Shown here one piece after another: positions 1 through 64,000 of a stretch of DNA of 64,000 nt. Every line of letters begins with the position of its first letter. Position 1 is the first letter of the stretch. A program made the position numbers and the translations under genes. The notes below the pieces were generated by a model. It ran no database searches. It was not told the DNA's origin and saw only the letters and a list, made by a program, of their open reading frames with translations. Source of the stretch: Nioella halotolerans (GTDB lineage: Bacteria > Pseudomonadota > Alphaproteobacteria > Rhodobacterales > Rhodobacteraceae); the NCBI GenBank assembly GCA_003428585.1, contig QVQC01000053.1, positions 120,741 to 184,740 on the forward strand, written 5' to 3'.

Positions 1-321
1 TTTACCCAGTCGGGCACCACCGCCGCGCTGGTCGCGCGTGAACGCCCGCGGGTGCCGATCATCGCCATTACGCCGCTTGTCGGCGTCGCCCGGCGGATGA
101 GCCTGACATGGGGCACCAACTGCTACATCACCGGCGAAGTGACGCGTTTCAAGATGGCCGTCGTCTCGGCGGCGCGGGCCGCGCGGGATGCCGGCTTCGC
201 CACCGAGAACGATTTCATCGTCGTCACCGCCGGCGTGCCCTTCAACGTGCAAGGCACCACGAACATCATCCGCGTGGCCCCCTGCGACGAACGATTGATC
301 ATATCGACGGACCTTGAATGA
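1..321 (+). CDS. pyk: Pyruvate kinase, C-terminal fragment (cut by window edge)
   Basis: This is the last 106 residues of pyruvate kinase, which converts phosphoenolpyruvate and ADP to pyruvate and ATP in glycolysis. The reading frame is open from base 1. It shows the C-terminal-domain pattern TQSGTTAALVARERP, then PIIAITP and WGTNCYI, and the ending VPFNVQGTTNIIRV, all typical of the Pyk C-terminal domain. The catalytic barrel lies upstream of the window. The TGA stop overlaps the start of the next small gene (ATGA), so the two are probably co-transcribed. The in-frame GTG at base 52 is internal and not a real start. Confidence 0.93.
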   Translation, partial: FTQSGTTAALVARERPRVPIIAITPLVGVARRMSLTWGTNCYITGEVTRFKMAVVSAARAARDAGFATENDFIVVTAGVPFNVQGTTNIIRVAPCDERLIISTDLE

Positions 322-554
322 TCCTGAGCCCGGATATCCTGATTTCCCTGTCCACCCTCGTGATGCTTTTTGCCATCGCCTCGGCCCTTTCGGCCTGGTC
401 CGACGGCGATTTTCCCACCGTCGCCCTCGGCGCGCTGGCCGCAGGGGTGGGGGTGTTCGTCTACGGCTACTGGTCGCTGCCCGACCCGCAGGGCTGGCGC
501 GAGGTGCCCGATGCCTTCATCTCTGTCCTGTCACGGGTGATGGCCGGGCTGTGA
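318..554 (+). CDS. Small conserved membrane protein, function unknown
   Basis: A 78-residue protein with two hydrophobic stretches, at about residues 5-26 (ILISLSTLVMLFAIASAL) and 32-52. It is therefore probably a two-helix inner-membrane protein with a short polar C-terminal tail. Its ATG overlaps the pyk stop by 4 nt, so it is likely translationally coupled to pyruvate kinase. I do not recognise a named family. The overlap and the hydrophobic pattern support a real gene, and no function can be given. Confidence 0.7.
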   Translation: MILSPDILISLSTLVMLFAIASALSAWSDGDFPTVALGALAAGVGVFVYGYWSLPDPQGWREVPDAFISVLSRVMAGL

Positions 555-668
555 TCGCCCCTTGCCTTGGCCGCCAATAGGCGCTAAACGCCGCTTTCCA
601 ACCGGTGCGGCCGGCCCGAGTGGCATGCCGAGTCGCGCCCGAACGTAGCCAATGAACCGGAGACGAAA

Positions 669-869
669 ATGCCCAAGATGAAAACCAAGTCGGGCGCGAA
701 GAAGCGCTTCAGCGTCACGGCCACCGGCCGGATCAAGGCAGGTCAGGCCGGCAAGCGCCATGGCATGATCAAGCGGACCAACAAGTTCATCCGCAACGCG
801 CGGGGAACCACCACCCTGTCCGCCCCTGACGAGAAAATCGTCAAGGGTTACATGCCCTACGCACGCTAA
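669..869 (+). CDS. rpmI: 50S ribosomal protein L35
   Basis: A 66-residue, very basic protein matching L35 in length and in signature: [14 protein letters not shown] at the N-terminus, then GKRHGMIKR and the ending KGYMPYAR. L35 is a small late-assembly protein of the large ribosomal subunit. The start is fixed by a purine-rich ribosome binding site (ggagacgaaa) just before the ATG. rplT follows after 11 nt, the usual rpmI-rplT pairing. The infC gene that often precedes this pair in bacteria is not upstream here. Confidence 0.98.
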
Positions 870-880
870 GGAGGCCCGAC

Positions 881-1243
881 ATGTCCCGAGTCAAAGGTGG
901 GGTCAAGACCCACGCCCGTCACCGCAAGACCATCAAGGCCGCGAAAGGTTATTACGGCGCGCGCAGCCGCAACTTCCGCACCGCGACGCAAGCCGTCGAC
1001 AAGGCCAACCAGTACGCGACCCGCGACCGCAAGAACCGCAAGCGCCAGTTCCGCGCGCTCTGGATTCAGCGCATCAACGCCGCCGTGCGCGAACACGACG
1101 ACACGCTGACCTATTCGCGCTTCATCAACGGCCTTGCCAAGGCCGGGCTGGAAGTGGACCGCAAGGTTCTGGCCGATCTCGCCGTTCATGAACCCGACGC
1201 CTTCGGCGCGATTGTCGCGCAGGCAAAGGGCGCGCTGGCGTAA
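881..1243 (+). CDS. rplT: 50S ribosomal protein L20
   Basis: A 120-residue basic protein with the L20 hallmarks: [16 protein letters not shown] at the N-terminus, then [31 protein letters not shown] and [19 protein letters not shown]20 binds 23S rRNA early in 50S assembly and in several bacteria also represses translation of its own operon. It has an aaggagg Shine-Dalgarno just before the ATG and follows rpmI by 11 nt. A strong intrinsic terminator lies about 25 nt after the stop, so rpmI-rplT form a closed unit. Confidence 0.98.
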
Positions 1244-1267
1244 CGCCACCCTCGCGACACCTTCAAG

Positions 1268-1299
1268 GGCCTGCCAGCACCACGCTGGCGGGCCTTTTT
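1268..1299 (+). terminator. Intrinsic terminator of rpmI-rplT
   Basis: An 11-bp stem (bases 1268-1278 pairing with 1284-1294, one G-T wobble) with a 5-nt loop is followed directly by five T residues. It sits 25 nt downstream of the rplT stop and separates the ribosomal protein pair from pheS. Confidence 0.9.
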
Positions 1300-1387
1300 C
1301 ATGCCGTCAACGCCCGGCGCCAAGCCAAGGTTGCAAACCGTGCCCCCTGCGGCTACGCCATGGCCGGACATTTCCGGGGAAGCTGAC

Positions 1388-2452
1388 ATGGACGATCTGC
1401 GCGACAAGTACCTTTCCGCCATTGCCGAGGCCAGCGACGAGGCCACGCTGGAGGCGCTGCGCCTGCAAGCCGTGGGCAAGAAGGGCGAGATCAGCCTGAA
1501 GATGCGCGAACTGGGCAAGATGACGCCCGAGGAACGGCAGGTCGCGGGGCCGAAGCTCAACGCCCTTAAGGACGAGGTGAACGCCGCGCTGGCCGCGAAG
1601 AAGGCGGCGCTGGCCGATGCCGCGCTGGATGAACGCCTGCGCGCCGAATGGCTCGACGTGACGCTGCCCGCCCGCCCCCGCCGTCAGGGCACGATCCACC
1701 CGGTTAGCCGGGTGATGGAGGAGGTCACGGCGCTCTTCGCCGATATGGGCTTTGCCGTCGCGGAAGGCCCGCAGATCGAAACCGACTGGTACAATTTCGA
1801 CGCGCTCAACATCCCCGGCCACCACCCCGCACGGGCCGAGATGGACACGTTCTATACGCATCGCGCGAAGGGCGACGATCGCCCGCCCCACGTGCTGCGC
1901 ACCCATACCAGCCCGGTGCAGATCCGCTACATGGAGAACCATGGCGCGCCGTGCCGCATCATCTCGCCGGGGCGGGTCTACCGGGCGGATTACGACCAGA
2001 CGCACACGCCGATGTTCAACCAGGTGGAGGGGCTGGCCATCGACCGCGACATTTCCATGGCGAACCTGAAATGGGTGCTGGAGGAGTTCTTCTCCGCCTA
2101 TTTCGGCGCCAAGGTCAAGACGCGCTTCCGCGCCTCGCATTTCCCCTTCACCGAACCCTCGGCGGAGGTCGACATCCAGTGCGCCTTCGAAGGCGGCACC
2201 GTGAAGGTGGGCGAAGGCGACGACTGGCTGGAGGTGCTGGGGTCGGGCATGGTCCACCCCAAGGTGCTGGAGGCCGGCGGCATCGACCCGGCCCAGTGGC
2301 AGGGCTTCGCCTTCGGCATGGGCATCGACCGGATCGCCATGCTGAAATACGGCATCCCCGATCTGCGCGCGTTCTTCGAGTCAGATTTGCGGTGGTTGCG
2401 GCACTACGGGTTCAGCGCGCTGGATGTACCGGCGGTGCATTCGGGGGTGTGA
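1388..2452 (+). CDS. pheS: Phenylalanine-tRNA ligase alpha subunit
   Basis: The 354-residue alpha subunit of the alpha2-beta2 phenylalanyl-tRNA synthetase, which charges tRNA-Phe. The N-terminal ~90 residues form the helical tRNA-binding arm. The class II catalytic core follows, with [23 protein letters not shown], the motif 2 segment [20 protein letters not shown], and the motif 3 segment [18 protein letters not shown] near the end. I chose the ATG at 1388 because the protein then starts MDDLRDKY as in relatives and has a gggga purine stretch upstream. The longer open frame back to 1301 runs into the terminator. The beta subunit gene lies 2.2 kb downstream instead of adjacent. Confidence 0.97.
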
Positions 2453-2714
2453 GCGTATGTGTCACATCCCGTGTGATTGAGGCGTATGGTGGATTTCATC
2501 GCGTCGACTATCGTGCGCCCCCAACTGCGAAGCAGGAACAAGCGCAAAGGTTTTTCGGGACCCGAATGCGTCCTGCCGAGTTCTTGAACGTTGATCTGGA
2601 TGATTCCGCACCGACCTCTACGGCAAATATACAATATAGCTCCGCTTGTGTTTAAAAGTTAGGGGGCGTTAAGTCAGAGGATCGAGGACCTGCGGCAGAT
2701 GTTGAGCGCCCCCG
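2453..2714. other. Gap between pheS and the GIY-YIG gene, possible gene remnant
   Basis: No confident gene is present. One plus-strand frame stays open from a GTG at 2473 to TAA at 2653-2655 and would give a 60-residue, protein-like but unrecognised peptide with no ribosome binding site. GC content is visibly lower than in the flanking genes. A short inverted repeat TCACA-TCCCG-TGTGA lies at 2462-2476. It belongs to a 26-base sequence (2460-2485) that recurs with 20 of 26 matches at 3064-3089, beyond the GIY-YIG gene. Confidence 0.35.
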
Positions 2715-3062
2715 ATGCAAAGTGCGGAGGTGGTGGCCGTGGTGCTTATCCGAGATCGCAAATTTCAGTTCGTGGTCTATAAGATCACGTTTCCGAACGG
2801 AAAAATCTACATTGGCAAAGACATTGGCCACAACGGCCACACGATCCGCTATTTTGGCAGTTGGGACGCCGCGCGGGTCGAAGCGGACTTTACGAAAGAC
2901 GAGCTGCGCGACTTCACGCTACGCCGAGAAATTCTTTTCGAGAGCGGCGACAAGGCCGAGGTTGGCCGCCGCGAGATGGAGTTGATCGTGAAGCTGGAAG
3001 CGAATAATCCTGCCAAAGGCTATAACCGTGTTCCGAAGTTTCGCCCGGCACCGGATCAATAG
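2715..3062 (+). CDS. Orphan GIY-YIG domain protein (putative nuclease)
   Basis: A protein of up to 115 residues with a GIY-YIG nuclease-like core. VVYKITFPNGKIYIG (residues 20-34) supplies the degenerate GIY half (VYKI) and the intact YIG half. R45 in HTIRYFG and E89 in RREMELI are in suitable places for the catalytic Arg and Glu, and the ending NPAKGYNRV fits the family. GIY-YIG domains cut DNA in homing endonucleases, restriction enzymes and repair nucleases. Here the domain stands alone. A GTG at 2739, 8 nt after a GGAGG, may be the true start. Base composition is less GC-rich than its neighbours, and it interrupts the pheS-pheT region, so acquisition by transfer is plausible. Confidence 0.65.
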   Translation: MQSAEVVAVVLIRDRKFQFVVYKITFPNGKIYIGKDIGHNGHTIRYFGSWDAARVEADFTKDELRDFTLRREILFESGDKAEVGRREMELIVKLEANNPAKGYNRVPKFRPAPDQ

Positions 3063-3107
3063 CTGTCACATTCCGCGGAATCAAGGCGTGCTTGCACGCC
3101 GCCGCGC

Positions 3108-3410
3108 ATCGCCGGGCCGCCCCCCGGCACGGCGATTTGGCTATCACAAGCGCGCCGCCCCAATCCCTCGCGGACCTGGCCACCATAAACCGCGCCGCTC
3201 CACCGCAGGATCGCCGCACCGCGGCCCGTCGAGGCACGGGCCCGACCGACCGCCCCAATAGCGCCAACGCCGCCTCGCAAGCGCCAGACCGCCCCGGCCC
3301 GGTGATCCGGCTGCCACAAGCGCCCCGCCCCGATCCTTCACGGACCTGGCCACCATAAAGCGTCCCACCCCGCCGCAGGATCGCCGCACCGCGGCCCGTC
3401 GAGGCACGGC
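3108..3410. repeat. Two imperfect tandem copies, 170-base period
   Basis: Copy 1 (about 3108-3240) and copy 2 (about 3278-3410) align at an offset of exactly 170 bases. Both contain CGGACCTGGCCACCATAAA (3171 and 3341), then AGGATCGCCGCACCGCGG and CCCGTCGAGGCACGG. The first halves of the units are diverged but alignable. No conserved reading frame explains the similarity. It looks like a duplicated non-coding unit, perhaps a decayed repeat element. Confidence 0.75.
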
Positions 3411-3427
3411 TCCGCACCACCGGCCAT

Positions 3428-3495
3428 GGTGGGCAAACTGCCCACCCTACAAGGGATGATCCGGGCCGTCCGTAGGGTGGGCAGTTCTGCCCACC
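3428..3495. repeat. REP-like inverted repeat, GTAGGGTGGGC family
   Basis: The left arm at 3428-3450 and right arm at 3472-3495 are reverse complements apart from one inserted base, separated by 21 nt. Each arm is itself partly self-complementary (GGGC-AAACT-GCCC and GGGCA-GTTC-TGCCC). The core GTAGGGTGGGC(A) resembles a very common intergenic repeat in many proteobacteria. It lies just beyond the 3' end of the leftward nitrilase-family gene, where it could act as a transcript end or mRNA stabiliser. Confidence 0.75.
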
Positions 3496-3503
3496 GTCCC
3501 CCC

Positions 3504-4379
3504 TCACCCGTCCTCCCGAATGATATCCGGCACGCCCAAGCGCTCGATCAGCCGGTCGGTCTCGCGTTCCACCAGCCCAAGGTTGCTGTCGCGCACCGTG
3601 GGCAGCAGCGCGCGGGCCTTGCGCACCTGCGCGTAATCCACCTCTGCCGTGATCATCTCCGGCCCCTCGCCGGCCACCGCCAGCGGCTTGCCGAACGCGT
3701 CGAGGATCCGCGAGCCGCCCCAGAAGGTCAGGTCGCCCTCGACGCCCACCCGGTTCACCATGACCGAGGGCGCGCCGTACATCATCGAGTAGAAATGCAT
3801 CGTCGCCGCCCACCCGGCGGGGTTGTCGAAGGCCTCGCCCACCGCCTCCACCCCGGAACTGATGGGCGAGACCAGCAGCGTCGCGCCATGCAGGAACGCC
3901 AGGTGCGTCAGCGCCGGGTTCCACAGGTCGGCGCAGATCAGCAGGCCAAGCCGCCAGTCGACGTCGATCTCGTGGGTGTCCACGAACCGGCCCTGCGCGT
4001 AGTATTTCGTTTCGATCAGCTTACCGTAGGAGGGCAGGTTGATCTTGCGGTGGATGTAGATGAGCTTGCCGTTCTTGTAGACCCCGGCGGAATTGTAGAA
4101 CTGCGCCGCCGGGCCTTCCTCGACGAAGCCCACGACAAGGATCATGTCGCCCGCCGCGCGCGACAGGGCCATCAGCCGGGGATCCCGGCTGTTCATCGTG
4201 ATCTCCAGCAGGTCCTCGGCGCCGTAATGGCCGACCAGCGACAGTTCCGGGAAAACCAGCAGGTCGGCACCCGCCTTCGCGGCCTCCGCGACCCAGCCGT
4301 GATGGGTGTCGAAATTGACGTCGAGGGCGCCGGTGGCACTGGCGAATTGCGCGGCGGCAAGGGTCAGGGTGCGGGGCAT
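3504..4379 (-). CDS. Carbon-nitrogen hydrolase (nitrilase superfamily)
   Basis: A 291-residue enzyme with the complete nitrilase-superfamily catalytic triad: E45 in FPELSLVGH, K112 in HRKINLP and C149 in LLICADLWNP. The superfamily hydrolyses amides or nitriles through a cysteine thioester. The substrate cannot be read from sequence, though the spacing is like that of amidase or NAD-synthetase-glutaminase-type members. The start MPRTLTLAAAQF is chosen because AAAQ is the typical first beta strand and a ggagg precedes it. The gene is single and leftward, between pheS and pheT, which point the other way. Confidence 0.88.
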   Translation of the reverse strand: MPRTLTLAAAQFASATGALDVNFDTHHGWVAEAAKAGADLLVFPELSLVGHYGAEDLLEITMNSRDPRLMALSRAAGDMILVVGFVEEGPAAQFYNSAGVYKNGKLIYIHRKINLPSYGKLIETKYYAQGRFVDTHEIDVDWRLGLLICADLWNPALTHLAFLHGATLLVSPISSGVEAVGEAFDNPAGWAATMHFYSMMYGAPSVMVNRVGVEGDLTFWGGSRILDAFGKPLAVAGEGPEMITAEVDYAQVRKARALLPTVRDSNLGLVERETDRLIERLGVPDIIREDG

Positions 4380-4485
4380 GGGCGGTCCTCCCTCCGGGGC
4401 TGTCGCGGCCGGTCTGACACGGCTTGCGCGGTGACGCCAGCCCCGGAACCGGCCCGACCGCGGCCTCGCCCGGCGGGCATCTTGT

Positions 4486-4540
4486 CTGCACGGGGGGTGT
4501 ACAGGGGGTGTACGGCCGGTGCACGAGGGACACCCCCCAA
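4486..4540. repeat. GTGTAC/GGTGCACGAGG intergenic repeat, copy 1
   Basis: The sequence TGTCTGCACG, two GGGGGTGTAC words, then GGTGCACGAGGG and a C-run lies upstream of pheT. The same blocks occur on the opposite strand at about 42351-42400, next to sdhB. No reading frame is shared, so this is a dispersed non-coding element of unknown role. Confidence 0.5.
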
Positions 4541-4626
4541 TTTCGGCGCTGTGCGCGCGCCCCGCTTCCATTCCGCGGGCAACTGCGCTAAGCGCGACCG
4601 GGCACGAGACGCGAGGGACAAAGACG

Positions 4627-7047
4627 ATGAAATTCACCCTTTCCTGGTTGAAGGACCATCTGGAAACCGACGCTTCGCTGGAGGAAATCTGCGAGGTTCT
4701 CAACGATATCGGGCTGGAGGTCGAGGCGGTCGAGGACCGTGCCGCGCGTCTGAAGGATTTCACCATCGGCAAAGTCCTGAAAGCCGAGCAGCACCCCGAC
4801 GCCGACCGCCTGCGCGTCTGCCAGGTAGCGACCGACGAGGGCGAGAAGCAGATCATCTGCGGCGCCCCGAACGCGCGCGAGGGCATCACGGTTGTTGTCG
4901 CTAAACCAGGGGTTTACGTGCCCGGCATCGACACCACGATCGGTGTGGGCAAGATCCGCGGGGTCGAGAGTTTCGGCATGATGGCCTCGGAACGAGAGAT
5001 GGAACTGTCGGACGAACATGACGGCATCATCGAATTGCCCTCCGGCGCGGTCGGCGAGCGGTTCACCGACTGGCTGGCAGTGCACGATCCCGCCAAGGTC
5101 GACCCGGTGATCGAGATCGCCATCACCCCCAACCGGCAGGACGCGCTCGGCGTGCGCGGGGTGGCGCGCGATCTGGCCGCGCGCGGCCTCGGCACCCTCA
5201 AACCGCTGGACGATCAGGTGGTTGTCGGCAGCTTCCCAAGCCCGATCAGCGTCGCCATCGACGACGACACACGCAACGATTGCCCCCATTTCACCGGCCG
5301 CGTGATCCGCGGCGTGACAAACGGTCCCTCGCCGCAATGGTTGCAGGACCGGCTGCGCGCGATTGGCCTGCGCCCGATCTCGGCGCTGGTCGATGTCACC
5401 AATTTCTTCACCTACGACCAGAACCGCCCGCTGCACGTGTTCGATGCCGACAAGGTCACCGGCGACCTGCGGGTGCACCGCGCGGGCGGTGGCGAGGCGC
5501 TGACCGCGCTGGACGACAAGGACTACACGCTGTCGGCGGGGCAGATCGCGATTTCCGACGACAGCGGCGTCGAAAGCATCGCCGGGATCATGGGCGGCGC
5601 GCCGACGGGCTGCACCGGGGAAACGGTCAACGTCTTTCTGGAAAGCGCCTACTGGGATCCGGTCCGCACCGCCTATACCGGCCGCGATCTGAAGATCCAT
5701 TCCGACGCGCGCTACCGGTTCGAACGCGGCGTTGACCCGGACTACACGCTGCCGGGGCTGGAAGCGGCCACCAAGATGATCCTCGACCTGTGCGGCGGCG
5801 AGGCGTCGGAGGTGGTGGAGGCCGGCGCGGCCCTGCGGACCGCGCGCAGCTACAGCCTCGATACCGCGCGGGTGATCAGCCTTGTCGGCATGGAGATCCC
5901 CAAAGAGGAACAGGTGCGCATCCTGACCGCGCTCGGCTTCTCGGCGACCGGCGCGGGCGAGACGCTGGAGGTCTGGGTGCCGTCGTGGCGGCGCGACGTG
6001 CAGGGCGAGGCGGACCTCGTGGAAGAGGTGGCGCGCATGGCCTCGCTCACCAAGCTGGAACCGCAACCGCTGCGCCGCCCGAAACCGGGCGTGCCGGCCC
6101 CGGTCCTGACCCCGATGCAGCAACGCGAAGGCGCGGCGCGGCGCACGGTGGCGGCACTCGGCTACAATGAATGCGTGACCTACAGTTTCATCGACAAGGC
6201 GGCGGCGGCGCTTTTCGGCGGCGGCGATGATGCGGTGATGCTGGAAAACCCGATTTCCAGCGAAATGAGCCATATGCGCCCCGGGCTGTTGCCGGGCCTC
6301 TTGCAGGCCGCCGCTCGCAATCAGGCGCGCGGTTTCATGGATCTTGCCCTGTTCGAGGTGGGCGCGGCCTTTCACGGCGGCGAACCGGGCGAGCAACACC
6401 TGCAGGTCGCGGGCCTCCTCGTCGGCCACAGCGGGCCACGCGACCCGCATGGCGACCGGCGCCCGGTGGATGTCTTCGACGTGAAGGCCGATGCCGAGGC
6501 GGTGCTTGGCGCCATGGGCGCGCCAGCCAAGGTGCAGATTCTGCGCGGCGGCGATGCGTGGTGGCATCCGGGTCGGCACGGGCGGATCTGCCTCGGGCCG
6601 AAAAAGGTGCTCGGCGTGTTCGGCGAATTGCATCCGAAAGTGCTGTCCGCGCTCGACGTGAAGGGGCCGGCCATGGGCTTCACGCTGTTCCCCGAGGTAA
6701 TCCCGCTGCCGCGCAGGCAGGGGGCCAGCCGGGGCGCGCTGGAGATGAGCGACCTGCAGGCGGTGGAACGGGATTTCGCCTTCGTGGTCGATGCCTGGGT
6801 GGAGGCGGTGACGCTGGCCAATGCCGCCGCCGGGGCGGACAAGACGCTGATCGAACAGGTGCGCATCTTCGACGCGTTTTCCGGCGATAAAGCCGAGGCG
6901 CAGATGGGCGCGGGCAAGAAATCCGTCGCCCTGACCGTTCGGTTGCAGCCGCGCGAGAAGACCCTGACGGAGGAGGAGATCGATGCCGTAGGGGCAAAGA
7001 TCGTTGAGAAGGTGGGCAAGGCAACCGGTGGCACGCTGCGCGGGTGA
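4627..7047 (+). CDS. pheT: Phenylalanine-tRNA ligase beta subunit
   Basis: The 806-residue beta subunit of phenylalanyl-tRNA synthetase, matching the usual ~800 residues. It starts MKFTLSWLKDHLETD. A tRNA-binding OB-fold domain follows at about residues 40-150 (KVLKAEQHPDADRLRVCQV), then the B3/B4 editing domain, B5, the catalytically inactive class II-like core, and a C-terminal FDX-ACB anticodon-binding domain (about 710-806, with LQAVERDFAFVVD at its start). The ATG at 4627 has gaggga upstream, and the longer frame would run into the repeat region. It is separated from pheS by 2.2 kb containing two unrelated genes. Confidence 0.97.
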   Translation: MKFTLSWLKDHLETDASLEEICEVLNDIGLEVEAVEDRAARLKDFTIGKVLKAEQHPDADRLRVCQVATDEGEKQIICGAPNAREGITVVVAKPGVYVPGIDTTIGVGKIRGVESFGMMASEREMELSDEHDGIIELPSGAVGERFTDWLAVHDPAKVDPVIEIAITPNRQDALGVRGVARDLAARGLGTLKPLDDQVVVGSFPSPISVAIDDDTRNDCPHFTGRVIRGVTNGPSPQWLQDRLRAIGLRPISALVDVTNFFTYDQNRPLHVFDADKVTGDLRVHRAGGGEALTALDDKDYTLSAGQIAISDDSGVESIAGIMGGAPTGCTGETVNVFLESAYWDPVRTAYTGRDLKIHSDARYRFERGVDPDYTLPGLEAATKMILDLCGGEASEVVEAGAALRTARSYSLDTARVISLVGMEIPKEEQVRILTALGFSATGAGETLEVWVPSWRRDVQGEADLVEEVARMASLTKLEPQPLRRPKPGVPAPVLTPMQQREGAARRTVAALGYNECVTYSFIDKAAAALFGGGDDAVMLENPISSEMSHMRPGLLPGLLQAAARNQARGFMDLALFEVGAAFHGGEPGEQHLQVAGLLVGHSGPRDPHGDRRPVDVFDVKADAEAVLGAMGAPAKVQILRGGDAWWHPGRHGRICLGPKKVLGVFGELHPKVLSALDVKGPAMGFTLFPEVIPLPRRQGASRGALEMSDLQAVERDFAFVVDAWVEAVTLANAAAGADKTLIEQVRIFDAFSGDKAEAQMGAGKKSVALTVRLQPREKTLTEEEIDAVGAKIVEKVGKATGGTLRG

Positions 7048-7145
7048 AAAGCCCGGCGCGGCCTGTGCCGTGCCGATCCGGGCGGTCCTTTCGCCCCGGC
7101 AGCGCGGCCGGGCCGCATCGACCAGGGCGATCTGCGCGGGGACAC

Positions 7146-7217
7146 AGGGGAAAGGGGGCGCTGCCCCCGTCGCCTTGCAAGCGGCCCCCGCGGGAGTTTG
7201 GCCAAGATGAATGGGGC
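7146..7217. repeat. Dispersed Rhodobacteraceae-type intergenic element, copy A
   Basis: A GGGGGC-GCT-GCCCCC hairpin (7154-7168) is followed by CCCCCGCGGGAGTTTGGCCA and AGATGAA. The reverse complement contains CATCTTGGCCAAACTCCCGC, which matches the CTTCTTGG-CCAAATACTCC element found at 34267, 42404 and 63921. It fills most of the pheT to phosphatase gap. Confidence 0.6.
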
Positions 7218-7223
7218 AGGCGC

Positions 7224-7802
7224 ATGACGGTCTGGCATTGGGTCCGGCACGGGCCAACGCATGAGACATCCTTTGTCGGGTGGCGCGACGTTCCCGCCGA
7301 CCTGTCGGACGGCGCGGCGCTTGTGCGGCTCGATGCGGCGCTGCCGCGCCCGGCGCTTCTGGTGTCCTCGGACCTTGTGCGCGCGTCGGCCACGGCGGAT
7401 CGGCTGGCGGCGGGGCGCGACAGGCTGGACCCCGTGCCCGGCATTCGAGAGTTCGATTTCGGAGACTGGGACGGGTTGCATTTCACCGAGGTCGCGGAAC
7501 GCGACCCGGCGCTCAGCCGACGCTACTGGGAAAGCCCCGGTGACGTCGCGCCGCCGCAGGGCGAAAGCTGGAACACCGCTGCGGCACGGGTGGCCACGTT
7601 CGTCGATGCCACGAACGCGGCGCACCCCGAGGCGCACGTGATCGCGGTGGCGCATTTCGGCGTGATCCTGACGCAGGTGCAGCGCGCGGCGGGCTGCAGC
7701 GCAGCAGAAGCGCTGTCGCACCGGATCGAGCCGCTATCGGTCACCCGGCTGGTGCACGAGGCGGGCCGCTGGCGGGTCGAGGCGATCAATCACCGACCTT
7801 GA
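7224..7802 (+). CDS. Histidine phosphatase family protein (phosphoglycerate mutase-like)
   Basis: A 192-residue member of the histidine phosphatase superfamily. The catalytic motif is R8-H9-G10 (VRHGPT), the acid is in GIREFDFGDWDG (E76) and the second histidine is H144 in VAVAHFG. Members remove phosphate from small molecules or proteins through a phosphohistidine. Length and motifs resemble CobC (alpha-ribazole phosphatase)-type enzymes, but the sequence does not settle the substrate and no cobalamin genes are near. The start at 7224 places the RHG motif eight residues from the N-terminus, as is usual. It follows a dispersed repeat, so it may have its own promoter. Confidence 0.88.
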   Translation: MTVWHWVRHGPTHETSFVGWRDVPADLSDGAALVRLDAALPRPALLVSSDLVRASATADRLAAGRDRLDPVPGIREFDFGDWDGLHFTEVAERDPALSRRYWESPGDVAPPQGESWNTAAARVATFVDATNAAHPEAHVIAVAHFGVILTQVQRAAGCSAAEALSHRIEPLSVTRLVHEAGRWRVEAINHRP

Positions 7803-7860
7803 TACGTGGCGTCAGCGTTTGGCATTGGACAGGCCGTGCGCGGCGGGTATGAGTGCGTGC

Positions 7861-8730
7861 ATGACCCATGAACTCCTGATCGCCGACAAAACCACCTCCA
7901 GCTGGTCGCTGCGCGGCTGGCTTGCCTTTCGGGCCTTCGACATCCCGGTTCGCCTGCATACCACGCGGCTTTATCGCGATGGATTCGCCGCAGAGGTCGA
8001 AGCCTTCGCACCCGGCGCGCGGACCGTGCCGGTGGTGCGCAGGCCCACGGGCGCGGTGCTGAGCGATTCGCTCGCCATCGGCTGGCACCTCGCGGAAGCC
8101 TTCCCGGAAAAGGGCCTGCTGCCCGAAGATCCGGCAGCGCGCGCCGACGCGATGAGCCTTGTGGCCGAGATGCACGCAGGCTTTGCCGCCCTGCGCGCGG
8201 AATGCCCGATGAACCTGCGCACGGCATGGGCGGGATTCAGCGCCAGCGACGCGGTGCGCGCCGACCTCGCGCGGCTGGAACTGATCTGGGGCCGCGCGAT
8301 GGCGGCGCATGGCGGCCCGTGGCTTTGCGGGGATTATTCGCTGGCCGACGTGTTTTTCGCCCCCGTCGCAACCCGCATCCTGACCTACGATCTACCGGTC
8401 TCCGGCCCGGCACTGGCCTACGCCAAGGCGCAAGTGGCCCATGCCCCGATGCGCCAGTGGCGCGCCATGGCGCTTGTGGAAGACCCGGAAGACACCGTCT
8501 ACGACATGGCGCTGGACCGCCGCCCCTACCCCGCGCCGGCCCCGCTGGCTGCACGCGCCGTGAAGGAGGGGCCGTCCGAGAATTCCACTTGCCCCTATTC
8601 CGGCGACCCCGTGCGCCATTTCATGGCGGTGAACGGCCGCGTGTTCGGCTTCTGCAACGCGCGTTGCCGCGACAAGACCGTCGCCGACCCGGAGGCGTGG
8701 CCCGACTTCATGGCGATTTTCGCGGGCTGA
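7861..8730 (+). CDS. Glutathione S-transferase with C-terminal YHS-like metal-binding tail
   Basis: A 289-residue protein. Residues 1-80 form a thioredoxin-like GST N-terminal domain (TTSSWSLRGWLAFRAF, with a Ser-rich active site), and a GST C-terminal helical domain runs to about residue 210 (WLCGDYSLADVFFAP). About 50 extra residues at the end carry CPYSG (C244) and FGFCNARCRDK (C265, C269), a YHS/TRASH-like cysteine pattern that often binds metal. Typical GSTs end near 210-220 residues, so this is a fusion. The ATG at 7861 is chosen over one 14 codons upstream because it gives the normal N-terminal beta strand. The substrate is unknown. Confidence 0.87.
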   Translation: MTHELLIADKTTSSWSLRGWLAFRAFDIPVRLHTTRLYRDGFAAEVEAFAPGARTVPVVRRPTGAVLSDSLAIGWHLAEAFPEKGLLPEDPAARADAMSLVAEMHAGFAALRAECPMNLRTAWAGFSASDAVRADLARLELIWGRAMAAHGGPWLCGDYSLADVFFAPVATRILTYDLPVSGPALAYAKAQVAHAPMRQWRAMALVEDPEDTVYDMALDRRPYPAPAPLAARAVKEGPSENSTCPYSGDPVRHFMAVNGRVFGFCNARCRDKTVADPEAWPDFMAIFAG

Positions 8731-8770
8731 TTTACCGGTTGGTAAGGATTTGCGCGCCAGGGTGTTAACC

Positions 8771-10309
8771 ATGTTCGACACCCGCCGCCCGGAAACCCTC
8801 GCCCGCACCTATACCGTCGCCTTCGAAGGGTTGGAGGCGCGCCGCGTCGAGGTGCAATGCGCCGTGACGCCGGGCCTGCCGGCCTTTTCCATCGTCGGCC
8901 TGCCCGACCGCGCCGTCGGCGAGGCGCGCGACAGGGTGCGCACGGCGCTGTCCACGATGGCGATTGCCCTGCCATCGAAGCGCGTCACGATCAACCTGTC
9001 GCCCGCCGACCTGCCCAAGGAAGGGTCGCATTTCGACCTGCCGATCGCGCTTGCGCTGCTCGCCGCGCTGGACATCGTGCCGCGCGACGCGGTGGAGGGC
9101 GCGGTCAGCCTCGGGGAAATGTCGCTTGACGGGGCGCTGGTGCCGGTCATCGGCGCGCTGCCCACGGCACTGGCGGCAGGCGAGGATGGGCGCGTCCTGT
9201 TCTGCCCGGCCGCCTGCGGGGCTGAGGCCGCATGGGTTGGCGCAACACCGGTTTTCGCGGGCCGCACCCTTGCCGAGATCATCAACCACCTGACCGACCG
9301 CACCCCCCTGCCCCCGGCGGAACCCGGCGAAGTTCTGTCCGAACGCACGACGAAGGACCTGTCCGAGGTGCGCGGTCAGGAACGCGCCAAGCGCGCGCTG
9401 GAGATCGCCGCCGCCGGGCGGCATCACTTCTTGATGGTGGGCGCGCCGGGATCGGGCAAGTCGATGCTGGCCGCGCGTCTACCGGGGCTGCTGCCGCCCC
9501 TGACCGCAGCCGAGGCGCTCGAAACCAGCATGATCCATTCGCTGGCGGGGCTTCTGGACGAAGGCGGGATTTCGCGTAGCCGGCCCTATCGCGCGCCGCA
9601 TCACACCGCCTCGATGGCGGCCATCGTGGGGGGCGGGCGCGGCGCCAAGCCGGGCGAGATCAGCCTTGCCCATAACGGGGTGCTGTTCCTTGACGAGTTT
9701 CCCGAATACCCGCGGCAGGTGCTGGAAACCCTGCGCCAGCCGATCGAGACCGGCGACGTGGTGGTCGCCCGCGCCAACGCACATGTCACCTATCCCTGTC
9801 GCTTCCTGCTGATCGCGGCGGCCAATCCTTGCCGCTGCGGGCACCTCTACGACGCAGGTCAAGCCTGCGGGCGGGCGCCGCTCTGCGGCGAGGATTACCT
9901 TGGCAAGATATCCGGACCGCTGATGGACCGGTTCGACCTTCGGCTGGAGGTGCCGCCGGTGGCCTTTACCGACCTCGACCTGCCGGCCTCGGGCGATGAC
10001 AGCGCCACGGTGGCGGCGCGGATCAAGGCGGCGCGCGACCGGCAGACGGCGCGGTTCGAGGCGCTCGACGTGCCGGCGCGGGTCAATGCCGATGCCGAGG
10101 GCGCCCTGCTCGACACGGTGGCCGAACCCGATGCGGAGGGGCGCCAGATGCTGATCAAGGCCGCCGACCGCTTTCGCCTGACGGCGCGGGGCTATCACCG
10201 GGTGCTGCGGGTGGCGCGCACGATCGCGGATCTGGATGGGTGCAGGGGCGTGCAGATGCCGCATGTGGCCGAGGCGCTCGGCTTTCGGCTGATCGCGGGG
10301 CAGACCTAG
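8771..10309 (+). CDS. YifB family Mg chelatase-like AAA ATPase
   Basis: A 512-residue protein of the YifB/ComM family. The N-terminal ~190 residues form the Lon-like ChlI domain (GLPAFSIVGLPDRAVGEARD, INLSPADLPKEGSHFDLP). The Mg-chelatase AAA domain follows, with Walker A GAPGSGKS at 224-231, Walker B GVLFLDEF and a CxC zinc-like patch in NPCRCGHL. The C-terminal domain holds TARGYHRVLRVARTIADL. ComM promotes branch migration during natural transformation in some bacteria, and the role in this lineage is not fixed. Its stop overlaps the stop of the leftward hydrolase gene by 4 nt. Confidence 0.94.
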   Translation: MFDTRRPETLARTYTVAFEGLEARRVEVQCAVTPGLPAFSIVGLPDRAVGEARDRVRTALSTMAIALPSKRVTINLSPADLPKEGSHFDLPIALALLAALDIVPRDAVEGAVSLGEMSLDGALVPVIGALPTALAAGEDGRVLFCPAACGAEAAWVGATPVFAGRTLAEIINHLTDRTPLPPAEPGEVLSERTTKDLSEVRGQERAKRALEIAAAGRHHFLMVGAPGSGKSMLAARLPGLLPPLTAAEALETSMIHSLAGLLDEGGISRSRPYRAPHHTASMAAIVGGGRGAKPGEISLAHNGVLFLDEFPEYPRQVLETLRQPIETGDVVVARANAHVTYPCRFLLIAAANPCRCGHLYDAGQACGRAPLCGEDYLGKISGPLMDRFDLRLEVPPVAFTDLDLPASGDDSATVAARIKAARDRQTARFEALDVPARVNADAEGALLDTVAEPDAEGRQMLIKAADRFRLTARGYHRVLRVARTIADLDGCRGVQMPHVAEALGFRLIAGQT

Positions 10310-11193
10310 AGCGCGGCGCGGATCGAATCGGTCACGTGGTCGAGCGTTGTCTCGGCTTCCGGCAGCAGCCAGCCGGGGAAAAGCGGCCACGCATGAACGA
10401 GGTCCTGTTCCACGGTCAGTTGCACCGCGACGCCGTGCGCGCGGAGCCGTTCCGACAGGCGACGGCTGTCATCGCGCAGGATTTCGCTGTCCCCGACCCA
10501 GATATGCACCGGCCCCGCGCCGAGGAAATCGGCGAAAAGAGGGCTGGCGAGCGGATCGGCGGGATCGGCGCCGGCGAGGTATTCGTCCCGCGACTCGATG
10601 ATGCCGGCGGTGGGCAAAAGCACCTCGGTTTCAGCATTGGTGGCGAAGCTTTCGCCAGACAGGGTCAGGTCCGTCCACGGCGACAGCAACAGGGTCGCGC
10701 GCGGTTGCGGCAGGCCGGGCGCGGCGCAAATCTGCGCCAGAAGCGATAGCGCGAGCCCACCGCCTGCGCTGTCCCCGGCAAGGATCACCGGGCCTTGCGC
10801 GACCATTTCCTGGTAAAGCGCCAGGACCGCCTTCGTGGCGGCGGGGAAAGGATGCTCTGGCGCCAAGGGATAGTCCGGCAGAACCGCGCCAAGGCCGGTG
10901 CGCCGGGACAACCGACCGGCGAGGCCCTTGTGGGTGCGCGGACTGCCGAAGACATAGCCGCCGCCATGCAGGTAGAGCAGGCGCGTCCTCGTCTCGGGCC
11001 CGATCTCGAGGCTTGGCAGGCCCGCGTGCGTCGTCCAGCGACAAGCAAGGCCGCGCGGCAGCGGGAACAACAGCCGCGCCTGGAGCTCGAACCGCCGGCG
11101 CACCCGGTCAAGGTCATCCGCGTCCAACCGCGCGAGCGCGGGCTTTTCGACATGGCGCAGCCACCAGTTCAGCAGCCGTGCCCGGCGGCTCAT
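10306..11193 (-). CDS. Alpha/beta hydrolase, hormone-sensitive-lipase type
   Basis: A 295-residue esterase/lipase-like protein. It has the oxyanion-hole motif HGGGY (residues 76-80), the nucleophile elbow GDSAGGG (Ser142), an acidic residue in [10 protein letters not shown] and the catalytic histidine in HAWPLF near residue 268. These are the hallmarks of the HSL (family IV) carboxylesterases. It has no signal peptide, so it is probably cytosolic. Its start overlaps the gshB stop by 4 nt, so it is the last gene of a leftward unit with gshB. The natural substrate is unknown. Confidence 0.9.
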
Positions 11194-12137
11194 GCCCGCC
11201 GCGCCTCGATCGCCTGCCAGATCGCCCCGGCGACATTGATCCCGTCGAAGCGTTCGAGTTCCTGGATACCGGTGGGCGAAGTCACGTTGATTTCGGTCAG
11301 CCAGCCACCGATCACGTCGATGCCGACGAAAATCTGCCCCTTCTCGCGCAGGAGCGGACCGATCCGGGCGCAGATCTCGAGGTCACGCTCCGACATCTCG
11401 ACCTTCTCGGCCCGACCGCCGACATGCATGTTGGACCGCGTTTCGCCCGTCGCGGGCACCCGGTTGATCGCGCCGACCGCTTCCCCATCGACGAGAATTA
11501 CCCGCTTGTCGCCCGCGGAGACATCGGGCAGGAATTTCTGCGCGATCAACGGCTCGCGGTTGATGCCGGTAAACAACTCATGCAGCGAATTGAGGTTGCG
11601 GTCGTTTGGGTCGAGCCGGAACACCCCCGCGCCGCCATTGCCGTAAAGCGGCTTGAGGATGATGTCGCCGTGGCGATGCTTGAAATCCTTCAAGGTCGCG
11701 AGGTCGCGGGCGATGGTGGTCGGCGGTGTCAGGTCGGGAAAGTCGAGAACCAGCAGTTTCTCGGGATAGTTTCTCACCCAGAACGGGTCATTGACCACCA
11801 GCGTGGCGGGGTGGATCCGCTCGAGGATATGGGTGCTGGTGATATAGCCCATGTCGAAGGGCGGGTCCTGGCGCAGCCAGACGACATCGAATTCCGACAG
11901 GTCGACCTCGCGTGGGTCACCCAGCGAAAAATGATCGCCCTTGGCGCGGCGCAGTTCCAGCGGCCAGCCCCGGGCCGTGACCCGGCCTTCCTGGTAGGCC
12001 AGCATGTCGGGCGTGTAGTAGAACAAGTGATGCCCGCGCGCCTGCGCCTCCTCTGCAATGCGAAAGGTGCTGTCGGCGTCGATGTCGACCGCGCCGATCG
12101 GGTCCATCTGGATGGCGACCTTGAGGGGCATACTCAT
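11190..12137 (-). CDS. gshB: Glutathione synthase
   Basis: A 315-residue ATP-grasp enzyme that joins gamma-glutamylcysteine and glycine to make glutathione. The N-terminal domain has [20 protein letters not shown], the first half of the GshB signature. The ATP-grasp core has [17 protein letters not shown] and the metal and ATP ligands in [20 protein letters not shown], and the ending [13 protein letters not shown] is diagnostic. The start is either ATG of MSMPLKV or the one two codons in. It lies downstream of the rsmI-yraN pair and overlaps the hydrolase gene, an arrangement I recall as common in Rhodobacterales. Confidence 0.97.
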
Positions 12138-12206
12138 TCTCCGTTCCCGACTGCCTGATCCTTCATGGCCCGGGGAACGGAAAGGTGCAATGGCATGCGT
12201 GTGCCC

Positions 12207-12560
12207 CTACGCACACATCACATTCGGCAGGATGTCGATCTGGCCCAGCGAATCAAGCAAGGCCACGTCCACGCGGCAAGGCGTGTCGGTGCCACCGGCC
12301 ATGTGCCCAAGATAATCCTCTGCACTTTGGTAGATGCGGACAAGTTGCCGTTGCGACAGGCGTTCGGCGGCGCGGGCATGGCTGCCGCTTTTCTTGACCT
12401 CGACGAAAATCACTTCGCCGCTCTTTTGCGCGACAAGGTCAATCTCGCCGCCGCGCCCGCGCCAGCGACGCGACAGGATGACGTGGCCATCATCCGCGTA
12501 GTGCTGCGCGACCTGCTCCTCCGCCGAAAGGCCGGACAGGTAACCGATCTTTCCACTCAT
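12207..12560 (-). CDS. YraN family (UPF0102) nuclease-like protein
   Basis: A 117-residue protein of the UPF0102/YraN family, which has a Holliday-junction-resolvase-like fold. The core runs VILSRRWRGRGGEIDLVAQ followed by IFVEVKKS, i.e. the G-E-I-D-L ... E-V-K pattern of restriction-endonuclease-like folds. The catalytic Asp and Glu-x-Lys are therefore present. It overlaps rsmI by 4 nt, the classic rsmI-yraN coupling seen in many bacteria. The biochemical role is not established. Confidence 0.9.
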   Translation of the reverse strand: MSGKIGYLSGLSAEEQVAQHYADDGHVILSRRWRGRGGEIDLVAQKSGEVIFVEVKKSGSHARAAERLSQRQLVRIYQSAEDYLGHMAGGTDTPCRVDVALLDSLGQIDILPNVMCA

Positions 12561-13444
12561 TTCCGCGCCTCCAGTCTCAGTGCCGCCTGATAGACGTCCC
12601 GTTTCTTCAACCCCAGATCGGCAGCCACCTGCGCAGCTGCATCCTTGACCGACATCGTTTCCAACGCCTTTCGCAAGGCATCCTCCATGATTTCGGCACT
12701 GGCCTGCACCGGCGCACCCTTGCCGATCACAAGCACGATTTCACCTTTCAGGCTGCGATCCGCGATCGCATTTCGCACCTCTTCGACGGTTCCGCGCAAG
12801 ACCTCTTCGAAGCGCTTGGTTAATTCCCGGCACAGCGCGACGTGTCGCCCGGTGCCTAGAACATCCTCCAAAACACCTAACAATCGGTGAACGCGGCGCG
12901 GCGATTCATACAGGATCAGCGTGGCGCCAATCGGTGCAAGCTCGGCCAGCCAGGTCTTCGCCGCCCCCTTGGCCTGCGGCGGGAAGCCCGCGAAAAGGAA
13001 CCGGTCGCTCGGCAGGCCCGACACCGCGAGCGCGGCCAGCACCGCAGACGCGCCCGGCGCGGCGAACACGGGCAACTGGGCGTCGATAACGGCGCGCGAC
13101 AGTTGATAGCCGGGATCGGCGACGAGCGGCGTGCCCGCCTCTGACACGTAAGCCACGGATTTGCCTGCCGCGATCATCGCGGTGATCCTGTCTCGCGCGC
13201 CGACCCCGCTATGGTCGTGATAGGCCAGAATCGGACGCCCTGCGAGGGACAGCCCGTGAATCTCCATCAGCTTGCGCGCGGTGCGCGTGTCTTCTGCCGC
13301 GATGGCGTCGGCCCCGGCCAGAATATCGAGTGCCCTCAGGGTGATATCACGCGCCGCACCGATCGGGGTCGCGACGAGGTAGAGCCCGGGCGACAGGCGG
13401 GCGGGCCCGGCACCGGCAGGCAGGGGCTGATCGGGCATGCGCAA
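12557..13444 (-). CDS. rsmI: 16S rRNA (cytidine(1402)-2'-O)-methyltransferase
   Basis: A 295-residue tetrapyrrole-methylase-fold enzyme that adds the 2'-O-methyl of m4Cm1402 in the ribosomal P site. The N-terminal signature LVATPIGAARDITLRALDIL leads to AEDTRTARKLM, then ILAYHDHSG and SEAGTPLVADPGYQL, all diagnostic of RsmI. The start is uncertain by two codons (MRMPDQP or MPDQP). It is divergent from the LpoA-like lipoprotein gene and overlaps yraN by 4 nt. Confidence 0.97.
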   Translation of the reverse strand: MRMPDQPLPAGAGPARLSPGLYLVATPIGAARDITLRALDILAGADAIAAEDTRTARKLMEIHGLSLAGRPILAYHDHSGVGARDRITAMIAAGKSVAYVSEAGTPLVADPGYQLSRAVIDAQLPVFAAPGASAVLAALAVSGLPSDRFLFAGFPPQAKGAAKTWLAELAPIGATLILYESPRRVHRLLGVLEDVLGTGRHVALCRELTKRFEEVLRGTVEEVRNAIADRSLKGEIVLVIGKGAPVQASAEIMEDALRKALETMSVKDAAAQVAADLGLKKRDVYQAALRLEARK

Positions 13445-13523
13445 AACTCCTGGCGTTTACTTGGCTGGCGCGACGGCGTAGGGTCCGGGCGACGCATTAC
13501 AAGCCATCCGGAGACGGCCCCGC

Positions 13524-14693
13524 ATGTTCACGTTTTTCCGTTTCGTCCGCAAGGCGCGGCACCATGTCCTTCTGATTCTGTGCACCATGGCCCTCGCCGC
13601 TTGCGAGGTCGGTCTGCCCGGTGGAGACGGGCCGCGGGTGCGCTCCGGCGCGCCGATCGAGGTGGCGTTGCTGGTGCCCTACGGCTCGGACAACCCGGGC
13701 GACGAGATCGTGGCGCGCAGCCTTGAAAACGCGGCGCGGCTCGCCGCCTCGGAATTCGAGGGCGTGCAATTCGAGATCACCGTCCACGACACCGCCGCCG
13801 ACCCCGCGCAGGCCGCGACCGTGGCCCGGCAAGCGGTGCAGGATGGCGCGCGCGTGGTCGTCGGGCCGCTGCGCTCCGAAGCGGCCGCCGCCGTCGGCGT
13901 CGCACTGGCCAACAGCAATGTCAGCGCCCTGAGCTTTTCCAACAACACCGAGATCGCGGGCGGCAATGTCTTCGTTCTTGGCAACACGTTCCAGAACAGC
14001 GCGGCGCGGATCGCCCGCCACGCGGTACAGGAGGGGCGCGGGCGGGTGATGATCCTGCATGCGCAGAACCTCGCGGGCGAAGTTGCGCGCGACGCGGTGC
14101 AGGGCGCCTTCACCGAAGCCGGCGGCACCGTTGCAGGTGTCCAAAGCTACGAGTTTTCGCAGCAGGGGGTGGTGCAGGCGATCCCCGACATCATGGATCA
14201 GATCAGGGAGTCCGACGCCAATGCGCTGATGTTCACCTCCGATGCATCCGCCGCGTTGCCGCTCTTCGCGCAGCTCCTGCCGGAAAACGGGCTCGACACC
14301 GAGGCGGTGCAGGTCATGGGGCTGACGCGGTGGGACGTGCCGTCGCAGACGCTTGAACTGTCGGGGCTTCAGGGCGGCTGGTTCGCCCTGCCCGACCCGG
14401 ACGCCACCGCCGCCTTCAACGCCCGCTATACCGCCGCCTACGGCGACACGCCGCACGTGCTGGCGCCGATCGCCTACGACGCCATACGCGCCATTGCCGA
14501 AACGGTGGCCGAGCAGGACACACTCGGCGCGGCGGCGCTGACAGCATCCTCTGGCTTCGCGGGCGCGAGCGGGGTATTCCGGCTGCGCGCCGATGGCACC
14601 ATCGAACGGGCCATGGCGATCGCAACCGTAGAAGACAATCAGGTAAGCATTATTGACCCCGCTCCAGGACGCCTTGCCGGCCCCGGCCTCTGA
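13524..14693 (+). CDS. Penicillin-binding protein activator, LpoA/LppC-like lipoprotein
   Basis: A 389-residue exported lipoprotein with the lipobox LAAC (Cys27) after a basic and hydrophobic signal (RKARHHVLLILCTMALAAC). The mature part is a periplasmic-binding-protein fold: IEVALLVPYGSDNPGDEIVARS opens it and VVVGPLRSEAAAA is a characteristic block. This is the pattern of the C-terminal LpoA domain, which activates PBP1A in gammaproteobacteria. The TPR-like N-terminal half of E. coli LpoA is missing, as in other alphaproteobacterial homologues. It sits divergent to rsmI, the usual position for this family, and its 3' end overlaps the TTG start of glnD. Confidence 0.88.
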   Translation: MFTFFRFVRKARHHVLLILCTMALAACEVGLPGGDGPRVRSGAPIEVALLVPYGSDNPGDEIVARSLENAARLAASEFEGVQFEITVHDTAADPAQAATVARQAVQDGARVVVGPLRSEAAAAVGVALANSNVSALSFSNNTEIAGGNVFVLGNTFQNSAARIARHAVQEGRGRVMILHAQNLAGEVARDAVQGAFTEAGGTVAGVQSYEFSQQGVVQAIPDIMDQIRESDANALMFTSDASAALPLFAQLLPENGLDTEAVQVMGLTRWDVPSQTLELSGLQGGWFALPDPDATAAFNARYTAAYGDTPHVLAPIAYDAIRAIAETVAEQDTLGAAALTASSGFAGASGVFRLRADGTIERAMAIATVEDNQVSIIDPAPGRLAGPGL

Positions 14694-17481
14694 CCGGAAC
14701 CCCAGCCTTCCCACGCAACCGACGACGGCGGGGCAGATGATCCTGCCCGCGGCGCAGATCTTCGATTCCGATGGGATCCGGACACGGCTGGATGATGCCT
14801 TGGCCGAGGAGACCGACATTGCCGGCATCCGCGCGCGAACCGTTCGCGAACTGGGCGCGGCGCGCAAGCAAGGGCGCGCCGCGATCGAGGAGGCCTTCGC
14901 CCTCACCCCGATGGTCGCCCGGCGCGTCACGCGGGCCTATGCCCACCTGACCGACGCGATCGTGACCGAGGCGATCCGCATCGCCACCACCTACCTGCAT
15001 CCCAACCCCAACCCGACCTCGGCGGAGCGCATGGCCATCATGGCCGTCGGCGGGTCCGGTCGCGGCGAAATGGCGCCGTTTTCCGATGTCGACCTGTTGT
15101 TCGTGCTGCCGTGGAAGATGACAGGCTGGGCCGAGAGCGTGATCGAAAGCACGCTTTACATCCTGTGGGATTTGCACCTGAAAGTGGGCCATGCCAGCCG
15201 TTCCGTCGCCGATTGCCTGCGGCTGGCGAAAGAGGATTTCACCATCCGCACCTCGCTGCTGGAAATGCGCTTCCTGACTGGCGACGAAAGCCTCGGGCAA
15301 GAACTGTCCGACGCGTTGCGCGATCAGCTTTTCAAAAGCACGACAGGCGAGTTCATCGAGGCCAAGCTGGAAGAACGCGACGCGCGGCACAAGCGGCAGG
15401 GCGGCCAGAGGTACATGGTCGAACCGAATGTGAAAGAGGGCAAGGGCGGGCTGCGCGACCTGCAAACGCTTTACTGGATTGCCAAGTACCAACACGGCGT
15501 CGATACTGCCGGCGAGCTTGTCGACCTCGGCGTATTCACCGGCGAGGAATTCGCTGCCTTCGACGCGGCCGAGCGTTTCCTGTGGGCTGTGCGCTGCCAT
15601 CTACACCTGTTGTCGGGACGCGCGCAGGATCAGCTGACCTTCGACCTTCAGGTCGAGGTGGCCGACCGCCTCGGCTATCGCGACCATGGCGGGCGCCGGG
15701 CGGTGGAACACTTCATGCAGGATTATTTCCGTCACGCCACCCGCGTGGGGGAACTGACCCGGATCTTCCTGACCGCGCTCGAGGCCACCCATGTCAAGCC
15801 CGAACCGCTGCTGATCGGCCTGCTGAAGGGCCGGCGGCGGCGGCGCAAGCTCCGGCCCGGCTACGACGTGAAACAGGGCCGGCTGACAGTTGCGGACGAG
15901 GCCACGTTCCTTGCCGACAAGCTCAACCTTCTGCGCCTGTTCGAGGAGGCGCTGCGCAGTGGCCTTCTGATCCATCCCGACGCGATGCGGCTGGTCACCG
16001 CCAACCTGCACCTGATCGACGACGGGATGCGCCGCGACAAGGAAGCGGTGCGTATCTTCCTTGACCTGATGCTGAAACACGGCAACCCGGAACGCGCCCT
16101 GCGCCGGATGAACGAGCTTGGCGTGCTGGCCGCCTTCATCCCCGAGTTTGCCCCGGTCGTGGCGATGATGCAGTTCAACATGTATCACAGCTACACGGTC
16201 GATGAGCACACGATCCAGGTGGTCTCGGCGCTGGCCCAGATCGAGCGCGAGGAACTGATCGAGGAGTTGCCCGTCGCGTCGAGCATTCTCAAGGCCGGGG
16301 TAAACCGCAAGGTGCTTTACCTTGCCTGCCTGATCCACGATCTGGGCAAGGGACGGCCCGAGGATCACTCCGTGCTCGGGGCGCGGCTGGCGCGGACGAT
16401 CTGCCCGCGGCTGGGGCTGAAGAAGGACGAATCTGACACGGTGGAATGGCTGGTGCGCCATCACCTGCTGATGTCGGACATGGCGCAGAAGCGCGACATT
16501 TCCGATCCCCGCACGGTGCGCGACTTCGCCAAGGCGGTGAAGACCAAATCGCGGCTGGACCTGCTGACCGTGCTGACTGTCTGCGACATCCGCGGCGTTG
16601 GCCCGAACGTATGGAACAACTGGAAGGCAACACTTCTGCGCGCGCTGTACCGCGCGACGGCCTCGGCGCTGGAAACCGGGTTGGAGGATCTCAACCGCGA
16701 AAAGCGCGAGACCGAGGCCAAGAAAGCCCTGCGCGCGCGGCTTGCCGATTGGGACCGCAAGGCGCTCAAGGCCGAGACGGCGCGCCATTACGGCCCCTAC
16801 TGGCAGGGTCTCGACACCGAAACGCAGGCGGTGATCGCCGGCATGTTGCGCGACGCCACCGGCGACGGGATCTGCATCGACACCGATCAGGACATTGACC
16901 GCGATGCGACGCGGGTCTGTTTCGTTCTGGCCGACCATCCCGGCATCTTCTCGCGGCTGGCCGGCGCGCTCAGCCTTGTCGGCGCCAACGTGGTGGACGC
17001 GCGCACCTATACCACCAAGGACGGCTACGCGACCGCCGTCTTCTGGGTGCAGGATTCCGAGGGGCACCCCTACGAGGCCACCCGCCTGCCTCGGCTGAAA
17101 TCCATGATCGACAAGACGCTGGCCGGCGAGGTCGTGGCCAGCGAGGCGCTGCAATCGCGCGACAAGATCAAGAAGCGCGAGCGTCGTTTCAACGTGCCCA
17201 CCCATATCACCTTCGACAATGACGGGTCGGAAATCTACACGATCATCGAGGTCGATACCCGCGACCGGCCCGGGCTGCTCTATGACCTGACGAAGACGCT
17301 GGCAGCCTCCAACATCTATATTTCAAGCGCGTTGATCGCGACCTACGGCGAACAGGTGATCGACACCTTTTACGTCAAGGACATGTTCGGGCTGAAGCTG
17401 CACGCGCGTCACCGGCAGGAATCTCTGGAAAAGAAATTGCGCGAGGCCATCAAGCGCGTCGCCAAGCGCGCCGGCGCATGA
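14653..17481 (+). CDS. glnD: Bifunctional [protein-PII] uridylyltransferase / uridylyl-removing enzyme
   Basis: A protein of up to 942 residues that uridylylates PII proteins under nitrogen limitation and removes UMP when glutamine is plentiful. The nucleotidyltransferase domain has GGSGRGEMAPFSDVDLLF (133-150). The GlnE/D helical linker contains VKEGKGGLRDLQTLYW. The HD domain has LIHDLGKGRPEDHS near 560. Two C-terminal ACT domains begin near 755 (LADHPGIFSRLAGALSLVGA) and 865 (DRPGLLYDLTKTLAASN) and would sense glutamine. The start is uncertain: TTG at 14653 has AGG upstream and overlaps the previous gene, while ATG at 14737 gives 914 residues. It overlaps murJ by 4 nt. Confidence 0.96.
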   Translation: MTPLQDALPAPASDRNPSLPTQPTTAGQMILPAAQIFDSDGIRTRLDDALAEETDIAGIRARTVRELGAARKQGRAAIEEAFALTPMVARRVTRAYAHLTDAIVTEAIRIATTYLHPNPNPTSAERMAIMAVGGSGRGEMAPFSDVDLLFVLPWKMTGWAESVIESTLYILWDLHLKVGHASRSVADCLRLAKEDFTIRTSLLEMRFLTGDESLGQELSDALRDQLFKSTTGEFIEAKLEERDARHKRQGGQRYMVEPNVKEGKGGLRDLQTLYWIAKYQHGVDTAGELVDLGVFTGEEFAAFDAAERFLWAVRCHLHLLSGRAQDQLTFDLQVEVADRLGYRDHGGRRAVEHFMQDYFRHATRVGELTRIFLTALEATHVKPEPLLIGLLKGRRRRRKLRPGYDVKQGRLTVADEATFLADKLNLLRLFEEALRSGLLIHPDAMRLVTANLHLIDDGMRRDKEAVRIFLDLMLKHGNPERALRRMNELGVLAAFIPEFAPVVAMMQFNMYHSYTVDEHTIQVVSALAQIEREELIEELPVASSILKAGVNRKVLYLACLIHDLGKGRPEDHSVLGARLARTICPRLGLKKDESDTVEWLVRHHLLMSDMAQKRDISDPRTVRDFAKAVKTKSRLDLLTVLTVCDIRGVGPNVWNNWKATLLRALYRATASALETGLEDLNREKRETEAKKALRARLADWDRKALKAETARHYGPYWQGLDTETQAVIAGMLRDATGDGICIDTDQDIDRDATRVCFVLADHPGIFSRLAGALSLVGANVVDARTYTTKDGYATAVFWVQDSEGHPYEATRLPRLKSMIDKTLAGEVVASEALQSRDKIKKRERRFNVPTHITFDNDGSEIYTIIEVDTRDRPGLLYDLTKTLAASNIYISSALIATYGEQVIDTFYVKDMFGLKLHARHRQESLEKKLREAIKRVAKRAGA

Positions 17482-19028
17482 CGACGCGCCCGATCCGTCT
17501 GCTGGCGGGTATCCTGACCGTCGGCGGCTGGACCATGGCCAGTCGGGTGCTCGGTTTCGTGCGCGAGATCGTGCTGACCGCGCTCATTGGTCCCGGCCCG
17601 GTGATGGATGCCTTCGTGGCCGCCTTTCGTCTGCCCAACCTGTTTCGCCGGTTTCTTGCCGAGGGCGCCTTCAACGCCGCTTTCGTGCCGCTCTATTCCA
17701 AGGCCGCGGAAGGCGGAGGCGACGCGCAAGGATTGGCGCGCGACGCGCTGTCGGGGCTTGGCGCGGTGGTGCTGGTGCTGGTCGGTCTGGGCATGGTGTT
17801 CATGCCGGCGCTGGTCTGGGCCACGGCGGGCGGCTTCGTGGGCGATGCGCGCTTTGATCTCGCTGTGGGCTATGGCCACGTCGTCTTTCCCTACATCTTC
17901 TTCATGTCGCTGGCGGCCCTGTTTTCCGGGGTGCTGAATTCGCACGGGCGCTTCGCGGCGGCGGCGGCGGCGCCGGTCCTGCTCAATGTCTTCGTGATCG
18001 CCGCGATGCTGGCGGGCTACCTCCTCGGTGGCGCGGTCATCCAGTGGCTGATCTGGGCGATCCCGGTGGCCGGGCTGGCGCAATTGGCGCTGGTCTGGAC
18101 GGCGACGGAGCGCGCCGGAATCCGCCTGCGCCCCGCCCGCCCGCGCTGGACGCCCGAGATGAAGCACCTCGTGATCGTCGGTTTGCCCGCCGCGATGGCC
18201 AACGGGGTGGCGCAGATCAACCTTGTCGTCGGGCAGCTTGTCGCCTCGCGCACCGAGGGCGCGATCAGCTGGCTTTTCACCGCCGACCGGCTTTACCAGT
18301 TACCGCTCGGCGTCGTGGGCATCGCCATCGGCATCGTGCTGCTGCCCGAATTGTCGCGCCGCCTGAAGGCAGAGGACAGCGCCGGTGCGCGCCATTCGCT
18401 GTCGCGGGCGCTGGAATTCGCGTTGATCCTGACCCTGCCCTGCGCGGTGGCCTTCCTCGTGATCCCGTTGCCGATCGTCTCCGTCCTGTTCGAGCGGGGG
18501 GCGACCGATGCCGCCGACAGTGCCGCCATCGCGCAGGCCGTGGCGATCTACGGGTTGGGTCTGCCGGCCTTCGTGCTGCAAAAACTGCAACAACCCGTTT
18601 TCTTCGCGCGCGAGGACACGGCGACGCCGTTCCGCTACGCGCTGGTCGCGATGGTGGTGAACGCCGCGCTCGCCTTCGGCCTGATGCCGGTGATCGGCTG
18701 GCTGGCCCCCGCCGTGGCGGCCACCGTGGCGGCGTGGACGATGACAGGGTTCTTGTGGTGGGGCGCGCGCAGCTTCGGGGAGGCGGCACAGCTTGACGCC
18801 AAGGCACGGCGCGCGACGCCGCGGATCGTGCTGGCCTCGGCCGTGATGGGCGCGGGCATCTGGGGGCTGGCAACGGCCCTTGCGGGGCCGCTTGCCGCCG
18901 ACTGGGTGCGCTACGCGGCGCTGCTGGCCGTGGTCGTTGCCGGGGCCGGGATCTATGCCGTGGCGGGGCAGATCCTTGGCGCCTTCCGCCTGGCGGATAT
19001 CAAGGCGGGCCTGCGCCGGGTCCGCTGA
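17478..19028 (+). CDS. murJ: Lipid II flippase MurJ (MviN)
   Basis: A 516-residue polytopic inner-membrane protein of the MOP/MviN family, which moves the peptidoglycan precursor lipid II across the membrane. The N-terminus has the family signature GGWTMASRVLGFVREIV, then GPGPVMDAFVAAFRLPNLFRRFLAEGAFNAAFVPLYS. About 14 hydrophobic segments follow. It overlaps glnD by ATGA, so the two are translationally coupled. With the LpoA-like gene upstream, the operon links cell-wall synthesis and nitrogen sensing. Confidence 0.96.
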   Translation: MTTRPIRLLAGILTVGGWTMASRVLGFVREIVLTALIGPGPVMDAFVAAFRLPNLFRRFLAEGAFNAAFVPLYSKAAEGGGDAQGLARDALSGLGAVVLVLVGLGMVFMPALVWATAGGFVGDARFDLAVGYGHVVFPYIFFMSLAALFSGVLNSHGRFAAAAAAPVLLNVFVIAAMLAGYLLGGAVIQWLIWAIPVAGLAQLALVWTATERAGIRLRPARPRWTPEMKHLVIVGLPAAMANGVAQINLVVGQLVASRTEGAISWLFTADRLYQLPLGVVGIAIGIVLLPELSRRLKAEDSAGARHSLSRALEFALILTLPCAVAFLVIPLPIVSVLFERGATDAADSAAIAQAVAIYGLGLPAFVLQKLQQPVFFAREDTATPFRYALVAMVVNAALAFGLMPVIGWLAPAVAATVAAWTMTGFLWWGARSFGEAAQLDAKARRATPRIVLASAVMGAGIWGLATALAGPLAADWVRYAALLAVVVAGAGIYAVAGQILGAFRLADIKAGLRRVR

Positions 19029-19038
19029 GGCGCGCGGC

Positions 19039-19722
19039 CTACCGCTGCCGCAGCTTTACCAGCAACCGGTGCCAGCCGCCGGGGCTGACGAGAAAAGACA
19101 GAAGAAACCCGGTGACGAAGCCCGACAGGTCCGCCACCACGTCACCATAGAATCCCTGCAAGACCGCGAAAATCAACTGGATCGCCAGAAGCGCCACGAT
19201 CAGACCGAAAGCGCGATACTGGTTGCCGCCATTCACCCCGAGGCTGACCCATTGCAGGAAGGAAAACGCACCGATCAGCCCGTAAACGCCGGGGTAACCG
19301 CCGATCAGCGGAAACCGGCTGTCGAGCAGCAGCACGAAAGCCAGACCACCGACAAGCGCCGACAGCCAGAACACCGCGAGGAAGGCGGCGGCGGAAAACA
19401 CCTCTGCCACCATCTTGCCGAGCGCGAGGATGAAGACCACCACGAAGGCGACATGGACAAACCCGCTATGGATGAAGGGATAGGTGACGAAGCGGATCAA
19501 TTCCTGCCCCGGATATGTGTTGTTGGCACGCATCCATTCCCAGACCTGATCGAGCACCGCGTAATTCTGGATCGCGCCAAGGCGCCAGCCGACCCCGTCC
19601 TGCCCGCCGAGCATTCCGGCGGTGGCGAGTTGAAAGAGGATTTCCAGCCCACCGAGGATCGCGGCGAGGGCGATCACCACGGGCGGCAATTGATTGAAGG
19701 GATTGCTGTGGTTTGCGTCCAT
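19039..19722 (-). CDS. Rhomboid-family membrane protein lacking catalytic residues
   Basis: A 227-residue protein with six predicted membrane helices in the rhomboid layout, including the TM2 patch FVTYPFIHSGFVHVAF. The catalytic serine motif GxSG is replaced by G-V-Y-G (145-148, Tyr at the Ser position), and the TM6 histidine motif (usually AHxGG) reads ADLSG (Asp198). Both members of the Ser-His dyad are therefore absent, and it should be a pseudoprotease like iRhoms or derlins. The start ATG at 19722 is preferred over longer frames because it gives a short cytosolic tail. It converges on murJ with a 10-nt gap. Confidence 0.82.
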   Translation of the reverse strand: MDANHSNPFNQLPPVVIALAAILGGLEILFQLATAGMLGGQDGVGWRLGAIQNYAVLDQVWEWMRANNTYPGQELIRFVTYPFIHSGFVHVAFVVVFILALGKMVAEVFSAAAFLAVFWLSALVGGLAFVLLLDSRFPLIGGYPGVYGLIGAFSFLQWVSLGVNGGNQYRAFGLIVALLAIQLIFAVLQGFYGDVVADLSGFVTGFLLSFLVSPGGWHRLLVKLRQR

Positions 19723-19819
19723 CTTCGCGGGGTCCTTCGGTTGACGGGCCTGCCCCCCGTGGGTAAGCGAAGCGCGCGCGCTTGACCAGACGCCCTTTTC
19801 GCGCAAGGGGCCTTGAGGG

Positions 19820-20851
19820 ATGAATGCGATGAGCGATGCCACTTTCACGCCGCGGGTGTTTTCCGGGATCCAGCCCTCGGGCGGGCTGACGCTCGGCAAT
19901 TACCTCGGGGCCATGAAACGCTTCGTCGATATGCAGGACGCGGACAGGTTCGAGTGCATCTATTGCCTTGTCGATCTGCACGCGATCACCGTCTGGCAGG
20001 ACCCCGCCGCGCTGACCCGCAACACGCGCGAACTCTGCGCCGGGTTCATCGCCGCCGGGATCGACCCCGAAAAGAGCATCCTCTTCAACCAGTCCCAGGT
20101 GCCCGAACACGCGCAGCTTGGCTGGGTTTTCAACTGCGTCGCGCGCATGGGCTGGATGGGGCGCATGACCCAGTGGAAGGACAAGGCCGGCAAGAATGCC
20201 GAGGCGGCGTCACTCGGCCTCTTTGCCTACCCGGCGCTGATGGCGGCCGACATCCTTGCCTATCATGCCACCCATGTGCCCGTGGGCGAGGACCAGAAGC
20301 AGCATCTGGAACTGACCCGCGACATCGCCGCGAAGTTCAACCATGACTACGGCGTCGATTTCTTTCCCCTCACCGAACCGGTGATCGAGGGGGCCGCAAC
20401 GCGGGTGATGAACCTGCAGGACGGCACGAAGAAAATGTCGAAATCCGACCCGTCCGACCGCACCCGCATCAACATGACCGACGATGCCGACACCATCGCG
20501 AGGAAGATCAGGAAGGCCAAGACCGACCCCGAGCCGCTGCCCGACAGCGTCGCGGGGCTGGAAGATCGGCCCGAGGCGCGCAACCTCGTCAATATCTGGG
20601 CCGGTCTCGCGGATCTGGGTGTCGAAGACGTCGTGGCGCAGAACGCGGGCAAGATGTTTGGCTATTTCAAGCAGGACCTCGCCGATCTGGCAGTCGCCAA
20701 GCTGGCGCCCATTTCGACCGAGATGTCCCGCCTGATGCAAGAACCCGACGAGATCGACCGCATCCTTTCCCGCGGCTCGGATCGAGCGCGGGAAATCGCC
20801 GCCCCGATCCTGCGGCAAACCTTCGACATCATGGGCGTTGTCCGCGCCTGA
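19820..20851 (+). CDS. trpS: Tryptophan-tRNA ligase
   Basis: A 343-residue class I aminoacyl-tRNA synthetase that charges tRNA-Trp. The N-terminal [18 protein letters not shown] is the HIGH-region signature of Trp[12 protein letters not shown]-type sequence lines the tryptophan pocket, and the KMSKS loop is [14 protein letters not shown]. The length matches the family. Start choices are MNAMSDA or the ATG three codons in. A T-tailed hairpin about 120 nt after the stop probably ends transcription. Confidence 0.97.
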
Positions 20852-20973
20852 GACTGCGGGCTGTCCTTTCGGCGGCGCCGCCCCCGGCGCCGCACGGGCC
20901 TTGACCAGGGTCAGGCGGCCTCTAGTTCCCATTCGGTGGTGTTGTTGCTTTCTTGACAATGCCCGGCCAGATC

Positions 20974-20997
20974 CGTGCCCGGACAAGGGCACGTTTT
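20974..20997 (+). terminator. Probable intrinsic terminator after trpS
   Basis: CGTGCCC pairs perfectly with GGGCACG (7 bp, 6-nt loop GGACAA) and is followed by TTTT. It lies 123 nt beyond the trpS stop and just before the small frame at 21027. Confidence 0.6.
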
Positions 20998-21026
20998 CAC
21001 GAAAACCTGCAAGCGGAGGAGATGCC

Positions 21027-21158
21027 ATGCACAAGGCAACGTCTGTATCGAAACCCGTTCAGGCGCAGGGTCAGGGCTCCACACCCAAACCCGAGGCACC
21101 GAGGCGCCCGGTGTCGATGGGATATCAACTCGGGTTTACGTCTGGACCTCTGACCTAA
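21027..21158 (+). CDS. Candidate 43-residue peptide upstream of the aminotransferase gene
   Basis: An ATG preceded by AGCGGAGGAG at good spacing opens a 43-residue frame that starts MHKATSVSKPVQAQ and ends MGYQLGFTSGPLT. It is rich in Pro, Gln, Lys and Ser and has no membrane segment or known domain. It ends 36 nt before the aminotransferase ATG. It could be a real small protein or an upstream frame affecting translation of the next gene. It is not an obvious branched-chain attenuator leader, because it lacks a run of Leu, Ile or Val codons. I do not recognise it. Confidence 0.4.
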   Translation: MHKATSVSKPVQAQGQGSTPKPEAPRRPVSMGYQLGFTSGPLT

Positions 21159-21194
21159 AACGAAGCATGCTGGTCGCCAGACGGAGGAGGCACC

Positions 21195-22058
21195 ATGGCG
21201 ACCGGCACCAACATTCGCACTTATTTCGAAGGCACTTGGCACGAGGGCAACGTACCGATCATGCACGCGGCCGATCACGGATCGTGGCTTGGCGGCACAG
21301 TATTCGACGGCGCGCGCTACGCCCACGGGCACGCGCCCGACCTGATGGCGCATTGCGAGCGCGTGAACCGTTCCGCCCGCGCATTGATGATGGAGCCGAC
21401 GCAGTCGGCGCGGGAGATTTTCGATATCGTCTGGGAGGGCATCCGCCTCTACCCCGCCGACACACCGCTTTACATCCGCCCGATGTACTGGAGCATCGGC
21501 AACGGCGCCTCCGGCATCCTGCCGGTCCCCGAGGAAACCGGCTTTGCCGTCTGCCTCGAGGAGATCCCGCTTGCCAAACCGGACGCGACGGTGCGGTTGG
21601 CGACGACGCAATTCCGCCGCCCGGTGCTGGCCGACAACGTGACCAATGCCAAGGCGGGCTGTCTTTACCCCAACAACGCGCGCATGCTGGCCGAAGTGCG
21701 GGCCAAGGGCTATGACAACGCGCTGGTCGCCGATGCCATGGGCAATGTCGCCGAAAGCGCCACGGCCAATGTCTTCATCGTGAAGGATGGCGCGGTGCAG
21801 ACCCCGATCCCCAATGGCACCTTCCTCGCGGGGATCACCCGCGCGCGGCATATCGCCAACCTGCGCATGGCGGGCTACGCGGTAGAGGAACGGGTGCTGA
21901 CCTTCGAAGACGTGCGCGCGGCGGACGAAGTCTTCCTTTCGGGCAACATGACCAAGGTCACGCCAGTGGTCGAATTCGAAGGCACCCATTACCAGGTCGG
22001 CCCGGTGACGAAAGAGGCGCTGCGGCTTTACTGGGAGTGGGCGCAGTCGCCCGGATAG
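21195..22058 (+). CDS. Branched-chain amino acid aminotransferase-like class IV PLP enzyme
   Basis: A 287-residue fold-type IV PLP aminotransferase. The N-terminus has HGSWLGGTVFDGARY. The cofactor lysine is K153 in VTNAKAGCLYPNNARML, followed by the phosphate-binding GNVAESATANVFIV and the C-terminal LSGNMTKVTPV. These fit the IlvE/D-amino-acid-transaminase group. Branched-chain aminotransferase (Leu/Ile/Val to 2-oxoacids) is the likely activity, but a related specificity cannot be excluded from sequence. The start has a clear GGAGGAGG before the ATG. The gene appears monocistronic. Confidence 0.88.
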   Translation: MATGTNIRTYFEGTWHEGNVPIMHAADHGSWLGGTVFDGARYAHGHAPDLMAHCERVNRSARALMMEPTQSAREIFDIVWEGIRLYPADTPLYIRPMYWSIGNGASGILPVPEETGFAVCLEEIPLAKPDATVRLATTQFRRPVLADNVTNAKAGCLYPNNARMLAEVRAKGYDNALVADAMGNVAESATANVFIVKDGAVQTPIPNGTFLAGITRARHIANLRMAGYAVEERVLTFEDVRAADEVFLSGNMTKVTPVVEFEGTHYQVGPVTKEALRLYWEWAQSPG

Positions 22059-22143
22059 GCCGGGTCGAGCGGCACCGTCAAACGTCTTGTTGCCTGTTCC
22101 GCGCGGCTCGGTCATGATGCACGCGGACAGAGGGGATGCATAA

Positions 22144-22599
22144 ATGCGCAAGTTTCTCGTCATTCTCGACGATTCCCGCGAATGCCTGAACGCGATGCGC
22201 TTCGCGGCGATGCGCGCGGCCCATACCAAGGGCGGCGTGCAGATCCTGTCGGTGATCCCGCCCGACGAGTTCAACCACTGGATCGGCGTGGCCGAAGTGA
22301 TGCGCGCCGAGGCGCGCGAACGGATCGAGGCGCATTTCAACGTCTTCGCCAAATGGATGCGCGACAAGCAGGGCGTCGACCCGGAACTGGTGATCCGCGA
22401 GGGCGAACCGATCGACGAGATCCTCGCGCAGGTCAACGATGACCGGGACATCGGCGTTCTGGTGCTGGGCGCCGGCACTGAGCGCAAGGGGCCGGGACCG
22501 CTGGTCACGGCGCTGACGAAATCCGCCGGCACCCTGCCGGTTCCGATGACCATTGTGCCCGGCGAACTGTCGAAGGAGCAGCTCGGAGCGATCACCTGA
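22144..22599 (+). CDS. Universal stress protein family
   Basis: A 151-residue single-domain UspA-like protein. It opens MRKFLVILDDSRECLNAMRFA (first beta strand and phosphate-proximal Asp) and has IGVLVLGAGTERKGPGPLV, a variant of the GxxGxxxxxG(S/T) nucleotide-binding loop, so ATP binding is possible but degenerate. Such proteins are induced in stress or stationary phase, and the exact role here is unknown. It has AGAGGGG upstream and stands alone between the aminotransferase gene and the Irr-box promoter of nfu. Confidence 0.88.
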   Translation: MRKFLVILDDSRECLNAMRFAAMRAAHTKGGVQILSVIPPDEFNHWIGVAEVMRAEARERIEAHFNVFAKWMRDKQGVDPELVIREGEPIDEILAQVNDDRDIGVLVLGAGTERKGPGPLVTALTKSAGTLPVPMTIVPGELSKEQLGAIT

Positions 22600-22602
22600 A
22601 GG

Positions 22603-22619
22603 TTTAGAATCGTTCCAAA
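22603..22619 (+). promoter_or_regulatory. Irr-type iron control element (ICE) upstream of nfu
   Basis: TTTAGAA-TCG-TTCCAAA is a 17-base interrupted palindrome that matches the alphaproteobacterial Irr box TTTAGAA-N3-TTCTAAA with a single mismatch. It sits 3 nt before a TTGACT -35 box (22622-22627) with a weak CATATC -10 at 22645-22650, and 58 nt before the nfu ATG. Position and sequence suggest iron- or heme-responsive control of Fe-S scaffold synthesis by Irr. Confidence 0.65.
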
Positions 22620-22676
22620 TCTTGACTTCCCGATGCCGGGGTCGCATATCGGGGTCAAGCCGTGAAGGAGCCCCCG

Positions 22677-23240
22677 ATGTTCATCCAGACAGAAGCCACC
22701 CCGAACCCCGCCACGCTGAAATTCCTGCCCGGTCAGCAAGTTCTGGAAACCGGCACCGCCGATTTCCCATCGTCCGATACCGCCGCGCCCTCACCGCTGG
22801 CCAGCCGCATCTTCGGCGTCCAAGGAGTCGCGGGCGTGTTCCTCGGCACGGATTTCGTCACCGTGACCAAGGCCGACGCGGTGGAATGGGACCACGTGAA
22901 GCCCGCTATCCTTGGCGCGATCATGGAGCATTTCCAGTCCGGCGCCCCGGTGATGGATGGCGACGGCGCCGCCGGTGGCCATGCCGCGCATGAGGACGGT
23001 GCCGATTCCGAGATCGTCGGCCAGATCAAGGAGCTTCTGGATACCCGCGTGCGGCCTGCCGTGGCACAGGATGGCGGCGACATCACCTTCCACGGTTTCG
23101 ATCGGGGCATCGTCTACTTGCACATGCAGGGCGCCTGTGCCGGCTGCCCGTCCTCCACCATCACGCTGAAGATGGGGATCGAGAACCTGCTGCGCCACTA
23201 TATCCCGGAGGTGGTCGAGGTGCGCCCCGTTGCGGTCTGA
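22677..23240 (+). CDS. NifU-family Fe-S cluster scaffold/carrier (Nfu)
   Basis: A 187-residue protein with an N-terminal Scaffold protein Nfu/NifU domain (MFIQTEATPNPATLKFLPG) and a C-terminal NifU-like domain. The cluster-binding motif is C154-AG-C157 in GACAGCPSSTITLKMG. Nfu proteins carry 4Fe-4S clusters to target enzymes; lipoyl synthase and aconitase are typical clients. The ATG at 22677 is chosen because AAGGAG lies just before it; an upstream GTG would include that Shine-Dalgarno. It is the first gene of an nfu-tsaB-rimI unit, with an Irr-type box in its promoter. Confidence 0.95.
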   Translation: MFIQTEATPNPATLKFLPGQQVLETGTADFPSSDTAAPSPLASRIFGVQGVAGVFLGTDFVTVTKADAVEWDHVKPAILGAIMEHFQSGAPVMDGDGAAGGHAAHEDGADSEIVGQIKELLDTRVRPAVAQDGGDITFHGFDRGIVYLHMQGACAGCPSSTITLKMGIENLLRHYIPEVVEVRPVAV

Positions 23241-23883
23241 CCCGCTGATCCTTGCCTTTGACACATCGGCCGCGCATTGCGCGGCCGCTTTGCTGTCGGG
23301 TGACACGCTTCTGGCCGAAGCGCGCGAGGACATGGCAAAGGGGCAGGCCGAACGGCTGATGCCGCTGGTCGAGCAGGTCATGGACCGGGGCGGCGCCGCG
23401 CTGCCCGATCTGGCTGCCATCGGCGTCGGGATCGGGCCGGGCAACTTCACCGGCATCCGCATTTCCGTCGCCGCCGCGCGGGGGCTGGCCGTCGCGCTTG
23501 GTATTCCCGCGGTCGGCGTCTCGGGGCTGGAGGCCTTGGCGTTTGGCACCAAGGGCCCGGTTCTGTGCTGCCTCGACGCGCGGCGCGACCACGTCTACCT
23601 GCAACGCTTTGGGCCGGGGGTCGCGCGAGGACCCACGCTGGTGCCGCTGGATCAGGTCACGGAATGGGCCTGCGACGGGCTGAGATGCATCGGCCATGAC
23701 GCCGGCACGCTCGCCGCGCGGCTCGGCGCCACCTCTGCCCCGGCGCGCCACCCGCTGGCCGTTGCCATCGCGCGGGACGCGGCACACCGGCGGCAGGCGG
23801 GCGGGCCGCGTCCCGCACCGCTTTACCTGCGCGCACCCGATGCTGCACCGGCGCGTGACACCGGCCCGGCCATGCTGCCATGA
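23230..23883 (+). CDS. tsaB: tRNA threonylcarbamoyladenosine biosynthesis protein TsaB
   Basis: A 217-residue member of the ASKHA fold family. It opens LILAFDTSAAHCAAALLSGD and has the TsaB signature AAIGVGIGPGNFTGIRISVAAARGLA. TsaB is the structural partner of TsaD in making t6A37 of ANN-decoding tRNAs. The TTG start overlaps the nfu 3' end by 11 nt. The 3' end overlaps rimI by ATGA. The operon order nfu-tsaB-rimI suggests tight co-expression. Confidence 0.95.
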   Translation: MRSDPLILAFDTSAAHCAAALLSGDTLLAEAREDMAKGQAERLMPLVEQVMDRGGAALPDLAAIGVGIGPGNFTGIRISVAAARGLAVALGIPAVGVSGLEALAFGTKGPVLCCLDARRDHVYLQRFGPGVARGPTLVPLDQVTEWACDGLRCIGHDAGTLAARLGATSAPARHPLAVAIARDAAHRRQAGGPRPAPLYLRAPDAAPARDTGPAMLP

Positions 23884-24308
23884 CGCCGAAGGCCCTCGCC
23901 CAACTGCACGCCGTCTGCTTTGCCACCCCGAGACCATGGAACGCGGAAGAATTCGCCGCGCTCATCGGCGCGCCGGACTGCGACCTGATCACCCTGCCCG
24001 GCGGCTTCGCCTTGATCCGCAGCATCGCGGGCGAGGCGGAGCTACTGACCATCGCGGTCGACCCGGACCGGCGCGGCGAGGGCATCGGCGGCCGTCTTCT
24101 GGCACGGGCGCTGATCCGGGCACAGGCGAAAGGTGCGGAGACCTGCTTTCTGGAGGTTGCTGCGGACAACGCTGCCGCCATCGGGCTTTACCGATCCGCC
24201 GGGTTCACGCAAACAGGCCGTCGCCCGGGCTACTACCGCCTGCAGGACGGGCAGCGGACCGACGCGGTGATCATGGCGCGACCACTGGGCCCGACCGCCG
24301 TCGCCTGA
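23880..24308 (+). CDS. rimI: GNAT acetyltransferase, ribosomal protein S18 alanine N-acetyltransferase-like
   Basis: A 142-residue GNAT-fold enzyme. The acetyl-CoA loop reads VDPDRRGEGIGGRLLARAL (the R/Q-x-x-G-x-G/A motif A), and FLEVAADNAAAIGLYRSAGF is the typical motif B. Placement directly after tsaB, with an ATGA overlap, supports RimI, which acetylates the N-terminus of ribosomal protein S18. Specificity is inferred from context. Confidence 0.85.
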   Translation: MTPKALAQLHAVCFATPRPWNAEEFAALIGAPDCDLITLPGGFALIRSIAGEAELLTIAVDPDRRGEGIGGRLLARALIRAQAKGAETCFLEVAADNAAAIGLYRSAGFTQTGRRPGYYRLQDGQRTDAVIMARPLGPTAVA

Positions 24309-24436
24309 GGCGAGAATACGGTTGACCAGGCGCGTGGGCTTTGCCCTTATTCGGGCAGGGATCGGATGACCCATTTCCGAGACAGGTGCACCGTTCAAGG
24401 ATCGCCCTGCCCATAAACAACCGGGAGATATACGAC

Positions 24437-25429
24437 ATGACAGTTTTCACCAAGCTTACCGGCGCTGCCGCCGCGTTGGCAGTCTCGGCCACCGGTGCAT
24501 TGGCCGATCCGGCGATCATCTTCGACCTTGGCGGCAAATTCGACCGCTCGTTCAACGAGGCAGCCTATAACGGCGCCGAACGCTGGGCCGAGGAAACCGA
24601 CGGCTCCTACCGCGAGATCGAGCTTCAATCCGACGCGCAGCGTGAACAGGCGATGCGCCGCCTTGCAGAGGCCGGGGCCAACCCGGTGGTGATGGCAGGC
24701 TTCAGCCAGGCTTCGTCGCTAGAAGTGGTCGCTCCCGACTATCCCGACACCACCTTCGTGATCATCGACGGCGTTGTCGATGCGCCGAACGTGCGGTCGG
24801 TTATCTTCCGCGAGGAACAAGGCTCTTACCTCGTCGGCATGCTGGCGGCAATGGCGTCTGAAACCGGGACCGTCGGCTTCGTGGGCGGCATGGACATCCC
24901 GCTGATCTCGCGCTTCGGCTGCGGCTATGCGCAGGGCGTGCGCGCGGTGGACCCCGATGCGACCATCATCCAGAACATGACCGGCACCACCCCCGCCGCA
25001 TGGAACGACCCGGTGCGCGGCGGCGAACTGACCCGCGCCCAGATCAGCCAAGGTGCCGACGTGGTCTTTGCCGCGGCTGGCGGCACCGGGCTTGGCGTTC
25101 TGCAAACGGCCGAGGACGAGGGCATCTTCGGTATCGGCGTCGACTCCAACCAGAACCACCTGCATCCGGGGTCTGTCCTGACCTCGATGGTCAAGCGCGT
25201 CGACGTGGCCGTCTATGATGCGTTCAGCACCCCGGTGGACGAGATCGAGACCGGTGTTCATTTCTTCGGCCTCGCCGAGAATGGCGTCGGCTACGCGGTC
25301 GACGAGTTCAACGAAGAGCTGATCACCGAGGAGATGATGGCAGAGGTCGAGGCCGCGCGCGATGCGATCATTGCCGGCGAAATCTCGGTTCACAACTACT
25401 CCGAAGATGGCACGTGCCCCGTGGAATGA
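24437..25429 (+). CDS. BMP-family ABC transporter substrate-binding protein (nucleoside uptake)
   Basis: A 330-residue exported binding protein with a signal peptide of about 23 residues (TKLTGAAAALAVSATGALA, cut before DP). The BMP/PnrA family signature is visible as FDLGGKFDRSFNEAAYNGAERW, then GFSQASSLE and GFVGGMDIPLISRFGCGYAQGV. Family members bind purine or other nucleosides in the periplasm. It heads an operon with an ATPase and two permeases. A GC hairpin after its stop could lower readthrough so that the binding protein is made in excess. Confidence 0.92.
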   Translation: MTVFTKLTGAAAALAVSATGALADPAIIFDLGGKFDRSFNEAAYNGAERWAEETDGSYREIELQSDAQREQAMRRLAEAGANPVVMAGFSQASSLEVVAPDYPDTTFVIIDGVVDAPNVRSVIFREEQGSYLVGMLAAMASETGTVGFVGGMDIPLISRFGCGYAQGVRAVDPDATIIQNMTGTTPAAWNDPVRGGELTRAQISQGADVVFAAAGGTGLGVLQTAEDEGIFGIGVDSNQNHLHPGSVLTSMVKRVDVAVYDAFSTPVDEIETGVHFFGLAENGVGYAVDEFNEELITEEMMAEVEAARDAIIAGEISVHNYSEDGTCPVE

Positions 25430-25458
25430 GGTGAGCGTCACCTGACCCTGAAACCCCG

Positions 25459-25490
25459 ACGGGCCGTCGCCTCTGGCGGCCCGTTGCATT
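25459..25490 (+). terminator. Hairpin between the binding-protein and ATPase genes
   Basis: ACGGGCCG (25459-25466) pairs with CGGCCCGT (25477-25484) and is followed by TGCATTTT. The weak T tract suggests partial termination or mRNA stabilisation, which is usual between a highly expressed binding-protein gene and its transporter genes. Confidence 0.6.
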
Positions 25491-25599
25491 TTCTGCGCCG
25501 GGCTTCTGGACAGATGGCGCAGCTTTGGCCACAGTCTGTCACTTGCGCCGGGCCAAGGGCGTCAAGCACGAAGAATGCCTGCTCCGTGACAGGGGGACG

Positions 25600-27165
25600 A
25601 TGATGACAGAGACAGCTTCCGCGGACGTGCCCTATGCCATCGAACTCATGGGCATATCCAAGGCATTCGGCCCGGTTCAGGCCAACAAGGACATATCGCT
25701 TCAGGTAAGCAAGGGGACGATCCACGGCATCGTGGGCGAGAACGGCGCAGGAAAATCGACGCTGATGTCGATCCTCTACGGGTTCTACAAGGCCGATGCG
25801 GGCGACATCTACATCAATGGGCAACTGACGCACATCCCCGATAGCCAGGCCGCGATTCGCGCCGGCATCGGCATGGTGCATCAGCATTTCAAACTGGTGG
25901 AAAACTTCACCGTTGTCGAAAACGTGATCCTCGGGGCCGAGGACGGGGCGATGTTGAAACCGTCGGTCGCCAAGGCGCGCAAGCTGCTGAAACAACTGGC
26001 CGAGGAATATCAGCTGCATGTCGATCCGGATTCGGTGATCGAGGAGTTGAGCGTCGGCCACGCACAGCGCGTGGAGATCCTCAAACAACTTTACCGGGAA
26101 GCCGATATCCTGATCCTCGACGAGCCGACCGGCGTGCTGACCCCGTCGGAAGCCAACCATTTCTTTCGTATCCTCGATGGGCTGAAGGCCGAGGGCAAGA
26201 CGATCGTCCTGATCACCCACAAACTGCGCGAGATCATGCGGGTCACCGACACCGTCAGCGTGATGCGCAGGGGGGAGATGACCGACACGGTGCCGACCGC
26301 CTCGACCTCGCCCGAGGAACTGGCCGAGATGATGGTCGGCCGCAAGGTTCTGCTGCGGGTGGACAAACAGCCGGCGAAATCCGGCAAGGTCGTCGTCGAT
26401 GTGCGGAACCTGACGGTGAGGGACGACCAGAAGGTGGAGCGCCTGAAGGACGTTTCCCTGTCGGTCCGGGCGGGCGAAATCCTTGGCATCGCGGGCGTCG
26501 CCGGCAACGGACAATCGGAATTGCTGAAGGTGTTGGGCGGCATGATCCCGGCGACAAGCGGCACGATCGAGATGAACGGCGCCGCCATCGACCTGACCGG
26601 CAAGCGTTCAGACGGGCAAAGCCGCCGCGCGCGGGGCATTTCCCACGTCCCCGAGGACCGGCAGCGCGAGGGCCTGATCATGCCGTTCATGGCGTGGGAA
26701 AACATGGCCTTCGGCTATCACAACGACCCGGCCTACCAACTCAACCGCCTGCTTATGGACAACAATGCACTGAAACGGATCACGGCGGACAAGATGCAAA
26801 GCTACGACGTGCGCCCGCCCGACCCGATGCTCGCCGCGAAGAATTTCTCCGGCGGTAACCAGCAAAAGCTGGTCGTCGCCCGCGAAATCGAGCGCAACCC
26901 CGACCTTCTGCTGGTTGGCCAGCCGACACGGGGCGTCGATATCGGTGCCATCGAATTCATCCACAAGCAGATCATTGCGCTGCGCGATCAGGGAAAGGCG
27001 ATCCTTCTCGTCTCGGTCGAGCTGGACGAGATATTCGGGCTTTCCGACCGGATCGCGGTGATGTTCGACGGGCGGATCATGGGCGAGCGCCTGCCGGATG
27101 AGACCGATGAACGCGAACTGGGCCTGCTCATGGCGGGCGTCAGCGAAGAAAAGGGGGCGGCGTGA
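25600..27165 (+). CDS. Nucleoside ABC transporter ATP-binding protein (two ATPase domains)
   Basis: A 521-residue protein with two fused ABC domains, as in sugar and nucleoside importers. Domain 1 has Walker A GENGAGKST near residue 45, a Q-loop GMVHQHFKLV, the signature ELSVGHAQRVEIL and Walker B ILILDEPTGVLTP. Domain 2 (from about residue 265) has a degenerate Walker A GVAGNGQSELL, the signature FSGGNQQKLVVARE and GQPTRGVDIGA, typical of the second half in this family. The start is one of two consecutive ATGs after AGGGGG. The stop overlaps the next ATG by 1 nt. Confidence 0.95.
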   Translation: MMTETASADVPYAIELMGISKAFGPVQANKDISLQVSKGTIHGIVGENGAGKSTLMSILYGFYKADAGDIYINGQLTHIPDSQAAIRAGIGMVHQHFKLVENFTVVENVILGAEDGAMLKPSVAKARKLLKQLAEEYQLHVDPDSVIEELSVGHAQRVEILKQLYREADILILDEPTGVLTPSEANHFFRILDGLKAEGKTIVLITHKLREIMRVTDTVSVMRRGEMTDTVPTASTSPEELAEMMVGRKVLLRVDKQPAKSGKVVVDVRNLTVRDDQKVERLKDVSLSVRAGEILGIAGVAGNGQSELLKVLGGMIPATSGTIEMNGAAIDLTGKRSDGQSRRARGISHVPEDRQREGLIMPFMAWENMAFGYHNDPAYQLNRLLMDNNALKRITADKMQSYDVRPPDPMLAAKNFSGGNQQKLVVAREIERNPDLLLVGQPTRGVDIGAIEFIHKQIIALRDQGKAILLVSVELDEIFGLSDRIAVMFDGRIMGERLPDETDERELGLLMAGVSEEKGAA

Positions 27166-28490
27166 TGTCGGAGGCTGCGCGGAACCGCCTGACCAAGGGG
27201 TTGACCGATCTGGCATTTCTGATCCTTGCCGCGGCAATCGTTTATTTCGCGCTGCGCTGGATGACCGCCGGGGTCGAGGCGATGATCGACCCGGTGACAC
27301 CCGGGCGCGGTGAAAGCTGGCCGCTTTGGGCGCAGATCGCGCAGTTGGTCTACCTGGTGCTTGCCAGCGTGCTGACCATCGGGGTGCTGTCGGTGCTGGT
27401 CTTCTTCCGCGTCCCGAACATGCGTGATGCGATCCTCGTGCCGGCGACCTCCATCGCGCTTGCGATCATCGTGACCGCGCTTGTCATCATGGCGATCGGG
27501 GAAAGCCCGCTGCAGGCCACGCAAGTGATGGTGCGTGGCGCGGTCGGGTCGGGCTACGGCTGGGGCTACACGCTGTTTTATGCCACCAATTTCATCTTCA
27601 CCGGGCTGGCCGTGGCCGTGGCCTTCCACGCCAAGATGTTCAATATCGGAGGCGAGGGACAGGCCGCGATCGGCGGGCTGGGCGTCGCCATCGTCTGCCT
27701 CTCGGTGCCGTGGCCGCACTGGAGCCTCGCACTTCTGGCGGCCACACTGGGCGCGGCCGCCTTCGGCGCGGCATGGGCGGCGATCCCCGCCTACCTGCAG
27801 GCCAAGCGAGGCAGCCACATCGTGATCACCACGATCATGTTCAACTTCATCGCCTCGGCGCTGCTGGTCTACCTGTTGGTGAACGTGTTCCGGGTGCCGG
27901 GCTCGATGGCGCCGGAAACCGCCCGCTTTGCCGAACCAACGCATTTGCCATCGGCCTATGACATCGCGCCATGGCTGGGCTTTCGACGCTCAACACCGCT
28001 GAATGTGTCGTTCCTCGTCGCCATTGCCGCCTGTGTCGGTGTCTGGCTGCTGATCTGGAAAAGCCGGCTTGGCTACGAGATCCGGGCCTTCGGTCATTCG
28101 CAGACAGGCGCCGTCTATGCCGGCATCCATCCGGTCCGCATCATCATGCTGGCGATGCTGATTTCCGGCGGGCTGTCGGGGATGATGGCGCTGAACGCGG
28201 TGATGGGCGAGGCGGAACGGCTGGTGCTCGACCCCGTTCAGGGCGCGGGATTCGTGGGAATCGCGGTGGCACTGATGGGCCGGTCGCACCCGGTGGGGGT
28301 GTTCCTCGCCGCGCTGTTGTTCGGGATGCTCTACCAAGGCGGGGCGGAGCTTGAATTCGAGATGCCCGCGATAAGCCGCGAGATGCTGCTGGTCATCCAG
28401 GCGCTTGTCATCCTGTTCACCGGGGCGCTCGACAACATGGTGCGGGAACCGATCGAACGGCTTTTCCTGCGCCTGCGGAAAGGAGCCTGA
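27165..28490 (+). CDS. Nucleoside ABC transporter permease 1
   Basis: A 441-residue polytopic protein of the BPD_transp_2 (RbsC-like) permease family, with about 10 hydrophobic segments. Recognisable blocks are FTGLAVAVAFHAKMFNIGGEGQAAIGGLG and KSRLGYEIRAFGHSQTGAVYAGI. It forms half of the membrane channel of the BMP-type importer. The N-terminus is longer than that of its partner. TGATG coupling joins it to the ATPase gene, and the second permease follows after 3 nt. Confidence 0.94.
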   Translation: MSEAARNRLTKGLTDLAFLILAAAIVYFALRWMTAGVEAMIDPVTPGRGESWPLWAQIAQLVYLVLASVLTIGVLSVLVFFRVPNMRDAILVPATSIALAIIVTALVIMAIGESPLQATQVMVRGAVGSGYGWGYTLFYATNFIFTGLAVAVAFHAKMFNIGGEGQAAIGGLGVAIVCLSVPWPHWSLALLAATLGAAAFGAAWAAIPAYLQAKRGSHIVITTIMFNFIASALLVYLLVNVFRVPGSMAPETARFAEPTHLPSAYDIAPWLGFRRSTPLNVSFLVAIAACVGVWLLIWKSRLGYEIRAFGHSQTGAVYAGIHPVRIIMLAMLISGGLSGMMALNAVMGEAERLVLDPVQGAGFVGIAVALMGRSHPVGVFLAALLFGMLYQGGAELEFEMPAISREMLLVIQALVILFTGALDNMVREPIERLFLRLRKGA

Positions 28491-28493
28491 GCC

Positions 28494-29459
28494 ATGGACC
28501 TGTCCACCGTTATCCTGCTTCTCGATAGTTCCGTCCGGTTGGCGACACCGCTTTTGCTCGCCTGTCTCGCGGGGTTGTTTTCCGAAAGGGCGGGAATCAT
28601 CGACATCGGGCTGGAAGGCAAGCTGCTGATCGCGGCGTTCTTTTCCGCCTCTGCCGCCGCCTATACAGGCAATGTCTGGCTGGGCCTTCTGGCCGGGGTC
28701 GCGGCATCCATGGTCTTTGCCGGACTGCACGGGCTGGCGTCGATCACTTTCCGGGGCAACCAGTTGATTTCCGGGGTGGCGATCAACTTCCTTGCCGCCG
28801 GGATGACGGTGGTGATCGGCGAAAGCTGGTTCGCGCTTGGCGGGCGCACCCCGCAGCTTGAAGGCGCGGGACGGTTTCACAACATCACCCTGCCCTTTGC
28901 CGAGGCGGCGCAGGGTGTCCCGTTCATAGGGCCGATCTACCACGATCTGATCTCGGGCCATTCGATCCTTGTCTATGTCGGCTTTCTCATGGTGCCGCTG
29001 ACATGGTGGGTGCTGTTCCGCACCCGTTTTGGCCTGCGGTTGCGCGCTGTCGGGGAAAACCCCGCGGCGGTGGACACGGCCGGCGTCTCGGTCGTCGGCA
29101 TGCGGTTCACGGCGGTGCTGATCGCCGGTGTCCTGTGCGGCATCGCCGGCGCCTATCTTGCGACGGGCCTGTCAGCCGGCTTCGTGAAGGACATGAGCGC
29201 GGGGCGCGGCTTCATCGCGCTCGCCGCGCTGATCTTTTCCAAGTGGCGGCCATGGTATGCCCTGATGGCCTGCCTGCTCTTCGGCCTGCTCGACGCCACG
29301 GGTAGCCTGTTCCAGAACATACAGGTCGCGGGCATCAGCGTGCCGGTGCAATTCATGCAGGCGCTGCCCTATATCCTGACCGTGGTGATCCTTGCCGGTT
29401 TCGTCGGCAAGGCCATCCCGCCGAAAGCGGGGGGCACACCCTACGTGAAGGAGCAATGA
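28494..29459 (+). CDS. Nucleoside ABC transporter permease 2
   Basis: A 321-residue BPD_transp_2 family permease, the partner of the preceding one. It has the characteristic LFSERAGIIDIGLEGKLLIAAF block near the N-terminus, RTRFGLRLRAVGENPAAVDTAGVSV in the middle, and 8-9 hydrophobic helices. It is the last gene of the four-gene importer operon. A purine-nucleoside phosphorylase (deoD) encoded 11 kb away would fit the salvage of imported nucleosides, though linkage is loose. Confidence 0.94.
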   Translation: MDLSTVILLLDSSVRLATPLLLACLAGLFSERAGIIDIGLEGKLLIAAFFSASAAAYTGNVWLGLLAGVAASMVFAGLHGLASITFRGNQLISGVAINFLAAGMTVVIGESWFALGGRTPQLEGAGRFHNITLPFAEAAQGVPFIGPIYHDLISGHSILVYVGFLMVPLTWWVLFRTRFGLRLRAVGENPAAVDTAGVSVVGMRFTAVLIAGVLCGIAGAYLATGLSAGFVKDMSAGRGFIALAALIFSKWRPWYALMACLLFGLLDATGSLFQNIQVAGISVPVQFMQALPYILTVVILAGFVGKAIPPKAGGTPYVKEQ

Positions 29460-29638
29460 CCGAGGCGCCAAACTGCAGCCAAGGGCGCGCAGGCACTGGA
29501 CCTCGGGCGGGAAGTGATTCACACTTGGGGCAGTTGTGCGCTGTTCCGATCTGTCGCATCCGGCCGGTGCGGGGCCGGCTGGCCTTCGCCGCGCTGCGGC
29601 AGTAAGACAGGATCAGGCCCGGAGGCGGAAAGTCGATC

Positions 29639-30565
29639 ATGCAAATCTACCTGCCCATTGCGGAAGTCAGCGTGAACGCGTTCCTTCTGCTTGGGCTGGG
29701 CGGCATGGTCGGAATCCTGTCGGGAATGTTCGGGGTCGGCGGTGGCTTCCTTCTGACGCCGCTTCTGTTCTTCATCGGCATTCCCCCCGCCGTTGCCGTC
29801 GCGACCGAGGCCAACCAGATCGTCGCCTCCTCCTTTTCCGGGGTGCTGGCGCATCTCAAGCGCAAGACCGTGGACCTGAAAATGGGGGTAGTCCTGTTGA
29901 TCGGGGGCCTCGTCGGGGCCGCGCTTGGCGTGCAGGTGTTCAACATGCTGCGCGCGATGGGACAGGTCGATCTGCTGGTGCGGCTCTGTTACGTCGTCTT
30001 CCTCGGCATCATCGGCGCACTGATGTTTGTCGAAAGCCTGCGAACGATCCGCCGCAGCCGCCACCAATCCGAGGGGACGCCGCCGCCGCGCCGCCATCAC
30101 CGCGGCTGGATCCACGCGATGCCGTTCAAGACGCGGTTTCGCACCTCGGGGCTTTACCTGTCGGTGATCCCGCCGCTTCTGGTCGGGCTCTCGGTGGGCG
30201 TGCTGGCGGCGATCATGGGGGTGGGCGGCGGCTTCATCATGGTGCCGGCAATGATCTACCTGCTGGGCATGCCGACCAAGGTGGTGGTTGGCACTTCGCT
30301 GTTCCAGATCATTTTTGTGACCGCCTTCGCCACCCTGCTGCATGCGACAACGAATTTCACCGTCGACATGGTCCTCGCCGTCCTGCTGCTGATCGGCGGC
30401 GTGATCGGCGCGCAGGTCGGTGCCCGGCTTGGCGTCAAGCTGAAGGCGGAATACCTGCGCATCCTGCTGGCGACCATGGTGCTGGCTGTGTGCGGCAAGC
30501 TGGCGACGGAGTTGCTGTTCCAGCCTGTTGAACTGTTCACCCTCGGCGCGGCGGGCGGGCATTGA
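29639..30565 (+). CDS. TauE/SafE family membrane transporter
   Basis: A 308-residue polytopic membrane protein with two repeated halves. Each half holds the family glycine motif: MVGILSGMFGVGGGFLLTPLL (around residues 20-40) and GVLAAIMGVGGGFIMVPAM (around 190-210). TauE/SafE proteins are predicted exporters of sulfite or organosulfonates, and the substrate is not evident. The gene couples to a TIGR02186-type gene through a TTGA overlap. Confidence 0.92.
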   Translation: MQIYLPIAEVSVNAFLLLGLGGMVGILSGMFGVGGGFLLTPLLFFIGIPPAVAVATEANQIVASSFSGVLAHLKRKTVDLKMGVVLLIGGLVGAALGVQVFNMLRAMGQVDLLVRLCYVVFLGIIGALMFVESLRTIRRSRHQSEGTPPPRRHHRGWIHAMPFKTRFRTSGLYLSVIPPLLVGLSVGVLAAIMGVGGGFIMVPAMIYLLGMPTKVVVGTSLFQIIFVTAFATLLHATTNFTVDMVLAVLLLIGGVIGAQVGARLGVKLKAEYLRILLATMVLAVCGKLATELLFQPVELFTLGAAGGH

Positions 30566-31326
30566 GGCGGCTCCTGCTCATACTGGCCCTCGTGCTGATG
30601 CCCGTCACGGCAACCGGCGAGGAAGACGTCGTTGCCGGGCTGAGCCAGAACGAGGTATCGATCACCGCGAATTTCAACGGCTCCGAAATCCTGATCTTCG
30701 GCGCGGTGCAACGCTTCGCCCCGTTGCCGGCGACCGGTCCGATGCAAGTGATCGTGACCATCGAGGGGCCCGACCGACCACTGACCGTGCGTCGCAAGGA
30801 ACGGCGCTACGGCATCTGGATGAACACGGAATCGGTGGAGGTGGATGCCGCCCCGACCTTCTACGCCGTTGCCACCACGGCCCCCTTCGAAGACGTGATC
30901 ACCCATACCGAGGATCTGCGCCACCGGATATCCATCCCGCGCGCGATCCGCGCCGTGGACACGGGCATCGTCCGATCCGAGGAATTCACCGAGGCCGTCA
31001 TCCGGATCAGGACCGCGGCGGGGCTTTACCAGATGCTCGAAGGCGCGGTGACGCTGCGGGGCGAAACGCTTTTCAACACCTCCATCGGGTTGCCCGCCAA
31101 CCTGACCGAGGGCGACTATGTCGTACGCATCTTTCTGACCCGTGACCTGCAGGTCGTGGCCTCGTATCAAACCGACATATCGGTGCGCAAGGTGGGTCTG
31201 GAACGGCTGATCTACACGCTCGCCCACGAGCGCCCGCTGATCTACGGGCTCTTGTCGCTGGCCATCGCGATTGCGGCGGGCTGGGGGGCGTCGGCCGTGT
31301 TCCGCTACATCCGAACCGGGCGCTGA
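30562..31326 (+). CDS. TIGR02186-type conserved membrane-anchored protein
   Basis: A 254-residue protein with an N-terminal signal (LLLILALVLMPVTATGEE), a beta-rich periplasmic region (NEVSITANFNGSEILIFGAV, RRYGIWMNTESVEV) and one C-terminal membrane helix (LIYGLLSLAIAIAAGWGASAVF) with a short basic tail. I recognise it as the alphaproteobacterial family TIGR02186, commonly found next to TauE/SafE genes. It begins with TTG overlapping the upstream stop. It is probably an accessory subunit of the transporter, with no known biochemical role. Confidence 0.85.
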   Translation: MRRLLLILALVLMPVTATGEEDVVAGLSQNEVSITANFNGSEILIFGAVQRFAPLPATGPMQVIVTIEGPDRPLTVRRKERRYGIWMNTESVEVDAAPTFYAVATTAPFEDVITHTEDLRHRISIPRAIRAVDTGIVRSEEFTEAVIRIRTAAGLYQMLEGAVTLRGETLFNTSIGLPANLTEGDYVVRIFLTRDLQVVASYQTDISVRKVGLERLIYTLAHERPLIYGLLSLAIAIAAGWGASAVFRYIRTGR

Positions 31327-31329
31327 GCC

Positions 31330-31932
31330 ATGCAGATCATCGAATCGACAGAGGCGCTCGAGGCGCTTTACGATGCACCGGTTCCCGCCGCCCTGACCAA
31401 GGTCGTTCACCGGATGACGCCGCTCTACCGGCAATGGATCGCGGCGTCGCGTTTCGTGGTGCTGTCCACCGTCGGGCCGGACGGGACCGACGCCACCCCC
31501 CGCGGCGATGACGGGCCGGTGGTGCGCGTGGTGGACGCGCGCACCCTGTGGCTGCCCGACTGGCGTGGAAACAACCGGCTCGACTCCTTGCGCAACATCC
31601 TGCGCGATGGACGCGTGAGCCTGATGTTCATGGTGCCCGGATCGCAGAACGTGGTGCGGGTGAACGGGCGCGCGGTGGTGACCGCCGACCCGGACATCAC
31701 CGGCACGTTCGAGCAGCGCGGCAAGCATCCCCGCACGGTCATCGTCGTGACGCTGCAAGAGATGTATTTCCAATGCGCCAAGGCGATCATGCGCTCCGGC
31801 CTCTGGACCCGCGGCGACGACAGCGGCGACGTGCCCACGGCAGGCGAGTTCATCCGCGAACAAGACACAGAATTCGATGGCGCGGCCTACGACGCCACCT
31901 ATCCGGACCATGCCGAAAGCCGCATGTGGTAA
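31330..31932 (+). CDS. Pyridoxamine 5'-phosphate oxidase family FMN-binding protein
   Basis: A 200-residue split-barrel flavin-binding protein. It has FVVLSTVGPDGTDATPRGDDGPVVRVVD, WRGNNRLDSLRNILRDGRVSLMFMVPG and a VRVNGRAVVT strand, the pattern of the MSMEG_1061-type subgroup of pyridoxamine phosphate oxidase-like proteins. A general FMN- or F420-dependent redox function is likely, with unknown substrate. It follows the TIGR02186 gene by 3 nt and so belongs to the same transcript. Confidence 0.86.
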   Translation: MQIIESTEALEALYDAPVPAALTKVVHRMTPLYRQWIAASRFVVLSTVGPDGTDATPRGDDGPVVRVVDARTLWLPDWRGNNRLDSLRNILRDGRVSLMFMVPGSQNVVRVNGRAVVTADPDITGTFEQRGKHPRTVIVVTLQEMYFQCAKAIMRSGLWTRGDDSGDVPTAGEFIREQDTEFDGAAYDATYPDHAESRMW

Positions 31933-31949
31933 GCGGGGCCGGGCCGGCC

Positions 31950-32687
31950 CTAACCGCGCCCGATGAAGGGCATCCCCGTGGCCATCACCGTCAGGGTCGG
32001 CACGTTCGCCTCCAAGGGCAGGCCGGCCATGTACCAGACCGCCTCGGCCACGTTGTCCGCCGCCATCATCGCCTCCGGCTTGACGCTGCCATCGGCCTGT
32101 CGCGCGCCCTGCCCGATGCTTTTGGTCATGTCCGTCGCCGCGTTGCCGATGTCGATCTGCCCCGCACAGATGTCCAGATCGCGCCCGTCTAGGTTCAGCG
32201 CCTTGGTCAACCCGCTGACCCCGTGCTTGGTGGCGGTGTAGCAGACCGAACCGGGGCGCGGCGCATGGGCCGAGATGGAGCCGTTGTTGATGATCCGCCC
32301 ACCTGCCGGATCCTGCCGCCGCATCTGCGCAAAGGCGGCGCGCGCGCACAGGAACATCCCTGTCAGGTTCACGTCGAGCACGGCCTGCCAGTCGCGCAGC
32401 GCGATCTCGTCAATCGGACCCGATGGCCCGAAGGCACCCGCATTGTTGAACAGCACGTCGATGCGCCCGGAACGCTCGGCGATCTCTGCAAAGGCCCGGT
32501 CAACTGCGGCCTCCTGCGTCACGTCGCAGGGCAGCGCGATCGCCCCCTCGTGCGTGCGCGCAAGCGCCTCCAGCGGGTCCGCGCGCCGTGCCAGCATCGC
32601 CACCTGCCAGCCCCGCGCGAGGAACAACTCCGCCACTGCGCGCCCGATCCCGGCGCTTGCCCCGGTCACCGCGATAACCTTGCTCAT
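31950..32687 (-). CDS. Short-chain dehydrogenase/reductase
   Basis: A 245-residue classical SDR. The cofactor motif is TGASAGIGRAVAELF near the N-terminus, NNAG is in VLFNNAGAFG, the catalytic Ser is in INNGSISAH and the Tyr-Lys pair is YTATKHG. LARRADP after the second strand suggests NADP(H). The substrate is unknown. Its start overlaps the stop of the RecD-like helicase gene by 4 nt, so the two form a leftward operon. Confidence 0.9.
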   Translation of the reverse strand: MSKVIAVTGASAGIGRAVAELFLARGWQVAMLARRADPLEALARTHEGAIALPCDVTQEAAVDRAFAEIAERSGRIDVLFNNAGAFGPSGPIDEIALRDWQAVLDVNLTGMFLCARAAFAQMRRQDPAGGRIINNGSISAHAPRPGSVCYTATKHGVSGLTKALNLDGRDLDICAGQIDIGNAATDMTKSIGQGARQADGSVKPEAMMAADNVAEAVWYMAGLPLEANVPTLTVMATGMPFIGRG

Positions 32688-34213
32688 TGTGCGTCCTCCG
32701 TTTCCAGTGTCAGCGGCGCCACCGGCGCCACGAGGTCATCGGTGCCAAGCGCGGCCTGCGGTTTCGACAGCATGTAGCGCGTGATCCAGATCAGCCGCTC
32801 CTCGGCCCGGGTGATCGCCACGTAGGCCAGCCGTTTCCAAAGCGCCTGCCCCGCCTCCATCCGCCCGGTCCGGCTGGCAGCGTAGATATCGGGCGAGAAC
32901 ACCTGCACGTCGCGCCATTGCGACCCCTGCGCCTTGTGGATCGTTACCGCCGCCCCGTGCAGGAAGGTCGCCCCCATCCGCGCGGCATATGGGATGAAGG
33001 GCTCTTCCTCGCCCGGCTTCTCTATCTTGACGATGGAGGCTGCCGAGAGCTGCGGGCTTTCCGCCCCGACCACGTGCAGCCGCGAGAATCCCGGCTTGCG
33101 ACCCGGACCCATGTAAACCACCTGCGCCCCCTTGATCAGCCCCCGCGCCTCCAGGTCGATACGCTTCTTGCGGTGCTTGACCGGCAGTTCGATCCCGTCG
33201 CAGATCAGCGGCTCACCGGGCAGCAGCGCATCCTCCGGTGCCGCGTGGGCAAGGCGAAAGGCCCGGATCAGCCGGATCCGCGTCGCGTTGCGCCAGACCA
33301 GAACGGGGCTGCGCGCCATCAGGTCGCTGTCGGCCCGCGGGGCGACCACCACGCGCGGATCGCGCCGGGCCGCCGCCTCCACCATCCGTTCGAAATCGGC
33401 AAATCCGAGGTCCGGGTCGCCAAGCGCATGGGCGAGGTCGAGAATGGGGTTGTCCGCCTCTTGCCGGTGGATTCGGCCCAGGCGCAGTTGCGCCTGTGGG
33501 TCGAGCTTGTCGAAAACCATCTCGCCCGATTGCCCCACCGGGGCAAGCTGCGCCGGGTCGCCGAACAGGACCAGCATCGGGAAGATCTCGCGCAGGTCGT
33601 CAAGCTGCTTCTGGTCGAGCATCGAGCTTTCATCGACGAAGCCGATATCCAGCGGATCCTCGCGGCGCTTCCAGCCGGTGATGAAATCCGAGCCACGCAG
33701 CCCCGCCGAGGCAAGCGCCGCGGGCACCGACTTGTGCGCCTCGTAGACCACCTTCGCCCTGTCCAGCGCGGCATCGGTCAGCGCCGCGATAGCCGGCCGC
33801 TCCCCCTGCCCGGCCAGCCACTCGGCGACCTTCTCGTATTCCGGGTCATAGACGGGGGTATACAGGATCCGGTGAATGGTCGTCGCGGGCACGCCCCGGC
33901 GCCGCAACACGGAGGCTGCCTTGTTCGTCGGCGCCAGAACGGCCAACGTCCGCCGGTCCTTGCGCCGCCGCCCTTCCCAATCGCCAGAGACAAGCTCCAC
34001 CCCCGCCGCCTCCAGCGCTTTAACGAGCGCGGCCAGCAACATGGTCTTGCCGCTACCGGCCTTGCCGATCACGGCCATGACCTTGGCCTTGCCCTCTTCT
34101 GCCGGCAACAGCGTCTCGGCGTCCAGATCCACGCCCATTGCGCGCAGCGCCTCGGTCAGCCGGTCATGCGCCTCGGCCTGGTCTTCGGAATAGGTGATGC
34201 TCGGCCCGGACAT
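32684..34213 (-). CDS. RecD-like ATP-dependent DNA helicase / exonuclease
   Basis: A 509-residue superfamily 1B helicase. Walker A is GKAGSGKT (50-57), motif Ia is LAPTNKAASVLRRRG, motif II is GFVDESSMLD, motif III is LFGDPAQLAPVGQ, and the C-terminal UvrD/RecD-2 part has TIHKAQGSQW and YVAITRAEERL. It resembles the short RecD2/TraA-like helicases widespread in alphaproteobacteria and lacks RecB/RecC partners nearby. It probably acts in DNA repair or unwinding. The start ATG at 34213 gives the usual short leader. Confidence 0.88.
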   Translation of the reverse strand: MSGPSITYSEDQAEAHDRLTEALRAMGVDLDAETLLPAEEGKAKVMAVIGKAGSGKTMLLAALVKALEAAGVELVSGDWEGRRRKDRRTLAVLAPTNKAASVLRRRGVPATTIHRILYTPVYDPEYEKVAEWLAGQGERPAIAALTDAALDRAKVVYEAHKSVPAALASAGLRGSDFITGWKRREDPLDIGFVDESSMLDQKQLDDLREIFPMLVLFGDPAQLAPVGQSGEMVFDKLDPQAQLRLGRIHRQEADNPILDLAHALGDPDLGFADFERMVEAAARRDPRVVVAPRADSDLMARSPVLVWRNATRIRLIRAFRLAHAAPEDALLPGEPLICDGIELPVKHRKKRIDLEARGLIKGAQVVYMGPGRKPGFSRLHVVGAESPQLSAASIVKIEKPGEEEPFIPYAARMGATFLHGAAVTIHKAQGSQWRDVQVFSPDIYAASRTGRMEAGQALWKRLAYVAITRAEERLIWITRYMLSKPQAALGTDDLVAPVAPLTLETEDAQ

Positions 34214-34266
34214 GTCCGCAATCTAGGCAAGCGGGCCGCCGGGCACCACGCGAAAAACGCCCCGCC

Positions 34267-34298
34267 TTTCTTCTTGGCAGAAATACTCCCGCCGGAGG
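34267..34298. repeat. Dispersed intergenic element, copy B
   Basis: TTTCTTCTTGGCAGAAATAC followed by TCCCGCCGGAGG, in the gap between the helicase start and ccrA. It matches copies at 42404-42435 and 63921-63950 in the same orientation, and the reversed copy at 7146-7217. Confidence 0.6.
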
Positions 34299-34456
34299 CG
34301 TCCCGACATGCCTACCGGCACAATGCGACGGCAGGGGCGGCACCATTCCCGATGGTCCATGGCAATGCGGGCCGAGGAGGGCCCCAACGGGGCCTGACGA
34401 GGCGCGCCCCACGGGCGGCCGCGCAAGCGGGCGCAATCCCCACCGCAATACCAAGA

Positions 34457-34485
34457 CGCCCCGGGGCTCCTCCTTCCCCGGGGCG
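34457..34485 (-). terminator. Perfect 10-bp hairpin downstream of ccrA
   Basis: CGCCCCGGGG (34457-34466) and CCCCGGGGCG (34476-34485) form a perfect stem with a 9-nt loop, 19 nt beyond the ccrA stop on the minus strand. No true T tract follows (TCTTGG), so it is a probable weak terminator or 3'-end stabiliser. Confidence 0.6.
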
Positions 34486-34504
34486 CTCTCGCCGACGGCG
34501 GGCC

Positions 34505-35797
34505 TCAGGCGGTCGGGCCGGCCTCCAGCACATCCTCAAGTGTCGTCAACCCGGTCCGCGGGGCCTGCACCAGCACCGACATGTTGCCCGGTTTGTGCTG
34601 GTTGCGATACATCTTCATATGCGCGTCCGGCAACTCCGCCCATGGCAAGACCTCGGACATGCAGGGGTCGAGGCGCCGCTCGCACATCAGCTTGTTGGCC
34701 GCCGCAGCCTGCTTGAGATGTGCGAAATGGCTGCCCTGAAGGCGCTTCTGGTGCATCCACATGTAGCGCACGTCAAAGGTGCAGTTGAACCCGGTGGTGC
34801 CGGCGCAGATCACCACCATACCCCCCTTCTTGCACACCAGCGACGAGACCGGGAACGTTGACTCGCCGGGATGCTCGAACACGATATCGACATTGTTGCC
34901 CTTGCCGGTGATGTCCCAGATCGCCTTGCCGAACTTGCGCGCCTCCTTGAACCAGGCGGCATATTCGGGCGTGTTCACTGTCGGAAGCTGCCCCCAGCAA
35001 TCGAAATCCTTGCGGTTGATCACGCCCTTGGCGCCAAGGTCCATCACGAACTGGCGCTTGTCCTCGTCCGAGATGACGCCGATCGCGTTCGCGCCCGCGG
35101 TGTTGATCAGCTGGATCGCGTAGGAGCCGAGCCCGCCCGAGGCGCCCCAGACCAGCACGTTCTGCCCCGGTTTCAGCTCATGCGGGTGGTGGCCGAACAG
35201 CATCCGGTAGGCAGTGGCCAGCGTCAGCGTGTAGCACGCGCTTTCCTCCCATGTCAGGTGCTTGGGGCGTGGCATCAATTGCTGCGCCTGAACGTTGGTG
35301 AACTGCGCGAATGACCCGTCGGGCGTCTCGTAGCCCCAGATCCGCTGCGAGGGCGAAAACATCGGGTCGCCACCGTTGCATTCCTCGTCCTCGCCATCGT
35401 CCTGGTTGCAATGGATGACGACCTCGTCACCGACCTTCCAGCGGGTGACCTTGTCGCCCACCGCCCAGACGATGCCGGAGGCATCGGACCCGGCGATGTG
35501 GTAGGGCGCGCCATGCCCGTCGAAGGGCGAGATCGGCACCCCGAGCCCGGCCCAGACGCCGTTATAGTTCACACCCGCCGCCATCACGAGGACCAGCACC
35601 TCGTGGCTGTCGGGCCTCGGGACATCGACGACTTCGACCTCGAAGGCGGTGTCGGGTTCCCCGTGGCGCTCGCGGCGGATGGCCCAAGCATACATCTGCT
35701 TGGGCACGAACCCCATCGGCGGGATTTCACCCATCTCGTAAAGGTCTTTCTCGGGCGCGTCGTAACTGGCGATCGCGGGGTTGCTGTCCAAGGCCAT
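34505..35797 (-). CDS. ccrA: Crotonyl-CoA carboxylase/reductase
   Basis: A 430-residue medium-chain reductase that converts crotonyl-CoA, CO2 and NADPH to (2S)-ethylmalonyl-CoA, the defining step of the ethylmalonyl-CoA pathway. The N-terminal catalytic domain has EIPPMGFVPKQMYAWAIR and GVNYNGVWAGLG. The nucleotide-binding loop is VWGASGGLGSYAIQL near 217. CCR-specific blocks include WGYETPDGSFAQF, IVFEHPGESTFPVS and QGSHFAHLKQ. The start MALDSNP follows a GGAG and gives the usual ~430 residues. It is leftward; ecm lies about 2.4 kb away on the other side of two other genes. Confidence 0.97.
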   Translation of the reverse strand: MALDSNPAIASYDAPEKDLYEMGEIPPMGFVPKQMYAWAIRRERHGEPDTAFEVEVVDVPRPDSHEVLVLVMAAGVNYNGVWAGLGVPISPFDGHGAPYHIAGSDASGIVWAVGDKVTRWKVGDEVVIHCNQDDGEDEECNGGDPMFSPSQRIWGYETPDGSFAQFTNVQAQQLMPRPKHLTWEESACYTLTLATAYRMLFGHHPHELKPGQNVLVWGASGGLGSYAIQLINTAGANAIGVISDEDKRQFVMDLGAKGVINRKDFDCWGQLPTVNTPEYAAWFKEARKFGKAIWDITGKGNNVDIVFEHPGESTFPVSSLVCKKGGMVVICAGTTGFNCTFDVRYMWMHQKRLQGSHFAHLKQAAAANKLMCERRLDPCMSEVLPWAELPDAHMKMYRNQHKPGNMSVLVQAPRTGLTTLEDVLEAGPTA

Positions 35798-35885
35798 CGG
35801 CTCCTCCAGTATCGGGTTTCTGCAGCGCGGAAGGATTCCGAGCGATTGCAGCAAGACCTAAATGGGGCCGCGCAACTATGCAACA

Positions 35886-37304
35886 TCAAAATGGGTATTT
35901 TGCGAAATATTGTGTCGTCACATAATTTTCTTGTGCGCATGGCGGTTCAAAATCGCCAAGAACCGGGGCGACAGACTGGGCGTAGAAGGCCATCAGCGCG
36001 GTTCCCTCCTCGGTCAGGGCGAAGGAATCCCCCTGCAACTGCAGAATCCTTCGCCCCGACAGCGTCTGCAGCACCGCGTCGACGGTATAGTCGAAAGCCC
36101 GTTCGGGCAGGAACACGGGCGCCCCCGCCGCAAGCGCCGCTTCGAACCGCGCCTCGATGGCCGGCAGCAACTCGGCGCGGCTGCGAACACCGCAAGCGAC
36201 GGCATGGGCGATCACCGGGAAGGGCAGAACTGGCATCACCCGGCCGATTCGCGCCATCAGGTCGCGGCCCAGGACACCAGAGTCGCTGTCATTGTCGCGT
36301 ATGAACTCCGACAGGCTTACCGGTTCGCCGAAACTGACCGCCGCCATGCCATAGCGCGTGGGCTGGAAGGTCAGTTTCTGCCAGATCAGCAGTCGTAGGT
36401 AGCGCAGGATCGGACGCAGCGAGAACCGCCCGCCCTGCCGTTTGCCGGCGTTGATCAGGGCCCTGTCCTCCATCACCCTGTCATAGTTGATCGCCACCGG
36501 CACGAAGACGACATCGCGGCTTTGCCCCGGCGTGAACCCGTCGAGGATATAGGACAGAAGGCCCAGCTTCGGCTCGCGCAGCGCGCCGCTGCGGCTCAGG
36601 CTGCCCTCGGGGAACACTGCCTGCGTCACCCCTGCCTCCGTCGCCATCTGCACGTAGCGCGCCAGCACCTTGCGATAGAGCGGCGTGTTGTGGCGGCGCC
36701 GAATGAAGTAGCCGCCAAGCGCGCGGATCAGCGGCTGCAACGGCCAGACCCGCGCCCATTCCCCGACCGCGTAGGCAAGGGCAGAGCGATCGGCGGCCAG
36801 CCATGTGACCAGCACGTAATCCATGTTCGACCGGTGGTTCATGACGAAGACGACCGTCTTGTCGCTGCCGATCGCCTCCAGCGCGGCATTGTTCTGCGCC
36901 CCCACCTTCACCTTGTAGAGGGTGCGCGACAGAAACCGCGCGGCCCGGATCGCGAAGGCAAAATAGGTGAAGGCGGAAAACGATGGCACGATTTCGCGGG
37001 CGTAGCGTTCCGCCTGCTGCGCGACGACGTCCTCGCGGATGCCGTGTTCGCGGGCGTGGTCGAGCACCGCCTGCGCGACCTCCGGATCATAGCGCAGCCG
37101 CAGGATGGTGTCGTTGCGACGGGCCAGCTTGAACGGCTGGATCGGGAACGCGAGTCGCTTGTTCAACCGTTCCACCGCGCGTTCCAGCCGCCGCCGCAAA
37201 TACCATCGCACCGAGGGCATCAACACGCGATCCAACGCCGTCACCGCCGCAAAGAGCAGCACCAGGAACAGCGCCCAGGCCGGGATTTCGATCATCGTCG
37301 TCAT
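35886..37304 (-). CDS. Glycerol-3-phosphate / 1-acylglycerol-phosphate acyltransferase-like protein
   Basis: A 472-residue PlsB/PlsC-superfamily acyltransferase. After an N-terminal membrane helix (AWALFLVLLFAAVTAL), the conserved blocks are H157-RSNM-D162 (the HxxxxD catalytic motif), GGYFIRRRHNTPLYRKVL, VFPEGSLSRSG and VPVAINYDRVMED. This order is like GPAT (PlsB-type) enzymes but the protein is shorter than E. coli PlsB (~800). It probably makes phosphatidic-acid precursors. The start is MTTMIEI or the ATG three codons later. The last ~20 codons are AT-rich and overlap what looks like the upstream control region of ccrA. Confidence 0.85.
   Translation of the reverse strand: MTTMIEIPAWALFLVLLFAAVTALDRVLMPSVRWYLRRRLERAVERLNKRLAFPIQPFKLARRNDTILRLRYDPEVAQAVLDHAREHGIREDVVAQQAERYAREIVPSFSAFTYFAFAIRAARFLSRTLYKVKVGAQNNAALEAIGSDKTVVFVMNHRSNMDYVLVTWLAADRSALAYAVGEWARVWPLQPLIRALGGYFIRRRHNTPLYRKVLARYVQMATEAGVTQAVFPEGSLSRSGALREPKLGLLSYILDGFTPGQSRDVVFVPVAINYDRVMEDRALINAGKRQGGRFSLRPILRYLRLLIWQKLTFQPTRYGMAAVSFGEPVSLSEFIRDNDSDSGVLGRDLMARIGRVMPVLPFPVIAHAVACGVRSRAELLPAIEARFEAALAAGAPVFLPERAFDYTVDAVLQTLSGRRILQLQGDSFALTEEGTALMAFYAQSVAPVLGDFEPPCAQENYVTTQYFAKYPF
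35897..35945 (-). promoter_or_regulatory. AT-rich upstream region of ccrA with TTTGCGAA-like motif
   Basis: About 100 nt upstream of the ccrA ATG lies an AT-rich stretch containing ATTTTGCGAAAT (35897-35908). TTTGCGAA differs at one base from TTTGCAAA, the word I recall for the ScfR/RamB-type regulators that control short-chain acyl-CoA metabolism in relatives. On the minus strand GTTGCATAGTTGC follows. A regulator site is plausible but unproven. Confidence 0.3.
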
Positions 37305-37419
37305 CCGCGCGACGGTGGCAGGAAACCGGGGATGCTTCAATCTGCCATGTGACGCCCGCCACAAGGCTTGACCCCGGCACGGTCCGGGCGGCTACACTTG
37401 GCCCGAAAAGGAGGCCAAC

Positions 37420-38040
37420 ATGCCCAAACCCGATCTCGATAGTGCCTATGCCCTTTCAGGTACCGACGAAGCCCGCAAATTCTACAAGGATTGGGCCGAC
37501 GACTATGACCGCAGCTTCGCCGAGGCGCGCGGCTACCGCTCCCCTGCCGAGGTGGCGCGCGTGTTCCGCGCCGCGACACGGGACAATGAACCGGTTCTGG
37601 ATGTCGGCGCCGGCACCGGCCTGATCGGGCAGGAGCTGGCCAGCGTGGAAATCGACGCGCTCGACCTCTCGCCCGAGATGCTGGCCGTCGCCGGACAAAA
37701 AGGCGTCTACCGCGACCTGATCACCGCCGACCTGACCGGGCCGCTCGACCTGCCCGACGCGATATATGGCGGCGTGGTTTCGGCAGGCACCTTCACCCAT
37801 GGCCATGTCGGCCCGGTTTGCCTGCCCGAATTGCTGCGCATTACCCGGCCCGGCGCGATCTTCGTCTGCACCGTGGTGCCGGATGTCTATGACAGCGCCG
37901 GCTTTGGCTCCGCCCTCGCGCGACTCGTGGCGCAAGGCCGGATCAGCCCGGTGCGCTTTCATGATTTCGCCATATACGACCACGCCGACGATGGTCACGC
38001 CGATGCGCGCGGCCTGATCATGGAGTTTCACCGGATCTGA
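37420..38040 (+). CDS. Class I SAM-dependent methyltransferase
   Basis: A 206-residue Rossmann-fold methyltransferase. Motif I is VLDVGAGTGLIG (59-70), followed by an acidic residue in EIDALDLSPEML and GVVSAGTFTHGHVGP. The YKDWADDYDRSF block near the N-terminus is typical of small-molecule methyltransferases of the ubiquinone/UbiE-like group. The substrate is unknown. It is divergent from the acyltransferase gene and 138 nt upstream of ecm in the same direction. AAAAGGAGG lies before the ATG. Confidence 0.85.
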   Translation: MPKPDLDSAYALSGTDEARKFYKDWADDYDRSFAEARGYRSPAEVARVFRAATRDNEPVLDVGAGTGLIGQELASVEIDALDLSPEMLAVAGQKGVYRDLITADLTGPLDLPDAIYGGVVSAGTFTHGHVGPVCLPELLRITRPGAIFVCTVVPDVYDSAGFGSALARLVAQGRISPVRFHDFAIYDHADDGHADARGLIMEFHRI

Positions 38041-38104
38041 CGCACCAATCGCAGGCCAAGCGGATCAGCGCGGTGTGTTTTCGACCTCGCCGCGATGCAG
38101 CGAG

Positions 38105-38134
38105 TTGACGGGGTATTATAATTCCCGATATATG
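38105..38134 (+). promoter_or_regulatory. Candidate sigma-70-like promoter of ecm
   Basis: TTGACG (38105-38110) is followed 18 nt later by TATATG (38129-38134) in a locally AT-rich stretch 45 nt before the ecm ATG. Just downstream CGGAAC (38138-38143) and GTTCCG (38158-38163) form an inverted repeat that could be an operator. Confidence 0.4.
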
Positions 38135-38178
38135 CCACGGAACGAAATAAGATTACCGTTCCGGATTCGGAGGCCCCC

Positions 38179-40179
38179 ATGACCGAGACCCAGACTCGCC
38201 TCGCGGAGACGCAGGCCACGCCCAAACCCGACCGACCGTGGCTGATCCGCACCTATGCCGGGCATTCGACGGCCAAGGCCTCGAACGCGCTATACCGGGC
38301 GAACCTTGCCAAGGGCCAGACGGGGCTTTCCGTGGCCTTCGACCTTCCGACGCAGACGGGCTACGACAGCGACCATGAACTGGCGCGTGGCGAGGTCGGA
38401 AAGGTCGGCGTGCCCGTGTGCCACCTTGGCGACATGCGGGCACTGTTCGACGAGATCCCGCTCGACCAGATGAACACCTCGATGACGATCAATGCCACCG
38501 CGCCGTGGCTTCTGTCGCTTTATATCGCCGTCGCAGAGGAACAGGGCGCGGATATCTCCGCATTGACCGGCACGGTGCAGAACGACCTGATCAAGGAATA
38601 CCTTTCGCGCGGCACCTATGTCTGTCCGCCGGAACCCTCGCTGCGAATGATCGCGGACGTGGCGGAGTATTGCTACACGAACGTGCCGAAATGGAACCCG
38701 ATGAATGTGTGTTCCTACCATTTGCAAGAGGCCGGCGCGACGCCGGAACAGGAGCTTTCCTTCGCGCTCGCCACCGGAATCGCGGTTCTCGACGCGCTGC
38801 AACCGCGCGTGCCGGCGGAGGACTTCCCGAAGCTCGTGGGGCGCATTTCCTTTTTCGTCAATGCGGGCATTCGCTTCGTGACCGAGATGTGCAAGATGCG
38901 CGCTTTCGTCGACCTATGGGACGAGATCTGCCATGACCGCTACGGCGTCGAGGAGCCGAAGTTCCGGCGCTTTCGCTATGGCGTGCAGGTCAATTCACTC
39001 GGCCTGACCGAACAGCAGCCGGAAAACAACGTCTACCGCATCCTGATAGAGATGCTGGCCGTCACCCTGTCGAAAAAGGCCCGCGCGCGCGCGGTGCAAT
39101 TGCCCGCGTGGAACGAGGCGCTTGGCCTGCCCCGACCGTGGGATCAGCAATGGTCGATGCGGATGCAGCAGATCATGGCCTATGAAACCGACCTACTGGA
39201 ATACGGCGACCTTTTCGACGGGAACCCCGTGGTCGAGGCCAAGGTCGAGGCCTTGAAGGAGGGTGCGCGGGCGGAATTGGCAAATCTCGATTCTATGGGC
39301 GGCGCAATAGCGGCGATCGACTACATGAAAGGACGGTTGGTGGAATCCAATGCCGACCGGGTGGCGCGGATCGAACGCGGCGCAAACACCGTCGTGGGAG
39401 TCAACAGGTTCACCGAGGCCGAGCCGTCGCCGTTGATGGGCGAGGATGGCGGCATCATGGTGGTGGACCCGGAGGTGGAGGCAGACCAGATCGCCCGGCT
39501 CGATGCCTGGCGGGCCGGGCGCGACACCGCCGCAGTTCAAGACGCGCTGGAGGCGCTGCGTCACGCCGCGCGCGACGGCGACAACATCATGCCCGCCTCC
39601 ATCGCCGCCGCCAAGGCCGGGGTCACCACCGGCGAATGGGCCGGCGTCATGCGGCAGGTGCACGGAGAATACCGTGGCCCAACCGGTGTTTCCCGTGCCG
39701 TATCCAACAAGACCGAGGGGCTGGACGATATCCGCGATGCCGTGGACACGGTCAGCCGCAAGCTTGGCCATCGGCTGAAATTCCTTGTCGGCAAGCCGGG
39801 GCTTGACGGCCATTCCAACGGTGCCGAACAGATCGCGGTCCGCGCCCGCGATTGCGGCATGGATATCGCCTACGAGGGCATCCGCCTGACGCCGCAACAA
39901 ATCATCGAGGCCGCGAAATCGGAAGGCCCCCATGCCATCGGCCTGTCGATCCTGTCGGGCAGCCATGTGCCGCTGATCCACGAGGTTATGGACAGACTGC
40001 GCGCCGAGGGGCTGGATCACATTCCGGTGATGGTCGGCGGAATCATTCCCGACGAGGACGCGGAGCGTTTGACATCCATGGGCGTCGCCCGGGTCTACAC
40101 GCCCAAGGATTTCAAGCTCAACCAGATCATGATGGACATTGTCGACCTTGTCGACTCGCCCTCCGCGGCTGCTGAATAA
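38179..40179 (+). CDS. ecm: (2R)-ethylmalonyl-CoA mutase
   Basis: A 666-residue coenzyme B12-dependent mutase converting ethylmalonyl-CoA to methylsuccinyl-CoA. The N-terminal substrate-binding barrel carries WLIRTYAGHSTAKASNALYRANLAKGQTGLSVAFDLPTQ-type sequence and NTSMTINATAPW. The C-terminal B12 domain has D543-G-H545-SNG, the base-off DxHxxG motif, then SILSGSH and VMVGGIIPDED. Length and the MeaA-like features separate it from methylmalonyl-CoA mutase (over 700 residues). It works with CcrA encoded nearby, and a strong terminator follows the gene. Confidence 0.95.
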   Translation: MTETQTRLAETQATPKPDRPWLIRTYAGHSTAKASNALYRANLAKGQTGLSVAFDLPTQTGYDSDHELARGEVGKVGVPVCHLGDMRALFDEIPLDQMNTSMTINATAPWLLSLYIAVAEEQGADISALTGTVQNDLIKEYLSRGTYVCPPEPSLRMIADVAEYCYTNVPKWNPMNVCSYHLQEAGATPEQELSFALATGIAVLDALQPRVPAEDFPKLVGRISFFVNAGIRFVTEMCKMRAFVDLWDEICHDRYGVEEPKFRRFRYGVQVNSLGLTEQQPENNVYRILIEMLAVTLSKKARARAVQLPAWNEALGLPRPWDQQWSMRMQQIMAYETDLLEYGDLFDGNPVVEAKVEALKEGARAELANLDSMGGAIAAIDYMKGRLVESNADRVARIERGANTVVGVNRFTEAEPSPLMGEDGGIMVVDPEVEADQIARLDAWRAGRDTAAVQDALEALRHAARDGDNIMPASIAAAKAGVTTGEWAGVMRQVHGEYRGPTGVSRAVSNKTEGLDDIRDAVDTVSRKLGHRLKFLVGKPGLDGHSNGAEQIAVRARDCGMDIAYEGIRLTPQQIIEAAKSEGPHAIGLSILSGSHVPLIHEVMDRLRAEGLDHIPVMVGGIIPDEDAERLTSMGVARVYTPKDFKLNQIMMDIVDLVDSPSAAAE

Positions 40180-40207
40180 CCTGCTGAGCCTGCACCATTC
40201 GGTTTGG

Positions 40208-40233
40208 CCCCGCCGATTTCATCGGCGGGGTTT
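40208..40233 (+). terminator. Intrinsic terminator after ecm
   Basis: CCCCGCCGAT (40208-40217) and ATCGGCGGGG (40221-40230) pair perfectly over 10 bp with a 3-nt loop, followed by TTT. It lies 29 nt after the ecm stop. Confidence 0.85.
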
Positions 40234-40276
40234 CGCATTATTCCCTATACTTTTAGACAGGTCATGGTGTTTTATA

Positions 40277-40303
40277 TTGAAACAAGGGTCATTTGATTTT
40301 AAT
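40277..40303 (+). promoter_or_regulatory. AT-rich leader with candidate promoter of the H-NS-like gene
   Basis: TTGAAA (40277-40282) and TTTAAT (40298-40303) are near-consensus boxes with a shortish 15-nt spacer in a strongly AT-rich stretch (40240-40340). Such AT-rich DNA is also a typical H-NS binding substrate, so autoregulation is possible. TTTTAGACAGGT at 40251-40262 is an exact 12-mer match to half of the palindrome at 46504-46523. Confidence 0.35.
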
Positions 40304-40334
40304 AGGCTTTGCATCCATGAATGGGAGAAAAATA

Positions 40335-40643
40335 ATGACAATCGACCTCGACTCGATGTCGCGCGAGGAATTGATGGCGCTCAAGAAGAACGTTGACAAG
40401 GCGCTTGCCAGTTTTGAAAAACGTCAGCGTGAGGCGGCTCTCGCCGCCGCGCAAAAGGCCGCACAAGAACACGGGTTTTCACTGGACGAGATCCTTGGAA
40501 AGAAATCGGCGGGCCGGACCGCCGTCCCGAAATACCGCAATCCCGAGGATCCGACGCAGACCTGGACGGGCCGCGGTCGTCAGCCCGCTTGGTACAAGCA
40601 AGCCATCGAGGCAGGCGCCAACCCAAGCGATCTCGAAATCTGA
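40335..40643 (+). CDS. H-NS family nucleoid-associated protein (HvrA-like)
   Basis: A 102-residue small basic protein. Residues 1-48 form a charged coiled-coil-like oligomerisation segment (SREELMALKKNVDKALASFEKR). The C-terminal DNA-binding loop is QTWTGRGRQPAW (residues 75-86), matching the H-NS signature TWTGxGRxPxW. Such proteins bridge AT-rich DNA and silence genes; HvrA of Rhodobacter is a trans-acting regulator of photosynthesis and nitrogen genes. ATG at 40335 has GGGAGAAAA upstream. It lies between two strong terminators, so it is a single-gene unit. Confidence 0.93.
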   Translation: MTIDLDSMSREELMALKKNVDKALASFEKRQREAALAAAQKAAQEHGFSLDEILGKKSAGRTAVPKYRNPEDPTQTWTGRGRQPAWYKQAIEAGANPSDLEI

Positions 40644-40660
40644 ACGTCCACTCATCTTGT

Positions 40661-40691
40661 AAAAGCCCTGCCCTTTCGGGGCAGGGCTTTT
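40661..40691 (+). terminator. Bidirectional intrinsic terminator after the H-NS-like gene
   Basis: A perfect 13-bp stem, AAAAGCCCTGCCC (40661-40673) with GGGCAGGGCTTTT (40679-40691), and a 5-nt loop. A-rich and T-rich flanks make it effective on both strands. It lies 18 nt after the stop. Confidence 0.92.
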
Positions 40692-40779
40692 GCGTTGCGT
40701 CAGTCCGGATCCCGTTTTTCCTTTCCGACGACCACCGCCTGTTGCATGATGTTTCGGGCAAGAGAGACGCGAGGCCAGA

Positions 40780-41484
40780 ATGACCATTCATATCGGCGCA
40801 AAACCCGGCGAGATCGCGGAAACCGTCCTGATGCCCGGCGATCCACTTCGGGCGAAATGGGCGGCGGAAACCTTTCTGGAAAACCCAGTTTGCGTAAATG
40901 AAACGCGCGGTATGCTGGGGTTTACCGGCACGTGGCGCAATAGCCGCGTTACCATTCACGGCTCCGGCATGGGGATGGCGAGCCTGTCGATCTACGCCAA
41001 TGAACTGATCCGCGACTACGGGGCGAAAACCCTCATCCGCATCGGATCGGCCGGCGCGATGCAGCCGCATGTCGGGCTGCGCGATATCGTGCTGGCAATG
41101 ACCGCCTCGACCCTTTCTTCCCCGTCGCGCGGGATTTTCGGCGATCTGAACTTCGCGCCCTGCGCCGATTTCGGCCTGTTACAGGCGGCCCATGCGGCGG
41201 CCGCGCGCCATGACTGCACGACCCATGTGGGCGGGATCTATTCTTCAGACGTCTTTTACGACGAACGCCCTGATTTAAATGAACAAATGACGCGCCACGG
41301 GGTTCTGGCGGTGGAAATGGAAGCCGCGGAGCTTTACAACCTCGCCGCGCGCCACGACGCCCGGGCGCTTGCGGTTCTGACAATCTCCGACCACCTGCTG
41401 ACACAAGAGGCGCTGCCGTCGGGAGATCGCCAGTCCAGCTTTGCAGAAATGGTGGAAATCGCGCTGGAAGCTGCTTTCGCCTGA
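40780..41484 (+). CDS. deoD: Purine-nucleoside phosphorylase, DeoD type
   Basis: A 234-residue hexameric-type purine nucleoside phosphorylase that splits purine (deoxy)ribonucleosides with phosphate. Diagnostic blocks are [18 protein letters not shown], the phosphate/active-site [45 protein letters not shown] and [18 protein letters not shown]. The length matches E. coli DeoD. It probably salvages nucleosides, consistent with the BMP-type importer at 24.4-29.5 kb. It converges on the DUF1989 gene with a 5-nt gap. Confidence 0.96.
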
Positions 41485-41489
41485 ACAGC

Positions 41490-42329
41490 TCAGCGCCCGT
41501 GGCTACGGTCGTAGCCGTTTTTCGGCGGCGGGGTCCAGTCCGCTGTCAGGTCGGTGTCGAACACGTCCACCAGCAGCGGGTAACAGGCGGCCTTGTCAGA
41601 CGAATGCTCGGCCCCGCAATCGCCGCCGGGACAGGCCGACAAGGCGCCCAGAAGGTCAATTTCAGCAAGGAAATCAAGGTGATCTCCGGGGCGCACCGGG
41701 CTTGCCTTCATGAAATACTGGCCGGTGTCGCGGGTGAACCCGGTGCACATGAAGACATTCAGCACGTCATGCACATAGGGCTCCGCTTCCAATAGGCTTT
41801 TTCCCGTGGCATCGGCAAAGGCGCGGGTCAGGTTGGAATGGCAGCAATGGTGGTATTGGTCATCGCTCAAAAGGGTGTTCGTATAAGGGTCGCAACGGGT
41901 GCCGATCACGTCGTGAACCGAGCCGCCGAACGGGTCCACCCCGTACCAGTCAAGGCTATCGGCAAGGATCGTCGCCATCGGCCTGAGTCCCGGGAAGGAC
42001 GACCAGAGCCGATCCCCCGCGGTCACATGCGTCCCGTGCAGCGCGCGGGTCTTTCCAGAATAGAACCTTTCGGAAAAATCTTCTAGGTTCCATAGGTTGA
42101 GGTCGCCGACCTGCGGCCCCTCGATACAGGACACCCGGAACGCCTGCCCGGCTTTCACGGTGAAGGTAGCCGCGTCGCGCGGCGCGGCGCGAACCTCGTC
42201 AACCTTGCGCCAGCCGGCCCGCGCCCGCGCGCCTTGCGACTCCGGCAAACGCGGCAGCGCATCGTTCGGGTAGCCGATCACCGGTGGGACGGCGCGGCGG
42301 CGCGCGGCATCTTCAGGTTCTGTCACCAT
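41490..42329 (-). CDS. Urea carboxylase-associated family (DUF1989) protein
   Basis: A 279-residue DUF1989 protein. It has AGQAFRVSCIEGPQVGDLNLWN, HDVIGTRCDPYTN, QYHHCCHSNLTRAF and DVLNVFMCTGF; the clustered His and Cys residues suggest metal binding. Family members are often found with urea carboxylase or aminomethyltransferase genes, but none are near here. A general role in urea, formamide or amino-group metabolism is a guess from the family name. It is a single leftward gene. Confidence 0.85.
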   Translation of the reverse strand: MVTEPEDAARRRAVPPVIGYPNDALPRLPESQGARARAGWRKVDEVRAAPRDAATFTVKAGQAFRVSCIEGPQVGDLNLWNLEDFSERFYSGKTRALHGTHVTAGDRLWSSFPGLRPMATILADSLDWYGVDPFGGSVHDVIGTRCDPYTNTLLSDDQYHHCCHSNLTRAFADATGKSLLEAEPYVHDVLNVFMCTGFTRDTGQYFMKASPVRPGDHLDFLAEIDLLGALSACPGGDCGAEHSSDKAACYPLLVDVFDTDLTADWTPPPKNGYDRSHGR

Positions 42330-42350
42330 CCCTTATCTCCCTCGCGAAAC

Positions 42351-42435
42351 AGGGGGTGCCCCCCGTACACCCCTCGTGCACCATACGTGCAGACACATGC
42401 GCCGTCTTCTTGGGCCAAATACTCCTTCCGGAGGC
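42351..42435. repeat. Two adjoining dispersed intergenic elements
   Basis: Bases 42351-42400 are a reverse-strand copy of the GTGTAC/GGTGCACGAGG element seen at 4486-4540. Bases 42404-42435 carry GTCTTCTTGGGCCAAATACT then CCTTCCGGAGGC, copy C of the element also at 34267 and 63921. Together they fill most of the 180-nt gap between the DUF1989 start and the sdhB stop. Confidence 0.6.
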
Positions 42436-42509
42436 CATCGTGCCCGCGCCGAGAGCACCCCGGTCGGCCGGCGCTTCCCCGGCCGAGGAGGCCCGCCATC
42501 GCCGCGATC

Positions 42510-43289
42510 TCAGAGCTGGCGTTCCACCATCATCTTCTTGATCGAGGCAATCGCCTTCGCGGGGTTCAGACCCTTGGGGCAGCTCTTGGCGCAGTTCATG
42601 ATCGTGTGGCAGCGGTAGAGCTTGAAGGGGTCTTCAAGGTCGTCGAGCCGCTCGCCCGTCGCCTCGTCCCGGCTGTCGATGATCCAGCGATAGGCGTGCA
42701 GCAGCGCGGCAGGGCCAAGGTAGCGGTCACCGTTCCACCAGTAGCTGGGGCAGGAGGTTGAGCAGCAGGCGCACATCACGCATTCGTAAAGCCCGTCGAG
42801 CTTCTCGCGGTCCTCGATCGACTGGCGCCATTCATGTTCCGGCGTCGCCGTCTTGGTTTCCAGCCATGGCATGACCGATTCATGTTGGGCATAGAAATGC
42901 GTCAGGTCCGGGATCAGGTCTTTCACCACCGGCATATGCGGCAGCGGGTAGATCTTCACGTCGCCCTTGATCTCGTCCATCCCATATATGCAGGCCAGCG
43001 TGTTGATCCCGTCGATATTCATCGCGCAGGAGCCGCAGATCCCTTCGCGGCAGGAGCGGCGGAAGGTCAGGGTCGGATCGATCTTGTTCTTGATATAGAT
43101 CAGCGCATCCAGAACCATCGGCCCGCAATCGTCGAGATCCACGAAATAGGTATCGACCTGTGGATTCTTCCCGTCATCCGGGTTCCAGCGGTAGATCTGG
43201 AACTTGCGGACGTTACCGGCGCCCTCGGGCTTGGGCCATGTCTTGCCCGTGATGATCTTGGAGTTCCGGGGCAGCGTGAATTGAACCAT
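42510..43289 (-). CDS. sdhB: Succinate dehydrogenase iron-sulfur subunit
   Basis: The 259-residue Fe-S subunit of complex II. The 2Fe-2S site is C80-REGI-C85-GS-C88 with C100. The 4Fe-4S and 3Fe-4S clusters use [17 protein letters not shown] and [17 protein letters not shown]. It passes electrons from the SdhA flavin to quinone. It is the last gene of the leftward sdhC-sdhD-sdhA-sdhB operon, 12 nt after sdhA, and its 3' gap holds dispersed repeats. Confidence 0.98.
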
Positions 43290-43301
43290 GTCCTCGTCTC
43301 C

Positions 43302-45110
43302 TTAATAGACCCGCGCCTTGGGCGCGATCTTCTTCAGGTCGATGCCGCCGTCATCCAGCGGCGTCAGCGGGTCGAGGTGCACAGGGCGATAAGACAGATC
43401 GACCTTTTCCGTGTCGATGCGGGCAATCGTGTGCACGCGCCAATTCTTGTCGTCGCGGTCCGGGTGATCCTCGTGCGCGTGGGCACCGCGGGATTCCTTG
43501 CGCGCCTCGGCCCCGGCGATGGTGGCCAGCGCATTGGGCATCAGGTTGTCGAGTTCCAGCGTTTCCATCAGGTCGGAATTCCAGATCAGGCTTCGGTCGG
43601 TCACCTTGATGTCGCTCATCTTGCCGGCGACGCCGACCATCTTTTCCAGCCCCTCGGCCAGCGTCTTGTCGGTGCGGAATACGGCGGCATCCTGTTGCAT
43701 GGTGCGCTGCATCTCGTCACGCAGCTCCGCCGTCGGGACGGCACCATTGGCATATCGCATCCCGTCGAAGCGGCCGATGGCCTTGTCGACCGAGGCCTGG
43801 TTCAGGGTCGGGTTCGCTTCTTCCGGGTCCACCACCTCGCCGGCCTTGATCGCGGCGGCGCGGCCGAACACGACAAGGTCGATCAGCGAGTTGGACCCGA
43901 GCCGGTTGGCGCCGTGCACGGAGGCGCAGCTTGCCTCGCCCACAGCCATCAGGCCGGGCACCACGGCATCGGGGTCTTTCGCGTTGGGGTTCAGAACCTC
44001 GCCCCAGTAATTGGTGGGGATGCCGCCCATGTTGTAATGCACGGTCGGCAGGACCGGAATCGCCTCCTTGGTGACATCGACACCTGCGAAGATGCGCGCG
44101 CTTTCCGAGATGCCGGGCAGGCGCAGGTTCAGCGTTTCCGGAGGCAGGTGGTTGAGGTGGAGGTGAATGTGGTCCTTGTTGGGGCCGACGCCGCGCCCCT
44201 CCCGGATTTCCATCGTCATGCAGCGGCTGACCACGTCGCGGCTGGCCAGATCCTTGTAGGTCGGCGCGTAGCGTTCCATGAAGCGCTCGCCTTCCGAGTT
44301 GGTCAGGTAGCCACCCTCGCCGCGCGCGCCCTCGGTGATCAGGCAACCGGCGCCATAGATGCCGGTGGGGTGGAACTGCACGAATTCCATATCCTGCAGC
44401 GGCAGGCCCGCGCGGGCCACCATGCCGCCACCGTCACCGGTGCAGGTATGCGCCGAGGTGGCGGAGAAATAGGCGCGGCCGTAACCGCCGGTCGCCAGCA
44501 CCACCATCTTGGCGGAAAAGACGTGCAGCGACCCGTCGTCAAGCTTCCACGCCACGACGCCCTGACACTGGCCATCCTCGGACATGATCAGGTCGGTGGC
44601 GAAATACTCGATATAGAATTCCGCGTTGTTCTTCAGCGATTGGCCATAAAGCGTGTGCAGGATCGCGTGGCCGGTGCGGTCGGCGGCGGCGCAGGTGCGC
44701 TGCACGGGGGGGCCTTCACCGAATTCGGTGGTGTGGCCGCCGAACGGGCGCTGGTAGATCTTGCCGTCCTCGGTGCGGCTGAAGGGCACGCCGTAATGTT
44801 CCAACTCGTAGACCGCCTTGGGCGCTTCACGGGCGAGGTATTCCATCGCATCGGTATCGCCCAGCCAGTCCGACCCCTTGACGGTGTCATACATGTGCCA
44901 CTGCCAATTGTCGGGGCCCATGTTGGACAGCGACGCGGCGATGCCGCCCTGTGCCGCCACGGTGTGGCTGCGGGTCGGGAACACCTTGGAAATGCAGGCG
45001 GTCTTGAGGCCCTGTTCGGCCATGCCGAGGGTCGCGCGCAGCCCGGAACCGCCGGCGCCGACAACCACGACGTCATAGGAATGGTGATTGAGTTCGTAGG
45101 ACTCTGTCAT
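43302..45110 (-). CDS. sdhA: Succinate dehydrogenase flavoprotein subunit
   Basis: The 602-residue flavoprotein that oxidises succinate to fumarate. The FAD dinucleotide motif [15 protein letters not shown] is near residue 15, the covalent flavin histidine is H49 in [11 protein letters not shown], and the active-site region has [20 protein letters not shown] with HLNHLP. The length matches the family (~600). It lies 24 nt after sdhD and 12 nt before sdhB. Confidence 0.98.
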
Positions 45111-45134
45111 CTGTCTTGGTCTCCTGTCCCTGGC

Positions 45135-45506
45135 TTACAGGGCGATCTGGGCGAGCGATACGAGGCCGAGCGCCATCAGTCCGTAGCTGAGGCAGGCCAT
45201 GACGATGATGGCGACCTTGCGTCCCAGCCCTTGCATGTAATCCTCGATCACCACCTGCACACCCAGCCGGAAGTGATAGAAGCCGACGATCAGCATCAGC
45301 GCGGCGGAGACCGCCGGGAAAGGCCGCGCGAGGGCAGCCTGCACTTCTGCATACGGTTCACCCAGCAGGGGCCCGAAGCTGAACAGGAAGATCGGCACGA
45401 TCACCAGCAGCGCCACCGAGGTAACGGTCGCTTTCCAGAAGTGATCGGTGCCCGAGCGGGCCGAGCCGAGGCCGATCACGCGTTTGCGGTCAGTCATGAG
45501 TGACAT
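45135..45506 (-). CDS. sdhD: Succinate dehydrogenase membrane anchor subunit
   Basis: A 123-residue membrane protein with three hydrophobic helices. The heme/quinone helix carries GFYHFRLGVQVVIEDYM, the conserved His ... Asp-Tyr pattern of SdhD. It anchors complex II and helps bind heme b and ubiquinone. The start may be MSLMTDR or the ATG three codons later. It lies 13 nt after sdhC. Confidence 0.94.
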   Translation of the reverse strand: MSLMTDRKRVIGLGSARSGTDHFWKATVTSVALLVIVPIFLFSFGPLLGEPYAEVQAALARPFPAVSAALMLIVGFYHFRLGVQVVIEDYMQGLGRKVAIIVMACLSYGLMALGLVSLAQIAL

Positions 45507-45519
45507 GGATCAACCCCCG

Positions 45520-45906
45520 TCAGATGATTGCGATGATGGTCAGGAAGGTCAGCGCAGGCGCCCCGATGAGCATGCCCCAGCCCATCTTGTCGCTGTCATC
45601 GGGATCAAGGCCATAGCCCATGTCCCACACGAGGTGCCGCACCCCGGCCAGCGTGTGATACCACAGCGCCAGCACGGACAGGGTCAGGATCACGTCGCCG
45701 ACAAACGAGGTCAGCAGACCATCGACCACGGCGAAATACGGCTCTGACGTGGCCGCAGCCATCAGCCACCAGACGACAAGGACGGCGCCCCCCAGAAGCG
45801 CGATGCCGGTGATCCGGTTCAGGATCGACGTCATGGAGTTGAGCTGCGGCCGGTAGACTTGCAGGTGGGGGGACAGCGGCCGGTTGCCCCGGTTCACGTC
45901 AGCCAT
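45520..45906 (-). CDS. sdhC: Succinate dehydrogenase cytochrome b556 subunit
   Basis: A 128-residue three-helix membrane protein. It opens NRGNRPLSPHLQVYRPQLNSMTSILNR-like sequence, the SdhC signature ending in the Ser/Arg quinone pocket, and has the heme ligand region LWYHTLAGVRHLVWD. The start MADVNRG is preferred to the ATG three codons upstream because it matches relatives. It is the first gene of the sdh operon, and two GTGATCAC palindromes lie about 145-175 nt upstream. Confidence 0.95.
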   Translation of the reverse strand: MADVNRGNRPLSPHLQVYRPQLNSMTSILNRITGIALLGGAVLVVWWLMAAATSEPYFAVVDGLLTSFVGDVILTLSVLALWYHTLAGVRHLVWDMGYGLDPDDSDKMGWGMLIGAPALTFLTIIAII

Positions 45907-46047
45907 GGCGAACACCCTCTCAGGTTCATGCTAGGTGATATTGTCATCCCACATGAATAACGCGTTTTTCAAAGGAGTCACGGGGGCGCGGACCGATCGG
46001 GCCGGAAAAATGCATGAATTCCGGGTCGAAACGCCGCGGCCACCGGT

Positions 46048-46082
46048 TTCGTGATCACAAGATTTCTTTGCGTGATCACAAA
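46048..46082 (-). promoter_or_regulatory. Paired GTGATCAC operators upstream of sdhC
   Basis: Two perfect 8-bp palindromes GTGATCAC at 46051-46058 and 46072-46079, exactly 21 bp apart, each flanked by CGTGATCACAA. The same pair at the same spacing occurs upstream of sucC, and a single extended copy occurs upstream of lpd. The second copy overlaps the stop region of the upstream membrane-protein gene. Confidence 0.65.
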
Positions 46083-46486
46083 AATGAAATTGCGTATCCA
46101 ACAATGATGACCAAGAGCAGCACCAGCGAGACCCGCCATGGGGTGTGAACGCCGGTATCCTTTTCAAGCCGCCGCGTGTAGACGGTGATCGGCAGGCCGA
46201 TGATCAGCCCGACCAACACCGGGCGCAGGCGCACGATCAAATTTGACTCCGGCTCGATCATGTCGGTGAACAGGAAGATCGCCACCCCCGACGCCAGCAA
46301 CGCGGCGCCGAGGTTGCGCCCATGCGCGCGCAGGATCGTTTCCACGATCTCCGGCATCGGGGTTTCGGCGTTGTGCATCATTTCCTTGTGGTAAGGCGTC
46401 GGAAGCGAGCCGAACATGTACCGCGCGGCCATGAAAATGGTGCCAAGCGCGGCAAGGTAATAAAGCGCGATGGAAAGGGGAAACAT
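46076..46486 (-). CDS. Four-helix membrane protein upstream of sdhC, function unknown
   Basis: A 136-residue hydrophobic protein with about four membrane helices (MFPLSIALYYLAALGTIFMA, GAALLASGVAIFLF, LRPVLVGLIIGLPITVY, VSLVLLLVIIVGYAISFL). A short loop carries TPYHKEMMHNAETPMPEIVE. I do not recognise a named family. It points the same way as the sdh operon but is separated from sdhC by the operator region. A perfect 20-bp palindrome lies 18 nt upstream of its ATG, suggesting control by a dimeric repressor. Confidence 0.7.
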   Translation of the reverse strand: MFPLSIALYYLAALGTIFMAARYMFGSLPTPYHKEMMHNAETPMPEIVETILRAHGRNLGAALLASGVAIFLFTDMIEPESNLIVRLRPVLVGLIIGLPITVYTRRLEKDTGVHTPWRVSLVLLLVIIVGYAISFL

Positions 46487-46503
46487 GATCTGCCTTGTTC
46501 GTT

Positions 46504-46523
46504 ACCTGTCTTTTTAGACAGGT
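46504..46523 (-). promoter_or_regulatory. Palindromic operator candidate ACCTGTCT-N4-AGACAGGT
   Basis: ACCTGTCT (46504-46511) and AGACAGGT (46516-46523) are perfect inverted repeats around TTTT, 18 nt upstream of the membrane-protein ATG. The form resembles TetR-family operators. No TetR gene is in the window. The half TTTTAGACAGGT recurs exactly at 40251-40262. Confidence 0.5.
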
Positions 46524-46685
46524 TAACGGCATTTCTCAACGAATGGAATAACAATCGCGGCGCCATTGTCGCCGTCGGGAAAAAGACTGGTCGCGCGACC
46601 CCGGCCGCGATTCGGGAAATTTCCGCGCATTCGTCACATTGCTGCCCGAATTGGCCGACTGGCGCGGCGCGGATGGCGCATCCGC

Positions 46686-47717
46686 TCAGACCGGGACCAG
46701 TGCCCAGTGGTCGAGATCGAGCAGCACCTCGGGCAGGTATTTGCCCGCGTCATCGCGCAATCTTCCCGGCACGCCGCCTTTCGTCGCCACCAGCCGAAGG
46801 CGCAGCGCACCAACGCCGGGCGCGGGCGTCTCGGCCTTGTCCAGAACCTCGCTCCATGCCGTGACAGTATCGCCCGCGAAGCAGGGATTGGCATGCGCAC
46901 CGCCGTTCAGCCCAGCAATCAGTTGCGCATTGGCCAGCCCGTTGAAGGACAGCGCCCGCGCCATGCTGATCACATGCCCGCCATAGATCAGCCGCCGCCC
47001 GTCGGGGCGCAGCGTCGCATCGAAATGCACCTTGGCCGTGTTCTGCCAGAGGCGGGTGGCCATCATGTGTTCGGCTTCCTCGACGGTGACACCGTCCACG
47101 TGGTCGATGATCTCGCCGATCTCGTAGTCGTCAAGGCGATGCGGCTCCCCGGCAAGGGCAAAATCGTAGCCGGTGAAATCAAGGCCCTGCGGCATCACCA
47201 GCTTCTCGGGCGCCACCACCCTGGCCAGATCGGGGATGACCGGTTCGGGCGCGGGCGCATCCGGGTCGGCCTTGCGCACCATGACCCAGCGCACATACTC
47301 CAACAGCGTCTCGCCACGCTGGTTCAGGCCGCGCGTGCGTACCCAGACCACCCCGGTCTTGCCGTTGGAGTTCTCCTTGAGGCCGATCACCTCGCTTTCG
47401 GCAGTGATCGTATCACCGGGCCAGAGCGGCGTCAGCCAGCGCCCCTCCGCATAGCCCAGATTGGCAACGGCATTGAGGCTGATATCGGGGACCGTCTTGC
47501 CGAATACCGTGTGAAAGGTGATCAGATCGTCAAGCGGACTGACCGGAAACCCGCAGGACTGCGCGAACGCATCCGAGGAATGCAGCGCGTGGCGCGCCGG
47601 GTAAAGCGTGTGATAGAGCGCCCGTTCCCCCCCCGACACGCTGCGCGGTACGGCGTGACGGATGGTTTCGCCGAGGCGATACGCCTCGAAGAAACGGCCC
47701 GGATTGGTCTTGGCCAT
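46686..47717 (-). CDS. mch: Mesaconyl-C1-CoA hydratase (beta-methylmalyl-CoA dehydratase), MaoC family
   Basis: A 343-residue protein with two hot-dog (MaoC-like) halves. The N-terminal half has HALHSSDAFAQSCGFPVSPLDD and WPGDTITAESEVI. The C-terminal half has EHMMATRLWQNTAKVHFDAT and YGGHVISMARALSFNG. In the ethylmalonyl-CoA pathway Mch hydrates mesaconyl-CoA to beta-methylmalyl-CoA, and 343 residues is the length I recall for the Rhodobacter enzyme. The start MAKTNPGRFFE has AGAAAGG upstream. It is the last gene of the mcl2 / NnrU-like / mch unit. Confidence 0.93.
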   Translation of the reverse strand: MAKTNPGRFFEAYRLGETIRHAVPRSVSGGERALYHTLYPARHALHSSDAFAQSCGFPVSPLDDLITFHTVFGKTVPDISLNAVANLGYAEGRWLTPLWPGDTITAESEVIGLKENSNGKTGVVWVRTRGLNQRGETLLEYVRWVMVRKADPDAPAPEPVIPDLARVVAPEKLVMPQGLDFTGYDFALAGEPHRLDDYEIGEIIDHVDGVTVEEAEHMMATRLWQNTAKVHFDATLRPDGRRLIYGGHVISMARALSFNGLANAQLIAGLNGGAHANPCFAGDTVTAWSEVLDKAETPAPGVGALRLRLVATKGGVPGRLRDDAGKYLPEVLLDLDHWALVPV

Positions 47718-47740
47718 GATCTGCCTTTCTCGTTCAGGGG

Positions 47741-48292
47741 TCAGCCGAAGGGCCAGTAGCCCAGCCAGGCATGGATATAGCCGATCACCGCCAGCAGGAT
47801 GACCGAGGCGACGGCGAACATGCCGTCCTTGGCCCATGTGCCGGGCGCGTCGGGTTGCCAGCGCGGTTCAGCGCGGTTGATCGCGATCATCTCGATCAGG
47901 GCCCAGAAAAACAGCCCGCCGAACAGCACGATAGAAGCGAGGTCGCCATTGACCAGAAGGTGTGCGACCGCCCAAAGCCCAAAGCCGGTCAGCATCGGGT
48001 GGCGCCAAGTGTTCAGCAGGCGGCCCTTGCGGGGGGCGGGGCTCATCATGAAGATCGCGATGAGGATCAGCAGGTTGTTGACATGCACCCCCCAAGACGG
48101 CGGGAACCAGACGAAGATGCCCGGTGCACCGCGATAGCCGATCACCATCAGCACGATGGAGGCGACGATCAGGAGGGCGACAATCCCCTTGCCCTTGTCG
48201 CCCATGGTGGCGCGCGCATCCGGTGCGATGCGTTTGAAAAGATGGGCCCCGGCCCAAAGCGCGATACCGAGGATCATGAGGGTGAAATGCAT
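47741..48292 (-). CDS. NnrU family membrane protein
   Basis: A 183-residue polytopic protein of the NnrU group. It opens MHFTLMILGIALWAGAHLFKRIAP and has RHPMLTGFGLWAVAHLLVNGDLASIVLFGG, the family core. About five or six membrane helices are present. NnrU was linked genetically to nitrite/NO reduction, and related isoprenoid-modifying proteins (15-cis-zeta-carotene isomerase) share the fold. Here it sits between mcl2 and mch, 36 and 23 nt away, so it is co-transcribed with ethylmalonyl-CoA pathway genes. Its role there is unknown. Confidence 0.87.
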   Translation of the reverse strand: MHFTLMILGIALWAGAHLFKRIAPDARATMGDKGKGIVALLIVASIVLMVIGYRGAPGIFVWFPPSWGVHVNNLLILIAIFMMSPAPRKGRLLNTWRHPMLTGFGLWAVAHLLVNGDLASIVLFGGLFFWALIEMIAINRAEPRWQPDAPGTWAKDGMFAVASVILLAVIGYIHAWLGYWPFG

Positions 48293-48328
48293 CTGCGTGG
48301 CTCCCGCTGGCTGGCTCTGCGTGCGACG

Positions 48329-49186
48329 TCAGCCCGCCCCGATCGCGGCGATGGCCTCCGCCTTGGCCAAGGTGGCCCGCGCGGTGGCGACATGCAAGTT
48401 CTCTACGATCTTGCCATCGACCACGGCGACCCCCTGCCCGCCTGCCTCGACCGCCTCGAAGGCGGCGATCTGGCGGTGGGCGAGGTCGATTTCCGCCTCA
48501 GACGGCGCGAATTCCGTGTTGGCGATCTCGATCTGGGCGGGGTGGATCAGCGTCTTGCCGTCGAACCCCATGTCGCGGCCCTGCGCGCATTCGGCGCGCA
48601 GCCCCTCGTCATCCTTGAAGGCGTTGTAAACGCCATCGACGGCGACGATCCCCTCCGCCTTCGCGGCCAGCAGGGCAAGGCCCAAACCCGTTATCAACGG
48701 CAGCCGGTCGGCGCGGAAGCGGGTGTTGAGATCCTTGGCAAGGTCATTGGTCCCCATCACGAAGCCCTGCATCCGCGGATGCGCGGCGATCTCGGCGGCG
48801 TTCAGCATGCCGCGCGGTGTTTCCATCATCGCCCAGATGGGCTTGTCGCCGACGAGGGCGGCCAGCGCCGCCACCTGCGCGGCGCTTTCCACCTTGGGCA
48901 GCAGCACCGCGTCGCAATCCATCGCGGCGGCGGCCCGGGCATCGGCGTCGCCCCACCGGGTATCCAGCCCGTTGATCCGCACGATCCGCATCCGGTGACC
49001 ATAGCCACCGGCGCCAAGCGCCTCGGCCAGCGTGGCGCGCGCCTTCTCCTTCTCCTCGACCGACACGGCATCCTCCAGATCAAAGATGATCGCGTCGACG
49101 GGTAGGGTTTTCGCCTTTTCCAGCGCCCGCTGTTTCGAGCCGGGAATATAGAGAACGGAGCGGTAGGCGCGCGCGGTCTGGTCCAT
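48329..49186 (-). CDS. mcl2: (3S)-malyl-CoA thioesterase (Mcl2-like; HpcH/HpaI/CitE family)
   Basis: A 285-residue CitE/malyl-CoA lyase-family TIM barrel. It has YRSVLYIPGSKQRALEKA, IIFDLEDAVSVEEKEKAR, VRINGLDTRWGD, the metal-binding MMETPRGMLNAAEIAAH and GFDGKTLIHPAQI. The Mcl1 malyl-CoA lyase is about 318 residues; this shorter form next to mch matches Mcl2 of Rhodobacter sphaeroides, which hydrolyses malyl-CoA to malate. A CitE-like lyase activity remains possible. The start MDQTARAYRS follows GGACGACAG. It is the first gene of the leftward mcl2-mch unit. Confidence 0.87.
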   Translation of the reverse strand: MDQTARAYRSVLYIPGSKQRALEKAKTLPVDAIIFDLEDAVSVEEKEKARATLAEALGAGGYGHRMRIVRINGLDTRWGDADARAAAAMDCDAVLLPKVESAAQVAALAALVGDKPIWAMMETPRGMLNAAEIAAHPRMQGFVMGTNDLAKDLNTRFRADRLPLITGLGLALLAAKAEGIVAVDGVYNAFKDDEGLRAECAQGRDMGFDGKTLIHPAQIEIANTEFAPSEAEIDLAHRQIAAFEAVEAGGQGVAVVDGKIVENLHVATARATLAKAEAIAAIGAG

Positions 49187-49268
49187 GTCTGTCGTCCTTC
49201 TTCCGAGGGGTCGGCGGCACAAAACACAAACCATGCCGCGAATGCAAGTTGCTTTATGCCGCAGCGTA

Positions 49269-49285
49269 GCGAAACTTTGTTTCGC
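49269..49285. promoter_or_regulatory. Palindrome in the mcl2/exported-protein divergent promoter
   Basis: GCGAAAC-TTT-GTTTCGC is a perfect 7-bp inverted repeat with a 3-nt centre in the 244-nt divergent gap, 83 nt upstream of the mcl2 ATG. AAACTTTG resembles the start of the RamB word I recall (AAACTTTGCAAA). It is a candidate operator for acetate/short-chain acyl-CoA control. Confidence 0.4.
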
Positions 49286-49430
49286 CCTTGTGGCGCGAGC
49301 TTAACCGGATCTTGAGGAGTTCCGGGCAGGCTTTGTCCTATCCGCCACCCCGGGCGGGTTCCCCATGCGAGGCGCGGCAGGTCCGTCGCCTAGTCGCCGG
49401 GCCGGCCCGCCAGAACAGAAAGGCCGGACC

Positions 49431-49736
49431 ATGATCAAGACGTTTCTCACCGGGCTTGCCGCCCTTGGTTTTCTTGCCACCTTCGCCGAGGCGCAGACCG
49501 CCCGCGGCCTCTGCGGTGAGCGTGACCGGGTCATCGGCACGCTGAGCGGCCATTTCGGCGAAACCGCCCGCAACCGGGGCATGGGCCCATCGGGCCGGAT
49601 CATCGAGGTTTTCGCATCGGCGGACACCGGGACATGGACGATCACCGTCACCGCACCCGATGGCACGACCTGCCTTGTCGCCTCTGGCACCGGCTGGCAG
49701 GACCTTGCCCAGACCCCGCGCGGCGCACCGGCCTGA
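49431..49736 (+). CDS. Small exported protein of unknown function
   Basis: A 101-residue protein with a clear signal peptide (MIKTFLTGLAALGFLATFAEAQ, cut after AEA). The mature part of about 80 residues has two cysteines (C at GLCGERD and TTCLVAS) that could form a disulfide, and a beta-rich TWTITVTAPDG. The pattern resembles small conserved periplasmic proteins of Rhodobacterales that I cannot name. The ATG at 49431 is chosen for the signal peptide. It is divergent from mcl2 and 226 nt upstream of mdh. Confidence 0.75.
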   Translation: MIKTFLTGLAALGFLATFAEAQTARGLCGERDRVIGTLSGHFGETARNRGMGPSGRIIEVFASADTGTWTITVTAPDGTTCLVASGTGWQDLAQTPRGAPA

Positions 49737-49944
49737 CACGTCAGTGGCCACGACCATGTTCGGCACCCGCAAACGGCATACCTGTGTATACAAATTGCCG
49801 CATGGCCGGATATCCGTTTTCCCTGTTTATCAACCCCTTACGCCACAAGCCGCCGGGCGGGCCCGACGGAGGGGGCTCGCCTCACGCGCTTGGGCCTTGC
49901 GCGACTCTCGTGCGCCCGCTAGGCCACATCGCAACATTCACTGA

Positions 49945-50925
<981 letters not shown>

Positions 50926-50950
50926 TATCTTTGAGGATACCCTTCCGATC

Positions 50951-50975
50951 AAGGCAGCCTGCGGGCTGCCTTTTT
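50951..50975 (+). terminator. Intrinsic terminator after mdh
   Basis: AAGGCAGCC (50951-50959) pairs perfectly with GGCTGCCTT (50964-50972), 4-nt loop, and the stem merges into five T residues. It lies 25 nt after the mdh stop, so sucC needs its own promoter. Confidence 0.9.
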
Positions 50976-51080
50976 CATTTCCGCATCGCCACCGGTCAGC
51001 AGGGCAGGCGCAGCCTGCGCCATGCCGCGCAACCCTTAGATGATTCGACCCGCAAAACCCTTGAGAACAAAGGTATTGAA

Positions 51081-51115
51081 TTTGTGATCACACATTTTCA
51101 ACCCGTGATCACAAA
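51081..51115 (+). promoter_or_regulatory. Paired GTGATCAC operators upstream of sucC
   Basis: TTTGTGATCACACA and CCCGTGATCACAAA hold palindrome cores at 51084-51091 and 51105-51112, exactly 21 bp apart and 110-139 nt before the sucC ATG. Spacing and sequence are the same as at the sdhC promoter. Confidence 0.65.
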
Positions 51116-51221
51116 TGTAGGTTTTTTTACCGGAACGGTGACGAAACGTTGAAATCGGTTTTCTCTCCACCCCGACCTGTGCTTTGTCAGGATGGACAGT
51201 ATAGCAACACGGGACAGTTTC

Positions 51222-52415
51222 ATGAACATTCATGAATACCAGGCAAAAGCCCTGCTTCGCGACTACGGCGCCCCGGTCAGCGATGGCCGCGTCGTTCTGA
51301 AGGCAGAAGACGCAAAGAACGCTGCCGGCCAGCTAGACGGCCCGCTCTGGGTCGTCAAGGCGCAGATCCACGCCGGCGGCCGCGGCAAGGGCAGCTTCAA
51401 GGAAGCCGAAGCGGGGGAGAAGGGCGGTGTCCGCCTTGCCAAGTCCGTGGAAGAGGCCGCCGACGAGGCCAAGAAGATGCTGGGCAAGACGCTTGTCACC
51501 CACCAGACCGGCCCGGTGGGCAAGCAGGTCGGCCGCGTCTATATCGAGGACGGCTCCGACATCGACCGCGAGCTTTACCTCGCCTTCCTCGTTGACCGGT
51601 CCAGCAGCCGCATTTCCATCGTCGCCTCGACAGAGGGCGGCATGGATATCGAGGAGGTGGCCGCGACCACGCCCGAGAAGATCCTGAGCTTCTCCATCGA
51701 CCCGGTGACCGGCTTCATGCCCTACCATGGTCGCCGCGTCGCCTTCGCCCTCGGACTGGAAGGCGCGCAGGTCAAGCAATGCGTCAAGTTGCTCGGCCAG
51801 CTTTACCAAGCCTTCACCGAGAAGGACATGGAGATGCTGGAGATCAACCCGCTGATCGTGATGAATGACGGCAATCTCAAGGTTCTCGACGCCAAGCTCG
51901 GCTTCGACGGCAACGCGATCTACCGCCACCCCGATATCGGCGAGTTGCGCGACACGACCGAGGAAGACCCCAAGGAACTTCAGGCCTCCAAGTACGACCT
52001 CAACTACATCGCGCTGGATGGCGAGATCGGCTGCATGGTCAACGGCGCGGGCCTTGCCATGGCGACGATGGACATCATCAAGCTGTACGGCGCGGAACCG
52101 GCCAACTTCCTCGACGTGGGGGGCGGCGCCACCAAGGAGAAGGTGACCGAGGCGTTCAAGATCATCACCTCCGACCCGCAGGTGAAAGGCATCCTCGTCA
52201 ACATCTTCGGCGGCATCATGCGCTGCGACATCATCGCCGAGGGCGTTATCGCGGCGGTGAAGGAGGTGGGGCTGGAGGTTCCGCTGGTGGTGCGCCTTGA
52301 AGGCACCAACGTGGACAAGGGCAAGGAGATCATCCGCTCCTCCGGCCTCAACGTGATCGCGGCGGACGACCTCAAGGACGGCGCCCAGAAGATCGTGAAG
52401 GCGGTGAAAGGGTGA
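51222..52415 (+). CDS. sucC: Succinate-CoA ligase (ADP-forming) beta subunit
   Basis: The 397-residue beta subunit of succinyl-CoA synthetase, which makes ATP/GTP and succinate from succinyl-CoA. The ATP-grasp domain starts [19 protein letters not shown] and has [15 protein letters not shown]. The C-terminal domain has [29 protein letters not shown] and [10 protein letters not shown]. The ATG at 51222 is preferred to an upstream codon because MNIHEYQ is the canonical start. It overlaps the following exported-protein gene by GTGA. Confidence 0.98.
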
Positions 52416-52909
52416 AGGCTGTGAGGTTTTTTCCGGCGCTTTCGGTCGCGGTGGGTCTTCCTTTCGCCGGTGCGGCGCACGCCCAACCGGACTGGCAAGA
52501 CCCTTCCGAATTCGGGCGTTTGGCGGAACAGGTCTGCCTCGATGGCGCCGCGATCCCCGAGAAAGCCGAGCGCATGGCCTTGATAGAACGGTCCTTCGGC
52601 ATGTCGCCGGGAGGCGAAGATGGGCCGGATGCGCCCGATCTCGTTTCCCCCGAAGGCATTTCCGCCGCATGGGAGCCGCAGTACGAGCCTGACATCTTTT
52701 GCGTTCTCACCGCGCCGCTGGATTTCTACGAGGCAGAAGACATCGCGGCGCTTGCCGATCAGCTGAACGGCTCCGGCAGCACACCCGAGGCCGCGCCTGG
52801 GGTATTCGGCCCGTTCGCACGCACTCTTTCCGATGGGCGCACCCTTCAACTTGCGGTCATTTCCGATCCCGCCGACGGCCTGCTCGTGGTCGGCATGATC
52901 GAAGACTAA
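52412..52909 (+). CDS. Exported protein of unknown function inserted between sucC and sucD
   Basis: A 165-residue protein with a signal peptide ([21 protein letters not shown], cut after AHA). The mature part is acidic and contains [21 protein letters not shown] and [12 protein letters not shown], with two cysteines. I do not recognise the family. It starts with GTG overlapping the sucC stop and ends 19 nt before sucD, so it is coupled to both. The pair it interrupts normally has adjacent genes whose products form one complex, so insertion of an envelope protein is unusual. Confidence 0.78.
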
Positions 52910-52928
52910 TCGAACCAAGGAACACGAC

Positions 52929-53810
52929 ATGTCAGTCCTCGTAGACGAAAACACCAAAGTCATCTGCCAGGGTTTCACCGGAAGCCAAGGCACATTCCAC
53001 TCCGAACAGGCCATCGCCTATGGCACCAAGATGGTCGGCGGCGTGACGCCGGGCAAGGGCGGGCAGACGCATCTCGACCTGCCCGTGTTCAACTCTGCCC
53101 ACGAAGCCAAGCACGCGACCGGGGCCAACGCCTCCGTCATCTACGTGCCGCCCCCGTTCGCGGCCGACTCGATCCTTGAAGCCATCGACGCGGAAATGGA
53201 GCTGATCGTGTGCATCACCGAAGGCATCCCGGTGCTCGACATGATGAAGGTCAAGCGCGCGCTGGAAGGGTCGAAATCGCGCCTCATCGGGCCGAACTGC
53301 CCCGGCATCATCACGCCCGACGCCTGCAAGATCGGCATCATGCCCGGCCACATCCACAAGCGTGGGTCCGTCGGCGTCGTGTCGCGATCGGGCACGCTGA
53401 CCTACGAGGCGGTGAAGCAGACCACCGATGTCGGGCTGGGCCAGTCAACCTGCGTGGGCATCGGCGGCGACCCGATCAAGGGGACCGAGCATATCGACGT
53501 GCTGGAATGGTTCCTTGCCGATGACGAGACCGAAAGCATCATCATGATCGGCGAGATCGGCGGTTCGGCAGAAGAGGACGCCGCGCAATTCCTTGCCGAC
53601 GAACGAAAGAAAGGCCGCTGGAAGCCGACCGCGGGCTTCATCGCCGGGCGCACCGCGCCTCCGGGCCGCCGCATGGGCCACGCGGGCGCCATCGTCGCCG
53701 GCGGCAAGGGCGGCGCCGATGACAAGATCGAGGCGATGAAATCGGCCGGGATCGTGGTTGCCGACAGCCCCGCCACGCTGGGCGAGGCTGTTCTGGCGGC
53801 GATCGGCTGA
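52929..53810 (+). CDS. sucD: Succinate-CoA ligase alpha subunit
   Basis: The 293-residue alpha subunit of succinyl-CoA synthetase. It opens [28 protein letters not shown], which binds CoA. It has [12 protein letters not shown] and [10 protein letters not shown], and the phosphohistidine is in [17 protein letters not shown]. It pairs with SucC (ATP-grasp) encoded just upstream. Its AAGGAACACGAC ribosome binding site follows the exported-protein gene. Confidence 0.98.
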
Positions 53811-53864
53811 CGGCGACCGCGACCGCCCAAGCATTGCGCACCAAGGCAAGGAGGAACCGAGACC

Positions 53865-54164
53865 ATGCGCAACCTGACCCCAGCGGCAGTGCTCGTCCTT
53901 CTTGCCGCCTGCGGTGCCGATCAAGGCCATGCGCCCCTACCCGACGATCCCTCGGCCCCCTTCCCGCTCGCCAACAGCACGGTCGTCGGCCAGCCCGCGC
54001 CCGGCGCGATCCTCGTCGAGACCACTCGTCCGCAGGCGACGAGGGCCGGCGTCCAGCGCGCCGCGCGCACGTGGTGCGGCGGCGCGGCGCAGGTCTCGCC
54101 GATCTCGGAAAATGTCGGCCTGATCGTGCCGCTGAGCCGGACTTGGCTGGTGCGATGCAGATAG
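53865..54164 (+). CDS. Small lipoprotein of unknown function
   Basis: A 99-residue protein with a lipoprotein signal ending LLAAC (TPAAVLVLLAACGADQ). The mature ~80 residues are Pro/Ala-rich, with a central Cys (RTWCGGAAQVSP) and a C-terminal Cys (LVRCR), which could pair. No family is recognised. It lies 54 nt after sucD and 150 nt before sucA with AAGGAGG upstream, so it rides in the suc transcript. Confidence 0.72.
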   Translation: MRNLTPAAVLVLLAACGADQGHAPLPDDPSAPFPLANSTVVGQPAPGAILVETTRPQATRAGVQRAARTWCGGAAQVSPISENVGLIVPLSRTWLVRCR

Positions 54165-54314
54165 CCGCCGCACACGTAAGCCGCGCCGCGCCCCGGCCAC
54201 GACGACCGGCCTGCCGAGGCAGGTCCGGCTATACAGGGGGAAACATCCTGTGACTCCCGCCCCCCGTGTCACCGCCGCGATGCGGCCCAGCAGTTCCGCC
54301 GGAGGGAATTGACC

Positions 54315-57278
54315 ATGACCGACCAAAGCCCCAACGACCAGTTCCACGCCTCAAGCTTCATGCAGGGCGCGAACGCGGCATACCTCGAACAGCTTTACGC
54401 GCAATATGCCAAGGACCCGAATGCGCTCGATCAGGCGTGGCGCGATTTCTTCGACCAGCTTGGCGACAGCGCGACCGATGCCACGGCGGAAGCCGCCGGC
54501 CCCTCCTGGGCGCGCGCCGACTGGCCGCCGCAGCCCGAGGATGACCTGACCGGCGCATTGACCGGCGAATGGCCCGCGTTCCAGGAGGAGGGCAAGGCTG
54601 CCGGCAAGAAGATCAAGGAAAAGGCGGCCGAGCAGGGCCTTGAAGTCACCGACGACGTGATCAAGCGCGCCGTGCTGGACAGTATCCGCGCGCTCATGAT
54701 GATCCGCGCCTACCGGATCCGCGGGCACCTTGTGGCAGATCTCGACCCGCTGGGCATGCGCGACCAGACCCCGCACCCGGAGCTTGACCCGAAAAGCTAC
54801 GGCTTCACGGAATCCGACATGGATCGGCCGATCTTCATCGACAACGTGCTCGGCCTTCAGGTCGCGTCGATGCGCCAGATCCTCACCATCGTGAAGCGCA
54901 CCTATTGCGGCACCTTCGCGCTGCAATACATGCACATCTCCGACCCGGAACAATCGGCGTGGCTGAAGGAACGGATCGAGGGGTTCGACAAGGAAATCCG
55001 CTTCACCCAGAACGGCCGCAAGGCGATCCTGAACAAGCTTGTGGAGGCCGAGGGCTTCGAGAAATTCCTGCATGTGAAATACATGGGCACCAAGCGCTTC
55101 GGCCTGGACGGTGGCGAGGCGCTGATCCCGGCGATGGAACAGGTCATCAAGCGCGGCGGCGCGCTCGGCCTCAAGGAGGTCGTGATCGGGATGCCGCACA
55201 GGGGCCGCCTGTCCGTGCTGGCCAACGTGATGGGCAAACCCTACCGCGCGATCTTCAACGAGTTTCAGGGCGGCAGCTTCAAGCCGGAGGACGTGGACGG
55301 GTCCGGCGACGTGAAATACCATCTCGGCGCCTCCTCCGACCGGGAATTCGATGGCAACACCGTGCATCTCAGCCTGACCGCGAACCCCTCGCACCTTGAG
55401 GCGGTGAACCCGGTGGTGCTGGGCAAGGCGCGCGCCAAGCAGGACCAGTTGAACGACAAGGAACGCCGTGCCGTGCTGCCGGTGCTGCTGCACGGCGACG
55501 CGGCCTTTGCCGGGCAGGGCGTGGTGGCCGAGGGCTTCGGCCTGTCGGGCCTGCGCGGGCACCGCACCGGCGGCACCATGCATATCATCGTGAACAACCA
55601 GATCGGCTTCACGACGGCGCCGCATTTCTCGCGCTCCTCGCCCTACCCCACCGATATCGCGCTGATGGTCGAGGCGCCGATTTTCCACGTCAACGGCGAC
55701 GACCCCGAGGCGGTGGTGCACGCCGCCAAGGTCGCCACCGAGTTCCGCCAGAAATTCGGCAAGGACGTGGTCATCGACATCTTCTGCTATCGCCGCTTCG
55801 GCCATAACGAGGGCGATGAGCCGATGTTCACCAACCCGGTGATGTATAACCGGATCAAGAGCCACAAGACCACGCTGCAGCTTTACACGGACCGCCTTGT
55901 CAAGGACGGGCTGATCCCCGAGGGCGAGATCGAGGACATGAAGGCCAGCTTCCAGTCCTACCTCAACGAGGAGTTCGACGCCGGCAAGGAATACAAGCCC
56001 AACAAGGCCGATTGGCTTGATGGGCGCTGGTCGCATCTCGACAAGAAGGGCGAAGAATACCAGCGGGGCGAAACCGCCATCAAGCCTGAAACCCTGAAGG
56101 AAATCGGCCGCGCCCTGACCACGCCGCCCGAAGGCTTCAAGCTGCACCGCACCATCGGCCGCCTGCTGGACAGCAAGAAGAAGATGTTCGAAACCGGCGA
56201 AGGCTTCGACTGGGCCACCGCCGAGGCACTGGCCTTCGGATCGCTCTTGACCGAGGGTTACCCGGTGCGCCTGTCGGGTCAGGACAGCACCCGCGGCACC
56301 TTCAGCCAGCGCCATTCCAGCCTCGTCGATCAGGAAACCGAGGATCGCTACTACCCGCTCAACCACATCCGCGAGGGGCAGGAACACTACGAAGCCATCG
56401 ACTCGATGCTGTCGGAATACGCGGTTCTGGGTTTCGAATACGGCTACAGCCTTTCCGAACCCAACGCCCTCGTGTTGTGGGAAGCGCAGTTCGGCGATTT
56501 CGCCAATGGCGCGCAGATCATGTTCGACCAGTTCATCTCGTCGGGCGAACGCAAGTGGCTGCGCATGTCGGGCCTTGTCATGCTGCTGCCGCACGGGTTC
56601 GAAGGACAGGGGCCGGAACATTCCTCCGCCCGGCTGGAACGTTTCCTGCAGCAATGCGCCGAGGATAACTGGATCGTTGCCAACTGCACCACGCCGGCCA
56701 ACTATTTCCACATCCTGCGCCGCCAGATCCACCGCGACTTCCGCAAGCCGCTGGTCCTGATGACGCCGAAATCGCTGCTGCGCCACAAGCTGGCCGTGTC
56801 GAAAGCCGAGGAAATGACCAGCGGGTCAAGCTTCCACCGGGTGCTCTGGGACGATGCGCAATACGGCAATTCGAACATGCAGCTGGTGCCCGATGACAAG
56901 ATCAAGCGCGTGGTGATGTGTTCGGGCAAGGTCTATTTCGACCTGCTGGAGGAACGCGACGCGCGCGGCATCGACGATGTCTACCTCTTGCGGCTGGAAC
57001 AGTTCTACCCGTTCCCGGCGCTCAGCCTGACCAAGGAACTGGAACGCTTCAAGCAGGCCGAGGTCGTCTGGTGCCAGGAAGAGCCCAAGAACCAGGGCGC
57101 GTGGAGCTTCGTGGAACCCAATATCGAATGGGTCCTCGGCCGTCTCAAGGCCAAGCATTCGCGCCCGCGCTATGTTGGGCGCAACTCTACCGCCTCGCCC
57201 GCCACGGGTCTGGCCAGCCAGCACAAAGCACAGCAAGCCGCGCTCGTGAACGACGCGCTCACCATCGAGGGGAATTAA
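54315..57278 (+). CDS. sucA: 2-oxoglutarate dehydrogenase E1 component
   Basis: The 987-residue thiamine diphosphate-dependent E1 that decarboxylates 2-oxoglutarate in the TCA cycle. The N-terminal arm has FMQGANAAYLEQLYAQYAKDPNALD. The core has IGMPHRGRLSVLANVMGKPY and the TPP-binding LLHGDAAFAGQGVVAEG through IIVNNQIGFTTAP. The C-terminal part has LPHGFEGQGPEHSSARLERFLQ and ENW-type blocks. ATG at 54315 has CGGAGGGAATT upstream. sucB follows after only 3 nt. Confidence 0.98.
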   Translation: MTDQSPNDQFHASSFMQGANAAYLEQLYAQYAKDPNALDQAWRDFFDQLGDSATDATAEAAGPSWARADWPPQPEDDLTGALTGEWPAFQEEGKAAGKKIKEKAAEQGLEVTDDVIKRAVLDSIRALMMIRAYRIRGHLVADLDPLGMRDQTPHPELDPKSYGFTESDMDRPIFIDNVLGLQVASMRQILTIVKRTYCGTFALQYMHISDPEQSAWLKERIEGFDKEIRFTQNGRKAILNKLVEAEGFEKFLHVKYMGTKRFGLDGGEALIPAMEQVIKRGGALGLKEVVIGMPHRGRLSVLANVMGKPYRAIFNEFQGGSFKPEDVDGSGDVKYHLGASSDREFDGNTVHLSLTANPSHLEAVNPVVLGKARAKQDQLNDKERRAVLPVLLHGDAAFAGQGVVAEGFGLSGLRGHRTGGTMHIIVNNQIGFTTAPHFSRSSPYPTDIALMVEAPIFHVNGDDPEAVVHAAKVATEFRQKFGKDVVIDIFCYRRFGHNEGDEPMFTNPVMYNRIKSHKTTLQLYTDRLVKDGLIPEGEIEDMKASFQSYLNEEFDAGKEYKPNKADWLDGRWSHLDKKGEEYQRGETAIKPETLKEIGRALTTPPEGFKLHRTIGRLLDSKKKMFETGEGFDWATAEALAFGSLLTEGYPVRLSGQDSTRGTFSQRHSSLVDQETEDRYYPLNHIREGQEHYEAIDSMLSEYAVLGFEYGYSLSEPNALVLWEAQFGDFANGAQIMFDQFISSGERKWLRMSGLVMLLPHGFEGQGPEHSSARLERFLQQCAEDNWIVANCTTPANYFHILRRQIHRDFRKPLVLMTPKSLLRHKLAVSKAEEMTSGSSFHRVLWDDAQYGNSNMQLVPDDKIKRVVMCSGKVYFDLLEERDARGIDDVYLLRLEQFYPFPALSLTKELERFKQAEVVWCQEEPKNQGAWSFVEPNIEWVLGRLKAKHSRPRYVGRNSTASPATGLASQHKAQQAALVNDALTIEGN

Positions 57279-57281
57279 CCG

Positions 57282-58814
<1,533 letters not shown>

Positions 58815-58875
58815 CGGGAATAGTGGGTTTCAAACCCACCACCTGTGGGGACCGTTTTCAAAGGAGTTTAAAGAT

Positions 58876-59211
58876 ATGCGCACAACGATAATTGGCTTGG
58901 CGCTCCTTGTTCTGTCTGCTTGCAATCCAACGACAGCCGCACTTGTAAGCGGACAACCCAATGCGGCACTGGACTTGGCTGCCGGAAGTGGAGCGGTGCA
59001 AAGGGATCAAAACGGCCAAGTGACTTTTCGCTATGTTTTTGCTGAGGACCATCTGAATGGGTTGGTCGAACCTGATCTTCAAGAAGAGACACGGCTAAAT
59101 TTTATTGGGCAATTCGTCGCTGAAAGAAATATTTGCCCCACGGGCTGGAAGATTGATAGCAAGTCAGACGTGTCAAACAGTCTATTGTACGAGGGCTCTT
59201 GCAGAGGCTAA
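58876..59211 (+). CDS. Low-GC putative lipoprotein
   Basis: A 111-residue protein with a signal peptide ending in the lipobox LSAC (IIGLALLVLSAC). The mature region is polar and contains VTFRYVFAEDHLNG, FVAERNICPTGW and a final Cys in YEGSCRG. Base composition is clearly less GC-rich than the surrounding suc genes, with many AT-ending codons. The family is unknown. It lies 61 nt after sucB with AAAGGAG upstream. With the next gene it forms a small foreign-looking patch between sucB and lpd. Confidence 0.7.
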   Translation: MRTTIIGLALLVLSACNPTTAALVSGQPNAALDLAAGSGAVQRDQNGQVTFRYVFAEDHLNGLVEPDLQEETRLNFIGQFVAERNICPTGWKIDSKSDVSNSLLYEGSCRG

Positions 59212-59268
59212 GTCAATGACATCTGGTGTTGCCTTTCAAGCGGCTCCCGCAACAGGGACGAGACTACA

Positions 59269-59496
59269 GTGGCCTTGGTCATGAGTTTCGGGCCGATTAG
59301 GAAAATCGGTCAACGGCTACGTAATTGGTGGCAGGGCGAGTTTATAGGTGAGAAGTATGAGGGACTATTCTTCATTCGTTTCGAGAGACATTGCACCGCA
59401 CGCGCAGCACGCAGGGTTTTGCAATTCTGGAAAGAAGAATGGAAATGGATTGTTGGTACACTTCTAGCGATAGCCGCTTTATTCGTCGCACTATGA
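59269..59496 (+). CDS. Low-GC small membrane-anchored protein
   Basis: A 71-75 residue protein that is basic and aromatic in its first part (RKIGQRLRNWWQGEFIGEKY) and ends in a hydrophobic helix (WKWIVGTLLAIAALFVAL). GTG at 59269 and ATG at 59281 are both possible starts. GC content is low for this genome. No family is recognised; the tail-anchor layout suggests a small inner-membrane protein. It is directly followed by the MAPEG gene. Confidence 0.55.
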   Translation: MALVMSFGPIRKIGQRLRNWWQGEFIGEKYEGLFFIRFERHCTARAARRVLQFWKEEWKWIVGTLLAIAALFVAL

Positions 59497-59514
59497 AGAA
59501 ATGAGCATCGTCAA

Positions 59515-59916
59515 ATGACCCCCGAACTCACCGCCCTCACCCTCGCAGCACTCCTTCAGGTCGTCCAATTCGGCCTCTACGCTGTGCCCGCGAACCTCGA
59601 ACTCGGACCGGGCTACACCATGTCCGCGCGGGACCGCGAGCCGTCAAAGCAAATGTCCGAGCGCACCGCCCGCCTTGGCCGTGCGCTCAACAATCACTTC
59701 GAGGGGCTGATCCTCTTCAGCATTGCGGTCGTGGTGGTCACGCTGTCGGGCAGTTCCACCCTTCTGACTGCCGCCTGCGCCTGGGCCTACCTTGGCGCGC
59801 GTCTCCTCTACATCCCTGCCTATGCCTTCGCATGGACGCCGGGCCGGTCGTTGATCTGGGCCGTGGGGCTGCTGGCGACCATCATCATGCTGCTCGCGGC
59901 GCTGGTCGCAAGCTGA
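59515..59916 (+). CDS. MAPEG family membrane protein
   Basis: A 133-residue four-helix membrane protein of the MAPEG (membrane-associated eicosanoid/glutathione metabolism) family. Visible blocks are RTARLGRALNNHFEGLILFSIAVVVV and ACAWAYLGARLLYIPAYAF, matching the conserved N-x-x-E and R-x-x-Y pattern. Bacterial members may have glutathione transferase or peroxidase activity; the physiological substrate is unknown. Composition returns to the host GC level here. Confidence 0.87.
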   Translation: MTPELTALTLAALLQVVQFGLYAVPANLELGPGYTMSARDREPSKQMSERTARLGRALNNHFEGLILFSIAVVVVTLSGSSTLLTAACAWAYLGARLLYIPAYAFAWTPGRSLIWAVGLLATIIMLLAALVAS

Positions 59917-60085
59917 CCCCACCGAATTTTCGTCGAAAATTCGAAACAGAAAAATCTTCGCGAAGATCTTTCAGCGCCCCGTCCCCGCGCGCTTTCAATT
60001 GCGATTTGGCCCCCGGCCCGGCATACTGCCCCAAACCGCGCCGACAAGAGCGCACGGCAAGAGCAGTCACACGAAGGGCAAGCCC

Positions 60086-61081
60086 ATGCGCAGCCGCTTT
60101 GGAACCCGCACCGTCCTGTCCTGCATGAAGAACGAGGGGCTCTTCCTTCTGGAATGGGTCGCTTATTACCGGCTGCTCGGCACCGATCATATCGTCGTCA
60201 TCAGCAACGATTGCACCGACGGCACTGACCTGATGCTCGACCGGTTGCAGGAACTTGGCCATGTCCGCCATATCCGCAACCGCGGCTACGAGGCCGACAG
60301 CCCGCAGATCCACGGACTGCGCAGGGCGATGGCGGAGGTGCCGGAAGTCCGCGATGCCGACTGGCTGCTGCATGTCGACAGCGACGAGTTTCTCAACGTG
60401 TTTTACGGCGATCACCGGCTCGACGACCTGATCGGGGTCGTGCAGGGCTTCGATGCCTGCGCCATCGCCTGGCGCCCCTTCGGCGACAGCGGTCACAAGA
60501 CATGGCCCGGCGGCAACGTGCTGGAAAACTTCACCCGCTGCGACCGGAAACCGATCTGGGCCAGCGCCTTTCACAAGGCGCTGTTCCGGCCCGCGAAATT
60601 CCAGACCATGACGGTGCACATGCCCAAGCACCCCAAGCGCCCCGACGCCACCCAGTGCAACACGCTGGGCGAAGCGATCGACACCACCGCGCTTTACACC
60701 ATGGCCCATGAACGCCATCGCGGCATGGACCGGGCAAAACTGACATGGGACGGGGCCTGTCTCAACCACTACACGATCAAGTCCGAGGATCTCTTCCTGC
60801 TCAAGAACGACCGCGGCGACGGCGCCGACCGCGGCGGCACCAAGCGCTATCTCAACTCCACCTTCCACCGGCGTTACAACACCAACCGCGCCGAAGACAC
60901 CTCCATCCTCCGCCACCTGCCCGACTTGCAGGACCGCTTGACCGGGTTGCGCGCGGACCCCCTGCTCGCCACGCTGGAACAAGCCGCCACCCTTTGGTGG
61001 GACAACCGCCGCGCCCGCGTCCTGACGCCGGAGCGCATCGCCGAATGGACGCTGCCCAGCCAAGAGGACTCCGCCGCATGA
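60086..61081 (+). CDS. Glycosyltransferase family 2 (DUF23-like), tandem copy 1
   Basis: A 331-residue cytosolic GT-A-type glycosyltransferase. It opens TVLSCMKNEGLFLLEWVAYYRLLG and has ISNDCTDGTDLMLDRL and the DxD-type metal site HVDSDEFLNV. AIAWRPFGDSGHKTWPGG and HMPKHPKRP follow. This is the pattern of the Glyco_tranf_2_4/GT92-like proteins common in Rhodobacterales. The acceptor is unknown. Its stop overlaps the start of a close paralogue by ATGA. Confidence 0.87.
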   Translation: MRSRFGTRTVLSCMKNEGLFLLEWVAYYRLLGTDHIVVISNDCTDGTDLMLDRLQELGHVRHIRNRGYEADSPQIHGLRRAMAEVPEVRDADWLLHVDSDEFLNVFYGDHRLDDLIGVVQGFDACAIAWRPFGDSGHKTWPGGNVLENFTRCDRKPIWASAFHKALFRPAKFQTMTVHMPKHPKRPDATQCNTLGEAIDTTALYTMAHERHRGMDRAKLTWDGACLNHYTIKSEDLFLLKNDRGDGADRGGTKRYLNSTFHRRYNTNRAEDTSILRHLPDLQDRLTGLRADPLLATLEQAATLWWDNRRARVLTPERIAEWTLPSQEDSAA

Positions 61082-62085
61082 TCAGCCACCACGGGGACAA
61101 GGTCGTCCTCTCCGCAATGCGCAACGAAGGCATGTTCCTGCTCGAATGGATCGCCTATTACCGGGCGATCGGCTTCGACAAGGCGGTGATCGTCACCAAC
61201 AACTGCACCGACGGCACCGATCTGATGCTGGATCGGCTGGAGCAGATGGGCTACGCGCGCCACCTGCGCAACGACTGGCGCGGCGCGGGCCGCCCGCAGA
61301 TGGAAAGCCTGCGCATCGCGCGCGAGGATGTCGACGATCTCGTGGCCGCCGAATGGTGCCTGCATGTGGACAGCGACGAGTTTCTCAACGTCACCTGCGG
61401 CGGGGGCCATGTCGATGACCTGCTTGACCTGATGCCGCCAACCGAGGCCATCGCCATCGCCTGGCGCCCCTTCGGCAATAACGGCCACGCAAAATGGCCC
61501 GGTGGGCTGGTGATCGAGAATTTCACAAGGGCGCGGGCCGAACCCGCCTGGAACACCTGCCTGCACAAATCCATGTTCAAGGCGCGGAAGTTTTCCACGA
61601 TTTCCATCCATATGCCCAAGCACCCGACCCAGCCGAAGGTGCGCCAGCACAACACGCGCGGCACCGCGATCACCACGGATTCGCTGTTCAAGCCCGCCCA
61701 TGAACGCCACCGCAAGATGGAACGCGCGGAACTGACCTGGGACAACGCCCAGATCAACCATTACACGATCCGGTCGGACGATACCTTCCTGATGAAGAAT
61801 GACCGTGGAACCGGCAACTCGAAGGAGCTTGGCCGGCACTTCATGCATTCGCTCTTCTACCAGCGGCTCAACCGCAACGATGTCGAGGAAACCTCGATCC
61901 TGCGCCTGGTCCCCCGTGTCCGGGAAGAGCTGGAGAAACTGCGCGAAGACCCGATCCTGCATCACCTCGAACAGGCCGCCCTGCATTGGTTCCTTGACCG
62001 CCGCGACCGGATCCTCACGCCCGAGCAGATCGCCGAATGGACCGCCCCACCGGAGGATGAAGGCATGGCGGAGGCGGCAGAGTGA
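61078..62085 (+). CDS. Glycosyltransferase family 2 (DUF23-like), tandem copy 2
   Basis: A 335-residue paralogue of the preceding protein with the same block order: VVLSAMRNEGMFLLEWIAYYRAIG, VTNNCTDGTDLMLDRLEQMGY, HVDSDEFLNVTCGGGH, IAIAWRPFGNNGHAKWPGG and ILTPEQIAEWTAP at the end. The near-full-length similarity and ATGA overlap show a tandem duplication with divergence. The two may act on different acceptors or as a pair. The lpd promoter begins at or just inside its 3' end. Confidence 0.87.
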   Translation: MISHHGDKVVLSAMRNEGMFLLEWIAYYRAIGFDKAVIVTNNCTDGTDLMLDRLEQMGYARHLRNDWRGAGRPQMESLRIAREDVDDLVAAEWCLHVDSDEFLNVTCGGGHVDDLLDLMPPTEAIAIAWRPFGNNGHAKWPGGLVIENFTRARAEPAWNTCLHKSMFKARKFSTISIHMPKHPTQPKVRQHNTRGTAITTDSLFKPAHERHRKMERAELTWDNAQINHYTIRSDDTFLMKNDRGTGNSKELGRHFMHSLFYQRLNRNDVEETSILRLVPRVREELEKLREDPILHHLEQAALHWFLDRRDRILTPEQIAEWTAPPEDEGMAEAAE

Positions 62086-62098
62086 TCGCCGTCCACAA

Positions 62099-62112
62099 TT
62101 TGTGATCACAAA
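62099..62112 (+). promoter_or_regulatory. TTTGTGATCACAAA palindrome upstream of lpd
   Basis: A 14-bp perfect palindrome with the same GTGATCAC core as the sdh and suc operators, 136-149 nt before the lpd ATG. A partial second copy GTGATCGC (7 of 8) starts at 62082, 20 nt upstream, overlapping the glycosyltransferase stop codon. Confidence 0.6.
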
Positions 62113-62247
62113 AATATCCATTCCGAAAATCTATATCTGGAATCCGGCCCGTTTTTCCGCCTCGCTCGAATTTTGGTTGACCTGACGGGGCGGGGCCCGC
62201 ATTCCCTAGGGAAACGGCCCCGAATTCACGACCCAAGGAGACCCGAA

Positions 62248-63636
62248 ATGGCAAGCTACGACGTGATCATCATCGGCAGCGGCCCCGGCGGCTATGTCTG
62301 CGCCATCCGCTGCGCGCAGCTTGGCCTCAAGACCGCCTGCGTCGAGGGGCGCGAAACGCTCGGCGGCACCTGCCTCAATATCGGCTGCATCCCTTCCAAG
62401 GCACTTCTTCACGCCACCCACCAACTGCACGAGGCCGAACACAACTTCGCGAAAATGGGCCTGAAGGGAAAATCGCCGTCTGTCGACTGGAAACAGATGC
62501 TCGCCTACAAGGACGACGTGATCGGCCAGAACACCAAGGGCATCGAGTTCCTGTTCAAGAAGAACAAGATCGACTGGCTCAAGGGCTGGGGCACGATTCC
62601 GGAACCCGGCAAGGTCGAGGTCGCGGGCGAGGTGCACGAGGCCGGGAACATCGTCATTGCCACCGGCTCCGAACCCAGCTCGCTGCCCGGCGTCGAGATC
62701 GACGAGAAGATCGTCGTCACCTCCACCGGCGCGCTGGAATTGCCGAAAGTGCCGAAAAAGATGGTGGTGATCGGCGGCGGCGTGATCGGGCTGGAAATGG
62801 GGTCGGTCTATGCCCGTCTCGGCACGGAGGTCACGGTGATCGAGTTCCTCGACGCCATCACCCCCGGCATGGATGCCGAGGTGGCCAAGACTTTCCAGAA
62901 GATCCTGAAAAAGCAGGGGATCAATTTCATCATGGGCGCCGCCGTGCAATCGGTGGAAACGCTCAAGACCAAGGCCAAGGTCAATTACAAGCTGCGCAAG
63001 GACGACAGCGAAGATCAGGTCGATGCCGATGTGGTGCTGGTCGCGACAGGGCGCAAACCCTATACGGACGGGCTGGGCCTCGATGCGCTCGGGGTCGGGA
63101 TCGCCAAGCGCGGCCAGATCGAGGTCGACGATCACTGGGCGACAAACGTCAAGGGCCTCTACGCCATCGGCGACGCGATCACCGGCCCGATGCTGGCCCA
63201 CAAGGCCGAGGATGAAGGCATGGCCGTGGCCGAGGTTCTGGCCGGCAAGAATGGCCACGTCAATTACGGCGTCATCCCCGGCGTGATCTACACCGCGCCA
63301 GAGGTCGCCGCCGTCGGCAAGACGGAGGAGGAGCTGAAGCAAGAAGGACGCGCCTACAAGGTGGGCAAGTTCTCCTTCATGGGCAACGGCCGTGCCAAGG
63401 CCGTGTTCCAGGGCGACGGTTTCGTGAAACTTCTGGCCGACAAGGAAACCGACAGGCTTCTGGGCGCGCATATCATCGGCCCGATGGCGGGTGACCTGAT
63501 CCACGAGATCTGCGTGGCGATGGAATTCGGCGCCTCGGCGGAGGATGTCGCGCTCACCTGCCACGCGCATCCCACCTTCTCGGAGGCGGTGCGCGAGGCG
63601 GCGCTGGCCTGCGGCGATGGCGCGATCCACGCCTGA
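62248..63636 (+). CDS. lpd: Dihydrolipoyl dehydrogenase (E3)
   Basis: The 462-residue flavoprotein disulfide reductase that re-oxidises dihydrolipoyl groups with NAD. It begins [24 protein letters not shown] (FAD site). The redox disulfide is C42-LNIG-C47 in [17 protein letters not shown], the NAD site is [20 protein letters not shown], and the catalytic His-Glu is in [15 protein letters not shown]. Placement after sucAB suggests it serves the oxoglutarate dehydrogenase complex. AAGGAGACCCGAA precedes the ATG. Confidence 0.98.
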
Positions 63637-63678
63637 GCGCTCCCCGGTTGCGCGTCACCGCCCCGTGGCGCGCCACCT

Positions 63679-63960
63679 ATGACCCGGCGCTTGCCACAAC
63701 TGCAGTGTAGCGCATCCGCCCTGGCCGGCAGGCAATGGGTGACGGACGCAACCGGTCCCGGCGGATGGGTGCCGGCGGCGTACGTCACGGGCGACACCGT
63801 CAATGGACCCTTCGACGCGGCCTGCGCGACCGTCGCCGCCGGTGCGCCGATCACCGCCTCGCCACGGCCGGCTGGCCCGCGTCGTGCCGCCCTCCCGAAC
63901 GGTTCAGCCGCGCAGGCTACCCCTTCTTCTTGGCCCAAATACGCCCGCCTGTCTGTTTGA
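63679..63960 (+). CDS. Doubtful 93-residue frame after lpd
   Basis: The frame reads GRQWVTDATGPGGWVPAAYV and TGDTVNGPFDAACATVAAGA, which looks protein-like, but it has no clear ribosome binding site, no recognised domain, and its last 13 codons are the dispersed element. It may be a gene remnant or a high-GC accident. Confidence 0.22.
   Translation: MTRRLPQLQCSASALAGRQWVTDATGPGGWVPAAYVTGDTVNGPFDAACATVAAGAPITASPRPAGPRRAALPNGSAAQATPSSWPKYARLSV
63921..63950. repeat. Dispersed intergenic element, copy D
   Basis: CCCTTCTTCTTGGCCCAAAT followed by ACGCCCGCCT matches copies at 34267 and 42404 in the same orientation, with small differences after AAATAC. Confidence 0.55.
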
Positions 63961-64000
63961 TCTGTTCTAGGGTCTGGGCCGGCGGCGACCCCGTATTCCC

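Follow-up and report, generated by a model that had tools for sequence, protein, structure and literature searches.

Paired palindromes before the sdh and suc genes of Nioella halotolerans as a probable double operator of AkgR

Two GTGATCAC palindromes lie 21 bp apart upstream of sdhCDAB in Nioella halotolerans, and again upstream of the suc genes. We hold with good confidence that each pair is a double operator of the regulator AkgR, on which two dimers would sit side by side and activate these genes from upstream. The window analyzed here is a stretch of 64,000 bases from contig QVQC01000053.1, and its features are collected in Table 1. An operator that an earlier, sequence-only reading had left open is hereby assigned to a known regulator, and it would represent a TCA-cycle switch common to most of the 120 family genera sampled. 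The regulator, its motif, and its targets are already known; the set of AkgR sites described here is new, and the strict spacing of the pair and its orientation toward the promoter may be new as well. In the literature that we searched, neither the strict pairing nor the whole-turn rule described below was found; the primary 2015 mBio paper on AkgR lay outside that search.

Paired palindromes in the window and across the family

The window holds seven copies of GTGATCAC, versus a mean of 0.90 and a maximum of three in 100 dinucleotide shuffles. At sdhC and at sucC, the copies form pairs with a start-to-start spacing of exactly 21 bp, and a single copy precedes lpd. The remaining copies, at 27822 and 30895, fall within ORFs with Pfam matches to PF02653 (permease) and PF09608. 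The coordinates and spacing first described for the sdh pair were confirmed, as were the presence of the same pair before sucC and the statement that the other window copies are inside coding frames. Across the genome (3,498,974 bases), only two exact 21-bp pairs were found, both of them inside the window, and 200 first-order Markov sequences of window length contained none. When two mismatches were allowed, 7 further genomic places with 21-bp pairs were observed. The single word has 144 copies genome-wide, so it is the pairing, flanks, and position that are distinctive, and not the word alone. The flanked word TNGTGATCACNA, a pattern that by design misses the suc copies, occurs at 10 genomic places. 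Eight of these are within ORFs of 120 aa or more and were not accepted as sites. The sdh and lpd sites make up the remaining two, and ORFs also overlap the one at lpd.

Table 1. Predicted AkgR operators, putative promoter elements, and target genes in the window
Feature	Position	Strand	Basis and remarks
sdhC-sdhD-sdhA-sdhB, target operon	42510..45906	-	Gene names checked
Predicted -35 hexamer GTGACT of sdhC	45976..45981	-	Inferred from conservation; 69 bases after the pair
AkgR operator of sdhC, gene-proximal copy, GTGATCAC	46051..46058	-	Sequence, predicted
AkgR operator of sdhC, far copy	46072..46079	-	Sequence, predicted; 21 bp from the proximal copy
AkgR operator of sucC, far copy	51084..51091	+	Sequence, predicted
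AkgR operator of sucC, near copy	51105..51112	+	Predicted; 109 bp 5' of the start codon
sucC, sucD, sucA, sucB, targets	51222..58814	+	Two unassigned ORFs between
Single AkgR operator of lpd, TTGTGATCACAA	62102..62109	+	Predicted; 138 bp 5' of the start codon
Predicted -35 hexamer TTGACC of lpd	62177..62182	+	Inferred
lpd (dihydrolipoyl dehydrogenase)	62248..63636	+	Gene name checked

The conservation of the pair was evaluated in 120 family genomes, one per genus. Two GTGATCAC copies with 3–33 bases between them were found in 106 of these genomes, and the exact 21-bp pair in 100. Summed over the family genomes and the 31 spacings covered, 176 of 209 pairs are at 21 bp, and at least 14 of the other 33 are at 20 bp. 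In a class-wide sample, the 21-bp pair was present in 6 of 385 genomes; since four of these carriers are among the five own-family genomes, this leaves 2 of 380 outside the family. One outside-family pair (L286, G266:C189, pair at 992 and 1013) precedes a different GntR-FCD gene. There, a TonB-type receptor was seen by eye on the other side, with an SDR-like gene behind it.

All 20 stretches of ~20 kb that were chosen for holding two pairs have one pair 5' of sdhC and the other 5' of sucC. A further 67 stretches with pairs at 20–22 bp, among the matches listed, were placed by script, and the pair lay 5' of sdhC or sucC in 62 of them. The pattern used by the script missed L277, where sucC adjoins the pair but with one mismatch. 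The remaining stretches are L225, described below, L276, for which no placement was obtained, and L286 and L287, which come from outside the family. The check on conservation proposed by the sequence-only reading therefore came out in its favor for sdh and suc, as 21 bp is far commoner than other spacings and the pairs stand 5' of sdhC and sucC family-wide. Repeats arising by chance or from codons (GTG ATC ACC) would fit the 144 genomic copies and the eight of ten copies with a T/A second flank that lie inside long ORFs, but not the conservation of spacing and position across 100 of 120 genomes or the placement of those 62 of 67 further stretches. Given the family conservation, the genome count, and the Markov sequences, a chance or coding origin of the pairs was rejected, and we assign it a negligible probability.

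Two observations concern single pairs. In L225 (G042:C16), the pair at 701 and 722 stands 5' of a fumarase-like gene (Lyase_1), which is likely a further AkgR target in its genus. In the window, an ORF of 136 aa on the minus strand (46076-46486) has its TGA stop within the far sdhC palindrome. It has no family match, tblastn against 20 relatives gave no match, and it may not be a gene.

AkgR as the probable regulator

In the 2015 mBio paper devoted to it, AkgR is said to activate several TCA-cycle genes directly. PMC6365646 terms AkgR (RSP_0981) a transcriptional activator and names GTGATCAC as a motif among its binding sites. For Rhodobacter sphaeroides, PMC4344238 predicts that the GntR protein RSP_0981 acts on suc (RSP_0967-6), sdh (RSP_0974-6), and the AKGDH genes (RSP_0965-62). 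The sequence-only reading had proposed one unassigned regulator of the GntR/FCD type; the type was correct, while "unassigned" does not stand, since the motif and targets are those given for AkgR in these two sources.

No regulator gene was found beside sdh in the window. The sdh neighbors were rejected as candidates, being a PNP_UDP_1 phosphorylase-like gene (40780-41484) and a DUF1989 protein (41490-42329). The genome has seven FCD matches, and the protein P0002 (G000:C38:270-932, minus strand) carries a GntR domain together with FCD, the ligand domain. Relatives of P0002 lie 0.8 kb from sdhB in L070 (G051; 79% identity) and 2.3 kb from sdhB in L069 (81%), and the L070 gene order lpd-sucB-sucA-sucD-sucC-mdh-...-sdhCDAB-GntR fits the RSP numbers of PMC4344238. 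By identity and neighborhood, P0002 is the probable AkgR ortholog. Its nearest relatives, among the best 80 of 426, come from a Rhodobacteraceae MAG and from Nioella, and the protein in L092 is 93% identical. The end of the window matches L092:7005-6232, next to L092:6227-5262, which matches the beginning of contig C38; akgR therefore most likely lies directly past the window end, following lpd in convergent orientation. A place after lpd is also the position of akgR in the nearest relatives.

The elements of the AkgR regulon found here are the GTGATCAC operator, sites before sdh, suc, and AKGDH (single at lpd), a GntR-FCD ortholog, and the co-occurrence of ortholog and pair. The likeness to Rhodobacter sphaeroides covers the palindrome, the GntR-FCD protein, the sdh, suc, and AKGDH targets, and the 79% relative near sdh in L070. 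The arrangement differs in that akgR most likely lies beyond lpd here and not near sdhB, that lpd stands apart from sucB with a single site of its own, and that akgR has a half self site. CceR (RSP_1663, LacI family) is also predicted on sdh and mdh, but its predicted motif is the inverted repeat [A/G/T]GTT-N6-8-AAC[A/C/T] and not GTGATCAC (PMC4344238).

To relate the ortholog to the pair, the top hit of P0002 was taken from each of the 120 genomes. These hits fall into two groups, with E values below 1e-81 (103 genomes) and above 1e-56 (17 genomes), and the ortholog cut was placed between them after the values had been seen. The ortholog and the 21-bp pair occurred together in 96 genomes, the ortholog only in 7, the pair only in 4, and neither in 13 (Fisher 1.6e-9); with 20- or 21-bp pairs, the counts were 101, 2, 4, and 13 (Fisher 2.7e-12), and relatedness among the sampled genomes makes these Fisher values stronger than they should be. 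With P0003, another FCD protein taken as a control, the counts against the pair were 87, 2, 18, and 13 (p 1.8e-7), and since it also correlates with the pair, shared ancestry contributes. The link between AkgR and the pair persists within genomes lacking P0003 (p 1.0e-5) and within those holding it (p 0.0026). Against the link, four of the 17 genomes with no clear ortholog have the pair (G019, G033, G096, and G114, the last 100% complete). Two of the 103 genomes with the ortholog have no exact 20- or 21-bp pair, namely G061, with a 22-bp pair, and G040, with two 21-bp pairs of one mismatch each. The co-conserved regulator that the earlier reading had suggested looking for was thus found within the family, with six exceptions among 120 genomes.

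A different GntR/FCD paralog that recognizes the same sequence might occupy the sites, as the genome has seven FCD matches, and G266, outside the family, has its 21-bp pair directly 5' of a different GntR-FCD gene. A Pseudomonas AkgR-like protein, 32% identical to AkgR, has also been proposed to use GTGATCAC (PMC6365646). We consider a paralog very unlikely, because P0002 is the FCD protein whose relatives are encoded near sdh or lpd with a self site, and because the single FCD control shows a weaker association with the pair. The Pseudomonas-type protein, PS417_07240, belongs to GntR regulators of deoxyribonate clusters; it shares the proposed palindrome with AkgR but differs in that the regulator heads a catabolic cluster, in Pseudomonas and Burkholderia, for which one palindrome is described (PMC6365646).

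The half words TGTGA/TCACA also look like CRP half sites. The consensus is TGTGA-N6-TCACA for CRP and TTGAT-N4-ATCAA for FNR; the sites described here, however, have neither the 6-bp spacer nor TTGAT-N4-ATCAA, and thus agree with neither family. In addition, Rhodobacter sphaeroides is not predicted to have CRP analogues, according to PMC4344238. A CRP/FNR-family site is hardly credible on these grounds, and the sequence-only reading had rightly set CRP aside for the missing spacer.

Distance to the predicted promoters and mode of action

Conserved elements 3' of the sites, which we read as predicted -35 hexamers, were used to evaluate the distance between operator and promoter. A single GTGAC[AT] was found 20–110 bp 3' of the pair in 36 of 47 sdhC promoters, with none in nine and several in two. 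In 32 of these 36, it starts at 57–60, while the other four start at 48, 69 (the window), 70, and 80, values that differ by no more than 1.5 bp from 58 plus whole multiples of 10.5. The pair-to-hexamer distance of the window sdhC is one helix turn over the common 57–60. A model trained on the 34 promoters with the common distance and applied to the 13 others gave five best matches above 10, at 58, 48, 69, 70, and 80, one promoter having a second at 81; the other eight had weak or no matches. The sucC training set comprised 41 promoters (40 at 41–43, one at 53), and 16 others were scored with the resulting model. Best matches above 6 were observed at 41–43 in five and at 32, which is 10 bp shorter, in three, while the matches in 8 of the 16 were weak, part of them misfitting. 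At lpd, a GTTGAC-like element lies 66–68 bases after the site in 8 of 10 cases and 47 bases after it, two turns less, in the other 2.

Taken together, the sdhC and lpd distances to the hexamer form one shared ladder of whole turns. In a free, unconverged alignment, 3 of 47 sdhC and 7 of 57 sucC promoters fell outside the main or whole-turn classes. A scan for the sigma-70 consensus in the sdh and suc stretches returned no match and left the proposed elements unflagged. The pair appears to keep its helical phase to the -35-like element, with shifts that are mostly whole turns, which is possibly new; related genomes may have inherited one common shift.

In the mechanism that we propose, one AkgR dimer would bind each GTGATCAC, and because the copies are 21 bp, or two turns, apart, the dimers would share one DNA face and stand side by side. 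That the copy spacing is kept at 20–21 bp argues for two adjacent dimers. A protein-protein contact with the polymerase is suggested by the helix phase, and activation, as reported for AkgR, by the upstream position of the sites. From ~ 45–70 bp 5' of the predicted -35, the dimers would contact RNA polymerase and activate sdhCDAB and suc, while lpd, which is apart from sucB in this lineage, would use its own single site. The center of the downstream palindrome was estimated at about -85 (sucC) to -108 (window sdhC), as in class I activation. In class I activation by E. coli CRP, a dimer binds 5' of the promoter, and activity is retained after whole-turn moves. AkgR would resemble it in the upstream dimer and the whole-turn shifts, which for AkgR are read from sequence alone, and differs in that the protein is unrelated, the motif is another, and the site is double.

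A stronger proposal is that AkgR always acts as two dimers, fixed at a distance of two turns on the face toward RNA polymerase, and that during the evolution of the family its sites were displaced relative to the promoter by nothing but whole turns, at sdhC and sucC and, for a single site, at lpd. Within the GntR/FCD group, AkgR would then be a class I activator with two dimers in phase. We regard the chances of this being right or wrong as evenly balanced. If the phase rule is true, it would offer a direct test of activation by GntR/FCD proteins, and AkgR targets could be sought with a strict double-site pattern, the fumarase-like gene of G042 being a first example.

The site before akgR itself bears on the direction of regulation. 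Of the 80 best-matching akgR loci among 426, aligned at the start position, 68 have GTGATCAC within 90 bp 5' of the akgR start, where 0.68 would be expected from mean density. The 12 loci with no self site include the nearest relatives, L092-L096. The akgR of our genome (L007, start at 932) has its self site reduced to the half site TGTGATC, and the site is altered in the nearest relatives. The whole self site of most of these loci perhaps serves self-repression. FCD regulators are often repressors, and with a self site so close 5' of the akgR start codon, AkgR might bind the pair as a repressor, or act both ways depending on ligand. We consider this unlikely, as AkgR is called an activator in PMC6365646, and the sdhC, sucC, and lpd sites are mostly ~ 45–70 bp 5' of the predicted -35 and do not cover the promoter. 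Activation from the double operator is thus the reading that we retain.

Target genes and the lpd site

The start codons of sdhC, sucC, and lpd were picked by us within longer mechanical ORFs, which makes sdhC begin at 45906, at a distance of 144 bp from the pair. The genes sucA and sucB are covered by a site only as members of the suc gene row. The site at lpd is single. A one-mismatch copy, GTGATCGC, lies at 62082 and was rejected as a pair partner, having been found in only one of nine compared relatives (L092). Only 14 of the best 80 among 426 akgR loci had lpd within range, and GTGATCAC was observed 111–142 bp 5' of lpd in 9 of these 14. The site before lpd varies by lineage and is no constant third member of the set. 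An operator common to sdh, suc, and lpd, as originally described, is thus present at all three in this genome, with lpd falling away as a constant member.

The genes around the targets were also compared. Between sdh and mdh-suc, positions 46686-49234 hold a hydratase-like gene, whose matches to the RipB/2-methylfumaryl-CoA hydratase models stay under the cut-off, and a CitE/malyl-CoA-lyase-like gene, and the same arrangement was found in 20 of 20 relatives. In the window, lpd is parted from sucB by ~ 3.4 kb with a glycosyltransferase-like gene (58876-62085). The gap between sucB and lpd was 1.3–3.2 kb in eight loci where lpd has its own site, and 0.6–2.2 kb in four loci where it has none.
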